The notes under the pieces: model-generated | Database searches by the model: none | What the model was told of the DNA's origin: nothing | The model's input: only the letters and a program-made list of their open reading frames with translations | Shown here: positions 1-64,000 of the stretch, one piece after another | Layout of the letters: each line of letters opens with the position of its first letter | Position numbering within the stretch: position 1 is the stretch's first letter | Program-made: the position numbers and the translations under genes | DNA from: Nitrospinia bacterium | GTDB taxonomy: Bacteria; Nitrospinota; Nitrospinia; Nitrospinales; JAJDAT01 | Assembly: GCA_029261715.1 (NCBI GenBank) | Contig: JAJDAT010000005.1 | Coordinates: 1 to 64,000 of the forward strand | Reading direction: 5' to 3' | DNA length: 64,000 nucleotides

Positions 1-204
1 ATAAATTTCCGAAAACTCATGATCGGAAAAATACTTCACTCGCTTTTTCTCTTTCTCTCTCGGAATCCTTGTAACGGGATTGTCCTTGCACCAGCCCCAA
101 ACTTTGATGGCTTTGTTAAACGATGCGGAGAGAAAAGCAAGCTCCCGGTTAATCATGCATGGACCTACAGTCTCCTTTCTTTTCTGAACATACTCGTTGA
201 TTAA
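1..204 (-). pseudogene. Tyrosine recombinase (phage integrase) fragment, cut at both ends
   Basis: The whole stretch is open on the minus strand (68 codons, no stop) and runs off the left edge. It reads like the core-binding domain and start of the catalytic domain of a phage-type tyrosine recombinase: an INRELAFLSASFNKAIK segment, then NPVTRIP, then RVKYFSDHEF, matching the family pattern TvNReLa.L...fn.Ai, NPv, r.ryls.eE. The usual N-terminal part and a convincing start codon are missing, because at about position 200-205 the recognisable sequence switches to a YciH gene on the other strand. The catalytic R-H-R-Y part would lie outside the window. Most likely an integrase remnant at a recombination scar. 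An intact gene starting at an upstream TTG inside the YciH region is less likely. Confidence 0.6.
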
Positions 205-519
205 AAAGGTAGAATCTGCCCCGGCTGTGGTAATCCCGTTAACCAATGCACCTGTCGCAAACGGACATCACCATCCAGTGACGGTAACGTACGAGTCTCC
301 CGTGAGAAGAAGGGCAGAAAGGGTAAAGGTGTCACTTTGATTAAAGGGCTCAATATGGATGCTACTACCCTGGCATTGATGAGCAAGAAGCTCAAAGTTA
401 TGTGCGGTTCCGGCGGTACGGTCAAAGAAGGCGTCATCGAGATCCAAGGCGACCATATTGAACGTATACTTGACTATTTGAAGAAGCAAGGCGTGAAGGC
501 CAAACGGGCTGGTGGGTGA
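205..519 (+). pseudogene. yciH: SUI1/eIF1-like translation factor (YciH family), 5'-truncated
   Basis: In one frame the sequence gives KGRICPGCG, then CTC (a C-x2-C plus C-x-C zinc-ribbon-like N-terminus), GRKGKGVTLI, KLKVMCGSGGTVKEG and GDHIERIL, ending KRAGG. This is the standard YciH/SUI1 protein, whose relatives bind the small ribosomal subunit. The N-terminal residues before KGR (usually like VYSTD) and the start codon are absent: an in-frame TAA sits at 202-204 and the preceding bases belong to an opposite-strand recombinase fragment. The only usable later start is TTG at 337, which would drop the zinc motif and the first core strand. I therefore call it a truncated gene. Translation from a rare start near 205 cannot be excluded. 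Confidence 0.65.
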
Positions 520-523
520 ACTA

Positions 524-558
524 CATGCTTCTTTGAAGCATGAGGCTTCGAGAGCCTC
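524..558. repeat. Two adjacent perfect hairpins after the YciH fragment
   Basis: CATGCTTC (524-531) and GAAGCATG (535-542) form an 8-bp stem with a TTT loop. Sharing its edge, GAGGCT (542-547) and AGCCTC (553-558) form a 6-bp stem. Neither is followed by a U-tract, so they are not typical intrinsic terminators. They may protect the RNA 3' end or be part of a decayed repeat. Confidence 0.5.
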
Positions 559-582
559 CTAAGGAACAAGTGGAAAAAATAA

Positions 583-633
583 CCTAGATCCTTCACTTTT
601 AGACTACTTCGCAGTCTATCCGTTCTAGGATGA
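583..633 (-). repeat. Dispersed GTCATCCT...GAAGGATCT-type repeat unit
   Basis: On the minus strand the unit starts GTCATCCTAGAACGGATAG and ends AAGTGAAGGATCTAGG, with an internal AGACT/AGTCT hairpin. It resembles the GTCATCCTGAGCGAAG...GAAGGATCT repeats scattered through many bacterial genomes. Only this copy was noticed in the window. The rest of 520-836 holds two hairpins upstream and one short coding-like relic, but no supportable gene. Confidence 0.45.
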
Positions 634-727
634 CGTCGTTTTTGGCTTTTACGTGAAACAAGATCTTTTTTCGAGCAACCATTGATCTAGTTCCTTTTTC
701 AATTAATACGGCTTCCGGATCTGACCC
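599..727 (-). pseudogene. Short coding-like relic ending inside the dispersed repeat
   Basis: A minus-strand frame from 727 to a stop at 599-601 reads like protein (SDPEAVLIEKGTRSMVARKK, then KAKNDVILERIDCEVV). Its last 15 or so residues are encoded by the repeat unit. The only ATG (680-682) would give 27 residues. I do not recognise the family. It may be the tail of a lost gene read into the repeat, or chance. Confidence 0.2.
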
Positions 728-836
728 TCAATGTGACATTTTTTTAATTTTAGTTTCTTGATCAATTAACGGGCGAAGCCAGTTTGACACTCAGCCTGAA
801 AATTTTTACTTTGCAAGGTTTGTTTAATCCAAGTTT

Positions 837-3677
837 TTACTTCTTAGGTTTGAGGACGTCTTTCAGGTATTTGCCGGTGCTGGAGTTTTTGACTTTGACA
901 ATTTCTTCGGGAGTTCCTTCCGCGATAATTTCTCCGCCGCCATCTCCGCCTTCCGGTCCTAGATCAAGAATATAATCCGCCGTTTTAATCACGTCGAGAT
1001 TGTGCTCGATAACGATGATCGTGTTACCTGCGTCGACTAATTGGTTTAATACTTTTAGAAGTTGTTGGACGTCGGCAAAGTGAAGACCTGTGGTGGGTTC
1101 GTCTAAAATGTATAAGGTTCTTCCTGTGCTTCTTTTGCTTAATTCCTTAGAAAGCTTAACGCGTTGAGCTTCGCCGCCAGAAAGTGTTGTGGCTGGTTGT
1201 CCTAGTTTGATGTAATCCAATCCCACTTGCGATATTGTATCGAGCTTAGTTTTAATTGAGGGAATATTCTCAAAAAAGATGACGGATTGCTCGATGGTCA
1301 TTTCTAAAATTTCTGAGATATTTTTGCCTTTGTATGCAATATCTTGAGTTTCTCTATTAAACCTTTTTCCCTGGCAGATTTCGCAGGTTACAAAAATATC
1401 CGGGAGGAAATGCATTTCCACTTTTATGATTCCATCGCCCTGGCAAGCTTCGCACCGTCCGCCTTTTACGTTAAAGCTGAACCTTCCTGGTTTATAGCCT
1501 CTAAGTTTGGATTCAGGCAATTCGGCAAATAATTCTCTTATGTGAGTGAATACTCCGGTGTAGGTAGCCGGGTTTGATCTTGGGGTTCTGCCGATCGGAG
1601 ATTGGTCGATATCGATCACTTTATCAATCCATTGAATCCCTTTAATTTTTTCAAATTTTCCCGGTTTTTCTGTCGATCTCCAAAAGTGTTGCGCTAAGGC
1701 TTTGTAGAGTATTTCGATGACTAAGGTGCTTTTGCCTGACCCAGAGACGCCAGTGACACATGTCAGCTTTCCTAGAGGAAAACTGGCGTTTACATTTTTT
1801 AAGTTATTTTGTTTGGCGTTTAATATCTCAATTGATTTGCCCAGTCCTTCTCTTCTTTGTTTGGGAACTTCTATTTGTTTCTCTCCGGAAAGATAGTTCC
1901 CTGTAAGAGATTTTTTTTCTTTCAAAAGATCTTTGGGAAGCCCGGAAAAAACAATTGTCCCACCATGCACTCCGGCGCCAGGACCTAAATCCACGACATG
2001 GTTCGAAGCTCGGATTGTTTGTTCGTCGTGCTCTACTACAATGACGGTATTTCCCAGGTCTCTTAATTTTGTGAGAGTACCGAGTAGCCGGTCGTTATCT
2101 CTTTGGTGGAGTCCTATACTGGGTTCGTCTAATACATAAAGTACGCCGGTTAGACAGGAACCTATTTGAGTAGCAAGGCGAATACGTTGGCCTTCGCCGC
2201 CGGAAAGCGTTGCCGAAGAACGATTTAATGTTAAGTAGTCTAATCCCACATCATTAAGAAAACCGATTCTTTCCACAATTTCTTTGACGATTCTTCGCGC
2301 GATAAATTTTTCTTGTTTGTCTAATTTGATGTCGCCAAAAAACACCTTTAGCTTTTTGATTGAGAGGGCCGTCAATTCAACGATATTTCTTTTATTTACG
2401 CGTACGGAAAGTCCCGCTTTGGTTAATCGGTTTCCTTTACAAGAAGGGCAGGGAAGGGAGCGCATGTATTTACTAATTTCTTCCCGCATAGTTACCGAAT
2501 CTGTTTCGGTGTATCGCCTTTCTAATTCCGGTATGATTCCCTCAAAAGAGCTTTTGTAAAAGTGCCTGCGGTTTTCTTTTTCGTAATGGTATTTAATCGT
2601 TTCCTCTTCAGAACCATGTAGTAAAACTTTTTGGATCTTTTTGGATAGTTTGGCGAAAGGAGTGTTAAAGCGGAATTCAAAATGATCCGCAACCGCTTCC
2701 AATTTTTGAATAAAATAAATGGAGTCGCGTTTTGCCCATGGCTTAATGGCCCCATCTCTAATTGAAAGACTAGGGTCAGGAACTACTAAGTCAGGATCTA
2801 TCTCTGGTTTGGAGCCTAGTCCGTCACACTTAGGGCATGCTCCGGTTGGATTATTAAATGAAAATAATCTCGGTTCTAATTCTGGATAACTGATACGGCA
2901 ATAGCTACAGGCAAATTTTTCGCTAAATGGTAAATCTTCATGTTCGCCCTCTTTTTCACCTAATATTGAAACGATTAGCGAGCCGTCGGCAAGCTCAAGA
3001 CCCTTTTCTACAGATTCTGCAATCCTTTTAGATAAACCAGTTTTGATGACTAATCGATCAATGACTATATCTATAGTGTGTTTATATTTTTTATTTAAAA
3101 TGATTTCTTCATCAAGAGATCTTATTTCTCCGTTGATGCGGGCCCTAACGAAGCCCTTCTTTTTCATTTGGGCCAGTTCTTTTTTAAATTCTCCTTTTCT
3201 ATCTTTTACAAGAGGGGAGAGAATGAGGGCTTTTTGCCCTTCGGGTAATTTTTGCACTTGATCGACAATTTGTTGAACCGTTTGAGATGAAATTTCGCGA
3301 TCACACCCATAGCAAATTACGCGTCCTATTCGCGCGTAAAGCAATCTCAAATAATCGTAAATTTCTGTAACGGTTCCAACTGTGGATCGAGGGTTTTTGC
3401 TGGTTGTTTTTTGTTCGATGGAAATAGCGGGGGACAACCCTTCAATATAGTCGATGTCCGGTTTTTCCATGAGCTCAAGGAATTGCCGAGCGTAGGCCGA
3501 AAGGGATTCGACATAGCGTCTTTGCCCTTCCGCATAAATCGTGTCAAAAGCTAAAGAAGATTTTCCCGATCCGCTGAGTCCCGTTATGACTACTAATTGA
3601 TTCCTGGGAAGTTCAAGGTCGATATTTTTCAGATTATGTTCTCTAGCGCCTTTTATTACTATTTTTTCAATGGCCAT
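837..3677 (-). CDS. uvrA: UvrABC excision nuclease subunit A
   Basis: DNA-damage recognition ATPase of nucleotide excision repair, acting in the cytoplasm as a dimer that loads UvrB. At 946 residues it has the normal family length. Two ABC modules are visible: Walker A GLSGSGKS at residues 33-40 followed by the UvrA-typical [20 protein letters not shown], and a second GVSGSGKST about two-thirds along. Both signature motifs are intact ([16 protein letters not shown]). The zinc module CEACQGDG...CEICQGKRF is present. The first cysteine pair is a slightly unusual CYGC. The gene lies 61 bp downstream of the ubiD-like gene on the same strand and is probably co-transcribed with it. I found no LexA box. 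The call is very secure. Confidence 0.98.
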
Positions 3678-3738
3678 TTATTTGATAAGTTTTATTAGGT
3701 TTGTGTGTTTTTGAGGTTGGATGAATTTGATCTAAAAA

Positions 3739-5565
3739 TTAGTTTTCGGATGGGAAAAGTCGGCCCCATTTTTGGTCGACACGTTGTTTGATTTCGGCAG
3801 ACATTTCTATTTCTTCAGGCCAATCCTGGGTATAACCTTCTTCTGGATATTTTTTGGTTACGTCAATTCCCACGCGGTTTCCAAAAAAATAAAAATCTCT
3901 TTGTGGATCTAAATTGGCGAAGAATTTCCAAAGAGCGCGCGAGGTATCGTCTAAATCGATGTGTCCTTCGAAAACAATCAGGAAATTGATTCCTGGAAAC
4001 TTGGCGTTTTCAAAAAACGTTTTAATAAAATCTGCGGACTGTCCAGGTTTTGTTTTATCAAGAGAGGCGAGTAATAGTTGCGTTCCGTTTTTTCTGCGTA
4101 TTAGTAAAAAACGGTTAACTTCTTCAAACATATTTTTTGCCGACTCGGGATCAAATTCTATTTCGTCTTGCGTAGTAAGATCTGATTTGTCCTCAAAGCC
4201 TAATTCTCCCTTTACCTTATCGGTAGCGTCAAAGCCGACTTTTGAACCATACAAAGCTTGGTCGGATGAATGATTTAATACGTCTAAAATACCTTCGGTA
4301 AAGAATAGATTGTTTTTTTGAAAAAATCGTTCTAGAAGGAGATCCATAATTTTTTCGTAATCGCTAACGTTTATTTCTGCATCTACGACCATGATGGTTT
4401 TAACAAAACTCATCTGTCCCATGCTCCAAAGAGCGCTCATTAACCTTCTTGCCTGCATTGGATAGCGTTTATCGATAGAAACGATTACACAGTTATGAAA
4501 AACGCCTTCCATTGGCATATCCATGTCGACGATCTCGGGCAAATGAAGTCGCATGAGAGGTAGAAAGATTCTTTCAGTCGCTTTGCCAAGATAAAAATCT
4601 TCTTGCGGAGGAATACCAACAATGGTTGTTAAATAAATGGGATCTTTGCGATGGGTAATTGCCGTTACTCTAAAGACAGGATATTCTCCGTCTTGCGAAT
4701 AGTAACCCGTGTGATCTCCAAAAGGACCTTCTACTTTCGCCTCGTTTGGATCAATTATTCCTTCAAGGATAATTTCGGCAGAAGCCGGAACCTCTAGGTC
4801 AACTGTTTTACACTTAACTAAAGGAACGGGAGATTTTCTTAAAAACCCGGATAAAAGGAACTCGTCGATTCCATAAGGAAGAGGCGCGGATGCAGAATAA
4901 CAAGAAGCGGGGTCGGCTCCTATTGCGACAGCAACTTCCATTTTTTGATTTCTTTTTTTAAACTCGTGAAAAAAATGAGCTCCATCTTTATGGATATGCC
5001 AATGCATCCCGGTTGATTTGTTGTCAAAAACCTGCATCCGATACAATCCAACGTTGCGAATTTTCCCGTCCGCATCTCGATTAATTACCATAGGGAGGGT
5101 TATAAAGCGGCCTGCGTCATCTGGCCAGCACTGGAGAATGGGTAGTTTTGACAAATCGACTGCGTCTCCTGTCAAAACAACTTCCTGACATGGCGCAGAG
5201 GTCGTCATGCGCGGTGGAAACTTCGAAGCCTCCAAAAGCATTGGCAACATTTTAATTTTTTCAATCATTCCCGTTGGCGGAGCGACTTTAACAAACCGTT
5301 CAATTTCTTTTGCGATATCGTCTAGGTCATTGACCTCCAGCGCCAATTGCATTCTTTTATAACTTCCGAAAGCGTTAATTAGAACGGGAATTTGGCTGCC
5401 TTCTACATTTTCAAATAATAGGGCTTTGCCACCGTCGGGGCTTTTTGAGACACGGTCTGTTATTTCAGAAATTTCAAGGACTGGAGAGACTAGTTCTTTG
5501 ATACGAACTAATTCTCCTTCGCTTTCTAATTTTTGAACAAATTCTTTTAATGAAAAATAGGACAT
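3739..5565 (-). CDS. ubiD: UbiD-family decarboxylase (menaquinone/ubiquinone type)
   Basis: Member of the UbiD family, prenylated-FMN-dependent (de)carboxylases that act on aromatic or alpha,beta-unsaturated acids, classically 4-hydroxy-polyprenylbenzoate in quinone synthesis. The UbiD signature region EGPFGDHTGYYS, carrying a catalytic acidic residue, is clear, as are the N-terminal family segments (GKALLFENVEG, LPILQCWPDDAG). At 608 residues it is longer than E. coli UbiD (497) and closer to the menaquinone-type proteins. No UbiX flavin prenyltransferase or other quinone gene is in the window, so the substrate is not settled. It is the first gene of a likely ubiD-uvrA transcript. Confidence 0.9.
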   Translation of the reverse strand: MSYFSLKEFVQKLESEGELVRIKELVSPVLEISEITDRVSKSPDGGKALLFENVEGSQIPVLINAFGSYKRMQLALEVNDLDDIAKEIERFVKVAPPTGMIEKIKMLPMLLEASKFPPRMTTSAPCQEVVLTGDAVDLSKLPILQCWPDDAGRFITLPMVINRDADGKIRNVGLYRMQVFDNKSTGMHWHIHKDGAHFFHEFKKRNQKMEVAVAIGADPASCYSASAPLPYGIDEFLLSGFLRKSPVPLVKCKTVDLEVPASAEIILEGIIDPNEAKVEGPFGDHTGYYSQDGEYPVFRVTAITHRKDPIYLTTIVGIPPQEDFYLGKATERIFLPLMRLHLPEIVDMDMPMEGVFHNCVIVSIDKRYPMQARRLMSALWSMGQMSFVKTIMVVDAEINVSDYEKIMDLLLERFFQKNNLFFTEGILDVLNHSSDQALYGSKVGFDATDKVKGELGFEDKSDLTTQDEIEFDPESAKNMFEEVNRFLLIRRKNGTQLLLASLDKTKPGQSADFIKTFFENAKFPGINFLIVFEGHIDLDDTSRALWKFFANLDPQRDFYFFGNRVGIDVTKKYPEEGYTQDWPEEIEMSAEIKQRVDQKWGRLFPSEN

Positions 5566-5605
5566 TATTTAGCGGTTTTTTTGGGTGAAACGAGGCAAAT
5601 AAGCA

Positions 5606-5633
5606 ATTATACAGGATTATTTCCCACCGTCGA
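5606..5633 (-). promoter_or_regulatory. Putative sigma70 promoter for the ubiD-uvrA unit
   Basis: On the minus strand TCGACG (5628-5633) and a perfect TATAAT (5606-5611) are separated by 16 bp, about 35-40 bp before the ubiD start codon. The -10 is consensus and the -35 matches four of six. Confidence 0.45.
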
Positions 5634-5688
5634 TTGAATATTAGATTTATTACGAGTCTTATTAAATACCCAACATACTGACGCTAAG

Positions 5689-5718
5689 ATTCCGCCATTA
5701 AATAGGTATTGGCGGAAT
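5689..5718. repeat. Perfect 9-bp inverted repeat between divergent ubiD and oppB
   Basis: ATTCCGCCA (5689-5697) and TGGCGGAAT (5710-5718) are exact inverted copies 12 bp apart, in the shared upstream region of two divergent genes. There is no U-tract. It could be an operator or a stable hairpin. Confidence 0.45.
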
Positions 5719-5782
5719 TGCGTGTCGAGCTTTTGGCTGTCGGATTAATAATAGAACTCTTTGCTGCTCATGTTACTCATTA

Positions 5783-5791
5783 TGTTAAAAT
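5783..5791 (+). promoter_or_regulatory. Putative extended -10 promoter for oppB, implying a near-leaderless mRNA
   Basis: TG (5783-5784), one base, then TAAAAT (5786-5791) matches the extended -10 pattern. Transcription would begin near 5798, only a few bases before the oppB ATG at 5801. This fits the absence of any Shine-Dalgarno there. No good -35 is visible. Confidence 0.35.
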
Positions 5792-5800
5792 AGTCTCATT

Positions 5801-6715
5801 ATGATACGGTTCGCAATTAAACGAATTTTACAAGGAATTCCGGTTCTTATTGCAGTCAGCTTAATTACATTTTTTGTAATGAAAGCCGCTCCTGGGGGTC
5901 CTTTTGATAAAGACAAAAAGTTGCCGCCAGAAATTATGGCTAATATTGAGGCAAAATACCATTTGGATGAGCCTCTTTGGAATCAATACTTATATTACAT
6001 AGGTGGGGCTATAAAGGGTGATTTAGGACCTTCTTATAAATATATTGGGCGCGATGTTTCCGATATTATTTTAGAGACCTTCCCTGTGTCCTTTGTTTTA
6101 GGTATTTGCGCTCTCTTAGTGATCATAGGGGTAGGAATTCCAGCGGGGATTTTGTCTGCATATAGGGCCAATTCGATTATTGACACAGGGATTATTATTT
6201 TAGCGACTGCTGGGATATCGTTTCCCAGTTTTGTTTTAGGTAGTATGTTGGTTTTAGTCTTTTCCCATCATTTGCATTGGTTACCGCCTGCTTTGTGGGA
6301 AAGTCCACGGCATGTGGTTTTGCCAGCGCTAGCCTTGGGAGCTGGATATGCAGGATATGTTGCTCGCTTAACGCGTTCGACGTTTATAGAAGTTTTGAGC
6401 GCAGATTATATCCGCACTGCCAGAGCGAAAGGATTGAGCGACTTTCAGATTTTATATAAGCATGCCTTAAAAAATGCAATTTCTCCAATTCTTTCCGTGA
6501 TGGGACCAATTGCGGCAGGGGTTGTGACGGGATCGTTTATCATTGAATTTATTTTTTCTATCCCAGGAATGGGTAGTTTTTTTATTACGGCAGTGAGCAA
6601 TCGAGATTATCCACTAATAATGGGAGTGACTCTGGTTTATTCCGTTTTGATTGTGCTCTCGAATATCTTAGTCGATATGGCTTATGCTTGGTTAGATCCA
6701 AGAGTACAAGTCTAA
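5801..6715 (+). CDS. oppB: Dipeptide/oligopeptide ABC transporter permease, DppB/OppB type
   Basis: Inner-membrane permease of a peptide/nickel-type ABC importer. The N-terminus (IRFAIKRILQGIPVLIAVSL) is the usual first membrane segment of DppB/OppB, followed by a periplasmic stretch with APGGPFD and several more helices. The cytoplasmic coupling EAA loop is visible as YIRTARAKGLSDFQILYKHA. The length, 304 residues, is normal. The ATG has no Shine-Dalgarno but is supported by the conserved N-terminus. Its natural partner, the OppC-type permease, lies 4.1 kb downstream on the same strand behind three opposite-strand genes. No binding protein or ATPase is in the window, so the substrate is unknown. 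Confidence 0.93.
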   Translation: MIRFAIKRILQGIPVLIAVSLITFFVMKAAPGGPFDKDKKLPPEIMANIEAKYHLDEPLWNQYLYYIGGAIKGDLGPSYKYIGRDVSDIILETFPVSFVLGICALLVIIGVGIPAGILSAYRANSIIDTGIIILATAGISFPSFVLGSMLVLVFSHHLHWLPPALWESPRHVVLPALALGAGYAGYVARLTRSTFIEVLSADYIRTARAKGLSDFQILYKHALKNAISPILSVMGPIAAGVVTGSFIIEFIFSIPGMGSFFITAVSNRDYPLIMGVTLVYSVLIVLSNILVDMAYAWLDPRVQV

Positions 6716-6768
6716 ATTGCATATAACCTGAGAAATGATCTAAATCCCTGTGACTATTCTCTAAGGTT

Positions 6769-7173
6769 TTACTCGACTCGTATCAAAATTTTGTCGTAGA
6801 CGGGTGGGTTGTAGGGTACATGATTGCCATAGGCAAATAGAGCTGTTAGCCCGTGTTGACCAGGAGCTAATTCAATTATTTGGCAGGCCTTGCCATGTCC
6901 CATATGAATTATATGTTTTTTTCCTAAAGGCATACTTAAGTCTGTTGGAAGCGAAGTGAATAAAATATGATGGTGACCTTTTCCTTCGTTCACTCCCATT
7001 TTGGCAGGTTCCACAATTAAGTTTTTTGCATTCATGCAAACTTTGACAGGGCTCTTTACGGTTGCTCCGTTTTGAGGCTCTATTATTGTCACGCGTTTTT
7101 CGTCGGCAAAAGATTGCGTTTGTAATAAAAACCAACAAAATATTATTGCTGCTGGGAATTTCATCAACCTCAT
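6769..7173 (-). CDS. Secreted DUF4399 protein
   Basis: Small exported protein of 134 residues. An N-terminal signal peptide (KFPAAIIFCWFLLQTQSFA, with cleavage before DEK) precedes a single beta-rich domain with the DUF4399-type pattern: a GATVKSPVKVCM start, a histidine cluster at EGKGHHH, and a GHGKACQIIELAPGQHGLTAL motif. The histidines suggest possible metal binding, but the function is unknown. The start at 7173 is supported by AAGGAGA just upstream. It lies 46 bp downstream of the HD-GYP regulator on the same strand and may be transcribed with it. A link to signalling would be inference only. Confidence 0.75.
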   Translation of the reverse strand: MRLMKFPAAIIFCWFLLQTQSFADEKRVTIIEPQNGATVKSPVKVCMNAKNLIVEPAKMGVNEGKGHHHILFTSLPTDLSMPLGKKHIIHMGHGKACQIIELAPGQHGLTALFAYGNHVPYNPPVYDKILIRVE

Positions 7174-7219
7174 AAATCAATCTCCTTAATTAGGCCTCAA
7201 TTATTTATGATTGAATGCG

Positions 7220-8284
7220 TTAGAGTTCCTTGTCGTCTGAAAACTTACTTCGAATTTCTATTACTTCTGGAAGTATGATTTTAAACTTATCTACTAGATC
7301 AGGTTGGAAGTGTGTTCCTTTTTTTTCTTCGAGGAATTCCATGGCATTTTCTATCGTCCATGCTTTTTTGTAAGGTCTTTCCGAAGTGAGGGCGTCAAAA
7401 ACGTCGCAAATGGCGACGATCCTTCCTTCGAAAGAAATTTCTTTTCCTTTTAATCCCTTAGGGTAGCCCGATCCATCCCATTTTTCGTGATGATGTAGAG
7501 CGACGGCTTTAGCCATTTGCATAAGAGATGAATCGTTTCCAGATAATATCTCAGCTCCAATGTCGACATGAGTATTCATGATTTCGCGTTCTTTAGGATC
7601 TAGTTTTCCAGGCTTTAACAAAATACTATCGGGGATTCCTATTTTCCCTATATCGTGCATGGGGCTGGCTTGTAATAGCAGTTCGCTTTCTTCTATAGAC
7701 ATTCCAGCTTCCAGACCTAAACGAGCTGAAAACTGGCTCATACGAACGACGTGCATTCCTGTTTCGTTATCTCTATACTCACCGGCGAGGCCTAACCGAT
7801 TGATAACCTCCAGTCTAGTGTCTCGCAATTCTTTAGTTCGGTCTTGAACTTTTTGTTCTAGTATTTGGTTTTGCTTTTCTTGTTGCTTCAAAAGCGTTCG
7901 TAATTTGATGTGAGTGCGAACTCGCGCTAAGACTTCTTCTCGGCGAAATGGTTTAGTGATGTAATCCATTCCCCCATGATCAAAACCTTTACAGATTTGA
8001 TCCGTGTCGTTTAGCGCTGAAATGAAAATAACCGCGATATCTTTAGTGATGGGATTTTCTTTTAGACGATTGCATGTTTCAAAACCATCTATTCCAGGCA
8101 TCATAATGTCTAAAAGAATTAAGTCTGGGCAGAAATTGTCCGCTATCTCAAGGGCGATTTCTCCAGTGGGAGCTGCCGAAATTTCGTAGCCTTCTTCTTC
8201 TAAAGTTTTTCCTAAAACGTCAATATTTGCGGGTGTGTCGTCGACGATTAGAATTTTTCCGGGTAATTCTTGTTCTTCGTTCAC
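7220..8284 (-). CDS. Response regulator: REC plus HD-GYP domain
   Basis: Two-component output protein predicted to hydrolyse cyclic di-GMP. Residues 10-125 form a receiver domain with acidic pocket DD (15-16), phospho-acceptor D59 (LILLDIMMPG) and K111 (YITKPF). A short coiled linker (about 130-160) leads to an HD-GYP domain with intact signatures: H210-D211 in HDIGK and HHHEKWDGSGYP ending in the GYP at 273-275. A phosphodiesterase role is therefore expected. It lies 135 bp downstream of a hybrid histidine kinase on the same strand, its probable partner. The length, 354 residues, is typical. The ATG at 8284 fits the domain start. Confidence 0.93.
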   Translation of the reverse strand: MNEEQELPGKILIVDDTPANIDVLGKTLEEEGYEISAAPTGEIALEIADNFCPDLILLDIMMPGIDGFETCNRLKENPITKDIAVIFISALNDTDQICKGFDHGGMDYITKPFRREEVLARVRTHIKLRTLLKQQEKQNQILEQKVQDRTKELRDTRLEVINRLGLAGEYRDNETGMHVVRMSQFSARLGLEAGMSIEESELLLQASPMHDIGKIGIPDSILLKPGKLDPKEREIMNTHVDIGAEILSGNDSSLMQMAKAVALHHHEKWDGSGYPKGLKGKEISFEGRIVAICDVFDALTSERPYKKAWTIENAMEFLEEKKGTHFQPDLVDKFKIILPEVIEIRSKFSDDKEL

Positions 8285-8419
8285 TTAGATCCTCGCGCTT
8301 TGGCTAAATTAAAATTACCAAAAGCCTTTTTTATATTAAGTTGTTTGATGGCGATTATGAGTCAGTTAATTAGTTAGAAATATTTTAAATATTATAAATC
8401 AATTTTGTAAAATGCAACC

Positions 8420-10576
8420 TTACTCATTGGGTTTATAGTTAACTTCTTCCAGAGTTTTTAAAACTCCCTCTGTATCATATTTACTAATACAAACTCTTAG
8501 TTTTTCCAGCAATGGTTTAAAGTCTTGTCCCATATCCTCTAGCTCTTGAATGTTTTTTTTCAGTTTAGTTAGATTTCTGTTTTTTGCGATTTCCAGTAGA
8601 CGTAAATATAAATCTTCGGGAAGGACGATATCCTTTAGCTCAATATTTAGCGCTTCTTTTTTGACGTTTTCATCGTCTGACAAGTTTTCGGTTTCAAACT
8701 TTACGCCAAGGAGTTTTGAAAGACAGGTCGGTATTATCTCTAGTCTGAATGGCTTGGTTATGAATTCATGAAAGCCCATATCTAGGTAATCTTCTTTTTT
8801 ATTCATTAGGACTGAAGCGGAAACTAGAACAAACTTTATAGATTTATGGTCAAAGTCTTTTTTAATTTGAGAAACCAATTCTTCGCCATTCATAATAGGC
8901 ATCCTCATATCTGAAAATATGATATCGGGGATTTTATGATTTATTTTTTCTAGCGCCTCTTTGCCATTAGAAGCTTCATAAACTTCAACGCCAATTTGAC
9001 TGAGGTAACGCGTTAAAAACTCGCGATTTTCTTTAACGTCTTCGACAACTAAAGCGCAGACTGAATTATCCTTAGCTAAATGTAATGTTTTTTTTCTGCG
9101 GTCGTTTCGTTTGATGAGTTCACTTTTGCTCGCGGGAAGAGTTAGGGAAAAATAGAATTCTGCGCCTTCTCCTACGACAGAATTTACAGATAGTTTTCCT
9201 CCCATGAGTTCTACAAAGCTTTTAGTAATAGTTAACCCCAATCCAGTTCCGCCTTTTTTGATACCTTCAGTGTGTTGACGGAAGGGTTCAAATATTTGTT
9301 GTTGAGCTTCTGGAGAAATCCCCATACCTGTATCTCTTACTTTAAATTGATATTCGCTATTCTCATTTTTTCTAAGAGTAAGAGAAATTCCTCCGGTGTC
9401 TGTGAATTTTATCGCGTTCCCTAATAGATTGATCAAAACCTGCCGTAATTTTGATTCGTCTCCTTCGACCAAAATAGGAGTGTTGTCAACGCCGAACGTT
9501 TCTAGAGCTAAATCTTTTTCCTCGCATCGCAAAGTAAACATGGACGCTAAGCCAGTAATGAGTTCGTTTAAATCAAACGCGTTGATATTGATTTCAATAT
9601 GTCCCGCTTCAATTTTTGAAATATCTAAAATATTGTTTATTAAGGAAAGAAGATTGTTCCCGCTTAGATTAATGGTTTCCAGTTCTTGCTTTTGTTTTGG
9701 CGTGAAGTTTTCATCTAACAGTAATAGTTGGGTATAGCCTAGAATTGCGTTCATTGGCGTGCGGATTTCGTGACTCATGTTGGCTAAAAATATACTTTTA
9801 GCGCTGTTTGCCGATTCAGCGTCTAATTTTGCCGACTCTAATTCTCTTTGAGCTTTTTCCAAATCAGAAATTGACCGGTTTATATCTTCCACCATTTGAT
9901 TAAACGAGCGGCCTAGATGTCCGATTTCATCGCCAGAGGTTATCGGTATTTTTACTTTTGTGTTTCCTTTTGAAACTTCATTTGCAGCTTGAGCCAAACT
10001 TAGTAATGGTTTAATGCTTTTATTGGTAAACAGTATCGAGACTAAGATTCCTAAAGCAAAAATGCCAAGGGTTAGATACAAGGTTTTCAATTGATAATCG
10101 AAAATATTGTTTTGCAAATTTTCTAAGGAGTAACTGAGAAGTAAGTTGCCGTGGCTTTTTTGTTTTTTTTGGTTTGTTTGGATGGGAGAGCTAACAAAAA
10201 GTTTGTTATCTAACTCAATAATGCCCTTCTTATTAATGAGTTTTTTATGATCGACTTCTAACTTTTGAGGGTTAAAAATAGCGATTTTTTCATTTTCTGT
10301 GTTGAATATACCCAAATAGGCGAGTCGAGAATCCTTTTTTGCCCAGTCAATGGCGATGCCAACTCCTTGAAAGTCCAGAAAGTCCAAACTGATTCCAGCA
10401 GAAAGAGCTATCATTTCCCCGGTACTCTGAACCTGATTTTCTAGGTTTTTCAAGGCTTGTTTTTTATAAACGGTTGGGAAATATATAAAATTGAATAAAG
10501 AGATGACCGCAAATACCCAAGAAAAATGGATAATTACCTTAGAGCGGATGGGCAATGAATAAAAGAAATTTGACAT
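8420..10576 (-). CDS. Membrane-bound hybrid histidine kinase
   Basis: Sensor kinase of 718 residues. A first membrane helix (about 13-34), a periplasmic sensor region (about 35-165) and a second helix (about 166-184) are followed by a HAMP segment (about 185-238), a HisKA domain with phospho-acceptor H269 in ANMSHEIRTPMNAILGYT, and an ATPase domain with DTGMGIS and GGTGLGLTI. A receiver domain (about 505-615) has D556 and K608. The last 100 residues are helical and unassigned; I see no Hpt signature. The signal sensed is unknown. It heads a minus-strand group with the HD-GYP regulator, so phosphorelay to cyclic-di-GMP turnover is the likely output. Confidence 0.93.
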   Translation of the reverse strand: MSNFFYSLPIRSKVIIHFSWVFAVISLFNFIYFPTVYKKQALKNLENQVQSTGEMIALSAGISLDFLDFQGVGIAIDWAKKDSRLAYLGIFNTENEKIAIFNPQKLEVDHKKLINKKGIIELDNKLFVSSPIQTNQKKQKSHGNLLLSYSLENLQNNIFDYQLKTLYLTLGIFALGILVSILFTNKSIKPLLSLAQAANEVSKGNTKVKIPITSGDEIGHLGRSFNQMVEDINRSISDLEKAQRELESAKLDAESANSAKSIFLANMSHEIRTPMNAILGYTQLLLLDENFTPKQKQELETINLSGNNLLSLINNILDISKIEAGHIEININAFDLNELITGLASMFTLRCEEKDLALETFGVDNTPILVEGDESKLRQVLINLLGNAIKFTDTGGISLTLRKNENSEYQFKVRDTGMGISPEAQQQIFEPFRQHTEGIKKGGTGLGLTITKSFVELMGGKLSVNSVVGEGAEFYFSLTLPASKSELIKRNDRRKKTLHLAKDNSVCALVVEDVKENREFLTRYLSQIGVEVYEASNGKEALEKINHKIPDIIFSDMRMPIMNGEELVSQIKKDFDHKSIKFVLVSASVLMNKKEDYLDMGFHEFITKPFRLEIIPTCLSKLLGVKFETENLSDDENVKKEALNIELKDIVLPEDLYLRLLEIAKNRNLTKLKKNIQELEDMGQDFKPLLEKLRVCISKYDTEGVLKTLEEVNYKPNE

Positions 10577-10831
10577 AAATTAACTATGAAGGTGGGAGTC
10601 TTTCCCAAGCCAAGGGTTTTATAAACTTATTTCATACTAAAAGAAACTTGTCTGCCGTAAAAGGATAATTTGTTAGACTTTAGAGTAGGGTAAGTCGTAT
10701 AAAATGGAAATATCCTTTCAAAGTTTGAGATTTGTTTTTTGTAAAACAATTAGTATCAATTATCTTTGCTCCCTTGTTTGTTGTTTGAGGAAAAATTTGT
10801 TTTAGATATTGTAGATTTTTAAAACTAAGTA

Positions 10832-11659
10832 ATGAGAAATTTTTTATCAAAATTACCGCTTTCGACTAAGCTCGCAGGGGGATTTATCCTCTCCATAGTG
10901 ATTGTTTCAATCTTCGCTTCTTGGATAGCTCCATTTCCTTATGATCGCCAAGATACCCTTAATTCTTTGGCTTCACCTGGCTATCCTTATTGGATGGGGA
11001 CAGATCGTTTAGGTCGAGATTTACTTTCTAGAATTATTTACGGCGCTCGAATTTCTTTATTTGTGGGAGTTTTTACAACCGTCGCCGCATTAATTATTGG
11101 GGTTGTTTATGGGACTATTTCTGGATATCTAGGCGGTCGAATTGATAGCTTTATGATGAGAGTGGTGGATGTTATTTTTTCTCTTCCCGACCTTTTATTG
11201 ATAATTTTGATTACAGTGTTAATGGGGCGCGGTTTGTTAGGCATTTTTATAGCGTTAACTCTTGTGAGTTGGGTTACTACAGCTAGGTTAGTTCGTGGAG
11301 AAACCTTGAAATTAAAGGAAAGTCAATTTGTAGAGGCTTCGCGAGCGCTGGGGGCCAACCATTTTAGAGTTATGTTTCGAGAAATATTGCCCAATTTATG
11401 GGGGATTTTGATTGTGACTCTTAGTTTTCGCATTCCAGTAGCGATTTTATCCGAGTCAACTTTAAGCTTTGTAGGTTTGGGAATAGCTCCTCCATATAGT
11501 AGTTGGGGGACGTTGACAAATGAAGGATGGATGGCGGTTAAGTTTTACCCGCATTTGATTGTTTTTCCTTCATTAGCTATATTTATTACTATATTGTCTT
11601 TTAATCTGTTTGGAGATGGTTTGCGCGACATTTTAGATCCAAAAGGCAAAACTGACTAG
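10832..11659 (+). CDS. oppC: Dipeptide/oligopeptide ABC transporter permease, DppC/OppC type
   Basis: Second inner-membrane permease of a peptide/nickel-type importer. After the first helix comes the DppC hallmark YWMGTDRLGRDLLSRIIYGARIS, read here in two halves (YWMGTDRLGRDLL, then SRIIYGARIS). The EAA loop follows (EASRALGANHFRVMFREILP) and the typical C-terminus ends NLFGDGLRDILDP. The length, 275 residues, is normal. The partner DppB-type gene sits at 5801-6715, so the pair is interrupted by a minus-strand signalling block. No ATPase or solute-binding gene is adjacent. Confidence 0.93.
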   Translation: MRNFLSKLPLSTKLAGGFILSIVIVSIFASWIAPFPYDRQDTLNSLASPGYPYWMGTDRLGRDLLSRIIYGARISLFVGVFTTVAALIIGVVYGTISGYLGGRIDSFMMRVVDVIFSLPDLLLIILITVLMGRGLLGIFIALTLVSWVTTARLVRGETLKLKESQFVEASRALGANHFRVMFREILPNLWGILIVTLSFRIPVAILSESTLSFVGLGIAPPYSSWGTLTNEGWMAVKFYPHLIVFPSLAIFITILSFNLFGDGLRDILDPKGKTD

Positions 11660-11756
11660 CGATTCAATAGGAATGATATATCTATTTGAACTTTAAGGGC
11701 TTTTCTGTTTTTTTTCGGCGGCTCTAAAGTTGAGCCTAATCGCTTAAATTTATAAA

Positions 11757-11785
11757 TTGACATGTATGAGAAATCGTTATACATT
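11757..11785 (+). promoter_or_regulatory. Putative sigma70 promoter (TTGACA-17-TACATT)
   Basis: A consensus -35 TTGACA (11757-11762) lies exactly 17 bp before TACATT (11780-11785). Transcription from about 11792 would serve the small gene starting at 11835 and the DUF1566 gene behind it. The site argues against the longer frame that would begin with TTG at 11757, because that codon would be the -35 element. Confidence 0.5.
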
Positions 11786-11809
11786 TCCTTTTTCTTACGC
11801 GATTTCTCA
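11767..11809. promoter_or_regulatory. 10-bp inverted repeat straddling the -10 box, operator-like
   Basis: TGAGAAATCG (11767-11776) and CGATTTCTCA (11800-11809) are perfect inverted copies, 33 bp from arm to arm. They enclose the -10 element and the predicted transcription start. The geometry suits a dimeric repressor or a 5' hairpin. Confidence 0.4.
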
Positions 11810-11834
11810 ACTTGGTCGTATTCAAGAGGCAACA

Positions 11835-12101
11835 ATGGATCCGATTAAATACGATTTGGTTAACGAAGTAATTCGCGTTTCCCAGACCAATTTATTGGCA
11901 AAGCAGCAGGAAAATCAACCTGGAGAGCGAGCTGTTCTGGAGTGGATTCAAAAGAACGCAGCTTCATACAGAGAGCACTATAATAAAAGTCTCGAAGGAT
12001 TTTCCAACCAAGAGCTGTGCGGGATGTTAAAAGAATTAAGCGGGTCTGGAAAAATTTTAGACGATGTGCTTACTAATGTTCCAGCTTTCCCAAACAAATA
12101 A
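11835..12101 (+). CDS. Small conserved-looking protein of unknown function (88 aa)
   Basis: I do not recognise the family. The product (starting MDPIKYDLVNEVIRVS) is soluble, mostly helical and acidic-to-neutral, with no signal peptide or cysteine motif. The ATG at 11835 is chosen because AAGAGG lies six bases upstream and a TTGACA promoter ends just before. The frame also stays open to a TTG at 11757 and an ATG at 11766, but these overlap the promoter and lack a ribosome-binding site. The next gene follows after 27 bp, so the two are probably co-transcribed. Confidence 0.6.
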   Translation: MDPIKYDLVNEVIRVSQTNLLAKQQENQPGERAVLEWIQKNAASYREHYNKSLEGFSNQELCGMLKELSGSGKILDDVLTNVPAFPNK

Positions 12102-12128
12102 GAAATGTAATTGACCGTACCTGATACT

Positions 12129-12935
12129 ATGGAAGAAAACAAAGAGACAAAGACCGAAAAAAAGGACGAGGCAACAGCCGCCGCTCCAGCCGAAAAACCA
12201 GCTAAAGCTGCAGCTCCAGCAGGAGATAAAAAGCCTGCGGCAAAGCCAAAAGCTGCCGCGAAACCGGCAAAAAAACCAGCTGAGCCTTTAGTGGATAATG
12301 GAGATGGAACCATCGTCGATCCCAATTCAGGCTTGATGTGGAAGAAAACAGACGCTTGGATTGACACCCATAAATTTTATTTATGGACCGGCCATAGAGA
12401 ATATGTCGAAAAAATTAATACTGAAAAGTTTGCCGGCTTTGATAGTTGGAGAGTGCCTTCTAAAGCAGAAGCTGCAACTATTTTCAACAAAGATAAAGAA
12501 TGTATAGATAAGAACGGGAGTGTTTATTACATCGATCCAATTTTTGAAAGAGGCGGTGTGGGAAATACTTGGATAGTCGAATGTAGCGACGAAAAAATAA
12601 TTCGCTATGATTTTAAAACCGGCGTAGATACTCCTTACCCGCCGGCAGATATTTGGGCGTCCATTAGACTTGTCCGTAAAGAAGGCGATCCTGCAAATTT
12701 ACCAGGAGGAAGTGGGCAACCAGCCGAAACGGCCACAGAAGATCAGGCTGAAACCACTGATGCTGCTACGGCTACTGCCGCTCCTGCAGCTGCCGCTTCT
12801 GCGGCTCCGCAATCGTCCGGTGGCGGTAAAAAAGGACCTCTTAAGAATAAAAGGCCAGGCGGTATTACCGATGCCGAAAGAGCCGAGATGCTTAAAAACG
12901 CTAAGGCTCATGCCGCAAACAAGAAAAAAGGTTAA
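12129..12935 (+). CDS. DUF1566 (Lcl-like) domain protein with Ala/Lys/Pro-rich arms
   Basis: The middle of the protein (about residues 55-190) has the DUF1566 pattern: DNGDGTIVDPNSGLMWKK, a later GFDSWRVPSKAEA, and a closing WASIRLVRK. This fold is C-type-lectin-like, and its function is generally unknown. It is flanked by a lysine/alanine/proline-rich N-terminal arm and an Ala/Thr-rich then basic C-terminal arm, reminiscent of histone-H1-like tails. There is no signal peptide. I use the ATG at 12129; a TTG at 12111 would add six residues. The final codons are part of a bidirectional terminator shared with the convergent gene. Confidence 0.8.
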   Translation: MEENKETKTEKKDEATAAAPAEKPAKAAAPAGDKKPAAKPKAAAKPAKKPAEPLVDNGDGTIVDPNSGLMWKKTDAWIDTHKFYLWTGHREYVEKINTEKFAGFDSWRVPSKAEAATIFNKDKECIDKNGSVYYIDPIFERGGVGNTWIVECSDEKIIRYDFKTGVDTPYPPADIWASIRLVRKEGDPANLPGGSGQPAETATEDQAETTDAATATAAPAAAASAAPQSSGGGKKGPLKNKRPGGITDAERAEMLKNAKAHAANKKKG

Positions 12936-12952
12936 CGCCTTTTTCTTGTTTG
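12916..12952. terminator. Bidirectional terminator overlapping two stop codons
   Basis: CAAACAAGAAAAAAGG (12916-12931) pairs with CCTTTTTCTTGTTTG (12938-12952), with one bulge and a 6-base loop. The A- and T-runs lie inside the stem rather than as a pure trailing U-tract. It spans the last codons of the converging genes ending at 12935 and 12932. Confidence 0.6.
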
Positions 12953-13186
12953 GTTTAGCCAGCCCCGCACTAACTCGGTAGTAAACTTCGGATTCATCCC
13001 CACAAACTCATCCATTTTTTCAGCAAGTTCTATAGCTTCAGGACTTCTTGGCGGTTCCTTTTTCTGTGGTTTCTTTTTTTGATCGTTTGGTTTCTTTTTG
13101 CTTTTTTTAGTCTTTGGTTTTAATAAGAAAATGAGCCAAACTATTAAACCAACGGTAAGAACAGCGATGATGATTAAGGTAGTCAC
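12932..13186 (-). CDS. Small single-span membrane protein with a basic linker
   Basis: Eighty-four residues: one N-terminal membrane helix (about 3-22), a very lysine-rich linker (about 23-48), and a C-terminal helical segment that reads EKMDEFVGMNPKFTTELVRG then WLNQ. That tail resembles the FliF C-terminal segment that docks on FliG, an observation by eye only. The gene starts four bases after the DnaJ-like gene on the same strand, so the two are very likely co-translated. Its stop overlaps the convergent DUF1566 gene by four bases. I cannot assign a function. A membrane anchor working with the co-chaperone is an inference. Confidence 0.65.
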   Translation of the reverse strand: MTTLIIIAVLTVGLIVWLIFLLKPKTKKSKKKPNDQKKKPQKKEPPRSPEAIELAEKMDEFVGMNPKFTTELVRGWLNQTRKRR

Positions 13187-13190
13187 GGTA

Positions 13191-14126
13191 CTAACCGTTT
13201 ACAACCATAAATTTGACGATAAAGTCTCCGCGTTTTTTCCCCCATTGGATTGCGGCTCCTAATCCAGGAATTCTATATTCTTCGCCAGTTAATGTGTCTT
13301 CTTCAAGATAAATCTTTTTAGTAGAGTCAAGCGTTTCTACTTCAATCTCACCGCCGGTTTGGGCTAGCTTTGCGTCAATTTTGACTTCGGCGTAAATGTC
13401 TTCTTTAACTCTTTTGAAGGTAGGATGTTTTTTTGTTTGAACTTTTAAAAATAAATCGCCTGGAGGTCCGCCGTTTTTTCCTTCTCCTCCTTTTTTCTCA
13501 ATACGAATCGGGTATTGATCTGCCACTCCAGGAGGAATCTTAGCTTCAATGGAAGTTTGGATTACTACTTGCCGTTTACCGTCGCAAACCGAACATTCCT
13601 CGCCAGCGCTAGACCCTGTTCCTTTGCAGTTATCGCAATTGACGTATTTTTCATAAGAGTATTTGATATGTCCGCCTAAAACTACAGTTTTAAACGGTAT
13701 ATCTACCATGAAATGGAGATCCATGCCTCGAATTGGCATGTTGGGGTCAAAGGCTTGTTCCTCTGTCGTAAAAGGATTTGTAAAAGGGTCTTCCGGACGT
13801 TGCCCTTGAGAAGAGCGAAAGCCGTAAGGATTTCTAAATCCGTCTTTTGATGAGGATCGATTGCCGCCTCTAGGACTGCTTCCAGGGCTCGTTCGTTCTG
13901 ACCGTGTTGAGTAGCTTTGTTTTAAATCATAGTCTCTGCGTTTTTTTTGATCTTTTAGAGTCTCGTAAGCGAGGCTGATGATTTTAAAATACTCTTCGGC
14001 TTTTTTGCTGCCTTTGTTGGCGTCAGGGTGATGTTTCTTCGCCAGATCTCGGTATTTTTTTTTGAGTTCGTCTTGAGTAAACTTAGCTTTAACGCCAAGC
14101 ACTTTATAATAATTTTTTTCGGCCAT
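13191..14126 (-). CDS. DnaJ-like co-chaperone with a half zinc centre
   Basis: Hsp40 protein of 311 residues. The J domain covers about 4-68, with the Hsp70-activating HPD at 33-35. A Gly/Ser/Arg-rich linker with FRNPYGF- and FTNPFTT-like segments follows, then the two C-terminal substrate-binding beta domains ([22 protein letters not shown]). Classical DnaJ has four CxxCxGxG modules. Here only two are seen, CDNCKGTG and CSVCDGKR, so it is intermediate between DnaJ and zinc-less CbpA. The length is CbpA-like. No dnaK or grpE is nearby. The small membrane protein immediately downstream is probably its operon partner. Confidence 0.88.
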
Positions 14127-14562
14127 AAAAATAGTTATTACTTCAAATTAAAATCGTTTAAATAATATTGTAGACGGAATAGCAATCGACGTAAAAGTTA
14201 ATTTCTGAAAAAGATTTCATTATTACCGCAAAGTAGCAAAGGACGCAAAAAAATAAAGATCGAGAGCAAGACGTTCAATTTCATTCTTGAGTATGGGAAC
14301 ATTGAAATTGGCCAATAGGGTCAATTATTTTAAGAGATAAGATTGGACGTTTTTTTGGATGGTGAACTGCAATTCAAGCTTCGACGGTTTTATGAGACCA
14401 TTTATCCTTATTTGTGATGGAGCCCTGTAGTGTTGCGATTCAACTTTTCAGAGTTCCACAGTTTGCCAGGTTATTAAATAGTTATTTCTCAATGTGTTAG
14501 ATCTTGATACAATAGAACAAAAAGGACAAATTGAAAATCACTTTTTATTTTAGGCGGTAAAC
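14127..14562. other. Intergenic stretch with a dispersed-repeat relic and no supportable gene
   Basis: It holds the DnaJ-operon promoter, a GCAAAG-rich relic at about 14226-14250 (CCGCAAAGTAGCAAAGGACG, like scattered repeats of many genomes) and an 8-bp inverted pair, CAATTTCA (14276-14283) and TGAAATTG (14303-14310). Short plus-strand frames around 14340-14410 look faintly protein-like but have no start signal. A TACAAT box at about 14507 may serve the lipoprotein gene. Confidence 0.4.
14167..14195 (-). promoter_or_regulatory. Putative sigma70 promoter for the DnaJ-like operon
   Basis: On the minus strand TTTACG (14190-14195) and TACAAT (14167-14172) are 17 bp apart, about 40 bp before the start codon at 14126. 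Each box has one or two mismatches to consensus. Confidence 0.35.
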
Positions 14563-14754
14563 ATGAAAAATGTAGTTAGGTTACTGATTATTAGTTCTTT
14601 GGCAATTATATTAAACGGATGTTTCTTAACCAAGGTGATCACTGTGCCAATGAGAACTGTAGGCGCTGTTGTTTCTATTATCCCTGGGGCTGGAGATGTT
14701 GCGCATGACGTTATCGATGAAGCCGCCGATGTAGTAGATAAAGCTCCGTTATAA
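14563..14754 (+). CDS. Small lipoprotein (63 aa), DUF6726-like
   Basis: A lysine-containing N-terminus and hydrophobic stretch (LLIISSLAIILNGC) end in a lipobox with C20, so the mature protein should be lipid-anchored. The mature part is only about 44 residues: TVPMRTVGAVVSIIPGAGD, then an acidic helix (VIDEAADVVDKAP). This composition resembles the tiny DUF6726-type lipoproteins, but the match is from memory. The gene stands alone between long intergenic regions. Function unknown. It might sit in the inner face of the outer membrane. Confidence 0.7.
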   Translation: MKNVVRLLIISSLAIILNGCFLTKVITVPMRTVGAVVSIIPGAGDVAHDVIDEAADVVDKAPL

Positions 14755-14934
14755 GTCTTAATTTAAAAGCGAAAAGAATTAAAAGTTAATTAATTTGCTA
14801 CCGCGTTATTTCTCTGTCTTGCAAAGGTTGTGATTTATTGTTGTTGGATTAATTTCCGCTAATAAAATACGATTTTTAGCAAAATTTTATTTTGATTTAC
14901 GCAAGACATAGCCTTCCATTTTTACATTTCGTTT

Positions 14935-17337
14935 ATGTCCACTCAAGATATTAGCCAAAATAGCGAGTCCTCAAGTTGGAAAGCCAATGTTGTCGGAATA
15001 TTATATCCCGCCTTTTTGGCTTTTATTATTCTGGACTGGGAATATAAAAACGAAAACTTTTTTTATTTTTATTACCGTCCTTATCAACCTTTGCTGGAAA
15101 AAATGCACAGCTTGCTGGTTGTTCCAGTTGGTTTGAGTTTTGGAATCCTAGCATTTGCGATATTGACATTTTTTCTAAATAGAAAGTGTGGATTTAAAAC
15201 TCATTTAAAGCAAGCTGTTCTAACAGGAATTATTTTAGGATTCTACTTGTTACTTGTGACTCTTGAAAATGATACCAAGGCGGGTTCGTTCTTAAATCCA
15301 GCCTGGGTACCTGGTCTCCCGTTCAAGACTATTTACGTGAGAAGCTTATTAAGTTTACTTCTAATCGCTGTTTATACTTTTGGTTTTTTTACAATCCTTA
15401 AACGACCTGCGGTTCTTGGAGTTTTTTCTAATTGTTTTTGGTATTTTTTTTCAATTCCTTTCATCTTCTGGATTTCTCCCACATATCATGCCCTTCTTCT
15501 GTTTTTAACGTTTTTGATTTTCTTGTTGGGTATTCAGTTTAGTTCAAAGTTCAATCTTGGCGATCGTTTTTCGGAAAATAAATTTTCTTTTGGTTTTGTG
15601 GTTATTTTATTTTTTGTGGCGTGTATTTTCCGTTCGTGGCTTTTGGACTTTAATGTGGAAAACAATTATTTAACGACCATTACCGATTCTGATGATTATT
15701 TTGAAAACTCTCAACGATTATGGGAGGGGAAACCACTAGAAGTAAGAGCGGTTCCTGCGTATTCGTATCTTTTATATCTTGTTTATCACATTTCAGGATT
15801 TGGTCTTTCAAAGGCTATGACGGTTTTGGGTACATTGAGTTGTTTGGTTCCCGTTTTAATCTTTTTTATTACGCGTCGAATTACAAATCTTCCAACCGCG
15901 ATATTAGCGGGGGTGGCCGCAACTTTTTCAGAACATCTCATCAGTTATGCGACGATTAACCATCGGAATGGACCCGCCGCTTTATTTTTGACCGCCGCTT
16001 TATTTTTTTTACTGCATATAAACTTGAAAAAGCCTTTAAGGTTCGCATTTGCTTTTGGTTTTTGTTTTGGTTGGGCGGCTATGCTTGACGGAGCCTCAGC
16101 TCCTCTTATCGTTCTCGTTTTTGTTCCTTATTTTAGAAAAGAGATTGCTCCATTTTTTAAAAAGATTTTTGTGACAGCCGCTTTAGGAGTCATTATTGCT
16201 CAAACGCCTTTCCAGTTGGTTATTTATGATCGATGGGAAACGATTTACCCTTTAGGGCGGCAAATGAGTTCATTAGACGCGCAATGGAATTACGCTCAAA
16301 TCAAAGAAGGAAAAGAACTGAAGGAAATGGGTTTTGATCCCCCCCGCGATCTTTTTCATAGCTTAAAGACTTTTTTGAAGGAGCCGATAACTGTTGGAAC
16401 ATTGCTTGCCGTTAAGATGTTTAAAGAGTTTCAAAATTATTTTTTAGACCGGCAAGTTTTGATTTTTGATTTAGCTTTGATGGATAGGGAAAGTTATTTT
16501 GGGGCGTCGGTGCGGTTTTATTATTTCGTAATGCTTGCCGTTGGTTCGGTAGGTTTTCTGCTTTCTCGGAAAATTAATTGGACAGAAAAAATTATTGTAG
16601 CCGGTCCTGTTTTCTATTCTTTGATATTTCATTCTATTATGTCCATGGGGACCAATAGATATCGTATCGTTACCCAGCCTCTTATTTTGATTTTGTTCGC
16701 GTACGGTTGTTATTTAACTGGGCGCTGGTTATTAAGTCAAACGAGTCCTATACCTTTGTTACAGTCTAATTTTGTTCGTAATAGAGTTAAGGCGTTTTTG
16801 ATAGGGTTTCCTACGAAAAATTTTAGATTTAATTTGATTGGGATTTTTTTGGGATTGATTGTGTATTTGGGGGCTATTTTTGATCAAAATCGTAAAACGA
16901 TTTACCCATTTCCTAAATCGGATAACGAATCTGGGGTCAGTTGGGGAGTATCTTTTAATAAGGAAAACTTTCAAAACAATATATTATTGCCAAAACCTGT
17001 AAAGATTTTAAAAGATGTTCCTGTGGATGGTAAATATTCGATCGCTCTCCGCTTTGCATCGGTGTTTGGACCTAGCCAAGCTAAAGCCGAATTTCTTCTT
17101 ATATCTAGGGGAGTTATTGGGAAAAGAGAAATTTCTGATCGAACAAAATGGATTTACTTCAACGATGTGCCATTAAAAAAGGGGAAGCAAACGTTTATTT
17201 TAATGAGTTCGGTTAAAATTAAATCAGGTACAAAAGAAAAAAAGAAGGGCGGTTATTTTGGAGGTTTGGGTAGAAGGATAAATAATATAGAACCTTTTAA
17301 AGTGACGGGATTTGAAATTATCAAATCGCCAGTTTAA
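14935..17337 (+). CDS. GT-C fold membrane glycosyltransferase (ArnT/PMT/GT39-like)
   Basis: Integral membrane protein of 800 residues with about a dozen helices in the first 630, then a soluble C-terminal domain. After a large N-terminal membrane block there is the GT-C first-loop motif DSDDYFENSQRLWEG, carrying the acidic pair expected to act on a polyprenyl-phosphate sugar donor, then PAYSYLLYL and an SEHLISYATINHRNGPAA segment. Such enzymes transfer sugars to lipid A, glycans or proteins on the periplasmic side. The acceptor here is unknown. The gene is monocistronic, and a second, sequence-divergent GT-C gene is at 31651. The C-terminal domain (about 650-800) looks beta-rich, as in carbohydrate-binding modules. 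Confidence 0.8.
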   Translation: MSTQDISQNSESSSWKANVVGILYPAFLAFIILDWEYKNENFFYFYYRPYQPLLEKMHSLLVVPVGLSFGILAFAILTFFLNRKCGFKTHLKQAVLTGIILGFYLLLVTLENDTKAGSFLNPAWVPGLPFKTIYVRSLLSLLLIAVYTFGFFTILKRPAVLGVFSNCFWYFFSIPFIFWISPTYHALLLFLTFLIFLLGIQFSSKFNLGDRFSENKFSFGFVVILFFVACIFRSWLLDFNVENNYLTTITDSDDYFENSQRLWEGKPLEVRAVPAYSYLLYLVYHISGFGLSKAMTVLGTLSCLVPVLIFFITRRITNLPTAILAGVAATFSEHLISYATINHRNGPAALFLTAALFFLLHINLKKPLRFAFAFGFCFGWAAMLDGASAPLIVLVFVPYFRKEIAPFFKKIFVTAALGVIIAQTPFQLVIYDRWETIYPLGRQMSSLDAQWNYAQIKEGKELKEMGFDPPRDLFHSLKTFLKEPITVGTLLAVKMFKEFQNYFLDRQVLIFDLALMDRESYFGASVRFYYFVMLAVGSVGFLLSRKINWTEKIIVAGPVFYSLIFHSIMSMGTNRYRIVTQPLILILFAYGCYLTGRWLLSQTSPIPLLQSNFVRNRVKAFLIGFPTKNFRFNLIGIFLGLIVYLGAIFDQNRKTIYPFPKSDNESGVSWGVSFNKENFQNNILLPKPVKILKDVPVDGKYSIALRFASVFGPSQAKAEFLLISRGVIGKREISDRTKWIYFNDVPLKKGKQTFILMSSVKIKSGTKEKKKGGYFGGLGRRINNIEPFKVTGFEIIKSPV

Positions 17338-17410
17338 AAAGGGTCGTCTTTCTTAGCTCCATCCATAAAAACCGATCGAATTTTTTTAACTCAGAAAGCT
17401 ATAGAAGAAT

Positions 17411-17440
17411 TTGAAATTAAAGATCTTAGTTTAATAAGAT
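17411..17440 (+). promoter_or_regulatory. Putative promoter upstream of the FrpC-like gene
   Basis: TTGAAA (17411-17416) and TAAGAT (17435-17440) are 18 bp apart, about 117 bp before the chosen ATG at 17558. The -10 is a modest match. Confidence 0.3.
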
Positions 17441-17557
17441 TCATTTTATTACGAGTTTTCTACTTCCACTCCTCAAGTTTTGCCGTTTTATGTCGCTGAT
17501 ATATCAAGGCGCGACATTAGAACTCTGGTTCTATCTGAATCTTCGAAAGGCAAAACC

Positions 17558-18583
17558 ATGAAAGTCCTGGAATCCCAAATTTCCCTGTTTGGGCAACGTA
17601 AAGCAACGTCCACTCGCCAAACAATAACTAGAAACGTTCAAACCGAAACTTCTTCTAGAGAAAACCCATCGTCAATTGAATCGCGCATAGATTTATTAGA
17701 AGCGGTTTCGGTCCGTCTATCTGCGAGAGGTTTGAAAAGCCGTATTGAAAATTTAGAACCAGATTCAAAAGGTTATACTGTTGACGATGCGAAAGTTCAG
17801 TTGATCATTTTAATGCTCAAAAGCCTCACGGGTAAGAACCTCGATTTTGAATCAATAAAAAATATTTTAAAGGGAGATCCCGCTTCGGTTTCAACGGATA
17901 ACGTTTCGGGATCTGCAATCCAGCAAACGCAAACTTTAGAGCAAATAGAAATTCGCGAAGAAACTGAAGATACGGTTTTTTACGCCGACGCTATAATTAA
18001 AACAGAGGATGGACAGGAAGTTCATTTTCAAATAGAGCTAGGGATGAGTCGAAGTTTTCGACAAGAATTGAGAATAGAGAGTGAGTCTAGGCGATTAACC
18101 GACCCATTGGTTTTGAACTTTGCCGGAACGGCGGCGGATTTAGGTGAAACTAGTTTCGATTTTGATTTGAACTCCGATGGACAAACAGAGCGGATATCAT
18201 CATTAAAAGCTGGGAGCGGTTTTCTGGCGTTAGATAAAAATCAGGATGGAATTATCAATAATGGAAGTGAGCTGTTTGGTCCCACTGAAGGTAACGGTTT
18301 TTCAGAATTAAGCGTTTACGATTTGGATGACAATGATTTTATTGACGAAAATGATCCCATATTTGATGAGCTCAAAATTTTTACTCAGGATTCAGAAGGA
18401 AACCAATATCTTAACTCTCTTAAAGAAAAGGGAGTTGGAGCGATATCTTTAGGTTCGATTGAAACACCCTTTGAATTGCGCGATGGGCAAAATAGTTTAA
18501 GAGCCAAGATTCGATCTACCGGCGTATTTGTTGGGTCGTCTGGAAACCACGGAACTGTCCAGCAAATCGACTTCGCTATTTAG
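17558..18583 (+). CDS. FrpC-like calcium-binding protein
   Basis: A protein of 341 residues with two parts. The N-terminal 150 are Ser/Thr/Gln-rich and helical. A beta-rich middle (about 135-190) leads to EF-hand-like Asp loops: DLNSDGQTE (203-211), DKNQDGIINNGSE (226-238, followed by LFG) and DLDDNDFIDENDPIF (255-269). This DxDxDG, then GSELFG, then second DxD arrangement is typical of FrpC/iron-regulated and hemolysin-associated calcium-binding modules. There is no signal peptide or RTX nonapeptide array, so the export route is unclear. I chose the ATG at 17558 (AAAGG upstream) over a TTG at 17480, which would add 26 residues. Confidence 0.7.
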   Translation: MKVLESQISLFGQRKATSTRQTITRNVQTETSSRENPSSIESRIDLLEAVSVRLSARGLKSRIENLEPDSKGYTVDDAKVQLIILMLKSLTGKNLDFESIKNILKGDPASVSTDNVSGSAIQQTQTLEQIEIREETEDTVFYADAIIKTEDGQEVHFQIELGMSRSFRQELRIESESRRLTDPLVLNFAGTAADLGETSFDFDLNSDGQTERISSLKAGSGFLALDKNQDGIINNGSELFGPTEGNGFSELSVYDLDDNDFIDENDPIFDELKIFTQDSEGNQYLNSLKEKGVGAISLGSIETPFELRDGQNSLRAKIRSTGVFVGSSGNHGTVQQIDFAI

Positions 18584-18616
18584 ACTTAAGCCACAGAAAA
18601 ACACAAACCGGGCGTA

Positions 18617-18646
18617 GGCCACAGAATGCACAGAACGGCACAGAAG
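18617..18646 (+). repeat. Left inverted repeat flanking the GxxExxY cassette
   Basis: A 30-bp unit beginning GGCCACAGAATGCACAGAA and ending CACAGAAG. It matches the reverse complement of 19088-19117 at 28 of 30 positions. Another partial CCACAGAAAAACAC unit lies just before it at 18591-18604. Confidence 0.75.
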
Positions 18647-18674
18647 AAAGAAAAAAGAAAAGACAAGACAAGTT

Positions 18675-19046
18675 ATGGAGGAATATTTATACAAAGATTT
18701 GACTCATAAAATAATAGGAGCGGCGTTTGAAGTTTATAAAGAATTGGGATATGGGTTCCTGGAAAAAATTTATGAAAGAGCGTTGATCTATGAATTACAG
18801 TCTCAAAGGTTAGAAGTAGAAAGCCAAAAATCTATTGCTGTCTTTTATAAAGGACAATCGGTGGGAGATTAAGTTATCGACTTGTTAGTGGATGATAAAG
18901 TTATTGTAGAGTTAAAAGCCGAGAAAGAAATGAATCCTAAGCACGAAGCTCAACTTATTAATTATTTAAAAGCGACAAACTTGAAAGTAGGTTTGTTGAT
19001 TAACTTTGGTCAAAGTAAATGCCAACCTAAGCGAATTGCCAATTAA
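18675..19046 (+). pseudogene. GxxExxY-family protein gene with one nonsense codon
   Basis: The reading frame encodes a standard GxxExxY protein (PDDEXK-like fold): IIGAAFEVYKELGYGFLE, then YERALIYEL, then, after the defect, VIDLLVDDKVIVELKAE and GLLINFGQSK, ending KRIAN. A single TAA at 18870-18872 replaces the aromatic codon expected in VGDYV, cutting the protein at 65 of 123 residues. Everything after it is still well preserved, so the mutation looks recent, or the stop is a sequence error. The family is often found as mobile cassettes and inside 23S rRNA intervening sequences. Here it is bounded by CACAGA inverted repeats, supporting a transferred unit. Confidence 0.8.
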
Positions 19047-19087
19047 AGTTGCTCAAAACTTCTAGATCTAATTGTTTCAAGATTTTC

Positions 19088-19117
19088 CTTCTGTGTCTTT
19101 CTGTGCATTCTGTGGCC
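19088..19117 (-). repeat. Right inverted repeat flanking the GxxExxY cassette
   Basis: Its reverse complement starts GGCCACAGAATGCACAGAA and ends CACAGAAG, differing from the left copy at two positions only. It ends ten bases before the stop codon of the next minus-strand gene. Confidence 0.75.
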
Positions 19118-19126
19118 AAGAGATTC

Positions 19127-19855
19127 TTATTTGGAGATGGGTTCAAACTTTGCCGTATCAATAAGAGTTTGATGAATGAAGTCTCGATCTTCTCGTGATT
19201 TAAATGGATAGAATTGATCTTTCATTGCAATGATGATTTTTTCGGCCCTAAAATTTTGAAACAAGTTAGGGACTGCAATTACAATTTTCTCTGAACTCGA
19301 TTTTTCTGGCTCGTAGTTTGTCGGTAGTTTAATTTTTTCTTTAATAAATACGCCTATGAATTGTATTTCGCGTTCGTCGATTATTAAGTATCCAGAATCT
19401 ATAAAGGTTTGGAGTAAGCCGGCGCCAAATCCAAATGGCGCTCCTTTGCGATAGCCAGAAATCGAAACAAAGTAAGCTTTCTTTCCTCCCGCATTAGAAT
19501 TCGAAATATATTTATCGATATAATATTTATACATAGAGTTAGAGAAATCAAACCACCGCGCTGAGACTGAAAAAGCAAAGACTAAATTAAAGTAGTAGAG
19601 GTAAACAAATTTAAAAAGCAAAAAGTCGATAGTTTTTGAAATCGCAATGGCTAATAAAAAACTGAGACCCACGTTTATAATTCCCGAAGCTCCTGTCAAG
19701 TAACAAACGATTTTCCCTCCCGTTGGTTGATTCTTAAATAAAAAATATTTTTTATAAAAAAACCACCCCGTAGAAAAGAATAAAGTCCCACCTAAAACAG
19801 GTAGCGGGACAATAAATAAAGCCAATAAGTAGGCGACGAAAATAACTTCTAGCAT
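19127..19855 (-). CDS. Membrane protein of unknown function, last gene of the dlt-like operon
   Basis: I do not recognise this 242-residue protein. It has about three to four membrane segments in the first 110 residues (LEVIFVAYLLALFIVPLPVL, later YLTGASGIINVGLSFLLAIA) and a soluble C-terminal half with beta-strand character (KKAYFVSISGYRKG, IVIAVPNLFQNF). It starts 13 bp after the MBOAT gene on the same strand, so it is very likely part of the adenylation-carrier-MBOAT operon. It has no visible resemblance to DltD and no serine-hydrolase motif. A structural or partner role in the acyl-transfer machinery is inference from position. Confidence 0.6.
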   Translation of the reverse strand: MLEVIFVAYLLALFIVPLPVLGGTLFFSTGWFFYKKYFLFKNQPTGGKIVCYLTGASGIINVGLSFLLAIAISKTIDFLLFKFVYLYYFNLVFAFSVSARWFDFSNSMYKYYIDKYISNSNAGGKKAYFVSISGYRKGAPFGFGAGLLQTFIDSGYLIIDEREIQFIGVFIKEKIKLPTNYEPEKSSSEKIVIAVPNLFQNFRAEKIIIAMKDQFYPFKSREDRDFIHQTLIDTAKFEPISK

Positions 19856-19868
19856 CAGATAATTTCTA

Positions 19869-21572
19869 TTAAAAACCTAATCCAATAAAAAGTAATTTAA
19901 AATGATCCCAAACAGAACCATGGGAGCAGCGGTTCATAAAAATATGAATCAACGCATAATATTGCCATGTTACATATGCTGAAAAAAGATCGAGCGGAAA
20001 TTTTTTGTCCCAGCTCCACGATTTTCTGGATTTATCTTTTTTATAAAGCGACCAAATTTGACTGACAGCGATTCCTAAGGCTAGCAAAAAAAAGTAAGGC
20101 CATGCTTTGAGATGGTGAGTGAAGTTGTGCCATTCCATACCGCGGTAAAAAACAGACTCCGTCATATGCCCCCAAACCAGGTTTCCAAAACACGCCGCAG
20201 CAAAGGAAGCTAACGTGATACGGACCCAGGGAGGCGCTTGAGGAAACTTGAAAAAGATGGGGTAATAAAAACATCGGACCAAAAACTCTCGATAATGATA
20301 GGTAAAGCGAGACCAAAAATTAGATAAGTTCGTGGCCATCCAGGGAAACCTAAAATAAGGTTCTACATCGTAGCCGCACAATCTCCAGACTCCCGTTTTA
20401 AAATGAGTGACTCCTCCAAAAAGAAAAAACCAACGAATCAAATCGACCAACGTAGTTGATAGAACGATTTGAGCGTCCATTGGATCGCCTTTAATGAAAG
20501 CGCATGTCATATGCTTGACTCGCCAATAGGCATGGATGTCGTGATCTCTTAAGAAATGAATCATATGAGAGTGAATCCAATTTCCAAGAGTTACATAAAG
20601 AAATGCGATTACCCAAAGTTTGAGTCCGGCCAAAGCTAAAATGTTTTTGTCTTTATTGAGAAATCGGTCTTCTAAGTAACGATAACCCTGCCCAATACTA
20701 ACGCCCCAAGTCCAGTTCCCTAACTGGCCAGGCGTGATGAAGATGGAAAGATAATCAATAAACGATACGTCTTCAGGAATTTGCCCGTCTTGCAGATCGG
20801 CGTGGTACATCATCACCCGTTCCCAATGCCAGAAAAAAAGAATGATTCCTAATGGTGTTTTCCATTCCCAACCTGAGGTTCCTTCGATGATAGAGCCGAT
20901 TGCGACACAGATCATTGCGGAATGAGCGCCGCATGTCTGCATAAACTTAGCCTGTTTAGGGTTGGAGAGAAGCGGGAGAAGAATTTTTTGATAAACCCAG
21001 GGAGTTATTCCGGCGGAACCGATTATTAATACAAAAGTTAAAAACCAGCCTACTGAACTTGGAATCAACGCTATGGCGCCTGAGATTCCTAAAAGGGTAG
21101 GGAGTATAGATTTGTTGTTGCGCTGCGGATGGAATATTAAATACAAAAGTGTATGACCAAAGGTCAAACCGATGAGGGCTGTTATTCCATAAAATATTCC
21201 TACCGCTATGTATGTGGACGTCAAAAGCCATTTTTTCTTATGGCGAATGGGAAGGTAATAATTAACGATTATTGTCAGTCCAAGAAACCAGAAAAAGATC
21301 ATGCGTTCTTCGTCGTTAGATCGTTCGTGGGTAACTTGGATGAGTATGCTGGAATGAGCGTTGTGATCGTCGTCAAAAACTTTTGACGGCTTCCAGCCGA
21401 TTGCCTTTGCGGCTGATTCCGGACTGGGAATATTTAAATGAGAATAGATTTGAGTGAAAAAATAAAAGTAGACAGCTAATGCGAGCAGTATTAAATAAAT
21501 GATTTTTGAGTTGTGCCGGTTGACTTGTTCTTCTCGTGGATCGGGCGGGATATCTTCGGCGGGGAAAAACAT
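19869..21572 (-). CDS. MBOAT-family membrane O-acyltransferase (DltB-like)
   Basis: Polytopic membrane protein of 567 residues with roughly a dozen helices. The MBOAT hallmark NFWSRFTYHYREFLVRCFYY followed by P is present (family pattern FW.RF/W...reyl...vyyP), and histidine-containing helices downstream (WHNFTHHLKAWPYF, SHGSVWDHF) supply candidates for the catalytic His. It is longer than Bacillus DltB (about 400) because of an extra N-terminal region of about 90 residues. The gene overlaps the carrier-protein stop by one base (TAATG), implying translational coupling. By analogy with DltB it would take an acyl group from the carrier protein to an envelope acceptor. The group and the acceptor are unknown. 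Confidence 0.85.
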   Translation of the reverse strand: MFFPAEDIPPDPREEQVNRHNSKIIYLILLALAVYFYFFTQIYSHLNIPSPESAAKAIGWKPSKVFDDDHNAHSSILIQVTHERSNDEERMIFFWFLGLTIIVNYYLPIRHKKKWLLTSTYIAVGIFYGITALIGLTFGHTLLYLIFHPQRNNKSILPTLLGISGAIALIPSSVGWFLTFVLIIGSAGITPWVYQKILLPLLSNPKQAKFMQTCGAHSAMICVAIGSIIEGTSGWEWKTPLGIILFFWHWERVMMYHADLQDGQIPEDVSFIDYLSIFITPGQLGNWTWGVSIGQGYRYLEDRFLNKDKNILALAGLKLWVIAFLYVTLGNWIHSHMIHFLRDHDIHAYWRVKHMTCAFIKGDPMDAQIVLSTTLVDLIRWFFLFGGVTHFKTGVWRLCGYDVEPYFRFPWMATNLSNFWSRFTYHYREFLVRCFYYPIFFKFPQAPPWVRITLASFAAACFGNLVWGHMTESVFYRGMEWHNFTHHLKAWPYFFLLALGIAVSQIWSLYKKDKSRKSWSWDKKFPLDLFSAYVTWQYYALIHIFMNRCSHGSVWDHFKLLFIGLGF

Positions 21573-21826
21573 TATTTGGTTTCGTTGAGTTTGTTTTCGA
21601 CGTAAGTAGTAAGCGTATTGATGGTATTAAAGTTGGAAGGAATTACGTCCGCTCGTCCAAATTTAATCCCAAATTCTTTTTCGATGAATAAAACAGCGTT
21701 TATGATAGAAAAAGAATCCGCCAAACAGGTTTCTAATAGCTTTGAGGATTCGTCAAAGGATTCCGTTATTGGAAACTCTCGCTGAAAGAACTCTTTAATT
21801 TTTTCGGATATCCGAATTTTATTCAT
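21572..21826 (-). CDS. Acyl/aminoacyl carrier protein
   Basis: Eighty-four-residue four-helix carrier protein. The phosphopantetheine attachment serine is S38 in LADSFSIINAV, the equivalent of the DSL motif, here DSF. The rest (IEKEFGIKFGRADVIPSNFN, then TINTLTTYV) matches the usual helix II-IV layout. It sits between the adenylating enzyme (41 bp upstream) and the MBOAT protein (one-base overlap), the same gene order as dltA-dltC-dltB components. It should be charged by the upstream ligase after activation by a phosphopantetheinyl transferase not present in the window. Confidence 0.85.
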   Translation of the reverse strand: MNKIRISEKIKEFFQREFPITESFDESSKLLETCLADSFSIINAVLFIEKEFGIKFGRADVIPSNFNTINTLTTYVENKLNETK

Positions 21827-21867
21827 TGGTTTTTTTTGAACAGCGCCTATTGTATTTTTATTGTTAT

Positions 21868-23376
21868 TTACAATAAATTTTCTTGCAGCGCTTTAAAATC
21901 CATTTTACCGTTAGACGTTGTGGGAAAGCGTTCTTGTTTTAGAAACTCAGTCGGGATCATATAACTTGGTAGATATTCGCGCAAAGTTTCGGTCAATTTA
22001 ATAATTTTAACTTCCCCGCTAAAGAAAGCGGTGATTCTTTGTTTGTTGGGATCAAATAATACAGCGCATTGTTTAATACCTTCAACACGATAGATAGCGG
22101 ATTCTATTTCACCCAATTCAACGCGTCGACCACGAATTTTTATTTGCCGGTCTTTTCTTCCAGTCATATAGATCAATCCATCTTTAGAAGAAATATAACC
22201 TAAATCTCCTGTCTTATAGATGATTTCTGAATAATTTTCATGCGCCGGGTTTTGAATGAAAGCCATGTCAGTTTCTTTTGGCTGATTCCAATAGCCTAAA
22301 GCTAGCCCAGAACCGGCAACGCAAATTTCTCCGATTTTATCGGCTTCAAATAATGGTTTTTCTTCTTCGTTGATAAACAAAATTTTTGTATTATCGCAGG
22401 GTTTTCCTAAAGGCGTATTTTCTAGTTTGTCTAATTCGTCGCCAAATATCCAATAAATGCAATCAACGGTTATCTCCGTTGGTCCATATAAATTTGAAAG
22501 AATTGCATTGGGCAGATGTTTGCGGAAATATTTTATAGTTTGCAAAGGCATTGGTTCGCCTGCAAATAAAAGCTTCTTGATCTTGGTTAGATCATATTCG
22601 CCTAGCATATCTAAGGCTGACAAATTATTAAGGACAGACGGGACGAAAAAAATAAAATTAATTTTATTTTGAACTAGATACTCTGTAAGAGAGGACGGAA
22701 ATGCCAGCGTTTCGTCGGTTATGAGATGCAATTCGCATCCCTTGGCGAATGTCAGATAAAGGTCCAATACTGAGTTATCGAAGTATAGTGGAGCTTGGTT
22801 TCCGATTATTTCAGAATCCGATATTTCATAAGCGCTACACGCCCAATCAATATAGTCTATGACGGACCGATTTGAGATGGTAACGCCCTTTGGAACTCCT
22901 GTGGTCCCGGATGTGAATATGATGTAAAGAGGATCGAGGTCTATTCGCTTTTTTAAAGCTTCAAATAGTTGAATCTCCAGAGAGTTGATATTTTCAATTT
23001 TTGCGTTATACCCTGTGTTATATGTTTTTTGATCTACTACAAAATTGCCTGAAGATAATTGGATTGTTAGCGCATTTTTTAAAGAATTTAGAATTGCTTC
23101 TTTTCTTTTAGGAGGAGTTTCTGTGTCGATGGGGACATAAATGTTTCCGGTCAACTGAATTGCTATTAAGGCTATGACGGCTTCTATTGATTTAGGGATA
23201 TCTACAACTATTGGTTGATTGTATCTTCCAAAGTTTTCCATGAGCCAGCTTCCAAATAAAATCGAGCGTTGCCATAGCTCTCCAAAAGAAATCGAACTTT
23301 TTGGGTCGACTATAGCAATCCTATTTGGAAACTTTTGCTGGGTTTTTTGTAGGTATTCAAGAGCTAGTTTTTGCAT
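21868..23376 (-). CDS. Amino-acid/acyl adenylating ligase (DltA/NRPS A-domain-like)
   Basis: Stand-alone adenylation enzyme of 502 residues. Core motifs are intact: A3 FTSGTTGVPKG (154-164), A4 region LYFDNSVLD (197-205), A5 NLYGPTE, A7 YKTGDLG, A8 RKDRQIKIRGRRVELGEIE, and the A10 lysine K491 in TTSNGKMD. The FDxSVxDLY form of A4 resembles DltA (D-alanine:carrier ligase) and amino-acid-activating domains, so an amino acid is the likely substrate, though I cannot name it. It heads the operon with the carrier protein and MBOAT gene and is divergent from the sulfatase-like gene. Normal length for DltA-type enzymes. Confidence 0.88.
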   Translation of the reverse strand: MQKLALEYLQKTQQKFPNRIAIVDPKSSISFGELWQRSILFGSWLMENFGRYNQPIVVDIPKSIEAVIALIAIQLTGNIYVPIDTETPPKRKEAILNSLKNALTIQLSSGNFVVDQKTYNTGYNAKIENINSLEIQLFEALKKRIDLDPLYIIFTSGTTGVPKGVTISNRSVIDYIDWACSAYEISDSEIIGNQAPLYFDNSVLDLYLTFAKGCELHLITDETLAFPSSLTEYLVQNKINFIFFVPSVLNNLSALDMLGEYDLTKIKKLLFAGEPMPLQTIKYFRKHLPNAILSNLYGPTEITVDCIYWIFGDELDKLENTPLGKPCDNTKILFINEEEKPLFEADKIGEICVAGSGLALGYWNQPKETDMAFIQNPAHENYSEIIYKTGDLGYISSKDGLIYMTGRKDRQIKIRGRRVELGEIESAIYRVEGIKQCAVLFDPNKQRITAFFSGEVKIIKLTETLREYLPSYMIPTEFLKQERFPTTSNGKMDFKALQENLL

Positions 23377-23449
23377 GGATCAAAGAGGTTTTATAAAAGC
23401 TTTTCGAATTTGATTAATAGCGTAAATCTTGGGTTATTAGATATGATAT

Positions 23450-23487
23450 GCTTTTATCATTTTAAAGTCATTAAAATCAATGAAAGC
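23450..23487. repeat. Interrupted inverted repeat in the divergent promoter region
   Basis: GCTTT and ATTTTAA (23450-23465) mirror TTAAAAT and AAAGC (23471-23487) with small mismatches between the blocks. The site lies between the divergent ligase and sulfatase genes and could be an operator controlling both. Confidence 0.3.
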
Positions 23488-23504
23488 AAATAGTTAGTTA
23501 AATT

Positions 23505-25025
23505 ATGTCGGATTATTCTGCAAAAAATTATGAAACTGCGCGTTTTGGGAAGGCGATTATTTTTTTGACGATATTGTGCGCCATGTTTGCCGGGTATTGG
23601 GTTTGGAATATTGTGGCGGGGCGTGTTATTGATCGACCTAATCTTTTATTGATTACTTTAGACACTTGTCGAAAAGATCATCTCTCAGTTTATGGTTATG
23701 ATAGAGATACTAGTCCTGGATTGGTTGCTTTGGCGCGTGACGGTTTTGCCTTTGAGAATGTTTTTACTGTAGCTACTAATTCTCTGCCTTCTCATGCAAC
23801 GATTATGACCGGATTGTACCCTTTCCAACATGGGACTATAACGAATGGAGCAAAACTCGATATAGCGGTTCCCACTCTCGCGGAATTTTTAGTTAAAAGA
23901 GGATATAACACAGCTGGATTTGTAGGTTATTACGCGCTGGGGGAAGAGTCGGGATTAAATCAAGGATTCGAAGATTTTCAATTTCACAAAGTTAAAAGTC
24001 ATAACCATGATGAGAAAGAGCTCAAAGACGACGTTAAGGGTTTTGTCGCCGCATTAAATTGGATACGTGATTGGAACGAAAGTAACAAGGCTATAAAAGA
24101 TAAGACAACTCAAAAAAGATCTAATTTTTTTGTTTGGCTTCATGTTCAAAATATTCATGAAAGTTATGATCCCCCATCTCCCTACGACTCTTTATTCATG
24201 AAGATATCCAAGCCTGGTAGGCTATCGGGTTTCCCAGACGGATTTAGAGCTTATTGCTCCAATGATTTGGCGGATGCTTGGCGTAACGGAGTGTTACCGG
24301 AAAAATATCAGAAGGAAGCCACCGCATTGTATGACGGGGAAATTCGATTGGCGGACGATTATTTATCAAAAATTTTTTCTTATCTAAAGGAATCTGGTCT
24401 GTATGAAAAAACACTGATTGTGACTACTGCGGATCACGGAGAAGTTTTATTCGAAAAAGTAGCTAAAGGTTTTTCCAAAAATGGTCCGGGGCATACGGGG
24501 CGCTATAATGACGTTTCCTTGAGAGTCCCCTTAATTATAAAGCCTGTTAAATCGTCTGAATTCAATGTCGGGAAAAAACCATCGCAATTGATTTCTACAT
24601 TAGACATAGCTCCAACGTTAATAGATACGCTTGGTTTTCGAGTTCCTAGTTGGGTTTCTGGAAAATCTTTCAAGAATATGATGGCGAATGAAAGCTCTCA
24701 AGAAATCAATTCGGAAATTTATTTTCAAGAAACTCCATTTAAAAATACGACTTATACTGGGGTGAGAAACGCTTCTTTTAAATTGGCGGTCAAGAAAACG
24801 TTAAACGAGTCTCGATACATATTAGTTGACGTTAAGAATGATCCTAAGGAATTAGAATTATTAGTTTTAGAAAAAGTATCTAAAGCAAAGAAGCTTCAAG
24901 AAAAGTTAGATGAATTTCAAAGTCGGTTTGACGACTTTAATCTCAGCGAAATAGGAAAAATGAGCGAGAAAATGCAGAAAGCTTTAAAGGATGGAGGGTA
25001 TCTAAGAGATGAGACTAGCCTCTAA
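23505..25025 (+). CDS. Membrane-anchored sulfatase-like hydrolase/transferase
   Basis: Alkaline-phosphatase superfamily enzyme of 506 residues with one N-terminal membrane helix (about 15-38), so it probably faces the periplasm. Metal-site motifs are clear: LLLITLDTCRKDHLSVYGYD (about 47-66) and TADHGEV. The nucleophile region is TNSLPSHATIMTG: a serine (S93) in the S-x-P-S-H pattern replaces the Cys of classical CxPxR sulfatases. It could be a Ser-type sulfatase or a phospho-group hydrolase/transferase. It overlaps the next gene by 17 bp and is divergent from the dlt-like operon, suggesting a shared envelope role. Substrate unknown. Confidence 0.82.
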   Translation: MSDYSAKNYETARFGKAIIFLTILCAMFAGYWVWNIVAGRVIDRPNLLLITLDTCRKDHLSVYGYDRDTSPGLVALARDGFAFENVFTVATNSLPSHATIMTGLYPFQHGTITNGAKLDIAVPTLAEFLVKRGYNTAGFVGYYALGEESGLNQGFEDFQFHKVKSHNHDEKELKDDVKGFVAALNWIRDWNESNKAIKDKTTQKRSNFFVWLHVQNIHESYDPPSPYDSLFMKISKPGRLSGFPDGFRAYCSNDLADAWRNGVLPEKYQKEATALYDGEIRLADDYLSKIFSYLKESGLYEKTLIVTTADHGEVLFEKVAKGFSKNGPGHTGRYNDVSLRVPLIIKPVKSSEFNVGKKPSQLISTLDIAPTLIDTLGFRVPSWVSGKSFKNMMANESSQEINSEIYFQETPFKNTTYTGVRNASFKLAVKKTLNESRYILVDVKNDPKELELLVLEKVSKAKKLQEKLDEFQSRFDDFNLSEIGKMSEKMQKALKDGGYLRDETSL

Positions 25026-25707
25026 GTCTGTTCTGATTTTTTTTATCGCGTTCGATTTATTTACTTTAGGTTTACATTTAGTATTAGCCGATCATGCATA
25101 TTTAGGGACTTTTGTTGATATACATAAAGAAGGAAACTTCCCGACTTGGTACTCTAGTTTAAAGTTTACGATCGTTTCTGGGGTAGCATTTTTCTGCTAT
25201 TACTTAGAGCGACAATCTAAGGTCGTGAGTAATAGTTCTTGGGGATGGATAGTTGTGGGATGTGTGATGTTGAGTATGTCTTTAGACGAGACAGGTCAAC
25301 TTCATGAAACATTGATCCATTGGTTTTTTTCTACGGATAGTGGCAAGAACTTGGCTCTTTATTTTAACGCTCAAAAAGGAGCGTTCAGTCTATTGTGGGT
25401 AGTTGTTTTTTCTCCTTTTTTAATTGCGATCTTAGGAGGATTAATTTATTTCTACAATAATAGATTAAAGGGAAAGAGAGTATTGCTGCTCGGAGCTTTT
25501 GGAGCGATCTTTTTATTAACTGCCGCCGCTGTTATGGAATATTACGAAGCCAAATTATTAATATCCGAAAATGTTTTTGACGATAGTTTTTTAGGAGTTT
25601 ATAAAACTTTCTCGGCGATTGAAGAAATGTTGGAAAATTTTGCTTCTTCCATGTTGGTTTGGATTCATTACTCCTATGTCATGTGGTTCGCAAATAGATC
25701 GAATTAG
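25009..25707 (+). CDS. Polytopic membrane protein of unknown function
   Basis: Not recognised. The 232 residues contain about six membrane helices (SVLIFFIAFDLFTLGLHLVL, SLKFTIVSGVAFFCYYL, and others). A charged motif, SLDETGQLHE, lies just after a helix, and a second acidic cluster, YYEAK, lies in another helix; these could line a polar site. It overlaps the end of the sulfatase-like gene by 17 bp, so the two are translationally coupled and probably work together. No homologous family name can be offered. Confidence 0.65.
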   Translation: MRLASKSVLIFFIAFDLFTLGLHLVLADHAYLGTFVDIHKEGNFPTWYSSLKFTIVSGVAFFCYYLERQSKVVSNSSWGWIVVGCVMLSMSLDETGQLHETLIHWFFSTDSGKNLALYFNAQKGAFSLLWVVVFSPFLIAILGGLIYFYNNRLKGKRVLLLGAFGAIFLLTAAAVMEYYEAKLLISENVFDDSFLGVYKTFSAIEEMLENFASSMLVWIHYSYVMWFANRSN

Positions 25708-25791
25708 ATTGTAATTTGGGAATTTAAAATAATGCGCTCAATTTGTAATAAAACCTCGTTTCTAGGGACTATCTAAAAAGGCTCTAGCGCG

Positions 25792-25821
25792 TTGAAAACC
25801 GAATGCAATTAACGGTATAAT
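25792..25821 (+). promoter_or_regulatory. Putative sigma70 promoter for the DnaJ-slp-slp genes
   Basis: TTGAAA (25792-25797) and a perfect TATAAT (25816-25821) with an 18-bp spacer. Transcription would start near 25828, about 40 bp before the ATG at 25870. Confidence 0.55.
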
Positions 25822-25869
25822 TATCAAACAGTTCCTGTTGTTAAATTCTCATTTAAAAGCGCTATTTGA

Positions 25870-26403
25870 ATGGATCTACCTGAGAGCTTGAAAAAACACA
25901 ACCTATATCACTTACTAGGTGTGGAAACCTTTTCTGATATCCGTAATATCAAAAGAGGATTTCGAAATTTGGCATTTCAACATCACCCAGATACAGGGCC
26001 GACCGATCAAAAATCTGCTGAGAAGTTTGAGTTAGGGACGCAAGCTTATAAGTTTTTATTGGATGAAAAAAACCGGAGTTTGTATGACCGGGCTTTGCGG
26101 AGCCGGCTTAAAAAAATTCTTAAACTCAAAAACGAAGAGCTAGTTGTTCAAAGAAAAAAAACTTACAAGCGTTTTTATTCAAAACGAGGTGTAGTGGATC
26201 ACGATTACAATCGTTTTGTTGATGAGTGCCGAGGGAACTTTAGAGAGTTTTTAAAAAATGGAGCAAAGGTGAAAATTAGGCCCAAGGTATATTCAGAAAA
26301 AAACATGGAAGGGGAAAACTTTACTGATTTTGTAGAAGATTGTCGTAGCGATTATATGGATTATTTTAAAACCATTCCAAGGGTAAAAAAGAGGAGGACT
26401 TAA
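25870..26403 (+). CDS. J-domain protein with an internally duplicated C-terminal motif
   Basis: An N-terminal J domain (about 10-75) contains the HPD motif at 39-41 (FQHHPDTGP), so it should stimulate an Hsp70. There is no Gly-rich linker, zinc centre or standard C-terminal domain. Instead the basic C-terminal half carries two copies of one short module: DYNRFVDECRGNFREFLK (112-129) and NFTDFVEDCRSDYMDYFK (150-167), each with F-V-x-x-C-R and an aromatic tail. I know no family with this arrangement. It starts a plus-strand group with two Slp lipoproteins, two bases from the first. Confidence 0.8.
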   Translation: MDLPESLKKHNLYHLLGVETFSDIRNIKRGFRNLAFQHHPDTGPTDQKSAEKFELGTQAYKFLLDEKNRSLYDRALRSRLKKILKLKNEELVVQRKKTYKRFYSKRGVVDHDYNRFVDECRGNFREFLKNGAKVKIRPKVYSEKNMEGENFTDFVEDCRSDYMDYFKTIPRVKKRRT

Positions 26404-26405
26404 TT

Positions 26406-26990
26406 ATGAGTTTCTTAAGTAAGAAAACGCGTGTTTATAAAAAGTCAGCTTCGGTTTTATGTTTTGTTCTTGTTGCGATTATGACGGGTTGTGCCCATCC
26501 TATTTCTGAAGACCTTCGAAAAAGTATAGATCCTAATGCGAGTTTACCGGTAATAAAACAAAACCCAAATCAATTTACTGATCAAAATGTGATGTTTGGA
26601 GGAGTGATTGTCGCAACTCGAAACTTTCCCGATAAAACTGAAATAGAGGTAATTCAAAAGAGTTTGGATTCTTTTGGGTATCCCAGTCGCGGCGACGAGA
26701 CTGAAGGTAGATTTGTTTTTGTTAAACAAGGTTTTTTAGAGCCGGAAATCTATTCTAAAGGTCGCTATGTCACTGGAGCTGGGAAACTGGCTGGAACCCA
26801 AAGTGGTAAAATTGATAACACCGAGATGCAATTTCCTGTAATTGAGGTTGCAGAATTAAGATTGTGGGAAGATTATTCAAAAGCTCCCTATGGCAACTAT
26901 TCATATCCCTACTATTATGGACCTTATGGCGGTCCATTTTCTCCCTATGGTAGAGGTTTTCGTCGATTTGGATACCCATATTGGTGGTAA
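26406..26990 (+). CDS. slp: Slp-family outer-membrane lipoprotein (copy 1)
   Basis: A signal peptide with lipobox IMTGC leads into a typical Slp (starvation-inducible lipoprotein) domain: SEDLRKSIDPNASLPVIKQN, then VMFGGVIVATRNF, GRFVFVKQGFLEP, and YVTGAGKLAGTQSG. After the domain comes a Tyr/Pro/Gly-rich tail (SYPYYYGPYGGPFSPYGRGF) that may be surface-exposed or flexible. At 194 residues it matches the family. Exact physiological role is unknown even in E. coli. It follows the J-domain gene by two bases and precedes a second Slp paralogue by 34 bp. Confidence 0.88.
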   Translation: MSFLSKKTRVYKKSASVLCFVLVAIMTGCAHPISEDLRKSIDPNASLPVIKQNPNQFTDQNVMFGGVIVATRNFPDKTEIEVIQKSLDSFGYPSRGDETEGRFVFVKQGFLEPEIYSKGRYVTGAGKLAGTQSGKIDNTEMQFPVIEVAELRLWEDYSKAPYGNYSYPYYYGPYGGPFSPYGRGFRRFGYPYWW

Positions 26991-27024
26991 ACCCTAAAAT
27001 AGATTCTCGTCGAAAAGGATCTTA

Positions 27025-27522
27025 ATGGCCTCAATGAAGTCATTCATTGCGTTAATAGCATTGGTGGTTTTTGGTTTTAGTTGCGCTCCAATTATTTCTG
27101 ATGAAGTTTACCTAGAAATTGATAAAGATATCTCGCTAGAAGAACTTTTTAAAACTCCAGATAAGTTTATTGGAAAAACCGTTTTGATAGGAGGAGTTGT
27201 TATTCAGTTTGATAGCTCGAATAATCGTCTTTTAGCTTTTCAGACCGAGTTGGATGACAGGCTGCAACCGTTGGGAAATGACGAAACATTAGGAAGATTT
27301 TTGATCGTTTTTGACAAACCTGTTGATAAAGACAAGTTCGAAAAAGGCGTAAAACTAACTCTTGTTGGTAGTTTGGAGCGCACAGAAAAACTGCCTCTTC
27401 ATCAAACGTTTTATAATTATTTGGTTTTAAAACCTATTGAATACCATATTTGGTCAAAAGACCAACCGTGGGATTTTAGGCCCGAATTTCGATTTGGAGT
27501 TGGTATTAGCGGTTCAATCTAA
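27025..27522 (+). CDS. slp: Slp-family outer-membrane lipoprotein (copy 2)
   Basis: Second Slp-like lipoprotein, 165 residues. Lipobox FGFSC follows a signal helix; the mature part has DKDISLEELFKTPDKFIGKT, VLIGGVVIQFD, GRFLIVFDKPVDKD and VKLTLVGSLE, the same order as in the upstream copy but clearly diverged and without the Tyr/Gly-rich tail. A tandem duplication followed by specialisation is the simplest reading. An AAGGAT motif lies upstream of the ATG at 27025; an internal ATG three codons on is possible. The stop overlaps the convergent birA gene by four bases. Confidence 0.85.
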   Translation: MASMKSFIALIALVVFGFSCAPIISDEVYLEIDKDISLEELFKTPDKFIGKTVLIGGVVIQFDSSNNRLLAFQTELDDRLQPLGNDETLGRFLIVFDKPVDKDKFEKGVKLTLVGSLERTEKLPLHQTFYNYLVLKPIEYHIWSKDQPWDFRPEFRFGVGISGSI

Positions 27523-28295
27523 CCTATATAGGCAACTTCCCCGCTATCAAATAATAGAGATTCCCCTTCATTTGAGATAATTTCTAATTTTCCTTCTTCA
27601 GTTAATCGTAAAGCGGTACCTGTATAAACGACTCCTCCTCGTACCAACGTTATTTTTTTCCCAAACAAATTAGTATGGCGAGTCCATTGCTCAGCAATGA
27701 ATTTGGTTCCGTTTTTTAAAAAATCTCCGTACACTTTATCCAAGCAAGTTATTAGAGAAACTATTAACTCTTCTCTATCAACTTCAGTTCCATTTTCTAG
27801 TAAAAGAGAAGTTGCGGTATTCTTTAGCGTTTCTGAAAAGTGCTCGATTTGTTGATTTACGTTAATACCTATTCCAATGACTACGCTTGGTGGGGCGTCC
27901 CCGCATAGTTCACATAAAATACCCGAAACTTTTTTGTCATTTATTAAGATATCATTGGGCCATTTAAGGTAAGGAATCGATTTACTAAAGTTTTGGAGGG
28001 CTAATACTGTTGCTAGTCCTGCGGCAAGGGTTATTGGGGGAAATAACTCAGGTTTTATTTTAGGACACACTAGGGCGGATAAATAAATTCCTGTTCCTTT
28101 TGGAGAATGCCAATCCCGCCCAAGTCTACCGCGCCCTTGAGTTTGTGAGTTTGCAATAATAACCAGCCCTTCATCTTCGTTTAAATGTTTTTTGATTTCA
28201 TCATTTGTTGATTTAACTTCATTAAAAGCGATAACTCTTTTTCCTATGAATTTAACTTCAAGGTTTTTGAGTTTTTGATTATTAAACTGTGACAT
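27519..28295 (-). CDS. birA: Biotin-[acetyl-CoA-carboxylase] ligase, without DNA-binding domain
   Basis: Attaches biotin to the biotin carboxyl-carrier protein through biotinyl-AMP. The active-site signature GRGRLGRDW is intact, preceded by STNDEIKK and followed by LKWPNDILINDKKVSGILCE and the C-terminal beta domain. No N-terminal helix-turn-helix is present, so it should be a plain ligase, not a repressor. I chose the ATG at 28295 (MSQFNNQKLK) because homologues of this short class begin there. An ATG at 28337 would add 14 residues; neither has a good Shine-Dalgarno. The 3' end overlaps the convergent slp gene. Confidence 0.93.
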   Translation of the reverse strand: MSQFNNQKLKNLEVKFIGKRVIAFNEVKSTNDEIKKHLNEDEGLVIIANSQTQGRGRLGRDWHSPKGTGIYLSALVCPKIKPELFPPITLAAGLATVLALQNFSKSIPYLKWPNDILINDKKVSGILCELCGDAPPSVVIGIGINVNQQIEHFSETLKNTATSLLLENGTEVDREELIVSLITCLDKVYGDFLKNGTKFIAEQWTRHTNLFGKKITLVRGGVVYTGTALRLTEEGKLEIISNEGESLLFDSGEVAYIG

Positions 28296-28374
28296 GATTA
28301 ATACAAAATCTAATAAGTTTTGACGTATAATGACCATCTCTTGATCCGACGAATTTGTCGCGAAAGTATATTAC

Positions 28375-28515
28375 TCAAGTTTTTACTATAAATAAAACCG
28401 GAGTTTTAATACCCTTAGTAAAAGCTTCATTTTTTCCCGCTTTTTCCGCGTAAACTTTTCGAACGGCAATAAAATCAAAATTGTGAGGATTAGCTTCTAT
28501 GCTGCAAAGAATTTG
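28375..28515 (-). pseudogene. Possible C-terminal gene remnant upstream of birA
   Basis: A 46-codon minus-strand frame without a canonical start reads like a protein tail: CSIEANPHNFDFIAVRKVYA, then AGKNEAFTKGIKTPVLFIVK. A stop lies directly upstream. I cannot name the family. Codon use and composition look protein-like, but the stretch is short and may be chance. Confidence 0.25.
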
Positions 28516-28623
28516 CTAACTAGAATATGATTATTACAATTTTTAGAAATGTTAATGTTTTGGAGAACTTTTGAGTATAAAAGATTTCCAAAAAAAGTTA
28601 ATTGTTAACTCTCCAATGACTTA

Positions 28624-29115
28624 ATGAATTTTTTAAGAAGATCGGCTCTTTACGTTTATTATAGATTTCTAAGATTGAAGGGGTCTCCAGAAGAGATTGC
28701 CCGAGGTTTAGGAATCGGTGTTTTTATGGGGTTTACCCCAACTCTTGGAATTCAGACAATATCCGCTATTTTTGTTGCTGCAGTCTTCAAAGGGAATAAG
28801 TTTTTAGCGGCTTTGGGCGCTGGGATAACAAATCCTCTTACAATTCCATTTTTTTATACTGGGACTTATAAGATAGGTTCTGCTGTTTTAGGTAACCCAT
28901 TAGATTTCAGCTTTCTTTCACACCCTACCTTTCAGGATTTTTGGTCGATAGGCAACGATTTATTTCTTGCTCTTTGGGTGGGAGGTTTAATCGTTGGAAT
29001 CCCCTCTGGAATTGTATTTTATTTTATAGGGTTATGGGCTGCTCCACGATTGATTCAACAGTACGCAAAGGCGAAAAATCGGTTCCGAAATAGAAAAACG
29101 GGTATTGTTGGGTAA
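28624..29115 (+). CDS. DUF2062 membrane protein
   Basis: 163 residues with the DUF2062 pattern: an N-terminal amphipathic RFLRLKGSPEEIARGLGIGV, then FMGFTPTLGIQTI, then AALGAGITNPLTIPFFYTGT, and a last pair of helices ending in a basic tail. Proteins of this family are small inner-membrane proteins of unknown activity, sometimes fused to glycosyltransferases or placed near envelope genes. It stands alone. A 7-bp inverted pair (TTGGAGA at about 28559 and TCTCCAA at about 28612) frames its leader. Confidence 0.85.
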   Translation: MNFLRRSALYVYYRFLRLKGSPEEIARGLGIGVFMGFTPTLGIQTISAIFVAAVFKGNKFLAALGAGITNPLTIPFFYTGTYKIGSAVLGNPLDFSFLSHPTFQDFWSIGNDLFLALWVGGLIVGIPSGIVFYFIGLWAAPRLIQQYAKAKNRFRNRKTGIVG

Positions 29116-29248
29116 TTTGTTTGGGTTTTTGATCCCAAAATACAAGAATTTGATTGAATTGTTGGTTAATAACTGATAAAAAACTATGTCTCGAAACATA
29201 CCAAGGTTTTGACGTATTAGAAATTTAGATCATTGAGGAGATGGCTGC

Positions 29249-29359
29249 ATGAAAAAATTGATCGCTCTTCTAATTTTAGGAATTCTCGTAATATCTACGA
29301 GCGGTTGCTTAGAGCAAAAATACCCACATGGACAGCAGGTAAAACCTGAAGGTAAATAA
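29249..29359 (+). CDS. Tiny lipoprotein (36 aa)
   Basis: A short frame not easily found by length filters. The start ATG at 29249 has GAGGAG eight bases upstream. The peptide begins MKKLIALLILGILVISTSGC, a complete lipoprotein signal with a lipobox Cys at residue 20. The mature part is only 17 residues (CLEQKYPHGQQVKPEGK). Such micro-lipoproteins exist (entericidin-like sizes), but I do not recognise this one. The good ribosome-binding site and lipobox make it convincing. Confidence 0.6.
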   Translation: MKKLIALLILGILVISTSGCLEQKYPHGQQVKPEGK

Positions 29360-29554
29360 CATTTATCGACTGGTTAGTTAGAGTTTTACCCACTTATGGA
29401 AACAATGGGTTTGTGCTTTATTTTGTCATTGCGTTGGTTTTTGGTGCCGATCTACTAGGTTTGAAGGTAGATTGTCCAAAACTAGCGCAATGCTAAAGCT
29501 CCCCTCCATTTTCGCGCTTACCTTAGCGATTTTACCTATTGTTTATGTACTAGA

Positions 29555-29583
29555 TTGACTCCTATCCCAATTCAAAATACAAT
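29555..29583 (+). promoter_or_regulatory. Near-consensus sigma70 promoter for the TPR-radical SAM operon
   Basis: TTGACT (29555-29560), a 17-bp spacer and TACAAT (29578-29583). The start of transcription would be near 29590, giving a leader of about 65 bases to the ATG at 29657. Confidence 0.6.
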
Positions 29584-29656
29584 AGAAATTCTTAAAATTC
29601 GTTTGCTTTTTAATAAAGTAGTTTTAAATCTGTGAAACCGGAAGAAAAGAATTATT

Positions 29657-29992
29657 ATGGATAGAAAAACTTCGACCGTGGAAGAAGTGAGGCATGCACA
29701 AGACCTTTTTAGAGAAGGTTATACTTTCCACGAACAAAAACAATATAAAGAAGCTATTGATAGATTTAAAGAGTGTTCTGGCGTTAATCCTTTTGATCCT
29801 GAACATTTAGACAAACTTACAAGATTGCTTAAAGAGGGATCTTATAAATTACTACAAGAGAGCTCAGCTTATTTGGGATGCGCAGTCACTCACCTACATT
29901 CTTTGGTAAGTGAATTGTCCGAAGACGAAAAAGATATGGTTCCACTTGACGAAATGCTGCTTAAAACTTTTGGCGATTGGGACGAAGGTTGA
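29657..29992 (+). CDS. Small TPR-like protein upstream of a radical SAM enzyme
   Basis: 111 residues, soluble and helical. Residues about 12-45 (AQDLFREGYTFHEQKQYKEA, then IDRFKEC) fit one tetratricopeptide unit. The rest is helical without a clear motif and ends in an acidic tail. It is the first gene after a strong promoter and ends 22 bp before the radical SAM gene, so the two are co-transcribed. It may act as an adaptor or peptide-binding partner; that is inference only. Confidence 0.7.
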   Translation: MDRKTSTVEEVRHAQDLFREGYTFHEQKQYKEAIDRFKECSGVNPFDPEHLDKLTRLLKEGSYKLLQESSAYLGCAVTHLHSLVSELSEDEKDMVPLDEMLLKTFGDWDEG

Positions 29993-30014
29993 TTGTGGAA
30001 CGAAGGAGTTTGTT

Positions 30015-31229
30015 ATGTCAGTCTTAGAACAGGAAGCTACATTAGCGGAAGTTTTTCTAAAAGAGATCCACGACCATAAGGTTCCTCTTAGCCTTGGGAA
30101 AACTTGCCCTGTTAAGTGCGCGTTCTGCTATGAAATAGATATTAGTTATCGCAAAACTTTTGATACTCCCTTAACGACTGAAGATCAATGGCAATTCATG
30201 CTAAATCATATTCATGGGGTAAAAGATAAAGAAGACGACTCGTGGGTTTGGGGCGGTAATGAATACATGGAATGGACAGATATTTTTCTCCATCCTAAAG
30301 CCCTTGATTGGATGGAAGAGTTTCTCGAAACTACCGACAAAAAAGTGACAATGTTTACGGTAGGTTATGTCGATCCTAAGAGAATTAACCGGATGGCTGA
30401 AAAATTTCCAGGAAGAATTAATTTCGAGTTATCGGTTATTACTTTAAGTTCTTATCGGAAACAATTAATGCCTCATGCTCCAACGATTGATCAAGTATTG
30501 GAGATTTTAGACGGGCCAGCGGTTACTTCGGCAAATTTTTATTCATTAGGGCCGGATACGATGTCAAAAGATGCAGAAATTATTTCCCGAATAAATAAGG
30601 ATTGTAATATTTGGGTGGGATGTCTCACTCCCCTAAGATATATAGATAAGGATACCACCGAGTTGATGCGGCAAGGAGAGAGGCATTTGGCCGACGAAGC
30701 TCAAAAAATGTACGATATGGACTTGCCAAACTCACAAATGATACATACACAATCATATATTACGGCTTTTTTAAACCGCAAAAAGATTATTAAAGTTTTC
30801 GACGCTTGTGAGTTAGATAAAAAAGATTGGGTTGTGGCTGCTGGAAGTGTATATAGAATTTTAAACTTATTCAGAAAAAACCGAGCTAGGTATTTATATG
30901 TTCCCAACGCGACTTTGGGGGGCGATTCAGATTGCTCGACTCTTTTAACATTTAGCGATGTTGCCAAAGTGTTGACCAACCAGACTCAGGTTTATTTGCC
31001 GAAGGTGATTATGGAAAGAGCGGCAGATGAGGAGATTGATATCGCAGGCGAAACTTTTGATGAGTTTAAAGCTAAATTTCCTAGAATCAGATTTAAAATA
31101 TTACATAAGGCCAACACTTATTTTTCCAATCGGAAGTTATACGAAAAGGGATACGTAAAAAATTACGTTGAAGATTATATTAAAAACCCACTTTCAAAAA
31201 AATTTGAAGCGGTACCTTTGCCAAATTAA
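30015..31229 (+). CDS. Radical SAM protein with DUF512-like C-terminus
   Basis: 404 residues. The [4Fe-4S]/SAM cysteines are C31, C35 and C38 in TCPVKCAFCYE, the canonical CxxxCxxC spacing. The barrel continues with WVWGGNEYMEW and later FYSLGPDT. The C-terminal third has the layout of the DUF512 domain: RARYLYVPNATLGGDSDCS, then VYLPKVIMERAADEE. Known DUF512 radical SAM proteins usually carry an N-terminal PDZ segment, which is missing here. The start ATG at 30015 has AAGGAG at 30003-30008, and longer upstream reading frames are not needed. Substrate unknown. It probably modifies a peptide, RNA or cofactor. Confidence 0.82.
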   Translation: MSVLEQEATLAEVFLKEIHDHKVPLSLGKTCPVKCAFCYEIDISYRKTFDTPLTTEDQWQFMLNHIHGVKDKEDDSWVWGGNEYMEWTDIFLHPKALDWMEEFLETTDKKVTMFTVGYVDPKRINRMAEKFPGRINFELSVITLSSYRKQLMPHAPTIDQVLEILDGPAVTSANFYSLGPDTMSKDAEIISRINKDCNIWVGCLTPLRYIDKDTTELMRQGERHLADEAQKMYDMDLPNSQMIHTQSYITAFLNRKKIIKVFDACELDKKDWVVAAGSVYRILNLFRKNRARYLYVPNATLGGDSDCSTLLTFSDVAKVLTNQTQVYLPKVIMERAADEEIDIAGETFDEFKAKFPRIRFKILHKANTYFSNRKLYEKGYVKNYVEDYIKNPLSKKFEAVPLPN

Positions 31230-31304
31230 ATGGCGTATTCGCTGAATGGGTAAGATGCCATGAAGCGATAATTCATTCTAAAAACGTAGAGAAAGAGGTC
31301 ATCG

Positions 31305-31490
31305 GTGGAATATTGGCTAAAAGTTTTTTTTATAGATAATCAAGAAGTTAAGCTGGAAAATACTTTAAAACATTTTATCAGTGACGATTTAGAAGTATTG
31401 GAAATTACCACTTCAGATCAAGTTTTGATTGTTCCGATGCGACAAATTAAATATATCGCTTGTGATTCAAAGATTTTTCAGCAGACTTAA
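31305..31490 (+). CDS. Small protein of unknown function, end of the radical SAM operon
   Basis: 61 residues, predicted beta-rich and cytoplasmic (VFFIDNQEVKLENTLKHF, then VLIVPMRQIKYIACD). It starts with GTG at 31305, behind an AGAGAAAGAGG ribosome-binding site about ten bases upstream, and follows the radical SAM gene by 75 bp in the same direction. Its size would suit a peptide substrate or a small accessory protein of that enzyme, but nothing in the sequence proves either. Confidence 0.55.
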   Translation: MEYWLKVFFIDNQEVKLENTLKHFISDDLEVLEITTSDQVLIVPMRQIKYIACDSKIFQQT

Positions 31491-31515
31491 TAGTCCTTAA
31501 TTCATTTTTAATTTT

Positions 31516-31605
31516 TTAAGACCTAATTCTAAAGTTTCTCCCTAATCCCTCCTTTACATCTGTATCTTTCTGAGGCTCTAAAAGATCTTCAAAGGTATCA
31601 GCCAT
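31516..31605 (-). CDS. Possible 29-residue peptide
   Basis: A minus-strand frame from ATG at 31605 to TAA at 31516 encodes MADTFEDLLEPQKDTDVKEG plus nine residues (LGRNFRIRS). Composition is very protein-like, but the ribosome-binding site is weak and the length is at the limit of what reading can support. It might equally be the start of a truncated gene. Confidence 0.25.
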   Translation of the reverse strand: MADTFEDLLEPQKDTDVKEGLGRNFRIRS

Positions 31606-31650
31606 TATGTTTTATTATCCGTGGGCCAACTTTGGCTAAGCCGAAATTAT

Positions 31651-33825
31651 ATGCAAGCAAACTCCAATTTAGAAAATAATCTCAGGTACTTGTTTTTTTT
31701 CGTTTTTCTGTTTTTTATTTTTGGAGCGTATCTTAGATTTGAAGCTTTTGAGGCGATAAGGATAACTGAATGGGTGACTCGCGATTTTGATCGAGCATTT
31801 CATCTGTTTGATGGGGATTATGTACCTTTGGCAGGGCCGGAAAGAAATGCTGGAGGGAGATTACTAGGCCCTTTTTTGTATGTTTTTTTGACGATTCCTT
31901 TGTTTTTTAGTTACTCGTATGATTCGATATTTGCTTTTAATTTAATTTTAAATTTATCCTCAATCATTTTTTTTCTTTGGTTCACCCGTAAATACTTGGG
32001 TGGGATCACCGCTGCTTTTTCTACAATATTACTTTCCGTCAATCTTGTTCATTTGGATAGCGCTGGGTTTCCTATAAATCCAACCTTTATGTTTCCACTG
32101 ATTTTTGTTTTTTTCTTTTTTTTATTTAAAGTTTCTATAGAAGAAAACACAAAATACCTCTCAGTTATATTTTTGATTATTTCTTTAGGTATCCAGATGC
32201 ATTTTTCAATGGCTACCTATTATCTGATTCCTTTGTTGGTTTTAATAGCATTTAAAATAAAAATAAATCGTAAAGATATTTTTCAGACTTTATTTTTATT
32301 AACGCTCTGTTTTTCCCCCTATCTCATATACAAACAGCAATTCTATGAAACAACAATAAAGATTACTGAGGTTTTTTTCGAGCAGAAGTTCGATTTGTTA
32401 AAGGTTTTAGAAATTGTTTCGCTTCAAAATCTATTCTTTCGGATAAACCAAGGCACTTCGCTGTTTCAATTTTATATCCTCCCCGAATATATCTCAAAAG
32501 CAAGTCAGCTTTTCGGAATTTTAAGTTTTTGGGGGCTTATAGTTTTTACGGCGCAAAAATTTAGAAAAGACGGTTTTGATTCCTGCAGAATAGAAATAGT
32601 TCTACTAATTTCTTTTTATATTCCTGCCTTAATTTACGAAATCACCAATCCCCCAACGTTATGGCATTATTGGCATTATTTTATTTTTATTGTGCCGGTA
32701 ATATTAATGAAAGCTAGATTTCTTTTTTTACTTCTTCAAGTATTTAAAAAGGAATTTTTAAGGAACCTAGTTGTCTTGATAATAATTTTAGGCATTGCAG
32801 GAGATGGATATATAAAATTTAAATTTATAAATATACATAATGAGAATTGGTCGCAGAGCTTTAAGTCTGGAAGCTTTTATAACCCAAAACAGATAAAATT
32901 TATATTTCCAGCTTTAATGGAGAAAATAAATCTTTCTAATGAAGAGTTTTTTACGAATGTGTATTGGGAAGGTGAATCGATACAACCCATTAGATTGATT
33001 GATCCGAAAGGTTTAAACCGTCCGGGGTTGTACAGAAAATATATATCGGATAAGCCTTGCTACTATATTGTTCCAAGAGAGAAAGGTGTCGGTAAGTCGA
33101 TTGGAATTCCAGAAAAGGCTTTTCAAAGATTAAACAATCTTTTCAAAGATAATACAATTAAGTTTGAACGGCAAAATGCTATTTTTGTGTCAAACCTTGC
33201 TCCTGTTGGCTCTAAAAAACTCATCGCTTTTCCTTATAAAAAAAAATATGATCAGCCCTGTTATTCAAATCTATTCAACCCATTTGTGGTTGATGGTAAA
33301 ACAAGAAGTTATTTAAAAGAAAGCGTAGGAATAAATAAGGAAGTTGGGAATAAACTAGCTGTTAGAGAAATATCGAAAAAGGAAGATTACGATGGCGATT
33401 CAAATCTAATAAGTTGGGAAAAAACGACACTATTTTTTCATCCTGAATTAAACGTTCCAATTAAAGTTATGATTTCGATCAACAAGCAGAAAGGGAAATA
33501 TCGTTTACGTAGCGATATTTTTTACTATAGTTGGGGGAAAAAGTTAAAAGATTTAATTCAAATTAAGCAGATAGACTTGCAAATAGCGACAGATGATTTG
33601 TCTGCGAATGCAAAGGTTACTTTAGTCCCTATCATAGAACCTGAGTCGTGGATTGCCAAAACCTCACATAGTTTAATTGTAGAAAATTTTCATTGGTATC
33701 GGGATGTTGATTTGCCTGCCAATTTTAACTTAAAAAAAGGAAAGTTCTCTCTAAAGTTCTTGGGGAAAACATTTTTAGTGAACAGAGCTAATTCTTGTTG
33801 CTTAGAATTTGAAATTCCGACTTAG
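31651..33825 (+). CDS. GT-C fold membrane glycosyltransferase-like protein
   Basis: A very AT-rich gene for a 724-residue membrane protein. About ten to eleven helices occupy the first 420 residues, starting after a short cytoplasmic tail. The first large periplasmic loop contains RDFDRAFHLFDGDYVPLAGP, which places an acidic residue pair where GT-C enzymes bind polyprenyl-phosphate sugars. The remaining 300 residues form a soluble domain, probably periplasmic and beta-rich near the end. I chose the ATG at 31651 over a GTG at 31621 because the intervening residues lack homology value; neither has a clear Shine-Dalgarno. The acceptor is unknown. Confidence 0.7.
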   Translation: MQANSNLENNLRYLFFFVFLFFIFGAYLRFEAFEAIRITEWVTRDFDRAFHLFDGDYVPLAGPERNAGGRLLGPFLYVFLTIPLFFSYSYDSIFAFNLILNLSSIIFFLWFTRKYLGGITAAFSTILLSVNLVHLDSAGFPINPTFMFPLIFVFFFFLFKVSIEENTKYLSVIFLIISLGIQMHFSMATYYLIPLLVLIAFKIKINRKDIFQTLFLLTLCFSPYLIYKQQFYETTIKITEVFFEQKFDLLKVLEIVSLQNLFFRINQGTSLFQFYILPEYISKASQLFGILSFWGLIVFTAQKFRKDGFDSCRIEIVLLISFYIPALIYEITNPPTLWHYWHYFIFIVPVILMKARFLFLLLQVFKKEFLRNLVVLIIILGIAGDGYIKFKFINIHNENWSQSFKSGSFYNPKQIKFIFPALMEKINLSNEEFFTNVYWEGESIQPIRLIDPKGLNRPGLYRKYISDKPCYYIVPREKGVGKSIGIPEKAFQRLNNLFKDNTIKFERQNAIFVSNLAPVGSKKLIAFPYKKKYDQPCYSNLFNPFVVDGKTRSYLKESVGINKEVGNKLAVREISKKEDYDGDSNLISWEKTTLFFHPELNVPIKVMISINKQKGKYRLRSDIFYYSWGKKLKDLIQIKQIDLQIATDDLSANAKVTLVPIIEPESWIAKTSHSLIVENFHWYRDVDLPANFNLKKGKFSLKFLGKTFLVNRANSCCLEFEIPT

Positions 33826-33947
33826 GTTGTATAGGTACAATAGTGAATTAAATTGATGATGGGTTACATCTAATCCAATTCATACAACTAACCTACACAC
33901 TAAAACTAAATTTTAAAATTTCTTGGATTAAACTATTTCCAATATTT

Positions 33948-34172
33948 TTAATTCAAACTAGGTATTTCTTGAGGAACTGATAGATCGCTTGTTAATTGAG
34001 AAAGTTCATCAAGGCTTAAAATTAGATTGATGACATCCAAGTTTTGGATTAAGTTTTTTTCCTGTAATTCTCCTAGAACTGTTTTTACTTCATCTGAGGA
34101 AGAGATAGCTTGAAATAATGTTGAGTAGATTTTTTCATAAACCCAATCTTGATTTGCATAGTTGGCTTCCAT
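33948..34172 (-). CDS. Small acidic helical protein of unknown function
   Basis: 74 residues, soluble and acidic, mostly helical (DWVYEKIYSTLFQAISSSDE, then LGELQEKNLIQNLDVINLIL). The gene is supported by AGGAG six bases before the ATG at 34172. I recognise no family. It stands alone on the minus strand between the GT-C gene and hemB, so context is uninformative. Confidence 0.5.
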   Translation of the reverse strand: MEANYANQDWVYEKIYSTLFQAISSSDEVKTVLGELQEKNLIQNLDVINLILSLDELSQLTSDLSVPQEIPSLN

Positions 34173-34630
34173 AAAATCTCCTAAAATAGATATTGTTTAT
34201 TTCATTTCGTCAAAAAAGTGTAATTCCTTTACTTATAAGCAGGTTGCGTGCCAAAAATTTATTTGAAAGTGATTGAATTATAAGTGTTTGTATTTAAAGT
34301 TGTTGTTGGGGTTCTTTTCTGTGGGGAGGATAGCCAAAAAAATGACGATCCTCGTTTAATAGTTTTTGTGTATTTGAATAGAGGGAGTGAAATAAATTCT
34401 AACTTTCTAAAAGTTTAGTGAGATTTTTGAAATTCCACCCCAAAAACCTTAATTAGCTATATTGGATAAAAAAGAGGCTTTAAAGAAAGTAGGTTTTTGA
34501 AAAAAGAGCTTTTCATGAGTGTTTGCGATTGGCTCTGGATAATGAAATAATAAATTCTTGTTTAAGAAAATATGAAATCAAGCTTTTAGCCACTTTGTTA
34601 CCATAAAGATTAATTTTACTTAGGATAAAA
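34173..34630. other. Long AT-rich intergenic region before hemB, no gene seen
   Basis: 458 bases hold the ribosome-binding site of the minus-strand small protein at the left end and the hemB leader at the right. A GAGGAT (34326-34331) and ATCCTC (about 34348-34353) pair could form a weak hairpin. No frame with a start signal or recognisable product was found on either strand. Confidence 0.5.
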
Positions 34631-35614
34631 ATGCCTTTTCCGATTCATAGATTGAGAAGATTGAGAAAAACCGACGCTATCATGCGAATGGTACGCGAAA
34701 ATAAAGTGTCCGTTGACGACCTAATTTATCCATTATTCGTTTGCGAGGGCAAAGGAGTTAAGACCGAAATTAGTTCTATGCCAGGTAACTATCGTTGGTC
34801 TATTGATTTACTAGCGAATGAAGTTAAGGAGTGTTGGAATTTAGGAATTCCTGCGGTTATTTTATTTGGGATTCCGGATAAAAAAGACGCTCGAGGTAGC
34901 GAAGCATATAATCCTGACGGTATTGTTCAACGTGCTATTCAAGAAATTAAATCGGCGGTTCCCGAAATAGCGGTAATAACTGACGTGTGTATTGATGAGT
35001 ACACGGATCATGGCCATTGTGGATTGGTTGAAAACGGACAAATTTTAAATGACCCCACTTTAGAGCTTTTGGCTAAAATGGCTTTAACTCACGCAGAGGC
35101 GGGTGCAGATATTGTCGCTCCTTCAGATATGATGGATGGAAGGGTAGGAGCTATTAGAAAAGCTTTAGACCAGTCTGGATTTGGCGATAGTATCATAATG
35201 TCATATGCCGCTAAATATGCGTCTGCGTTTTACGGACCCTTTAGGGAAGCGGCAGATTCGTCCCCTCAGTTTGGGGATCGATGTTCTTACCAGATGGACC
35301 CTGCTAACGGTGAAGAAAGTGTCCGTGAAGTTGCCCAAGATATTGAAGAAGGAGCCGATATTGTAATGGTAAAACCGGCTTTGTCATATTTGGATGTTAT
35401 TTATAAGATTAAAAAAGAGTTTTCGGTTCCGCTTGCCGCTTACAATGTGAGCGGAGAGTATTCTATGGCGCATGCAGCTTCGGAAAAAGGGTGGTTGGAC
35501 GGCGATCGGGTTATTATGGAGGTACTACTCTCCATAAAAAGAGCTGGAGCGCAAATGATACTGACTTACTCAGCCAAACACGCGGCTAAAATTATTCAAA
35601 ATATTGTTCCTTAA
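34631..35614 (+). CDS. hemB: Delta-aminolevulinic acid dehydratase (porphobilinogen synthase)
   Basis: Condenses two 5-aminolevulinate molecules to porphobilinogen in heme/tetrapyrrole synthesis. Of 327 residues, catalytic lysines are K195 (SYAAKYASAFYGPFR) and K248 (VMVKPA). The metal region is DVCIDEYTDHGHCG, with C120, D122 and C130: two of the three cysteines of the classical zinc site remain and the middle one is Asp, a variant I recall from actinobacterial enzymes. Length and the rest are standard. The following gene starts four bases after the stop, implying coupling. Confidence 0.97.
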   Translation: MPFPIHRLRRLRKTDAIMRMVRENKVSVDDLIYPLFVCEGKGVKTEISSMPGNYRWSIDLLANEVKECWNLGIPAVILFGIPDKKDARGSEAYNPDGIVQRAIQEIKSAVPEIAVITDVCIDEYTDHGHCGLVENGQILNDPTLELLAKMALTHAEAGADIVAPSDMMDGRVGAIRKALDQSGFGDSIIMSYAAKYASAFYGPFREAADSSPQFGDRCSYQMDPANGEESVREVAQDIEEGADIVMVKPALSYLDVIYKIKKEFSVPLAAYNVSGEYSMAHAASEKGWLDGDRVIMEVLLSIKRAGAQMILTYSAKHAAKIIQNIVP

Positions 35615-35618
35615 GGTT

Positions 35619-36551
35619 ATGAAATCTAGTCCCATCCACTTACTTTTAAGCGAAACAGTTTTAATTACGTTGGCTATAGGGATTATCTTATTAGAATATA
35701 ATGTTCAAATTTTTGAACGAGGTATCGGACTTTACTTAAAATGGCATAATCATGAGCGCCCTCAGTTGGGGAGAATGTGGGACCGTGACAGACAAAAAAT
35801 TGTTGCGCAAAGAAAAATTCAATCTCTCTTAGCTTCGGTAAGCGTTAAAGAACGTACAAGCGAATCAATAGACTCTTTCAGCAAGTTATTTGAAAACTTA
35901 AACTCAGCGTCATCGCAAGTAATATCTAGAGATAAGTTCTTACAATTATTTTTTGATTATCCTGGACAGTGGAACCGAAAAATAGTGTCTCCTCTAGACA
36001 TGATTGAAATCGATTCTAATAGTAAATGGGATCGAGTTTTAATTGCGCGCTTTGGAATATGGCTCACATTGAGTTTTATCGATAAAGATAATATTCCGTT
36101 AAAAGAGTTTCATGTTTCGATGGATACCTTGAATGAAATTCAGTCGACGCGAACTGTCCAAAAAGGTAAATTGGAAGAGGCAGGTTTTAGGGACGAAAGA
36201 ATTTTTGATTTTCATCAATTTGTTAGCGTTTTAAAAACGATGGACCCTGCTTCTCAAAGCGCTTTGTTTCCAGATCCACAATGGTTTCTTTCAAGGGATT
36301 ACCATGTTACTCGAATTGGATTTGCGGACTCGAACGATATGGGAGGTTTTGAAGCTCCCTTGATTTTTGGAATCGAGTACGACACAGGTTATTACCCTAA
36401 CGTGTTGTTGATTCCTGTTCCCTTAGAAGTTTCTCACAATTTATTATCGCAAATTGATCCTGAAGAAAATGATGACGAATTGACAGATTCAAATTCCAAA
36501 GAAATTGAATATGAAAATGAGGAATTAGATGGTATTAATTTTGAAGGATAG
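35619..36551 (+). CDS. Single-span anchored protein of unknown function
   Basis: 310 residues with one N-terminal membrane helix (about 8-28, LLLSETVLITLAIGIILLEY) and a large soluble part of mixed structure with an acidic tail. I do not recognise it. Features worth noting: a WDRDRQKIVAQRKIQS helix after the membrane anchor, and a FHQFVSVLKTMDPASQSALF segment. The ATG at 35619 follows hemB so closely that its AAGG site lies inside the hemB stop region. Alternative upstream start: TTG at 35604. Confidence 0.6.
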   Translation: MKSSPIHLLLSETVLITLAIGIILLEYNVQIFERGIGLYLKWHNHERPQLGRMWDRDRQKIVAQRKIQSLLASVSVKERTSESIDSFSKLFENLNSASSQVISRDKFLQLFFDYPGQWNRKIVSPLDMIEIDSNSKWDRVLIARFGIWLTLSFIDKDNIPLKEFHVSMDTLNEIQSTRTVQKGKLEEAGFRDERIFDFHQFVSVLKTMDPASQSALFPDPQWFLSRDYHVTRIGFADSNDMGGFEAPLIFGIEYDTGYYPNVLLIPVPLEVSHNLLSQIDPEENDDELTDSNSKEIEYENEELDGINFEG

Positions 36552-36578
36552 CAATCGAAAAATTGATTAGTCTGTTCT

Positions 36579-37232
36579 TCATGTTTCTTGCTTGGTTAGA
36601 GGGCTTTTAAGTAAAAAAATAACAATTATCCCTGCCACAAACCCTATCAAATGACCCAACCAAGCAATTTGGGTTTCCGTTTGAGCAATACTGACAAACG
36701 CAAAGACCTGCCAGAATATCCAAAAAAATATGTAAACAAACGCTGGAGTTTTTAGAATATTAAAATAAAAAACCCAGAAAAAAAGTGTCAAAATCTGAGC
36801 TTTAGGAAATAAAATAAGGTAAGCTCCTAAGACTCCAGATATAGCTCCGCTAGCGCCAACAAGAGGAATGTTTTTCACATCCGAGAAAAATGAGAAACCT
36901 ATGAATGATAAAATTCCACAAGCTAGATAAAAAATTAAAAACTTTATCGGGTTAATCAGGTTCTCGATACGATTTCCAAATACCCATAAGAAAAGCATGT
37001 TGCCAATTAAATGTCCCCATCCAGCGTGGAGAAAAAGAGATATAAGGATTGTGGGAGCTTGACCTATTGGATTCTTAAATAACTCCTCCGGTATAAATCC
37101 GGAAGTGGGCATATAAGCTTCATTGGTGAGTCCAAACTTTCTACTAATGAAGAAGTAAAAATTTAGAAAGATAATTAACAGAATGGCGAGAGGAAACTTT
37201 AAAGGAGCTTTTTCGTCTTTTAAAGGCAACAT
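36579..37232 (-). CDS. Rhomboid-family intramembrane serine protease
   Basis: Six-helix membrane protein of 217 residues. The catalytic serine S128 sits in GASGAISG and its partner H194 in WLGHLIGFVAG; the oxyanion-site H74-x3-N78 is in GHLIGNML. All three hallmarks are intact, so it should cleave transmembrane substrates. It stands on the minus strand between unrelated plus-strand genes. Substrates unknown. Confidence 0.93.
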   Translation of the reverse strand: MLPLKDEKAPLKFPLAILLIIFLNFYFFISRKFGLTNEAYMPTSGFIPEELFKNPIGQAPTILISLFLHAGWGHLIGNMLFLWVFGNRIENLINPIKFLIFYLACGILSFIGFSFFSDVKNIPLVGASGAISGVLGAYLILFPKAQILTLFFWVFYFNILKTPAFVYIFFWIFWQVFAFVSIAQTETQIAWLGHLIGFVAGIIVIFLLKSPLTKQET

Positions 37233-37323
37233 GAAAGATCTCCTCTAGAAGTGGCAATTAAAAAAGCCAATTGGTTCGTGCAAAAAAGTGAAAAAACAAA
37301 ACGGGGTGTTATCGTTGCGCCTA

Positions 37324-37332
37324 TGTTAAAAT
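37324..37332 (+). promoter_or_regulatory. Putative extended -10 promoter for the NACHT-FGE gene
   Basis: TG (37324-37325), one base, then TAAAAT (37327-37332), the same TATGTTAAAAT string as upstream of oppB. A leader of about 80 bases would precede the ATG at 37421. No good -35 box is visible. Confidence 0.35.
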
Positions 37333-37420
37333 TTCCTTTAAATTAAAGCTAGTTAATTCATGTTTTGTAGTTGCTTAGCGTTTTTTGAAAAAATTTTAGA
37401 AATATTAAGGTTTAAATTTT

Positions 37421-39988
37421 ATGGCGGAGAATAACAACTCATCTGATGACTTGGAAGATAAAGAGTTTCAAGTTTCTCATAAAGAAAATGATGAGATTTT
37501 AGCGCCAGAAAACCGAGAAGACGATGTTGATTGGGTTATTTCCACTTATAGAAAACATGCTTTAAAAGCAGTTACCGAAGAATTAAACGCAAAGCTTGGG
37601 CCAAATAGAGATAAGAAGAGCTATATCCCTCCAATTGTTTTAGATCGTAATCCGATTAATTTTAGACAAAGTTTGCAAGACTTAGTTTTCCCCACCCCTA
37701 GAGAAGTAAATGAAGATTTATTAGAGTTACCCAATGGCCGAGTTATGTTGCAAAGCGCTTCGGGAATGGGGAAAACCATTTTTTTGAAAATTTATCAAGA
37801 AATTTTATTAAAAGAAGATTCATCGAGTCAGTGGTTCCCGTTGCCTGTTTATTTTCCCTTGGAAGAATTGCCAGAAGGATCGGGGTTGTCTTTTTTACTT
37901 GAAAAAGTTTTTGACATAATCGTTGACCTAGTTATGCGGGAACAAGATTCTGATCCTAATGCGAGCTTAGATTCCGAGGCTTTATTAGAGACTGTTCAGT
38001 TTCTGTATGGTGAAAGCAAGATTTTGTTTTTTTTAGATGGGCTGGATCGACTAATTCCTACAGATCGACTGCAAGCATTTAATAAGTTAGTGCTCGAGGG
38101 AGATACTCTTGGTAGTAATTTTATCTTTTTAGCTTGTAGGTCCTTTGACTTTGGTCCGATAGCCGACGAATCTATTTTAAAAAGAGGAAATGAAGCTTTT
38201 TTTCAAATATCTTTTGATGTCATCAGCGAGCGTTCTCAAAAAATATTTTTAGGAGATAAGAAGACCAAGGCTTTGGACAAGCTTTGTCTATTTAATTCTG
38301 AATTGTTGACTACTCCTGCGCTTTTAAGGATGGTTAAAAATGCATACGATCCGGAACGGGACGAAACAATAACACAAACGATTTTATATGACCGTTATTT
38401 AGAATATCTTTCTAGCCCAGAATATATAAGGGATTCTATTGCTAAGAGGAACGAATCGATACAATCAGAATCCGATGAGGAGAATTCCTCTATAGATGTA
38501 GATGCTATTAAAACGGGTGATGAATTAGAAAAGAAGATTGAAGACGACGATCAAGAAATTATCGAACAGGCTTTAACGAGGGTTCCAATAAATTTTAATC
38601 GACTTGAAAAGATTTCATTGGAATTAGCGCAAAGCGGTTGGTTCCAACGTACAGAAGAAATCGAGAAAGGTGTCGATTTAAAACGCCTTCTAAATACTGA
38701 TGAAGAAGAAGCTAGTATTTGGATTGATGATGAACTGGTTCCCGAACTTAAGGAGTTAGTTTATGTTTATGGAAAACGGTGGGAGTATATCCACTCATCG
38801 TTTCAAGAATATTTCGCGGCTCAAGCTTTATCTAAAAGAAGCGACTGGAAGACTATTACTGCAAAATATTGTCGTGATGAACGATGGCAAGAAATCTTTA
38901 AATTCTTTGCTGGTTTGACTCCTGATCTTAATAACGATTTATACGACATTTTTTTCCAAGAAGGCGCTTTATTCCCGGCGGGGAATGCAATCATGGAAGC
39001 AAGGGGTTTGGATGAGTTTCATAAATCGATTACTGGACAATTCTTAAAATATCAGTGTAAAGAAAGCTTCCCGCAATTTGTTCGATTTCGTTTGCACCAA
39101 CCTAAAAATATAATTAATTCGTTTGATCAAGCAGATTTAAAAAAGCTCATTGTTAATCTGTTAAGTCGTGAAAAACGCGATAGCCGAATTTTATTTGGCG
39201 TATTTGAATTACTTTTAACTTTATATGGCATAGATTTATTGGAAATAATCGACTGTCAAAACTTTGAATCCCTAAATAGCATTTCAGAGTTACAACCATT
39301 CATGGCCGAATCAAAGAATTTTGAAATAGTCGACCAAGAAACGATGCAAAAATGGGGTGAGTTACTGACGGTTACTGAAAGTAAGTTTATTTATCAGGAT
39401 GAAAAAGACGAAGAAGACCATGTTTTTCTAAAAGAATTTTCAATGATGAAGTTCCCAGTAACAAATGCTCTATATTGTCAGTTTGCCCCCAATTACCGTT
39501 TATTATTTCCAAGATATTCTAAAGAAGTAAATGAGCCTGTAATCGGCGTTAATTATTACGAAGCTAATATATTTTCTATATGGATGGGATTACGCCTGCC
39601 CACGGAAAAGGAATGGGAAAAATCGGCAAGAGGGTGTGATGGACGAGATTACCCCTGGGGGGAAGCTAGTGGTTATCAGTCTGGGTATACAAATACGGGA
39701 GATTTCGTTGAAGGAAAGGCCACTCCGGTTGATAAATTTGAACCCGGAGTTTCCCCATATGGATGTTATGATATGTCTGGAAACGTTTGGGAATGGTGCG
39801 TCCAGTTGCATGCTTCTCGATATACTACTCAAAGGATAGTTCGGGGAGGTTCTTGGTTAAATTATTTAGTTCATGCAAAATGTATATATAGAAATTCTTT
39901 TGACCCTTCCGAACGCTATCCATCTATTGGGTTTAGATGCTGTTCATTGGGCAGTACAGAACTGGAAGAGGAAGAAATAGATTGGTGA
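37421..39988 (+). CDS. NACHT/STAND NTPase with FGE-sulfatase-like C-terminal domain
   Basis: 855 residues. After an acidic N-terminal extension (about 100) comes a NACHT-type P-loop NTPase: Walker A ASGMGKT at 113-119, Walker B-like ILFFLDGLDRLIP with D206 and D209, and a winged-helix-like stretch ending YIHSSFQEYFAAQALSKR, typical of NACHT modules. A helical linker (about 500-660) leads to a formylglycine-generating-enzyme/C-lectin fold: GLRLPTEKEWEKSARG, DMSGNVWEWC, RIVRGGSW, YPSIGFRC. The catalytic cysteine pair of true FGEs is not at its place, so this domain probably binds rather than oxidises. A sensor with a signalling ATPase is the likely role. The gene is monocistronic. Confidence 0.85.
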   Translation: MAENNNSSDDLEDKEFQVSHKENDEILAPENREDDVDWVISTYRKHALKAVTEELNAKLGPNRDKKSYIPPIVLDRNPINFRQSLQDLVFPTPREVNEDLLELPNGRVMLQSASGMGKTIFLKIYQEILLKEDSSSQWFPLPVYFPLEELPEGSGLSFLLEKVFDIIVDLVMREQDSDPNASLDSEALLETVQFLYGESKILFFLDGLDRLIPTDRLQAFNKLVLEGDTLGSNFIFLACRSFDFGPIADESILKRGNEAFFQISFDVISERSQKIFLGDKKTKALDKLCLFNSELLTTPALLRMVKNAYDPERDETITQTILYDRYLEYLSSPEYIRDSIAKRNESIQSESDEENSSIDVDAIKTGDELEKKIEDDDQEIIEQALTRVPINFNRLEKISLELAQSGWFQRTEEIEKGVDLKRLLNTDEEEASIWIDDELVPELKELVYVYGKRWEYIHSSFQEYFAAQALSKRSDWKTITAKYCRDERWQEIFKFFAGLTPDLNNDLYDIFFQEGALFPAGNAIMEARGLDEFHKSITGQFLKYQCKESFPQFVRFRLHQPKNIINSFDQADLKKLIVNLLSREKRDSRILFGVFELLLTLYGIDLLEIIDCQNFESLNSISELQPFMAESKNFEIVDQETMQKWGELLTVTESKFIYQDEKDEEDHVFLKEFSMMKFPVTNALYCQFAPNYRLLFPRYSKEVNEPVIGVNYYEANIFSIWMGLRLPTEKEWEKSARGCDGRDYPWGEASGYQSGYTNTGDFVEGKATPVDKFEPGVSPYGCYDMSGNVWEWCVQLHASRYTTQRIVRGGSWLNYLVHAKCIYRNSFDPSERYPSIGFRCCSLGSTELEEEEIDW

Positions 39989-40392
39989 TTTTTAAATTAA
40001 ATACTATAAAAAAGGTATAATAAAGTAAAAAAAAGCTTGATTAATTAGAAAATAAGCCGAAAAACTATAGAACACTATAAATTAACAATCTCATTAGTTT
40101 GCTGTTTATTTAAACGGCGAGCATTAAGTAATTGTAAAAAAGTTGCATAGTTTGGCTTATGGCATAGTTTCGAGATGGTTTTTATCGTTAATACACCGAA
40201 TTATTTAGTTTTTTGACAAAATTCCTTTGTTTTATTGAAGAATTTACTAATTAGTCGATAATTTTTGATAAAATTCCAATTTCACTCAGATAATTTGATA
40301 AGAATAGAAAAAAAGCTATATTTTGGCCTATATTAAAGAAAACTAAAGTCAAAAAAAGGTTTTTCGAAGTTTAAACCTGGAGAAAGAATTAA
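39989..40392. other. AT-rich intergenic region with a direct repeat
   Basis: 404 very AT-rich bases between the NACHT gene and the REC-HD-GYP gene. Apart from the direct repeat annotated separately I see no gene, no retroelement template-like copy of the preceding FGE 3' end, and no terminator with a clear U-tract. Confidence 0.5.
40210..40277 (+). repeat. Direct repeat TTTTTGAYAAAATTCC, two copies
   Basis: TTTTTGACAAAATTCC (40210-40225) and TTTTTGATAAAATTCC (40262-40277) differ at one base and are 52 bp apart, about five helical turns. They lie 115-180 bp upstream of the REC-HD-GYP/motAB genes and could be tandem binding sites for a regulator. Confidence 0.45.
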
Positions 40393-41736
40393 GTGGCTGT
40401 TCAAAAACCGCCGAAAAAGTTTTTGTGTATTGACGATGATCGGACGATGCTGATGATTACTCGGCAAATTCTAACCCGATCCTTTGGTCAGGACTCTTTA
40501 GAGTTTAGTGAAGCCTTTTCCGGAGAAGATGGGTTGGAAAAAGTTTCTAAAATTCAACCTGATATCGTCTTGAGTGATATACAAATGCCTGGCTTAAATG
40601 GTTTTGAAGTATGTCGCGAAATAAGAAAACGGTATCCTAAAACGGCAATTATCCTAACTTCTGCTTATGATGCTGAGCAAGATAATGCTATCAAAGCAAA
40701 AGAAGTTGGCGCTGACGCTTATTTATCCAAGCCGGTTAAAAAAGGCGAATTACTCTTTATTATTAATTTTATTTTAAGAGTTTCCAACCTAAACCAAACT
40801 GTTGGTGAAAAAAACCGACAGTTAGAAGAATCCCTTGATAGAGTCAAAAAATTTCATCATAAGCTAGTCGCTTTAAACGAAGAACTTAGAGCTGATAAGA
40901 AAAGGTTGAATTTAAACCTTCGCGAGATGGCAGAGCTAAATTCTCAATTAGAGGGAAAAAATAACCAAATTTCTTCAATGATGGAAGAAATGATGGGGAG
41001 ATTTGATTCAACCGTTTCCTTGCTATCTAATATTATTGAATTAAATAGATCTGATAGAGGGCATTCAGAACGAGTTGCTGAGATGTCTATTTTTATTGCA
41101 GAGAAACTCGGCTTGACTGAATACCAAGTTCAAAACGTAAAGGTAGCGGCTAGGCTCCATGAACTTGGAATTGTTGGAATGCCTGTGGCCAAAAAAGAAG
41201 CGGCGATGGTAGAAGAGAGAGCTGGAACTAAAAGTCCACATCCTCTTGTAGGCGAGATGTTATTAAAAGCTTATCCAGGTTTTGAGTTGGTTGCAGATAT
41301 TATTCGGCATTTACATGAAAATGTGGACGGTACTGGCGGTCCAGATGGATTATATGGAGACTCAATTCCGGTGGGGGCTAGAATCGTGGCGGCGGCGAGT
41401 TATTATGATCATGAAATAATTGCGAATCCAAAGCTAGGTTCTTCAGGAGCTTTGGCTAAGATGGAAGAAAAAAAGAATATAGCGTTTGACGATAAAGTTA
41501 TTTTCTTAGTTAGGGAATACATTGAGCTACAAGAACAGAATCCTCAAGATAAAATTATGGAATGTACGGTTTTTAACCTGAGCGAGGGAATGGAGCTTGC
41601 TTCAGATATTTTTTCTGAATCGGGGATTAATTTATTGAGAAAAGATACGGTATTGAATAAAGAGACTCTCAATAAAATAATAAAGTTTAATAACGTGGAT
41701 CCCATCGTAGGACCCATTAAGGTGAAGCAGAGTTAG
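40393..41736 (+). CDS. Response regulator with degenerate HD-GYP domain
   Basis: 447 residues. The receiver domain (about 9-125) is intact, with D62 (VLSDIQMPG) and K113 (YLSKPV). A long coiled coil (about 135-205) follows. The HD-GYP-type domain (about 205-400) has altered signatures: H256-E257 (ARLHELGIVG) instead of HD, and HLHENVDGTGGPDG instead of HHExxDGxGYP. It is therefore unlikely to be a normal cyclic-di-GMP phosphodiesterase and may be a binding or signalling module. A C-terminal extension of about 60 residues follows. The start is GTG at 40393, with GGAG upstream. It precedes motA by eight bases, so it belongs to the motor operon. Confidence 0.85.
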   Translation: MAVQKPPKKFLCIDDDRTMLMITRQILTRSFGQDSLEFSEAFSGEDGLEKVSKIQPDIVLSDIQMPGLNGFEVCREIRKRYPKTAIILTSAYDAEQDNAIKAKEVGADAYLSKPVKKGELLFIINFILRVSNLNQTVGEKNRQLEESLDRVKKFHHKLVALNEELRADKKRLNLNLREMAELNSQLEGKNNQISSMMEEMMGRFDSTVSLLSNIIELNRSDRGHSERVAEMSIFIAEKLGLTEYQVQNVKVAARLHELGIVGMPVAKKEAAMVEERAGTKSPHPLVGEMLLKAYPGFELVADIIRHLHENVDGTGGPDGLYGDSIPVGARIVAAASYYDHEIIANPKLGSSGALAKMEEKKNIAFDDKVIFLVREYIELQEQNPQDKIMECTVFNLSEGMELASDIFSESGINLLRKDTVLNKETLNKIIKFNNVDPIVGPIKVKQS

Positions 41737-41744
41737 GCGGTTAA

Positions 41745-42536
41745 ATGGATATAGCATCGATACTTGGAGTTTTTGCCGGTTTAGGTTTGGTAATCACCTC
41801 AATCTTGCTGAATAGTGGTTTAGATCTGTTCTGGAATGCCCCTTCCGCAATGGTTGTTATAGGCGGAACGCTTGCGGCTACTTTTGTAGCTTATCCCGTT
41901 AACGAAGTTATGCGGGTTATGGGGCTGTTCATGAAGGTTTTTTTGGTGAAAAAGACTGATCTCAGCGAACTTATTGACAACATGGTTATGATCAATAATG
42001 TTGCGAGAAAGGGCGGAATCTTAGCTATCGAATCCAAATTAAAAGACGTCAAACACGAGTTTTTAGAAAAAGGATTACAATTAACTGTAGACGGGAAAGA
42101 TGAAGCCACTGTTGCCGCATTATTGAAAAGAGAAATTGTCCAGCTCCAAAAATCTCATAAAGATGGTTGGGAAATTTTTAACGAAATGGGTAAATACGCT
42201 CCAGCATTTGGCATGATTGGAACTTTGATTGGTCTGGTACAGATGCTTGCCGACCTGGCCGACGTTGGGTCTGTTGGACCCAAAATGGCGGTTGCGCTTA
42301 TCACGACATTTTATGGCGCTGTGGTGGCCAATTTGTTTTTTATTCCAATGACCGTTAAACTAAAACGGAGGAGCGCCACCGACACCTTGGAGATGAATTT
42401 GGTGTTGGAAGGGATCATGTATATTCGTAAGGGCGTCAATCCTAGGTTTATGAAAGATGTTCTAGAAAATACTGTCGCCAATATTTTGGGTAAGAAGGTT
42501 AAAAAAGAAGACGGCGGTAAAGGAAAGAAAAAGTAA
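41745..42536 (+). CDS. motA: Flagellar motor stator protein MotA
   Basis: Inner-membrane stator subunit with four helices, 263 residues. Typical MotA segments: an N-terminal DIASILGVFAGLGLVITSIL, a cytoplasmic loop containing charged residues that contact FliG, and NEMGKYAPAFGMIGTLIGLV followed by the last helix pair. A basic C-terminal tail closes it. It lies directly after the REC-HD-GYP gene (eight bases) and 19 bases before motB, so an operon is certain. Ion specificity cannot be read from this subunit alone. Confidence 0.96.
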   Translation: MDIASILGVFAGLGLVITSILLNSGLDLFWNAPSAMVVIGGTLAATFVAYPVNEVMRVMGLFMKVFLVKKTDLSELIDNMVMINNVARKGGILAIESKLKDVKHEFLEKGLQLTVDGKDEATVAALLKREIVQLQKSHKDGWEIFNEMGKYAPAFGMIGTLIGLVQMLADLADVGSVGPKMAVALITTFYGAVVANLFFIPMTVKLKRRSATDTLEMNLVLEGIMYIRKGVNPRFMKDVLENTVANILGKKVKKEDGGKGKKK

Positions 42537-42555
42537 AGTTTTAATGAGACGATAA

Positions 42556-43380
42556 ATGGCTACCAAAGAAAAAGCCGAAAAAAAAGACGATCCGCCAGAT
42601 GATGATGATGAGGTAGAAGAGGAACCGGAGGAGGGGATACCGCCTTGGGTAATGACCTTTGCAGATTTAGTTACTCTTCTAATGGTGTTTTTCATTCTAC
42701 TCTTTGCCATGGGTTCTATTGAGGATGAGAAGTGGCGTTTGATCAAAGAATCCTTGAAGACCGCCTTGGGTGACGACGTGATTCCAGAAGCTGGAACGCG
42801 CTTAGGTTTAGAAGTTGTCCAAGAAGCGTTGGCGGAAAAAGCAGTTATTGCCGTTGATGAAGTGGGCGCGATGGTAGCGAAAGAGATTGAAGATCTTGCT
42901 TCTGAAGTGGAAGAGTTTGTTTATAAAAATAAACTAGCCGGTCAAGTACAGGTTTCTTCCGACGAACGAGGGGCAATTATTACTGTGTCAGATGTAGTGC
43001 TATTCCCAGCTGGCCAAGCTGCGACTTCTCCAGCAGGTAAAGAAGTATTAAAAAAGGTTTTCGATCTCCTAAAGCAGTTTGATTATAATGTTAAGGTGGA
43101 AGGACACACCGATAATATTCCTATTAAAACGGAACAATATCCATCAAACTGGGAACTTTCAGCCGCGCGCGCTGCAAATGTCGCTCGACAATTAGTTACA
43201 GCGGGATTTCCCCCTCAAAAACTTTCAGTAGAAGGGTTTGCTGAGTTTAGACCTAAAGTTCCAAACGATAGCACAAAAAATCGAGGAGTAAATCGTAGGA
43301 TTGAAATCGTTTACCAAAGGGGAAGTATTAAAAAGCGAATGGTCGACATCCTACGATCGCAAAAAACTGTTGTAAGGTAA
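42556..43380 (+). CDS. motB: Flagellar motor stator protein MotB
   Basis: 274 residues: an acidic N-terminal tail, one membrane helix with the ion-binding aspartate D37 in VMTFADLVTLL, and a periplasmic OmpA-like peptidoglycan-binding domain (VEGHTDNIPI, later NWELSAARA and NRRIEIV). Together with motA it forms the stator. The unusually acidic cytoplasmic tail (EKKDDPPDDDDEVEEEPEE) is longer than in E. coli. No other flagellar genes are in the window. Confidence 0.95.
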   Translation: MATKEKAEKKDDPPDDDDEVEEEPEEGIPPWVMTFADLVTLLMVFFILLFAMGSIEDEKWRLIKESLKTALGDDVIPEAGTRLGLEVVQEALAEKAVIAVDEVGAMVAKEIEDLASEVEEFVYKNKLAGQVQVSSDERGAIITVSDVVLFPAGQAATSPAGKEVLKKVFDLLKQFDYNVKVEGHTDNIPIKTEQYPSNWELSAARAANVARQLVTAGFPPQKLSVEGFAEFRPKVPNDSTKNRGVNRRIEIVYQRGSIKKRMVDILRSQKTVVR

Positions 43381-43455
43381 CTCCTTTACCTCCCTCTTTC
43401 CTAAACTGTCCGCGAAATTTTTTTTGCTTTATTTGATTTCCCAGGAATAATCCAA

Positions 43456-44556
43456 TTGAAAAATTCCCAAAAAGAAGCTTTCATGGTTAGAGCATTGCAA
43501 TTAGCGAAAAAAGCCATAGGGAAAACCAGCCCGAATCCTATGGTAGGCGCGGTAATTGTGAAAAAAGGTAAGATTGTTGGCGAAGGTTATCACAAACAGG
43601 CAGGAAAAGCGCATGCCGAAGTTGAAGCCATCAAAAAAGCGGGAAAGAACGCTCGCGGCGCGGATATGTTTGTGAGTTTAGAGCCTTGTTGCCATCATGG
43701 GAAAACCCCTCCTTGTGTTGACGCTATTTTATCAGCAGGATTAAAGAAAGTTTATGTTGGAATGACAGACCCAAATAAACTTGTGAATAGAAAAGGAATT
43801 GGTGTTTTAAGAAAACAAGGAGTTGAAGTAGAAGTTGGCATCTTGAAAGAGGAATGCGAACGTTTAAATGAGAGTTTCGCTAAATTTATTCAAACGAAAA
43901 CCCCTTTTGTTATTATGAAATCTGGGATTTCACTTGATGGTAAAATCGCTACTAGTTCTGGCGAGTCTCAATGGATTACGTGTGAAAAATCTAGAAAACT
44001 TGTTCATGAAATGAGAGGAGAAGCTGACGCAATATTAGTTGGCTCTGGAACGGTTTTGAAAGACGATCCGAGATTAACAGCTCGATTAAATAATCGAAAG
44101 CTGAGAAATCCCATACGAGTTATTTTGGATAGACGGAATCGAATTAAGGTTGCCGCTAAGGTTTTTGAAAATGCGGGTACGGATAAAGTTATTTATGTTA
44201 CTTCTCTTAAGCTTTCCAAAGGAAAAGAAAAGCGATTGCGTGATATGGGCGTGGATATCTTAATATTTCCAGAGGATGATAAGAGTTTTAAATTGAAGAC
44301 ATTGATGAAAGAACTTGGACGTAGGGATATAGTGAGTGTTTTATTAGAGGGGGGAGGCTTATTAAACGCTTCTGCTTTAAAAGAGAATATTGTTGATAAG
44401 GCGATATTGTTTGTAGCTCCAATCATTATCGGCGGTGAAAAAGCGCCCAGTTTTATTGGCGGTCAAGGAATCCAAAAGTTAAAGGATGCGGTTCGACTAA
44501 AAAAAGTAGAAGCCAAAAAAATTGAGGATGATCTTATTATTGAAGGTTATTTCTGA
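43456..44556 (+). CDS. ribD: Riboflavin biosynthesis deaminase/reductase RibD
   Basis: Bifunctional enzyme converting the GTP cyclohydrolase product through deamination and ribosyl reduction. Deaminase zinc site: HAEVEA and PCCHHGKTPPC. The reductase domain follows from about residue 150 (SLDGKIA, ILVGSGTVLKDDPRLT, LLEGGGLLNAS). The length, 366 residues, is usual. The frame starts with TTG at 43456 behind AGGAA; the next ATG at 43483 would cut into the first helix. It is the first gene of ribD-ribE-ribBA-ribH. No FMN riboswitch fits in the 75 bp upstream. Confidence 0.96.
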   Translation: MKNSQKEAFMVRALQLAKKAIGKTSPNPMVGAVIVKKGKIVGEGYHKQAGKAHAEVEAIKKAGKNARGADMFVSLEPCCHHGKTPPCVDAILSAGLKKVYVGMTDPNKLVNRKGIGVLRKQGVEVEVGILKEECERLNESFAKFIQTKTPFVIMKSGISLDGKIATSSGESQWITCEKSRKLVHEMRGEADAILVGSGTVLKDDPRLTARLNNRKLRNPIRVILDRRNRIKVAAKVFENAGTDKVIYVTSLKLSKGKEKRLRDMGVDILIFPEDDKSFKLKTLMKELGRRDIVSVLLEGGGLLNASALKENIVDKAILFVAPIIIGGEKAPSFIGGQGIQKLKDAVRLKKVEAKKIEDDLIIEGYF

Positions 44557-45212
44557 TGTTTACTGGAATTATTCAAACAGTCGGAGTAGTAAAAACTCTT
44601 GAAAATAAGTCAGAAGATGTTTTGATTGAAATAGAAACTCCTAGTGATTTTGAAAACATTGAACTTGGAGAAAGCATTGCTGTAAATGGCGTTTGTCTTA
44701 CCGCAATTGCAATTTTGGACAAAGGGTTTTCGGCGAATCTTTCTTCTGAAACTTTAAAAAAAACTTCTTTGGATGAGGTTCGAGCTAATACTAAGGTAAA
44801 CCTTGAACGTTCGTTAACGCCTCAAACGAAGATGAGCGGTCACTTTGTGCTGGGGCATGTAGATGAAGTTGGGACAATTATCGAAATTAAAAAGCAAGAA
44901 GGGCAAACCCTGTTTAGATTTAAACATAGCCCTGGAATGGCTTCATATATAGTCGAAAAAGGATCGATAGCGGTAGATGGAATTAGTCTGACTGTTTTTG
45001 ATTGTCGCGAAAATTGCTTTTCTGTAGCGGTTATACCTTTTACGTTGAGTCATACCAATCTTTGCAAGCGTAAAATCGGCGATAAGGTTAATTTAGAATG
45101 TGATATGATTGGTAAATATGTAGTTAAAGCTTGCGAAAAAATTTTAGGCGGACAGCCTTTAGAGAAGTCTGAGATCACCCCTGAATTTCTTAAACGTTAC
45201 GGATATGAATAA
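44556..45212 (+). CDS. ribE: Riboflavin synthase, alpha subunit
   Basis: Dismutates two lumazine molecules to riboflavin. Two homologous lumazine-binding barrels are visible: [10 protein letters not shown], then [13 protein letters not shown] in the first, and [12 protein letters not shown], then [12 protein letters not shown] in the second. The length, 218 residues, is standard. The start codon overlaps the ribD stop (TGATG), so the genes are translationally coupled. Confidence 0.97.
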
Positions 45213-45215
45213 ATT

Positions 45216-46430
45216 ATGAGCGAGGAAGTTTTTAACGATATTCCTACCGCTATTGAAGCGGTTAAAAATGGGGAAATGATTATCATCGTTGATGATGAAG
45301 ATCGGGAAAATGAAGGCGATTTAATGATCGCTGCCGAAAAAGTAACCCCTGAATCTATTAATTTCATGGCCAAGCATGGTAGGGGGTTAGTTTGTTTGAC
45401 TCTCACTCAAGAACGCGCAGAAGAATTAAGGCTGCCCATGATGGCTCCAGAAAATGAATCTGCATTTGAAACCCCGTTTACGATATCGATTGATGCAAAG
45501 ACAGGCGTTTCGACTGGAATTTCCGCCGCAGATAGGGCTCGGACAATACAAGTGGCTATTGACCCAAAGTCAACGCGAAAAGATTTAGCGGTACCTGGAC
45601 ATATTTTTCCTTTAAAAGCGAAAAGTGGTGGAGTGCTGGTTCGTAATGGTCAAACGGAAGGTTCTGTTGATATAGCTCGATTGGCGGGTTTAAATCCTTC
45701 GGGCGTGATTTGCGAAATCATGAATGATGACGGGACGATGTCTCGGGTTCCTCAGTTGGCTGAATTTTCCAAAAAGTTTGGAATTAAGATGGTCACGGTT
45801 AAAGATTTAGTTGAATATCGTTTACAAAGTGAGACTCTCATTGAAAAGGAAGCGGAAACCATAATTCCTACTCAATGGGGGGAATTTAAGTCGATCGCTT
45901 TTCGTAATGTTTTGATTGATCAAGTTCATATTGCTTTTGTTAAAGGTGACATTCAAGCTTCATCTCCAGTTTTAACGAGGGTTCACTCTCAATGTTTGAC
46001 AGGAGATGTTTTTGGTTCGTATCGATGCGATTGCGGCGAACAATTAAGTCGGGCCATGCAAATGATTCAAGATCAGGGTTTAGGGGTTTTGCTTTATTTA
46101 TATCAAGAAGGAAGAGGTATCGGGATAATAAATAAACTGAAAGCTTATGCGCTCCAAGATCAAGGGCATGATACTGTTCAAGCAAATGAGGCCTTAGGCT
46201 TTAAACCTGATTTGAGAGAATATGGAATTGGAGCTCAAATTTTAAGAAAATTGGGATTGGGAAAAATTCGTTTAATGACCAATAACCCAAGAAAAATTGT
46301 TGGATTAGAGGCTTATGGTTTAAGTATCGTGGAAAGAGTTCCGATGGAAATCAGCCCTAAAGAGGAAAATGTAAAATACCTTAAGACAAAACAGTCCAAA
46401 TTAGGACATCTTATGAAGAATATTTCTTAA
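45216..46430 (+). CDS. ribBA: Bifunctional DHBP synthase / GTP cyclohydrolase II RibBA
   Basis: 404 residues. The N-terminal half makes the four-carbon precursor ([28 protein letters not shown]); the C-terminal half opens GTP ([36 protein letters not shown]). In the first domain the usual GHTEA motif reads GQTEGS, replacing the conserved His by Gln, a variant I recall from other RibBA fusions. Its catalytic effect is uncertain. It starts three bases after ribE. Confidence 0.96.
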
Positions 46431-46441
46431 GAGAGGAATGA

Positions 46442-46909
46442 ATGGCAAATATTATTGAAGGAAACCTGATTGGATCGGGATTCAAGTTTGGTATTGTTGC
46501 GGCACGGTTTAACGATTTTATTACAGGGCGTCTTGTTGATGGGGCTTTGGATACTCTTAATCGTCATGGTGTTGATGAATCGACGATTGATATTGTAAAA
46601 GTACCAGGGGCTTTTGAAATTTTTATGGCCGCAAAAAAATTAGTCAAATCCGATAAATATGATGCCATTATATGTCTTGGAACCATTATTCGGGGAGCGA
46701 CTCCGCATTTTGAATATGTTGCCGCTGAGGCGAGCAAGGGAGTTGCGGCTGTAGCAATGGAAGCGAATATACCTGTTTTATTTGGAGTATTAACCACAGA
46801 TAACCTTGAACAAGCAATTGAAAGAGCAGGCTCGAAAGCTGGAAATAAGGGGTCTGAAGCAGCTTTAGCGGCTTTGGAAATGGCAAACTTGTTTAAGGTA
46901 ATGGAGTAA
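46442..46909 (+). CDS. ribH: 6,7-dimethyl-8-ribityllumazine synthase
   Basis: Makes lumazine from the RibD and RibBA products and usually assembles into icosahedral or pentameric shells. Of 155 residues, key segments are [27 protein letters not shown] and [16 protein letters not shown], the last carrying the catalytic His. It lies 11 bases after ribBA and ten before nusB. Standard length. Confidence 0.97.
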
Positions 46910-46918
46910 ATTTTTATT

Positions 46919-47344
46919 GTGGGAAAAAGACGCCAGTCTAGGGAATTAACTTTAAAGTTTTTGTATTTATACGATCTTAATAAGGGAGATCTAGAAGAAC
47001 AAAAAAAAATGTTTTGGGATTGGGTTGGAAAAGATCAGGCTAAAGACTTTACCTTCCAATTGATCGATTCGACGCTTAATAATCTAGAAAAAGTGGATGA
47101 AGTGATTAATAAGTTTAGCGACAATTGGGATATAGAAAGAATGGGAACAATTGATAGAAATATTTTACGGTTAGCTTCTTGTGAATTAATGTTTCATAAA
47201 AATGTTCCTGGAAAAGTTGCAATTGACGAAGCTGTTGAGATTGCCAAAAAATACGGAGGAAAACAATCATCTGATTTTGTAAACGGAATTTTGGATCGAG
47301 TTAATTCCCACATTTCATCTTCATTGGCTCAAGAAGTAAACTAA
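46919..47344 (+). CDS. nusB: Transcription antitermination factor NusB
   Basis: Binds boxA of rRNA leaders with NusE (S10). 141 residues, all helical, with the conserved opening KRRQSRELTLKFLYLYDL, DRNILRLASCELMF and the end KYGGKQSSDFVNGILDRV. The start is GTG at 46919. The ribH-nusB pairing is common in bacteria, which supports the call. Confidence 0.96.
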   Translation: MGKRRQSRELTLKFLYLYDLNKGDLEEQKKMFWDWVGKDQAKDFTFQLIDSTLNNLEKVDEVINKFSDNWDIERMGTIDRNILRLASCELMFHKNVPGKVAIDEAVEIAKKYGGKQSSDFVNGILDRVNSHISSSLAQEVN

Positions 47345-47457
47345 CGAGTTCTTGCATAGCCGAAGCCTTCCAATAGTGTTTCCTCCTTACTTATTGTCGA
47401 TTTAAATTGTTCTTTGTATTCTATACAGATTAGATTTTATCTCTATAAGTTTCCAAA

Positions 47458-48186
47458 ATGGTTTATCTTATCTTTTCGGATGTTCATAGCAATTTAGAAG
47501 CTTTACAGGCTTTTTTTGAAATAGCTCAAAAAACGCCTCATGATAGGCTTGTGTGTCTTGGCGATATAGTTGGTTATGGAGCAGACCCTAATCCCGTTTT
47601 AGATTTGATTCGCAAGAAAGTTGATATTATTTTGGCTGGTAACCATGATCAAGCGGTTTGCGGAAAAATAAGCGCGTCGTATTTTAATCCTTATGCTTAT
47701 AATGCTACGTTGTGGACTCGCAAGGTATTGAGCGAAGAAAACCATGAATTTTTAAGATCGTTACCGATTTATTTGGAAAGTGAAGATATTGTATGGGTTC
47801 ACTCGTCGCCATTTGAACCGGAGCAATGGCATTATCTAAATTCTTATGAAGACGCTATAGAAAACTTTGGAGTTTTAGAGGCAGAGCTTGGTTTTATGGG
47901 GCATACCCATAAGCCGCTTGTTTTTGAAGAAGTTTCAAAAGACGACGTAAAATTGCTTAAAGGGTCCACTGTTAAATTGAACGACCATACCAAGTATTTA
48001 ATAAATGTGGGTAGCCTCGGTCAACCTAGAGATGGAAATCCCGAATCTTGTTATACGAGGTTTGACTCCGTGACTAGAGAGCTAAACTTTCATCGCTTTA
48101 GTTATCAATTAGAAGAAACTCAACGAAAAATACTCAAAAACGGATTACCTCCTTTTTTTGCTGAACGTCTCTCCCAGGGACGATAA
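47458..48186 (+). CDS. Metallophosphoesterase (YfcE/DUF2052-like)
   Basis: 242 residues of calcineurin-like fold. Metal ligands are visible in the usual order: FSDVHSNLEAL (D-x-H), CLGDIVGYG (G-D), AGNHDQAV (N-H-D), and GHTHKPL near the end. A cytoplasmic phosphodiesterase or phosphatase is expected; the substrate is unknown. It stands between nusB and the amidase operon. Start ATG at 47458. Confidence 0.88.
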   Translation: MVYLIFSDVHSNLEALQAFFEIAQKTPHDRLVCLGDIVGYGADPNPVLDLIRKKVDIILAGNHDQAVCGKISASYFNPYAYNATLWTRKVLSEENHEFLRSLPIYLESEDIVWVHSSPFEPEQWHYLNSYEDAIENFGVLEAELGFMGHTHKPLVFEEVSKDDVKLLKGSTVKLNDHTKYLINVGSLGQPRDGNPESCYTRFDSVTRELNFHRFSYQLEETQRKILKNGLPPFFAERLSQGR

Positions 48187-48217
48187 TACTTCTCAGAAAC
48201 CAATATCCTCGCTTTTC

Positions 48218-48246
48218 TTGACCCGTTTACTTAAAAGCGCTATACT
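48218..48246 (+). promoter_or_regulatory. Near-consensus sigma70 promoter for the amidase-der operon
   Basis: TTGACC (48218-48223), exactly 17 bp, then TATACT (48241-48246). Both boxes match five of six. Transcription near 48253 leaves a leader of about 78 bases. Confidence 0.65.
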
Positions 48247-48330
48247 CATAACTACAATAAAATTAAATAGTTATGGTTTTTTTGTTGCGCGGTTTGGCAA
48301 GGTGAAAAAAGTAAACAGTTGACTTAAATT

Positions 48331-50046
48331 ATGAAGCGTTTTGTACCAATAAATTTCCTAAGAAGCATTTTGCAAGTTTTAGTTTTAGGCGTTTTTATTT
48401 TATTGAATACGTCGACAACTTTTTCAAAACCTGTAAAAAATGTAAAAGCTGAAGCTTTATATAAACAAGCAAAGTCGGATTATTATTCGCTTTTAAAGTT
48501 TAGTAGCTCTGAAATAAAAAGAGCTAGATGGATAGAAACTGCAAAAAAGTTTAAAAAGATTTCACTTTCCTTTCCTAAAACTATTTCAGGTTATAAAGCT
48601 TTATTTACCTCCGGGAAACTATATCAAAAATCGTTTGCGAGATTTGGTAAATCAGAAGATCTTAAACAAGCGTTGGCGATTTTTCAAAAAGTAGCCTCGA
48701 TGGATAAAGATGGGTACTTAGGCGACGATGCATTGTTTCATGCAGGAGAATTATTCGTTGCTGAAAATAATCTTCAAGCGGCTAAATTATCATTCCAAAC
48801 CATATTAAGCTTTTTCCCAAAAGGCGACATGGTAAAGCGAGCTCGAAACCGGCTCGAATTTGTTAACAGGAACAAAACTGGAAATTGGCAGACTAAAGTA
48901 TCGAAGACCAAGGCTTTAAAAAACGCTGTGACGATTAAGGAAGTAAATTTTAATACTGAGTATTCTAAAGAATGGTTAACGATTCAGACTGATAGCCCAA
49001 TACAGTTTACGGAAGGATGGGTTAGCTCTAATCTTAAATATGTTATAGATCTTCCTGATTCGAAAATATCGGATTCAGTGCTAAAAAATATTAAGATTAA
49101 TGGAAATCATCTAGAACGAATTCGCGTGACGCCAATTTCAAAATCTGGAAATCGAGTGGTTCTAGAATTTAAATCTCCAAAGAACCTCAATGTTCAAGCA
49201 TTTCAGAAAAAGAATTTAATTAAAATATTAATCCAGCCAAAACGTAAAATTAAAAAATCTGTTACTAAGCCTCAGTTTCTAGAGGCTAAAGTTACTGAAT
49301 CTTTACAGTCCATTACAATAGCTGATGGTAATAAACAGAATAATGAGAAGCGCAAATGGAAAGTTCCGTATGTTGTGGTTGACCCTGGCCATGGCGGGAA
49401 AGATAACGGAGCGATTGGCGGAAGCGGTTTGTTGGAAAAAAACTTAAACTTAGCAATTTCAAAGCGTCTAAGCCGTATATTACAGAAAAAGTATTCTTAT
49501 AAAGTTTCTATGACGCGCGAAGACGACCGGTTTATAGCCTTGGACGAGAGAGGAAAGTTTGCCAACGGAAAAGACGCAGATTTATTTGTTTCCATTCATG
49601 TGAATGCCGCTAAAAGAAAAGGCGCCCACGGGATTGAAACTTATTATTTGGGAAGAGGGTCTAGCGATAGGGCTCGCGATACGGCTAAAAGAGAAAATGG
49701 CGAATTAGTGTATAAGGTGCCGGATAATGACGTGCAAAAAATTCTAACTGACATGATAACCAACAGAAAAATTAATGATTCTTCTATTTTAGCTAGATGG
49801 ATTCAAGATAAGCTATTTTTAAAGATGTCTAAAAAATATTCGCGGATAAAAAACTTGGGAGTAAAGGAAGGTCCATTTTTCGTGCTTCATAGCACCAAGA
49901 TGCCAAGTGTTTTAGTGGAGGTAGGATTTATTACTAACCCCAAAGAAGAATTAAGGCTGAGCAAATCCCAATACCTCAATAAGCTAGCTGAATCTATTGC
50001 ATATGGGATTTCTTCTTATATAAAAGATAACAAGCCGACAATTTAG
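48331..50046 (+). CDS. amiC: N-acetylmuramoyl-L-alanine amidase with AMIN domain
   Basis: Periplasmic cell-wall hydrolase, 571 residues. A signal peptide (about 1-34) is followed by a TPR-like helical region (about 40-175), an AMIN domain (about 205-300) that targets septal peptidoglycan, and a zinc Amidase_3 domain (about 345-565) with PGHGGKDNGAIG, LEKNLNLAI, VSIHVNAA and the catalytic Glu in LVEVGFITN. The additional helical region before AMIN makes it longer than E. coli AmiC. First gene after a strong promoter; der follows after one base. Confidence 0.93.
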   Translation: MKRFVPINFLRSILQVLVLGVFILLNTSTTFSKPVKNVKAEALYKQAKSDYYSLLKFSSSEIKRARWIETAKKFKKISLSFPKTISGYKALFTSGKLYQKSFARFGKSEDLKQALAIFQKVASMDKDGYLGDDALFHAGELFVAENNLQAAKLSFQTILSFFPKGDMVKRARNRLEFVNRNKTGNWQTKVSKTKALKNAVTIKEVNFNTEYSKEWLTIQTDSPIQFTEGWVSSNLKYVIDLPDSKISDSVLKNIKINGNHLERIRVTPISKSGNRVVLEFKSPKNLNVQAFQKKNLIKILIQPKRKIKKSVTKPQFLEAKVTESLQSITIADGNKQNNEKRKWKVPYVVVDPGHGGKDNGAIGGSGLLEKNLNLAISKRLSRILQKKYSYKVSMTREDDRFIALDERGKFANGKDADLFVSIHVNAAKRKGAHGIETYYLGRGSSDRARDTAKRENGELVYKVPDNDVQKILTDMITNRKINDSSILARWIQDKLFLKMSKKYSRIKNLGVKEGPFFVLHSTKMPSVLVEVGFITNPKEELRLSKSQYLNKLAESIAYGISSYIKDNKPTI

Positions 50047-50047
50047 G

Positions 50048-51391
50048 ATGAGAGACGAATCTGAATTCAAGAATGAAGCGATAGTTGCCATTATTGGAAG
50101 AGCGAATGTTGGAAAATCTACTCTATTTAATAAAATAATTGGCAAAAAAACAGCCATAGTTAACAACACTCGAGGAGTTACTCGGGATAGAAATTATGGG
50201 ATTGCAGACTGGTATGGAAAAACATTTTGGGCCGTTGATACGGGAGGAATTGATTTTGCCGGAGAAAATGATTTTGAGCCATTAATTGCCGAACAAGCTG
50301 AATTTGCAAAAGAAGAAGCCGATTGCGTAATCTTTGTTGTCGATTGTCGCCAAGGGATGACTCCTCAAGATAGAGAAGTGATTGAGATGGTCAGAAAAAC
50401 TGGGAAGCCTTTATTTCTTGCAGTGAATAAAGTTGATAACCCAGAAAATGAATCCTTGGCGTACGAATTTGCTAAAATTGGCATTCAGAATATGTTTTCC
50501 ATTTCAGCGGAGCATGGATATGGCTTGATGGAGCTTATGGAAGGAGTTGCGGAAACGATTCCTGAAAACAATCCTATTGAAGTTGATGAAAATGAGATAA
50601 GAGTAGCAATTGTTGGAAGGCCGAATGTTGGTAAGTCTTCATTAGTAAATAAGCTTTTAGATACTTACCGATGTATTGTTTCTGATAAACCAGGCACGAC
50701 CCGAGACGCTACAGATTCTCCTATTGAATCGGATGGTCAAAAGTATGTATTAATTGATACCGCAGGTATCAGGAGAAAAGGAAAAACGGTCCAAACGCTT
50801 GAAAAGTTTTCGGTAATTATGTCGTTGAAAGCGTTAGACCGATGCCATGTAGCAGTTTTGGTTATTGACGGAAATGAAGGAATTACTGACCAAGATGCAA
50901 GCATAGCGGGGTACGCAATAGATAAGGGGCGAAGTTGTGTTGTTTTAGTCAATAAATGGGATTTAGCTCAAAAAAAGTATAAAAACTTTGAGGAGTTTCA
51001 AGAGTTTGTGCAAAATAAGTTGAAGTTTCTAGACTTTGCTCCATTTTTTGATGTTTCAGCGAAAACGGGTTATAATCTGTCCTTATTTTTTCCTCAAATA
51101 AATCAAGTGTTTGGAGAATATAGCAAACGTGTGGCGACAGGTCCTTTGAACGACTGTTTACATAAAGCGGTTGAAAAAAATCCTTTAAGTCATTTTAGAG
51201 GTAAATTTATTAAATTGTTTTATTCTGCCCAAGTAAGAGATTGTCCACCGACGTTTCGCTGTTTTGTTAATTTTCCTCAAGGAATACATTTTTCTTATAA
51301 AAGATATTTAACAAACAGCTTAAGAAAAAAATTTGGTTTTAAAGGAACTCCAGTGCGGCTAGTTTTTTCCCGAAAAAAATCGGCTAATTAA
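50048..51391 (+). CDS. der: GTPase Der (EngA), ribosome assembly
   Basis: Two tandem G domains and a KH-like C-terminus, 447 residues. First P-loop GRANVGKST at 17-25, with NKVD further on; second GRPNVGKSS at about 190-198, with DTAGIRRKGK and NKWD. The C-terminal domain ends RLVFSRKKS. It starts one base after the amidase stop, with the GGATG context reusing the preceding codons as a ribosome-binding site. Needed for 50S subunit assembly. Confidence 0.97.
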   Translation: MRDESEFKNEAIVAIIGRANVGKSTLFNKIIGKKTAIVNNTRGVTRDRNYGIADWYGKTFWAVDTGGIDFAGENDFEPLIAEQAEFAKEEADCVIFVVDCRQGMTPQDREVIEMVRKTGKPLFLAVNKVDNPENESLAYEFAKIGIQNMFSISAEHGYGLMELMEGVAETIPENNPIEVDENEIRVAIVGRPNVGKSSLVNKLLDTYRCIVSDKPGTTRDATDSPIESDGQKYVLIDTAGIRRKGKTVQTLEKFSVIMSLKALDRCHVAVLVIDGNEGITDQDASIAGYAIDKGRSCVVLVNKWDLAQKKYKNFEEFQEFVQNKLKFLDFAPFFDVSAKTGYNLSLFFPQINQVFGEYSKRVATGPLNDCLHKAVEKNPLSHFRGKFIKLFYSAQVRDCPPTFRCFVNFPQGIHFSYKRYLTNSLRKKFGFKGTPVRLVFSRKKSAN

Positions 51392-51394
51392 ATT

Positions 51395-53785
51395 ATGACG
51401 AAATTAATTAAAGATTTTAAAATTATTAGCGGTAAAAACTATAAAGTTTTAAGGACGCAAGAATTTGGAGATATTGTGTTTGGTTGTCCGCCGGGTATAG
51501 TTAAAGACTTTGCCTTGCGTGGCGAAGATTTACCTTCAAAATATGTTATTCCTTTTAGGACTTTTGTAAAGGGTAGAAATAACTTTGATTTTGAATTTAT
51601 AGTATATAGTTTTTTATTTGTAAAAGATAAGAAAGAAAGACTTTCCATTTTTTGTATGCCCGGTCAGGAAGAGCGTTTCCGAATTATTCTTAGTGAAACT
51701 CTTTTTGGTCCTACTTTTTTAAATATGTTGCGGGCGCAATTTCGAAAAATTCCAATCCAAAACAAATTTTCTGCAAAGGAATCAAAACAATTTGATACCT
51801 TTTTACAAAAACTGTCTAAAAATAAACGTTTTTTTGAATCATATGATCTTAATTTAAAAGAACACAACAGTGAGAAACAAATCACTGAAGACATAAAAAA
51901 CGGTTTTGATAAATTACTAAAAGAGACACAATGGCTTACTCGTAAAAAAGTAAAAAATTTATCGGTTCATTTGACTGAATGCTATTTAGTTTGCGCCAAT
52001 TTAAAGAGAGAAATGAGCTTATTTACTTTGGCGAGAGAAAGTCAACGTATCGAGTTTATTGATAGGATTGTAGATTTTTATCATTTTGATGATGATTGGT
52101 CTGTCACTGTTAAAGGAATAAAAGATAAACGAAAAAAGTTGAAGATGGTTCAACCTTCTCCTTCAGTGTTCGATCTTTATATAGGAAAAAAGAAAAAAGT
52201 AGAAATAAATATTAGTAGTTTAGAGCCACCAGACACAAACTTTACCATTCAACCTTGTGAAAAACCCTTTATGGGAGTGACTTTTTTAGGAGTAGGGTCT
52301 GGGTTTACTCCCAACCGAAAAAATAGTTGTATGATCGCCTGGTCAGAAGGTAAAGGCATCATGGTAGACGTTCTTTCGGAGTCTAATGTTGAAACCATGA
52401 AATATGGGATCACTGAAAATGATGTCCCATATACTTTTCTAACTCATGTCCATTCAGACCATGACGCTGGGATTACAGAGAAAATTTTATATGGAGAGAA
52501 GGTCAAAGTAATTTCTACTCGGATTATTTTTGAAAGTTATTTAAGAAAATTAGAAGCAATAACTTGTTTTCCCATTAGGATATTAGAAGATTTTTTTGAT
52601 TTTCATGAGGTAGAACCGAACAAACCAACTAAGTTGCCAGGTTTTCAAAACTCATATTTTGAGTTTGATTATTCGTTGCATTCGATCCCTTCAGGTCGGT
52701 TTACTTTGACATATAAAGAAAAAGGATTTAAAAAAACGATCGCGCATTCGGGCGATACTAAATACGATGAAGAGCGAATCAGATTCTGGTATGAGCAGGG
52801 ATTTTTTACTAAAAAAAGAAGAGATGCAATTCTTGGTTTTATATGGGATGCCGACTTAATTGTTCACGATGTTGGCGGAGGTATGTTACACACTCATATT
52901 GATGCTCTTAAAAAATTGGATAAATCTATTACTGATAAGGTTATTTTAGTCCATCAGCATCATGAGCCTGCGGCAAATCAAACAATGCATTTTGCTAAAG
53001 AAGGGCAAACAGAAGTTCTTATAAAAGAAAGAAAGCTTAAAAAGGAAGTGCCACTTCAATCTTTAAAAGAAGGCATTTTGTTTAGAAAATTAAAACAGAA
53101 CCATTTCCTAGAGTTATGCGCAAGTTCGGAAATAAAGAAATTTAAAGATCAGGAGATTGTTTTCTCTCAAGATGAAGAAGGGCATTCATTTTTTGTTATT
53201 GTTGATGGGTTTGCCGAAATTATAATAGACAAAGAAAAGTATGCTATTTATGAGAAGGGAAACTTTTTTGGTGAATTAGCTATTACGACGGCAAATCCAA
53301 GAAGGCGAGCGACTGTTCGCGCTAAAGGTTCTTTATGTCTTTTAGAAATTAAAAAAGAAGATTATAAAAAGTTCAATTTACCTCTAATTAAAGATGATTA
53401 TTATAAATTAGAAAGCTTTTTCTCAGATACTATCAATCCTAGCTTATTGGCAATTTTAGCTTTTGGTACTTTAGAGCACTGGGCAAAAAATGAAACAGTC
53501 ATTAAATATGGATCTTTGGAAAAAGATATGTATGTCCTGCTTTCGGGCAAAGTTAAAATTTTAGATAAGAAAAACAAAGAATTAGCCAATTTATCTGAGG
53601 GAGCTATTGTAGGTGAAATCGCCTATATGAAAAATGTTCCAAGAACAGCCTCTGTTCTCGCCGCATCAAACGATGTTTATGCTATCCGCTTAAAAACTAA
53701 CCAAATATCCAACGTTTTTAAGCTCTTTCCCGCCTTTTATGGAATGGTTTACCAGCAGATGAAAAAAAAGGAAATCCATTTTTAA
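51395..53785 (+). CDS. Metallo-beta-lactamase-fold protein with two cyclic-nucleotide-binding domains
   Basis: 796 residues. The N-terminal 285 form an unassigned region starting with FGDIVFGCPPGIVKDF. An MBL domain follows (about 290-550) with H351, H353, D355, H356 in THVHSDHDAG, GDTKYD and HQHHEP; the set is typical of RNase Z/phosphodiesterase-type members. Two CAP-like cNMP domains close it (about 575-690 and 700-790), with phosphate-cassette motifs GELAITTANPRRRATV and GEIAYMKNVPRTASV, both keeping the Glu and Arg. It could be a cyclic-nucleotide-controlled hydrolase. It follows der by three bases. Confidence 0.82.
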   Translation: MTKLIKDFKIISGKNYKVLRTQEFGDIVFGCPPGIVKDFALRGEDLPSKYVIPFRTFVKGRNNFDFEFIVYSFLFVKDKKERLSIFCMPGQEERFRIILSETLFGPTFLNMLRAQFRKIPIQNKFSAKESKQFDTFLQKLSKNKRFFESYDLNLKEHNSEKQITEDIKNGFDKLLKETQWLTRKKVKNLSVHLTECYLVCANLKREMSLFTLARESQRIEFIDRIVDFYHFDDDWSVTVKGIKDKRKKLKMVQPSPSVFDLYIGKKKKVEINISSLEPPDTNFTIQPCEKPFMGVTFLGVGSGFTPNRKNSCMIAWSEGKGIMVDVLSESNVETMKYGITENDVPYTFLTHVHSDHDAGITEKILYGEKVKVISTRIIFESYLRKLEAITCFPIRILEDFFDFHEVEPNKPTKLPGFQNSYFEFDYSLHSIPSGRFTLTYKEKGFKKTIAHSGDTKYDEERIRFWYEQGFFTKKRRDAILGFIWDADLIVHDVGGGMLHTHIDALKKLDKSITDKVILVHQHHEPAANQTMHFAKEGQTEVLIKERKLKKEVPLQSLKEGILFRKLKQNHFLELCASSEIKKFKDQEIVFSQDEEGHSFFVIVDGFAEIIIDKEKYAIYEKGNFFGELAITTANPRRRATVRAKGSLCLLEIKKEDYKKFNLPLIKDDYYKLESFFSDTINPSLLAILAFGTLEHWAKNETVIKYGSLEKDMYVLLSGKVKILDKKNKELANLSEGAIVGEIAYMKNVPRTASVLAASNDVYAIRLKTNQISNVFKLFPAFYGMVYQQMKKKEIHF

Positions 53786-54020
53786 TCTGTCGTTTTATAG
53801 TCATTTCCATGTATAATTAATTTCTTTATGAGTTATTTTTTGTAATTTAGCGTTATTTTTTTGTATTATTTACGTTAGGTTTTTGTGTTTGTTTGTCTTT
53901 TTAATGGAGGGTTTCCCAAGGTTTATCGCCAAGAATTTTATGTAGTTTAGTAAATGAAACCCATCATGTTGTCCCATTAATTTTTATTTCTATTATTTGG
54001 AGCTCTCATGGGAGGGAAAA

Positions 54021-56117
54021 ATGAAGAAGTACAATTGTGCTGATATTAGAAACGTAGGGCTTATTGGTCATGGAGCTGTAGGAAAGACTTCAATTGCCGA
54101 AGCAATGACTTACATTTCTGGAGTTTCTGACCGGTTAGGCAAGGTTGGAGATAGTTCTTCATTTTTCGATTATGATCCCGAGGAAGTAAAAAAAGGATAT
54201 TCCCTAAATGCATCGTTAGCGTTTTTAGAATGGGATAAAAAAAAGATAAACCTGATTGATTCCCCTGGTAGTGGTAGCTTTATTGGCGATACTTATGCTG
54301 CTTTAAGAGTTATCGACAGTTCGGTTTTTGTCATTTCCGCTGATGCAGGGTTGCAATACTTCACCGAAAAATTTTGGCATGTAGCTGAAGATTATGCAGT
54401 TCGTCCTATAGTATTTCTCAATAAGATTGATCATGAAAGAGCCGACCTTGACAATGCAGTTAACTCTGTCAAAAAAAGATTAAAAAATAATCCTGTCTTA
54501 ATTCAATTGCCCGTAGGAAGTAACGAGAACGTCAAAGGGATTGTCGATTTAATTGGCAATGTTTGCTTTTTATACGATAAGGAAGGCAATGGAGTAGGTA
54601 AAGAATCCCCCATTCCAGAAGACATGATTGATGAGGTTGAAACTGCAAGAGCTGAATTGATTGAATCGGTAGCTGAATGTGACGAAGAACTTTTAGAAAA
54701 GTATTTTGAAGAAGGCACCCTATCGGACGAAGAACTAGTTTCTGGAATTAAAAAAGCAATTGATGGCGGCGATTTGATTCCTGTGTTTTGTGGTTCGGGT
54801 ACGCTTAATATAGGGATAGATTTGTTAATGCAAGGCATCGTCAACTATATGCCATCACCCGACCAACGCCCAGCAATTACCGCAAAATCTTTGAATGACG
54901 ATTCCGAAGTAATAGTAAAACCAGGTCTGAATGACCCTTTTTGTGGCTTAGTTTTTAAAACTATCGCCGATCCTTATGCCGGAAAACTTACAATTTTTCG
55001 GGTGTTTTCTGGAACTGTCAGTTCTGATACCTCTATTTTTAATTCTTCTAAGAATGTGACCGAGAGAGTTGGAAATCTTTTTGCTATTCAAGGAAAAAAC
55101 CAAAATCAAATGAGCGAATTGATTGCTGGAGATTTTGCAACTGTTGCTAAGCTTAAAGAAACAGAAACCAGCGATACACTTTGTAGCCAGGAATTTCAAG
55201 CAAAGTTTGAACCAATTGATTTTCCAACGCCTATTTTATCTCGCGCCGTGGTTCCAAAGACTCGTGCCGACGAAGAAAAAATAAGCGGGTCTTTACATCG
55301 ATTAACGGATGAAGATAAAACATTACAAGTCGAAAGAAATAGCCAAACCCATGAACTATTAGTTTCTGGATTAGGACAAGTTCATTTTGACGTAATTTTA
55401 GATAAGTTAAAAAGGCGGTTTGGAGTAGAGGTTGAAGTTAAAGAACCTAAAATACCGTATAGGGAGACGATTCGAGGAAGGACTAAAATCCAGGGTAAAT
55501 ACAAAAAACAATCTGGAGGTCGCGGTCAATTTGGCGATACTTGGCTAGAAATTGAGCCGTTGACTAAAGGGGCTGGTTTTGAGTTTGTCGATAAAATTGT
55601 TGGTGGCGCTATTCCCAAAACTTACATTCCTGCTGTTGAAAAAGGAGTGCAAGGCGCAATGGAAGAAGGCGTTTTAGCTCATTATCCGATGGTTGACGTC
55701 AAAGTAACTTTATATGACGGTTCTTTTCATAATGTCGATTCTTCTGAAATGGCTTTTAAAATAGCGGGTTCTATGGGGTTTAAGAAAGGCGTTATGGAGT
55801 GTAGGCCTATTTTGTTGGAGCCTATAATGAATATGGAAGTGGTTGTGCCAAGCGAATGTGTTGGCGATGTAATGGGTGATTTGAATTCGAAAAGAGGAAA
55901 AATTTTGGGGATCGATGCCCAGGAAGATACACAAGTAATTCGAGTGGAAGTTCCGATGTCTTCCGTATTAAACTATGCACCAGATATTACGTCACTCACG
56001 GGTGGTCGAGGGATTTTTACGATGGAATTTTCTCATTATGACGACGTTCCGGAACATCTTACTGGAAAAATTGTTGAACAAGCCCAAAAGGAGTTTGAAG
56101 AATCTAAATCTTCCTAA
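54021..56117 (+). CDS. fusA: Elongation factor G-like GTPase (EF-G2 type)
   Basis: 698 residues with all five EF-G domains. The G domain has G1 GHGAVGKT (16-23), G3 DSPGSGSF (80-87) and G4 NKID (134-137). The usual DTPGH has become DSPGS, so the catalytic His of switch II is replaced by Ser, as in the EF-G-2 paralogue group. Domain IV includes QSGGRGQFGD. Not the housekeeping EF-G. The true start is ATG 54021, five bases after GGGAGG; the longer TTG start at 53997 is unlikely. A TATAAT box sits at 53812-53817. Confidence 0.9.
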   Translation: MKKYNCADIRNVGLIGHGAVGKTSIAEAMTYISGVSDRLGKVGDSSSFFDYDPEEVKKGYSLNASLAFLEWDKKKINLIDSPGSGSFIGDTYAALRVIDSSVFVISADAGLQYFTEKFWHVAEDYAVRPIVFLNKIDHERADLDNAVNSVKKRLKNNPVLIQLPVGSNENVKGIVDLIGNVCFLYDKEGNGVGKESPIPEDMIDEVETARAELIESVAECDEELLEKYFEEGTLSDEELVSGIKKAIDGGDLIPVFCGSGTLNIGIDLLMQGIVNYMPSPDQRPAITAKSLNDDSEVIVKPGLNDPFCGLVFKTIADPYAGKLTIFRVFSGTVSSDTSIFNSSKNVTERVGNLFAIQGKNQNQMSELIAGDFATVAKLKETETSDTLCSQEFQAKFEPIDFPTPILSRAVVPKTRADEEKISGSLHRLTDEDKTLQVERNSQTHELLVSGLGQVHFDVILDKLKRRFGVEVEVKEPKIPYRETIRGRTKIQGKYKKQSGGRGQFGDTWLEIEPLTKGAGFEFVDKIVGGAIPKTYIPAVEKGVQGAMEEGVLAHYPMVDVKVTLYDGSFHNVDSSEMAFKIAGSMGFKKGVMECRPILLEPIMNMEVVVPSECVGDVMGDLNSKRGKILGIDAQEDTQVIRVEVPMSSVLNYAPDITSLTGGRGIFTMEFSHYDDVPEHLTGKIVEQAQKEFEESKSS

Positions 56118-56140
56118 TGGGTATTTAAAAAAGGTTTTTT

Positions 56141-56440
56141 ATGAGTAACCATAAGATAGCGCTGATAAAAGCGGATATTGTTGATCGAGTTTATGAGAGA
56201 GTAGGGTTTAGCCGTAGAGAAGCGGAAAAGGCTGTTGAAGCGTTGTTTGATCAAATAAAATTAGAGTTGGAAGCGGGCGAGAATGTAAGAATTTCCGGTT
56301 TTGCTAGTTTTTATTTAAAAGATAAAAAAGCAAGGAACGCCCGTAACCCAAAAACTGGCGAACCTATAATCATAAAAGCTAGAAGGGTTCTTTCTTTTAA
56401 GCCCAGTAAGCAATTGATTGACGCCGCGAACGAGTCCTAA
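56141..56440 (+). CDS. ihfA: Integration host factor alpha subunit (HU family)
   Basis: 99-residue DNA-bending protein. The N-terminal helices (KADIVDRVYERVGFSRREAE) and the arm GENVRISGFASFYLKDKKAR, then NPKTGEPI, are those of IHF-alpha. It follows the EF-G-like gene by 23 bases and is followed by a MerR-type gene, a common ihfA-merR arrangement. It needs an IHF-beta partner located elsewhere, or may work as a homodimer. Confidence 0.92.
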   Translation: MSNHKIALIKADIVDRVYERVGFSRREAEKAVEALFDQIKLELEAGENVRISGFASFYLKDKKARNARNPKTGEPIIIKARRVLSFKPSKQLIDAANES

Positions 56441-56529
56441 AAATCCTCTTAAATTTATATCCCAGGTCTTTTTCATAAATAACGAATAGGTACGAACCAG
56501 TCAACAATTAATTAACTCGCAGAGTTTTT

Positions 56530-56886
56530 ATGCTTCCTGAAATTCCTGATAAATTATTTTTTAGAATAGGTGAAGTCGCCGAGATAGTAGGCGTGGAACA
56601 ACATGTTTTGCGTTATTGGGAAGATGAGTTTGACGTTTTAAAACCAGATAAAAATCAAGCTGGCCAAAGATTATATCGAAAAAAAGATATAGAAATGGTA
56701 GTTCGCATAAAAGAGCTATTGTATGAAGAGATGTTTACGATTGCTGGAGCTAAAAAGAAGTTAAAAAATAAAAAACGCGACCCAAGCCAATTGAGTTTTC
56801 ATTTTGATCCGGATGAATTTTTAAAATGGAAAAAGCAGTTAAAAAGCGATCTTAATTCGGTTATCAAATTACTAGATGAAAGTTAA
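56530..56886 (+). CDS. MerR-family transcriptional regulator
   Basis: 118 residues. The winged helix-turn-helix is clear: [20 protein letters not shown], then WEDEF and [19 protein letters not shown]. After it comes a short helical linker and an acidic/basic tail rather than a metal- or drug-binding domain, and no cysteine is present. This short form next to ihfA is widespread, and its target is unknown. Start ATG 56530. Confidence 0.9.
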
Positions 56887-56969
56887 GTAAAGCTTTATTT
56901 TGACGCGGAAGAAATTATATATACGGTTCAAATAGAAAATGTCCTAAAATTTTTTAGAAAAGAATTCCT

Positions 56970-59051
56970 ATTTTTAGATTATTCTTCATAGTTTTCTTCT
57001 TAAGTATTTTTGTATTATTTAGACCTCCTTCCTTTGCTCAGAAGTTTCAAAATCCCCCTCCGCAAGCAATTGTGTTGAAACCAATTGTTGTTGACGCTAC
57101 TCGCTCGCCTAAAAATATTGAGAAAACTCCATTTTCCATTAGTTTGAATAGTTATGACCGCTTAAATGGCAGTAAAGGATCATCATTAGATCAAGTATTG
57201 GAACCAATTGCGGGAGTGTTTTTACAAAATCCATTCAACTTTGCTCAAGACTTAAGAATTGCCATAAGGGGGTTTGGTATTAGGTCCTCTTTTGGAGTTC
57301 GAGGTATTAAAGTGTTTTCAGACGGTTTCACTGAGTCGTTGGCAGATGGATCAACTCCGTTAGATTCTATTGATCCCGATTTGATTGAAAGCGTCGAAGT
57401 TTTGAAAGGCCCTGGATCTTCATTGTACGGAAATTCAGCTGGGGGCGCGGTATTATTTAAAACACGAAGTGGTCCGGAGAGTGGAACCGAGTTTTCTTCA
57501 AAAATAAAGGTTGGGCGGTTTGGATTATTTAAAAAACAGATTGAATTTGGACAAGGGGGAAAACTTGGGTCTTATAGACTTTACGCTTCTAGTCTTCAGT
57601 TCGATGGATTTCGCGAACATAGCGAAACGGCAAGTAATTTAGCAAATTTTAAAGCTCATTATATTCCTGATACAAAATCAAAGCTGACGTTTTTAATAGG
57701 ATATTTAAATTCTCCGAAGTCGCAAGACCCTGGCGCTTTGACTAATAGACAAGCCGAAGAAGACCCAAGGCAAGCAAGAGGTATTAACCTCGTTTTTGAA
57801 GCGGGAGAGAAAGTACGACAACACAACATAGGAATTAAATATGAAACCGAGTTAACTGATAGTTTAAATATTTCTGCAAAGGTAGGTGGGACTCAAAGGT
57901 TTTTTTCTAATAAACTTCCATTTGAAAGGGGAGGAGCTGTAGACCTTGATAGAAATGCTTTGGATTTTGGAGGCAAGACAGTTTTCAATTGGCGATATTC
58001 TGATTTAAAAATTAGAAGTATTGCGGGAATTGATTTGTTAGCTCAATTAGACGATAGAAAACGTTTTGATAATATTGAAGGAAAGAATGGACAATTATCC
58101 TTTGACCAAAATGAAGACGTAACTGCATATGGAGTTTATTTCAGAAATGAAATCGAGATACTTGAAGACTTTGAGATTGGTCTTGGGGGGCGCTACGACA
58201 GAACTAGGTTTCAGATACGTGATCGTTTTAATATTGATGGAGACCAAAGTGGGTCGAGAACTCTTGACGCTTGGAGTGGCTCTATAGGTACTGTTTGGGA
58301 GGCTAATAAAAATATCAATATTTTTGGAAGCTTTTCTACAGCTTTTGAAACGCCTGCAGTAATTGAATTAACAAATAATCCTTTGGGGTTAGGAGGACTG
58401 AATCCTAATTTAGAACCTCGATATTCATTTTCTTATGAAACAGGGATAAAGGGCTATATAGACTCTTCTTTGAGGTACGAAGCTTCTATTTTTCTAATCA
58501 GAACTAGAGATGAAATTGTTCCGTTTGAGTTGTCTCAATCCCCAGGAAGGTCATTCTTCAGGAACTCGGGGAATTCAGAAAGAGTTGGATCGGAAGTGAC
58601 GTTATTTTATAAAATTGCGGCTAACCTGAACTTTCAGCTTTCTTATACATACTCGGATTTTAAGTTTCGAGATTTTTTAGATGAAACTCTTGAGCTTAAA
58701 GATAAAAAAATCCCTGGGATTCCTCAGAACTACTTGTTTACACAATTGAAATGGAATAGCCCATCAGGGTTATTTGCCGTATGGAAAGGTAAGTATGTAG
58801 ATGAATTGTTTGCTAACCGAGAGAATACTTTTGTAACGCCTGATTATTTTATAAATGATTTTCAACTTGGCGTTGAAAAAGAGTGGGGGGAATTTCAAGG
58901 AAGTTTATTTGTGGGATTAGAAAACGCAACCGACTCGAATTACTTTGCAAATACAAGGATTGACGCTTCCAGAGAAGCTTTTTTTGAACCGGGTCTTCCT
59001 ATAAATTGGCGAGGTGGGTTTCAAATTTCTTTTAGGAAACAGAAAATATAG
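56970..59051 (+). CDS. TonB-dependent outer-membrane receptor, start codon unclear
   Basis: Outer-membrane siderophore/vitamin-type receptor. The plug domain has VVDATRSPKNIEKTPFSIS, then EVLKGPGSSLYGNSAGGAV, and the barrel runs to the C-terminal aromatic end (INWRGGFQISFRKQKI). In frame upstream of the first canonical start (GTG 57072) there is an excellent signal peptide, FRLFFIVFFLSIFVLFRPPS followed by FAQ, but the frame has no ATG, GTG or TTG between its stop at 56955 and that point. An ATT at 56970 is the best placed. Either a rare start is used, or there is a frameshift or error nearby. Substrate unknown. Confidence 0.8.
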   Translation: MFRLFFIVFFLSIFVLFRPPSFAQKFQNPPPQAIVLKPIVVDATRSPKNIEKTPFSISLNSYDRLNGSKGSSLDQVLEPIAGVFLQNPFNFAQDLRIAIRGFGIRSSFGVRGIKVFSDGFTESLADGSTPLDSIDPDLIESVEVLKGPGSSLYGNSAGGAVLFKTRSGPESGTEFSSKIKVGRFGLFKKQIEFGQGGKLGSYRLYASSLQFDGFREHSETASNLANFKAHYIPDTKSKLTFLIGYLNSPKSQDPGALTNRQAEEDPRQARGINLVFEAGEKVRQHNIGIKYETELTDSLNISAKVGGTQRFFSNKLPFERGGAVDLDRNALDFGGKTVFNWRYSDLKIRSIAGIDLLAQLDDRKRFDNIEGKNGQLSFDQNEDVTAYGVYFRNEIEILEDFEIGLGGRYDRTRFQIRDRFNIDGDQSGSRTLDAWSGSIGTVWEANKNINIFGSFSTAFETPAVIELTNNPLGLGGLNPNLEPRYSFSYETGIKGYIDSSLRYEASIFLIRTRDEIVPFELSQSPGRSFFRNSGNSERVGSEVTLFYKIAANLNFQLSYTYSDFKFRDFLDETLELKDKKIPGIPQNYLFTQLKWNSPSGLFAVWKGKYVDELFANRENTFVTPDYFINDFQLGVEKEWGEFQGSLFVGLENATDSNYFANTRIDASREAFFEPGLPINWRGGFQISFRKQKI

Positions 59052-59052
59052 G

Positions 59053-59370
59053 TTACTCAGTTTTAAAAGGATAATTATATTTCCAAGATTCGAAACCCCC
59101 TGCCATGCTATAAACTTCTTTGAAACCTTGTTCCTGAAAATAGGAAGCAGCTCCTTGGCTTGAGTTCCCATGGTAACAATATATAATTAAGGGTAAATCT
59201 TTATTAGTTTTTTCGATGAATTCTTGGACGTTGGTATCGCTAAGGTGAACCGCGTCTTCAATATGTCCGATTGTGAATGAGGCCGGGTCTCGGATATCAA
59301 CTATGTTAATATCTCCATCTTCTATTTTTGTTTTTGCGTCGTGAATATCTATTTGATTTATTGTAGGCAT
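59053..59370 (-). CDS. glpE: Rhodanese (thiosulfate sulfurtransferase, GlpE type)
   Basis: Single-domain rhodanese of 105 residues. The active-site loop CYHGNSSQGAA carries the catalytic Cys in the six-residue loop, after VDIRDPASFTIGHIEDAVHL. It matches GlpE length and layout. It is convergent with the TonB receptor, one base apart. It transfers sulfur from thiosulfate to cyanide or thiols in vitro; the physiological acceptor is unknown. Confidence 0.92.
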   Translation of the reverse strand: MPTINQIDIHDAKTKIEDGDINIVDIRDPASFTIGHIEDAVHLSDTNVQEFIEKTNKDLPLIIYCYHGNSSQGAASYFQEQGFKEVYSMAGGFESWKYNYPFKTE

Positions 59371-59516
59371 AATTTTGATTAAAGTTTAGTCTTTATTAAT
59401 TAATGGAAATTATGCTATCAATAAATTCTCTTATTGGCTAATCATTTTTTCTTTCTAAAAGAATTTAAGAAAGCCAATAAAACGAAAAATTTACCAATGA
59501 GAGTTTTCTTAAAATA

Positions 59517-60203
59517 ATGAGTGAAGACAAAGACAACCAAGTACCTGAATTAGATCGTTTGATGAGTATTGTAAATGAAAATCCTGAAAATGGAGACGCT
59601 CGTTTTGATTTGGGAGTTTTTTATGGAAAGCTAGGTCGCTATGATGAAGCCGTTAAGGAGTTTCAAGAAGCGGTTCGGATAAACCCCAAAAACGAAGCGA
59701 CGCGTTATAACCTTGGTGCTTTTTATTTTAAGTTAGGTAAATTTACTGAAGCAAAAAAGACCTATCAAGAAGTTTTAGAAAAAAATCCAGACTATTTAGC
59801 GGCTCATTATGGTTTGGGAATTGTACATAACCAATTAGAAGAATATGAAGAGGCAATAGGGCGGTACCATAAGGTAGCCGATTCTAAACCCGATTTTGCC
59901 GAAGTTAGATATCGTCTAGGGATCGTTTATTTTTTAATTGAAAAGTATGAAGAGAGCATTGAAGCTCTGAAAGAAACTATTCGTATTATTCCAGAGCATA
60001 GTGAAGCCCATTTTAATCTGTCGGCTGCATTTGACAAGACAGGCGATGGGAAAAACTCGATAATTCATATGACCATTTCTGAACTAGTTTTTGGTCAAAA
60101 GGGCGATCAAGATCGTCAGAATCAATGCGGAGACCAGCTTCGCCAACTCTATTCTAAATACAATTACACTCCTGAAGATTTCTGCCTACCTCCGTTATCA
60201 TAA
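59517..60203 (+). CDS. TPR-repeat protein
   Basis: 228 residues made of about five to six tetratricopeptide repeats (for example GDARFDLGVFYGKLGRYDEA, then YLAAHYGLGIVHNQLEEYEE), followed by a short C-terminal segment of about 45 residues. No signal peptide, so probably cytoplasmic. A protein-interaction scaffold is the likely role, but partners cannot be inferred from the neighbours. Confidence 0.88.
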   Translation: MSEDKDNQVPELDRLMSIVNENPENGDARFDLGVFYGKLGRYDEAVKEFQEAVRINPKNEATRYNLGAFYFKLGKFTEAKKTYQEVLEKNPDYLAAHYGLGIVHNQLEEYEEAIGRYHKVADSKPDFAEVRYRLGIVYFLIEKYEESIEALKETIRIIPEHSEAHFNLSAAFDKTGDGKNSIIHMTISELVFGQKGDQDRQNQCGDQLRQLYSKYNYTPEDFCLPPLS

Positions 60204-60373
60204 TTTGATCTCAAAATTTATCCAACTTTTTCAATCATTTACTGCCTTAAATTGATTTCGAAGTTTTTCAAATATTGCAAGTTAAGATTTTTTTGTATCG
60301 CGAATATTTTTTTAATAAATATGTCGTATGGCCTGTTGTAAATTCTCTACTCTTTCAAATAAATTTTTGATAG

Positions 60374-60379
60374 TATAAT
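60374..60379 (+). promoter_or_regulatory. Perfect -10 box (TATAAT) before the nicotinamidase-like gene
   Basis: TATAAT at 60374-60379, 50 bp before the ATG. The -35 region is poor (TCTTTC at 17 bp). Confidence 0.35.
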
Positions 60380-60428
60380 TTTCATCCTTATATAAAAATT
60401 TTATTAATGTGAAAAATGGTCTGTGATT

Positions 60429-61253
60429 ATGGATGCCATATTAACTGTTGTCTTTCAAAATTACGAATGGGTTTTTTCAGGACTTGGAGTTGCGTTAATT
60501 GTTTATTTTATTCCTAAGAAAGAAAAAAAACAGGATATAACAATAAATGTTGGATCAGCAAAGATGGAGGAAAACGCTTCGGCAACAGCAGACATCATTG
60601 CTTTTCGTCAGAATCAAAGTACATCTATTGTTAACAGAAAAGATTTATTAATTGTAGTGGATATTCAAAGGGATTTCTTCGAAGGTGGTACATTAGCAGT
60701 TCCAGAAGCAGAGTCGTTAATTAAACCACTAAATGAATTAATAAGGTTTGCTCAAAACCGTGATTGCGATATTGTTTTAGCTAGAGATTGGCATCCACCC
60801 GATCATAAATCTTTTATGGGAGCGGGAGGCCACTCAGCTGACTGGCCTGCCCATTGTGTTCGTGATACAGATGGAGCTAAGTTCCATGACGGGCTTAATA
60901 TTACTGAAGATATGACAGTGGTTAATATCGGAGCTGAAAATGATGATCCAGACTATTCAGCTTTTGATGACCATACAATGAGAGAAAAAATTAAAAGTGA
61001 TAATATAGGTATTGTATATGTTGTTGGGATAGCGCTTGAATTTTGTGTGCTAGCAACTTGTTTAGATGCTTTAAAGTTTGGTAAAGGAATACCTGTAGTC
61101 GCCTTGGAACCATTTATTAGGTCGGCTAGTATAGATGAAGAAAAACTGGAAGAAGTTTGGTCAAATTTTATGAGCCAGGGTATTATTAGGGCTCATAATA
61201 TGGCAGGTTTTGATATTACCGTTAAAAAGCCACATTTGAGAAATATTGCTTGA
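60429..61253 (+). CDS. Membrane-anchored isochorismatase/nicotinamidase-family hydrolase
   Basis: 274 residues. One N-terminal membrane helix (about 12-28) precedes a cysteine-hydrolase domain: D78 in VVDIQRDFFEGG, metal ligands D120, H122, H126 in RDWHPPDHKSF, and nucleophile C206 in GIALEFCVLATCLDA. This is the PncA layout, nicotinamide to nicotinate. The catalytic Lys expected before DxYSAF (as in KGxxxxxDSYSAF) reads Ile (I167 in VVNIGAEN), so activity is doubtful by this alignment. Membrane anchoring is also unusual. The ATG at 60429 is preferred to a GTG at 60423. Confidence 0.82.
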   Translation: MDAILTVVFQNYEWVFSGLGVALIVYFIPKKEKKQDITINVGSAKMEENASATADIIAFRQNQSTSIVNRKDLLIVVDIQRDFFEGGTLAVPEAESLIKPLNELIRFAQNRDCDIVLARDWHPPDHKSFMGAGGHSADWPAHCVRDTDGAKFHDGLNITEDMTVVNIGAENDDPDYSAFDDHTMREKIKSDNIGIVYVVGIALEFCVLATCLDALKFGKGIPVVALEPFIRSASIDEEKLEEVWSNFMSQGIIRAHNMAGFDITVKKPHLRNIA

Positions 61254-61274
61254 TGCGAGTTAGTTTACAAATAA

Positions 61275-61306
61275 AAAAAGCCCCTCCTAAAAAGGAGGGG
61301 CTTTTT
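61275..61306. terminator. Strong bidirectional intrinsic terminator
   Basis: AAAAAGCCCCTCC (275-287 within this block) pairs with GGAGGGGCTTTTT around a TAAAAA loop, giving a GC-rich stem flanked by A and T runs on both sides. It serves the nicotinamidase-like gene on the plus strand and pnp on the minus strand. Confidence 0.95.
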
Positions 61307-61327
61307 AATTAAACCAACTATAACGAA

Positions 61328-63436
61328 CTATTCAGGTTGTTGCGGAGTCGCTGTAGCGCTTTCGCGAAGCGCTTCTTTGCGGCTTAATTTTACGCGTCCA
61401 TTTCGATCAACGTCTAAAACTTTAACGGTGATTTCGTCGCCTTCCTGAATTTCATCGTCTACTTTATTGATTCTACGATCACAGATTTGAGAAATGTGTA
61501 CCAACCCGTCTGTTCCTGGGAAGATCTCCACAAAAGCGCCAAAATCCATAATCTTTTTAACTTTTCCTAAATAGATCTTTCCGACTTCTACTTCTTGAAC
61601 AAGACCTTCAATCATTTTAACAGCTTCGTTGGCGTCTTCTTCATTTGATGAAGCAATGGAAACAATACCGCTATCGTTTATGTCTATAGCGACACTGGTT
61701 TTTTCAATAATGCTTCGAATGACTTTTCCTCCCGGTCCGATAACATCTTTGATTTTATCGGTCGAAATTTGCATGGTAAGAATTCGAGGAGCAAACTTTG
61801 AAAGGCTATCCCTAGGTGTGGAAAGAGATTTTTGCATTTCGCCCAAGATATGTAGTCTGCCTTCTTTTGCTTGTTTCATAGCAGATTCCATAATGCTCTT
61901 GTCCAGCCCTTTAATCTTAATATCCATTTGTAGGGCGGTAATACCTTCTTCGGTACCGGTAACCTTAAAGTCCATATCGCCTAAATGATCTTCCGAGCCT
62001 AAAATGTCGGAAAGAACTGCAACTTGATCGCCATCTTTTATCAATCCCATAGCGATACCAGCAACAGGAGCTTTAATCGGAACTCCAGCGTCCATTAATG
62101 CGAGACTTCCTCCACAAACGGATGCCATGGAAGAGGAACCGTTAGATTCTAACACTTCCGACACAATACGAATGGTATAAGGGAAAGTTTCCTTAGTGGG
62201 CAAGATAGGAAGTAGCGCTCTTTCAGCTAACATCCCATGGCCGATTTCGCGTCTTCCGGGGCTTCCAATGAACTTAACCTCTCCGGTACAGAAAGCTGGA
62301 AAGTTGTAATGGAGCATGAAAGATTTATTTACCGTTCCTTCTAAGGTTTCAATTCTTTGCTCATCTTGACCAGTTCCTAAGGTGGAAACAACGAGGGCTT
62401 GAGTTTCTCCTCGGGTAAAAATTCCGGAACCATGCGCTCTAGCCACGTAGCCTACTTGGCAAGAAATTGGTCGAATATCAGAAAGTCCACGTCCGTCAAT
62501 CCTCACTTTTTCGTTAAGAATTTGTTTTCGAACCACATCTTTTTCGATATCGTGCAGTATGGTTTTAAGAGTGCCTTTTAAGTCGCCATCTTCATCAGGA
62601 TTGAGTTCGGTTGCAATTTCACCAGTGAGCTTGTCTATGGTGTCTTGACGCTCATGTTTACTATGAATTTTTAAAGCTTCGGCTAAAGGAACGCGGAATT
62701 TTTCATCAGCCTTACTTACTAAGTCCGCATCAAACTCTTCAGCAACAACGGTAATTTTTTCCTTGCTTATTTTTGCCTTTAATTCTAATTGCAAATCGAT
62801 CATTTTCTTTATTTGCTCATGACCGAATTCGAGCCCATCCATCATAATTTCTTCGCTTAATTCGTTGGCTCCAGCTTCGACCATTACAATTCCATCTTGA
62901 GTGCCGGCCATAACCAAGTTTAAATCGCTGTCTTCAAGTTCTTTATTACTTGGGTTTAAAATGAACTCGCCATTTTTTCTACCTATTCGCGCTCCCGCAA
63001 CCGGGGTATTAAATGGAATATCTGAAATCATCAGAGCGGTAGAAGCTCCGGTAAGGGCAATGACGTCTGGGTTATTGACTTGATCGTGGGAAATAACAAA
63101 ACAAACAACTTGTGTTTCGTTTCTAAACCCATCGGGGAATAGCGGCCGAAGAGGTCGATCAATTAAGCGACAATTGAGAGTTTCTCTATCTGCGGGACGC
63201 GCTTCTCTTTTAAAATAACCACCAGGAACTTTTCCGGCAGCATAAGCTTTTTCTCTGTAATCTACTGTCAAGGGAAAGAAGTCAATTCCTTCTCTCGCAC
63301 TCTTAGCCATGGTCGCCGTTACTAAGACCATGGTATCGCCAAGCCGCACTACTACTGATCCGCCAGCTTGCTTGGCAAGGGTACCTGCTTCTAACGACAA
63401 TGTTTTTCCAAACAGGTCGGTTTCAACTTTATGCAT
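61328..63436 (-). CDS. pnp: Polyribonucleotide nucleotidyltransferase (PNPase)
   Basis: 3'-5' phosphorolytic exoribonuclease of 702 residues. Two RNase PH cores are visible (SVVVRLGDTMVLVTATM; GRREIGHGMLAERALLPILP), then a KH domain (IKDVIGPGGKVIRSI) and an S1 domain (GKIYLGKVKKIMDFGAFVEI), the usual order. ATG 63436 is the start, preceded by GGAG; a TTG four codons earlier is not needed. It follows rpsO by about 20 bases in the classical rpsO-pnp operon. Confidence 0.98.
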   Translation of the reverse strand: MHKVETDLFGKTLSLEAGTLAKQAGGSVVVRLGDTMVLVTATMAKSAREGIDFFPLTVDYREKAYAAGKVPGGYFKREARPADRETLNCRLIDRPLRPLFPDGFRNETQVVCFVISHDQVNNPDVIALTGASTALMISDIPFNTPVAGARIGRKNGEFILNPSNKELEDSDLNLVMAGTQDGIVMVEAGANELSEEIMMDGLEFGHEQIKKMIDLQLELKAKISKEKITVVAEEFDADLVSKADEKFRVPLAEALKIHSKHERQDTIDKLTGEIATELNPDEDGDLKGTLKTILHDIEKDVVRKQILNEKVRIDGRGLSDIRPISCQVGYVARAHGSGIFTRGETQALVVSTLGTGQDEQRIETLEGTVNKSFMLHYNFPAFCTGEVKFIGSPGRREIGHGMLAERALLPILPTKETFPYTIRIVSEVLESNGSSSMASVCGGSLALMDAGVPIKAPVAGIAMGLIKDGDQVAVLSDILGSEDHLGDMDFKVTGTEEGITALQMDIKIKGLDKSIMESAMKQAKEGRLHILGEMQKSLSTPRDSLSKFAPRILTMQISTDKIKDVIGPGGKVIRSIIEKTSVAIDINDSGIVSIASSNEEDANEAVKMIEGLVQEVEVGKIYLGKVKKIMDFGAFVEIFPGTDGLVHISQICDRRINKVDDEIQEGDEITVKVLDVDRNGRVKLSRKEALRESATATPQQPE

Positions 63437-63455
63437 TATTTTCTCCAAATAAAAT

Positions 63456-63725
63456 TTATCGCCTAATTCCCAACCGCGAGATAATATTTTTATAGCGGCT
63501 TAGATCTTCCTTTTTTAGATGGTCGAGCAACTTGCGTCTTTGACTAACAATTTTTAGTAGTCCACGACGGGAATGATGATCTTTACCATGTTCATTAAAA
63601 TGAACGTTTAAATCGGTCAATCTTTGGGTAAGTAGCGCGATCTGGACTTCTGCAGAACCAGTATCGGTTTCATGAGCCCGGTTTTCTCCAATAATGGCTG
63701 ATTTCTGTTCTTTAGCTAAGGCCAT
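63456..63725 (-). CDS. rpsO: 30S ribosomal protein S15
   Basis: 89 residues, normal length: [20 protein letters not shown], then [12 protein letters not shown] and [16 protein letters not shown] 63725 follows GGAGG, and the five extra upstream codons from a TTG are excluded. Binds 16S rRNA helices 20-22. The truB-rpsO-pnp order matches many bacteria. Confidence 0.98.
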
Positions 63726-63782
63726 TGTTTTTTCCTCCAAACAATACGGAAACGAAATACTTCCGCATTTGAAAACGTTTAG

Positions 63783-64000
63783 TTAATTTGTTGTTAATAC
63801 TCGTTTAAACTTAAAAACTCTATTTTCGCGGTCTGTTAATTCGTACCGCTTTTTGTCAAACATTGATTCTACTATTGCGGCTGGAACCCCAGCTCTATCT
63901 AAAATTCTGAATTTAGCTCCGCTATTAAATTCTTCGGGAACCGTTTCGATAACGCTTTTTGTTAAAAGGCTACCGTTTAGGACTTGATCTAAACATTCCG
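63783..64000 (-). CDS. truB: tRNA pseudouridine-55 synthase TruB, C-terminal part (cut by window edge)
   Basis: A minus-strand frame enters from the right edge and ends at a TAA at 63783-63785. The 71 complete codons read ECLDQVLNGSLLTKSV, then AKFRILDRAGVPAAIVESMF and RVFKFKRVL. This is the TruB C-terminal PUA-like region, and the position immediately upstream of rpsO fits the truB-rpsO-pnp order. The catalytic domain lies outside the window. Confidence 0.75.
   Translation of the reverse strand, partial: ECLDQVLNGSLLTKSVIETVPEEFNSGAKFRILDRAGVPAAIVESMFDKKRYELTDRENRVFKFKRVLTTN

Follow-up and report, generated by a model that had tools for sequence, protein, structure and literature searches.

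Fusions of STAND NTPases to FGE-like (FGS) domains, those of the NACHT clade included, are predicted conflict systems, and one such fusion in proteobacteria and nitrospinae possesses a death-like adaptor (Kaur et al., 2021, PMC8195603). The published members combine a NACHT-clade STAND NTPase with a C-terminal FGE-like domain of the C-type lectin fold, carry an EAD or an effector (TIR, caspase, trypsin or kinase) at the N-terminus, and often occur in several copies and together with a DGR. The DGR-diversified STAND-CLec proteins, which likewise consist of a STAND NTPase with a C-terminal CLec/FGE domain, are considered putative antigen sensors (PMC10907252). Further, bacterial NACHT proteins have been established experimentally as anti-phage, and one of them senses infection indirectly through a host chaperone (PMC12169576).

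The protein described here is encoded within a window of 64,000 nucleotides, the whole stretch of DNA that was analysed, on a contig of a Nitrospinia bacterium. It is an 855-residue protein in which a NACHT/STAND NTPase, made up of an NLR-like NTPase, a winged helix and a helical region, is followed by a C-terminal FGE-like domain. The first-pass annotation of this DNA had read it as a NACHT NTPase fused to an FGE-like domain lacking the catalytic cysteines, placed at the C-terminus in the sensor position and with no effector gene adjoining. The open reading frame, Pfam matches and alignment all bear out this domain reading, which holds family-wide. The same annotation thought that the protein might be undescribed; as an architecture it is not new, STAND-FGE fusions having already been published (PMC8195603). 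The parts of the protein are as follows.

37421..39988, plus strand: whole open reading frame of the NACHT/STAND-FGE-like protein, ATG start, 855 residues, orthologues found
37421..37528, plus strand: residues 1-36, acidic tail of net charge -11, predicted disordered (pLDDT 34-41)
37529..37732, plus strand: residues 37-104, family-specific pre-NACHT module, with a helix at 36-59 and then invariant positions
37733..38440, plus strand: residues 105-340, NACHT NTPase core, from P-loop, Walker B, Pfam and model
38441..38590, plus strand: residues 341-390, acidic insertion largely missing in orthologues (gap fraction 0.67)
38591..38845, plus strand: residues 391-475, winged-helix region with the STAND/NLR histidine H458 in H-S-S-F-Q-E-Y-F-A-A
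38846..39364, plus strand: residues 476-648, helical region joining the NTPase and the FGE domain, from DSSP of the AlphaFold model
39365..39946, plus strand: residues 649-842, FGE-sulfatase-like (C-type-lectin-related) domain, from Pfam and alignment
39947..39985, plus strand: residues 843-855, acidic C-terminal tail, acidic in every orthologue sampled

The FGE-sulfatase family PF03781 matches residues 653-841 at 128 bits against a cut-off of 23.3 (E 6.5e-37). The PF05729 NACHT match of the window protein, over residues 108-217, reaches 24.0 bits against a cut-off of 26.7, and a NACHT match at E <= 0.01 is obtained in 15 of the 16 family members scanned, the best at E 1.7e-8. Across 38 orthologues, the P-loop core G115-M-G-K-T119 is invariant; as the first Walker A position (112) is Ala or Ser, the sequence contains the GxGK[ST] core and not the full GxxGxGK[ST]. 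Walker B residues D206 and D209 are equally invariant, and because the final acidic residue of the DGhDE motif is R or Q in most orthologues, this motif is partial. The sensor-1-like R240 is present in 29 of the 38; together with the R or Q after Walker B, its partial conservation suggests that hydrolysis could be weak. The winged-helix histidine H458 is kept in 37 of 38.

The resemblance to animal NLRs is apparent at the levels of both profile and fold. Among solved structures, a family profile of the N-terminal 640 residues matches NLRC4 (E 2e-7), in an alignment that runs through Walker B and up to the winged-helix 'H-SFQEY', the latter aligning with 'HKSFQEYTAG' of NLRC4. An AlphaFold model of the full protein (mean pLDDT 76, pTM 0.81) is of low confidence in its FGE part and exceeds pLDDT 90 for most residues of the helical region 476-648. 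The structure prediction recommended by the earlier annotation places NLRC4, NOD2 and NLRP3 at the top of the fold search (E 3e-9 to 2e-8), with low TM-scores of about 0.3, probably because the domains are oriented differently and the FGE part is poorly modelled. The matches in the PDB also include mammalian oocyte cytoplasmic lattices, whose matched chains we take to belong to the NLR family; there the fold is put to structural use. While the NACHT domain, the winged helix with its conserved histidine and the helical arm are common to both, identity to the animal NLRs is only about 13%, the Nitrospinales protein is devoid of CARD or PYD, and an FGE-like domain takes the place of the leucine-rich repeats. 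No transmembrane segment is predicted, the 19-residue hydropathy reaching at most 1.73, at residue 592 within the helical part, which is soluble.

N814 and L816 occupy, by alignment, the positions of the active-site (copper-site) cysteines C336 and C341 of human FGE. Position 814 is Asn in 38 of 38 orthologues and position 816 is Leu or Met in all of them, so the active site has no catalytic cysteine pair, and the FGE-like domain is, on the evidence of the alignment, predicted to be catalytically dead. The best solved-structure match of the domain is SUMF2, a non-catalytic paralogue of FGE. The protein thus belongs to the FGE family and resembles SUMF2 in its predicted inactivity, and differs from both in being a cytosolic fusion to a STAND NTPase. 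Modelled alone with 11 sequences, the domain attains a mean pLDDT of 34.8. Four cysteines within it (C782, C793, C821 and C840) are nonetheless invariant among the orthologues and might be taken for an active site at shifted positions, making the protein an FGE-type oxidase after all. We regard this as very improbable. It is the two structural cysteines of human FGE (RC-AAR and GFRC), and neither of the active-site pair, that C821 and C840 align with, and both positions are also Cys in CalU17 as well as in a KAP-NTPase-FGE protein encoded elsewhere in this genome; the invariable Asn and Leu or Met at the active site and the kinship to SUMF2 further argue against catalysis. Shifted catalytic cysteines were rejected on the alignment and on the shared cysteine positions of other FGE-like proteins.

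The FGE domain is also the most conserved domain, with a mean pairwise identity of 0.72 among the 38 orthologues, as compared to 0.56 from the P-loop to Walker B and 0.46 over the remainder of the NTPase; the winged helix stands at 0.43 and the helical part at 0.50. Its C-terminal segment, residues 805-842, reaches 0.76, the top value of all parts measured, and no hypervariable C-terminal segment is seen. Such conservation, judged from the aligned orthologues, appears to be the opposite of that of a diversifying sensor engaged in an arms race.

FGE-like domains are not confined to this gene. The window's 5.3-Mb genome contains 33 further matches to its FGE-like domain, a marked expansion of FGE-type domains in varied contexts. 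A sulfatase-family protein (PF00884) at 23505-25025 of the window is without the formylglycine motif C/S-x-P-[S/A/T]-R, the sequence at the corresponding place being SLPSHATIMTG; such a sulfatase-like hydrolase may well function independently of FGE.

The first 100 residues had been described as acidic and as a possible new effector or interaction tail. The acidic character is true of residues 1-36 and not of the remainder, and the tail is weakly conserved (mean pairwise identity 0.43). Beyond this disordered tail and the single helix at 36-59 no effector fold is recognised; the invariant positions that follow the helix, in a conserved stretch that reaches to the P-loop, are L74-D75-x-N77, R82-Q83-S84, R94 and E98. 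No Pfam or PADLOC domain was found N-terminal to NACHT in the window protein. A profile of residues 1-104, which served to look for the domain in other proteins, matches nothing but the orthologue, at one place per genome, and no second copy of the module exists in the genomes of the phylum; the N-terminus therefore qualifies neither as a known effector nor as an adaptor shared with other proteins. An EAD-effector pair was rejected, the module having no second copy in these genomes. At the other end of the protein, 6-9 of the last 16 residues are Asp or Glu in the orthologues sampled.

Presence was counted with tblastn and profile searches, and a few of the copies are cut at contig ends. The gene occurs as a single copy in 58 of 64 genomes of the order Nitrospinales and as a fragment at a contig edge in a further one (G048); completeness is only 57-78% in the five genomes of the order that do not have it. 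It is kept even in a 1.7-Mb genome (G004) that is 97% complete. In the other Nitrospinota genomes it is absent (13 of 13), the matches there covering generic NTPase parts only, as do the weak extra matches in the window's own genome. No match was obtained in 310 genomes outside the phylum at a strict E <= 1e-60, and none among phage and plasmid records. A pattern-limited scan of GTDB contigs from 84,980 species returned 52 loci, 50 of them from records named Nitrospina, Nitrospinaceae, Nitrospinota or Nitrospinae; the remaining two, from records labelled Nitrospirota and Nitrospirae, presumably belong to the same group. Distant STAND-FGE relatives are to be expected in other phyla, since the search outside comprised those 310 genomes at a strict threshold and the pattern-limited scan. 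A search of the literature on Nitrospina with NACHT, or with FGE proteome data, found nothing about the protein.

The gene resides in a block of neighbours whose order (rhomboid, NACHT-FGE gene, HD-GYP regulator with MotAB, riboflavin genes) recurs across the order, and which in the window comprises the following.

36579..37232, minus strand: rhomboid-family protease (PF01694), divergent neighbour
40393..41736, plus strand: response regulator with an HD-GYP domain (Pfam), downstream neighbour
41745..43380, plus strand: MotA and MotB genes, MotA by Pfam, MotB from sequence, with synteny
43456..46909, plus strand: riboflavin genes RibD, RibE, RibBA and RibH, RibBA by Pfam, the others from sequence

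The rhomboid gene lies upstream in 39 of 43 loci. Among the 45 loci having downstream sequence, the next gene is HD-GYP in 34 and RibD in 9, and hence one or the other in 43. Of the downstream context, the riboflavin genes are the most constant part. HD-GYP, and usually MotAB too, has been lost from about ten loci, in which the NACHT-FGE gene still adjoins RibD. Beyond the rhomboid gene, most genomes have next a gene some 420-430 codons long (CinA in all three tested), which does not occupy this place in the window. In G003 and G004 the NACHT-FGE gene has been relocated out of the riboflavin block, yet it sits beside CinA. A tree of the gene shares 16 of 19 splits with a RibD+HD-GYP+MotA tree of 22 taxa, with no well-supported conflict. 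Taken together, the trees and the synteny indicate that the gene is vertically inherited in a housekeeping context. As the conserved neighbours differ in function, the synteny names no pathway.

Two other genes of these neighbourhoods may be recorded. A 315-residue protein encoded after HemB (35604-36551 of the window) has no Pfam, NCBIfam or PADLOC match, and the neighbourhoods examined in relatives from the order do not contain it. An FGE-containing protein of about 1060-1080 residues recurs in several genomes of the order, close to an MFS transporter and to the neighbours on the CinA side (L040:1620-4808, L041:14678-17917, L047:2137-5310 and L049:1913-5149), with no further Pfam domain in the one scanned (L040).

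The first-pass annotation had further proposed an undescribed single-gene defence protein and had asked whether homologues cluster in defence islands. This proposal is unsupported: the gene is single-copy, near-universal in the order and vertical in descent, and where islands were looked for, a fixed housekeeping block was found instead in 43 of the 45 loci, such ties to housekeeping genes being what the annotation itself had held to speak against its proposal. PADLOC models match neither the window protein nor its relatives. As controls, the RT-Toprim of the same genome matches a retron model (E 1.8e-214), and the KAP-NTPase-FGE protein on the RT-Toprim's contig matches the PifA and QatA models. 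Diversification by a DGR was rejected: the sole RVT_1 match in the genome is this retron-type RT-Toprim on another contig and there is no DGR reverse transcriptase, no template or variable repeats are found near RT-Toprim, the genome has no near-identical copy of the 3' part of the gene, and residues 805-842 are conserved.

That other contig of the window's genome bears a defence-like stretch (L130:7804-16814; G000:C20, about 85.8-94.8 kb) with the RT-Toprim (PADLOC RT-Toprim_I-C) and a caspase-like gene (9947-11353). The KAP-NTPase-FGE gene (14796-16814, minus strand) follows about 3.4 kb on, with transporter-like and stress-protein-like genes in between. In G003, a caspase-PEGA-FGE gene (L039:5285-7285) lies near the relocated NACHT-FGE gene, the sole such linkage among the loci examined.

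Set beside its published relatives, the Nitrospinales protein departs from the STAND-FGS proteins (PMC8195603) in having neither EAD nor effector, a single copy, no DGR and the inheritance of a vertically transmitted core gene. Unlike the STAND-CLec proteins (PMC10907252), it is accompanied by no DGR reverse transcriptase or near-identical 3' template copy, and the very segment that DGRs vary there is the most conserved one here. With the bNACHT proteins (bNACHT25; clade 14; PMC12169576) it shares a central NACHT domain and, with clade 14, the want of a recognisable effector; those proteins end in SNaCT or NCH1, whereas this one has an FGE domain, no PADLOC match and a core-gene distribution. 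What is new, then, is an effector-less, adaptor-less and DGR-less single-copy core member of the STAND-FGE proteins with a fixed FGE domain.

Being encoded by a single-copy core gene and having a sensor end of unusual constancy, the protein probably acts as a switch in everyday signalling and not as an anti-phage protein. The reading we favour, at somewhat better than an even chance, is that it serves Nitrospinales as a cytosolic STAND switch of the NLR-like kind, inherited vertically and housekeeping in its role, responding to a constant endogenous ligand or partner. The FGE-like domain would bind this ligand or protein partner, and, by analogy with other STAND proteins, binding or its loss would shift the NACHT domain between a closed state with ADP bound and an open, oligomeric one with ATP bound. 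The output would reach a partner protein, possibly through the family-specific helix and the acidic tails, since the protein has no fused effector domain and none is encoded alongside. It may further be, and this part we hold more tentatively, that an NLR-like STAND-FGE protein has become an indispensable order-wide regulator, its once lectin- or antigen-type FGE domain having been fixed on an endogenous signal.

The main rival, unlikely in our estimation, is an innate immune 'guard' NLR, in which the FGE domain would keep watch over some conserved component of the host, and the NACHT protein would trigger cell death or shutdown upon phage infection. A conserved sensor would suit a conserved guarded protein too, and the indirect sensing proposed for bNACHT25 and DnaJ provides a precedent. 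Also in its favour are the experimentally anti-phage NACHT proteins and those of clade 14, which lack a recognisable effector (PMC12169576), the predicted conflict role of STAND-FGE fusions (PMC8195603) and the caspase-FGE gene of G003. However, defence genes are patchy and mobile in their distribution, unlike a universal single-copy gene handed down vertically among housekeeping neighbours; genuine defence genes in the same genome match PADLOC strongly where this protein does not, and it has neither an effector domain nor a partner copy of its N-terminal module. Next, and slightly less probable, comes a scaffold or chaperone-like ATPase with the FGE-like domain as a constitutive protein-interaction module, for example in the assembly of envelope or metabolic complexes. 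The strongest conservation falling on a rigid, interaction-type fold, the acidic tails at both termini, the unconserved sensor-1-like Arg and acidic residue after Walker B, and the fold matches to oocyte lattices, with chains presumed to be NLR proteins, would all be consistent with it; against it, essentially every orthologue retains the P-loop and the winged-helix His, elements that serve nucleotide-dependent switching in STAND proteins. The neighbours could instead suggest a regulator of motility or cyclic-di-GMP acting with HD-GYP and MotAB, given that HD-GYP follows in three-quarters of the loci (34/45) with MotA and MotB behind it in most. This is decidedly improbable, weakened as it is by the persistence of the gene beside RibD after the loss of HD-GYP and MotAB, and by its relocation in two genomes.

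Bacterial NACHT/STAND-FGE proteins are nearly always assigned, by default, to immunity or conflict, and this one evolves like a core regulator, a caution against annotating defence from domain content. Nitrospinales (Nitrospina and its kin) are marine nitrite oxidisers and an ecologically major group, for which the NACHT-FGE gene offers an order-wide marker. With its putative ligand-binding domain now defined, the protein could provide a lead to an unknown regulatory pathway in these bacteria.
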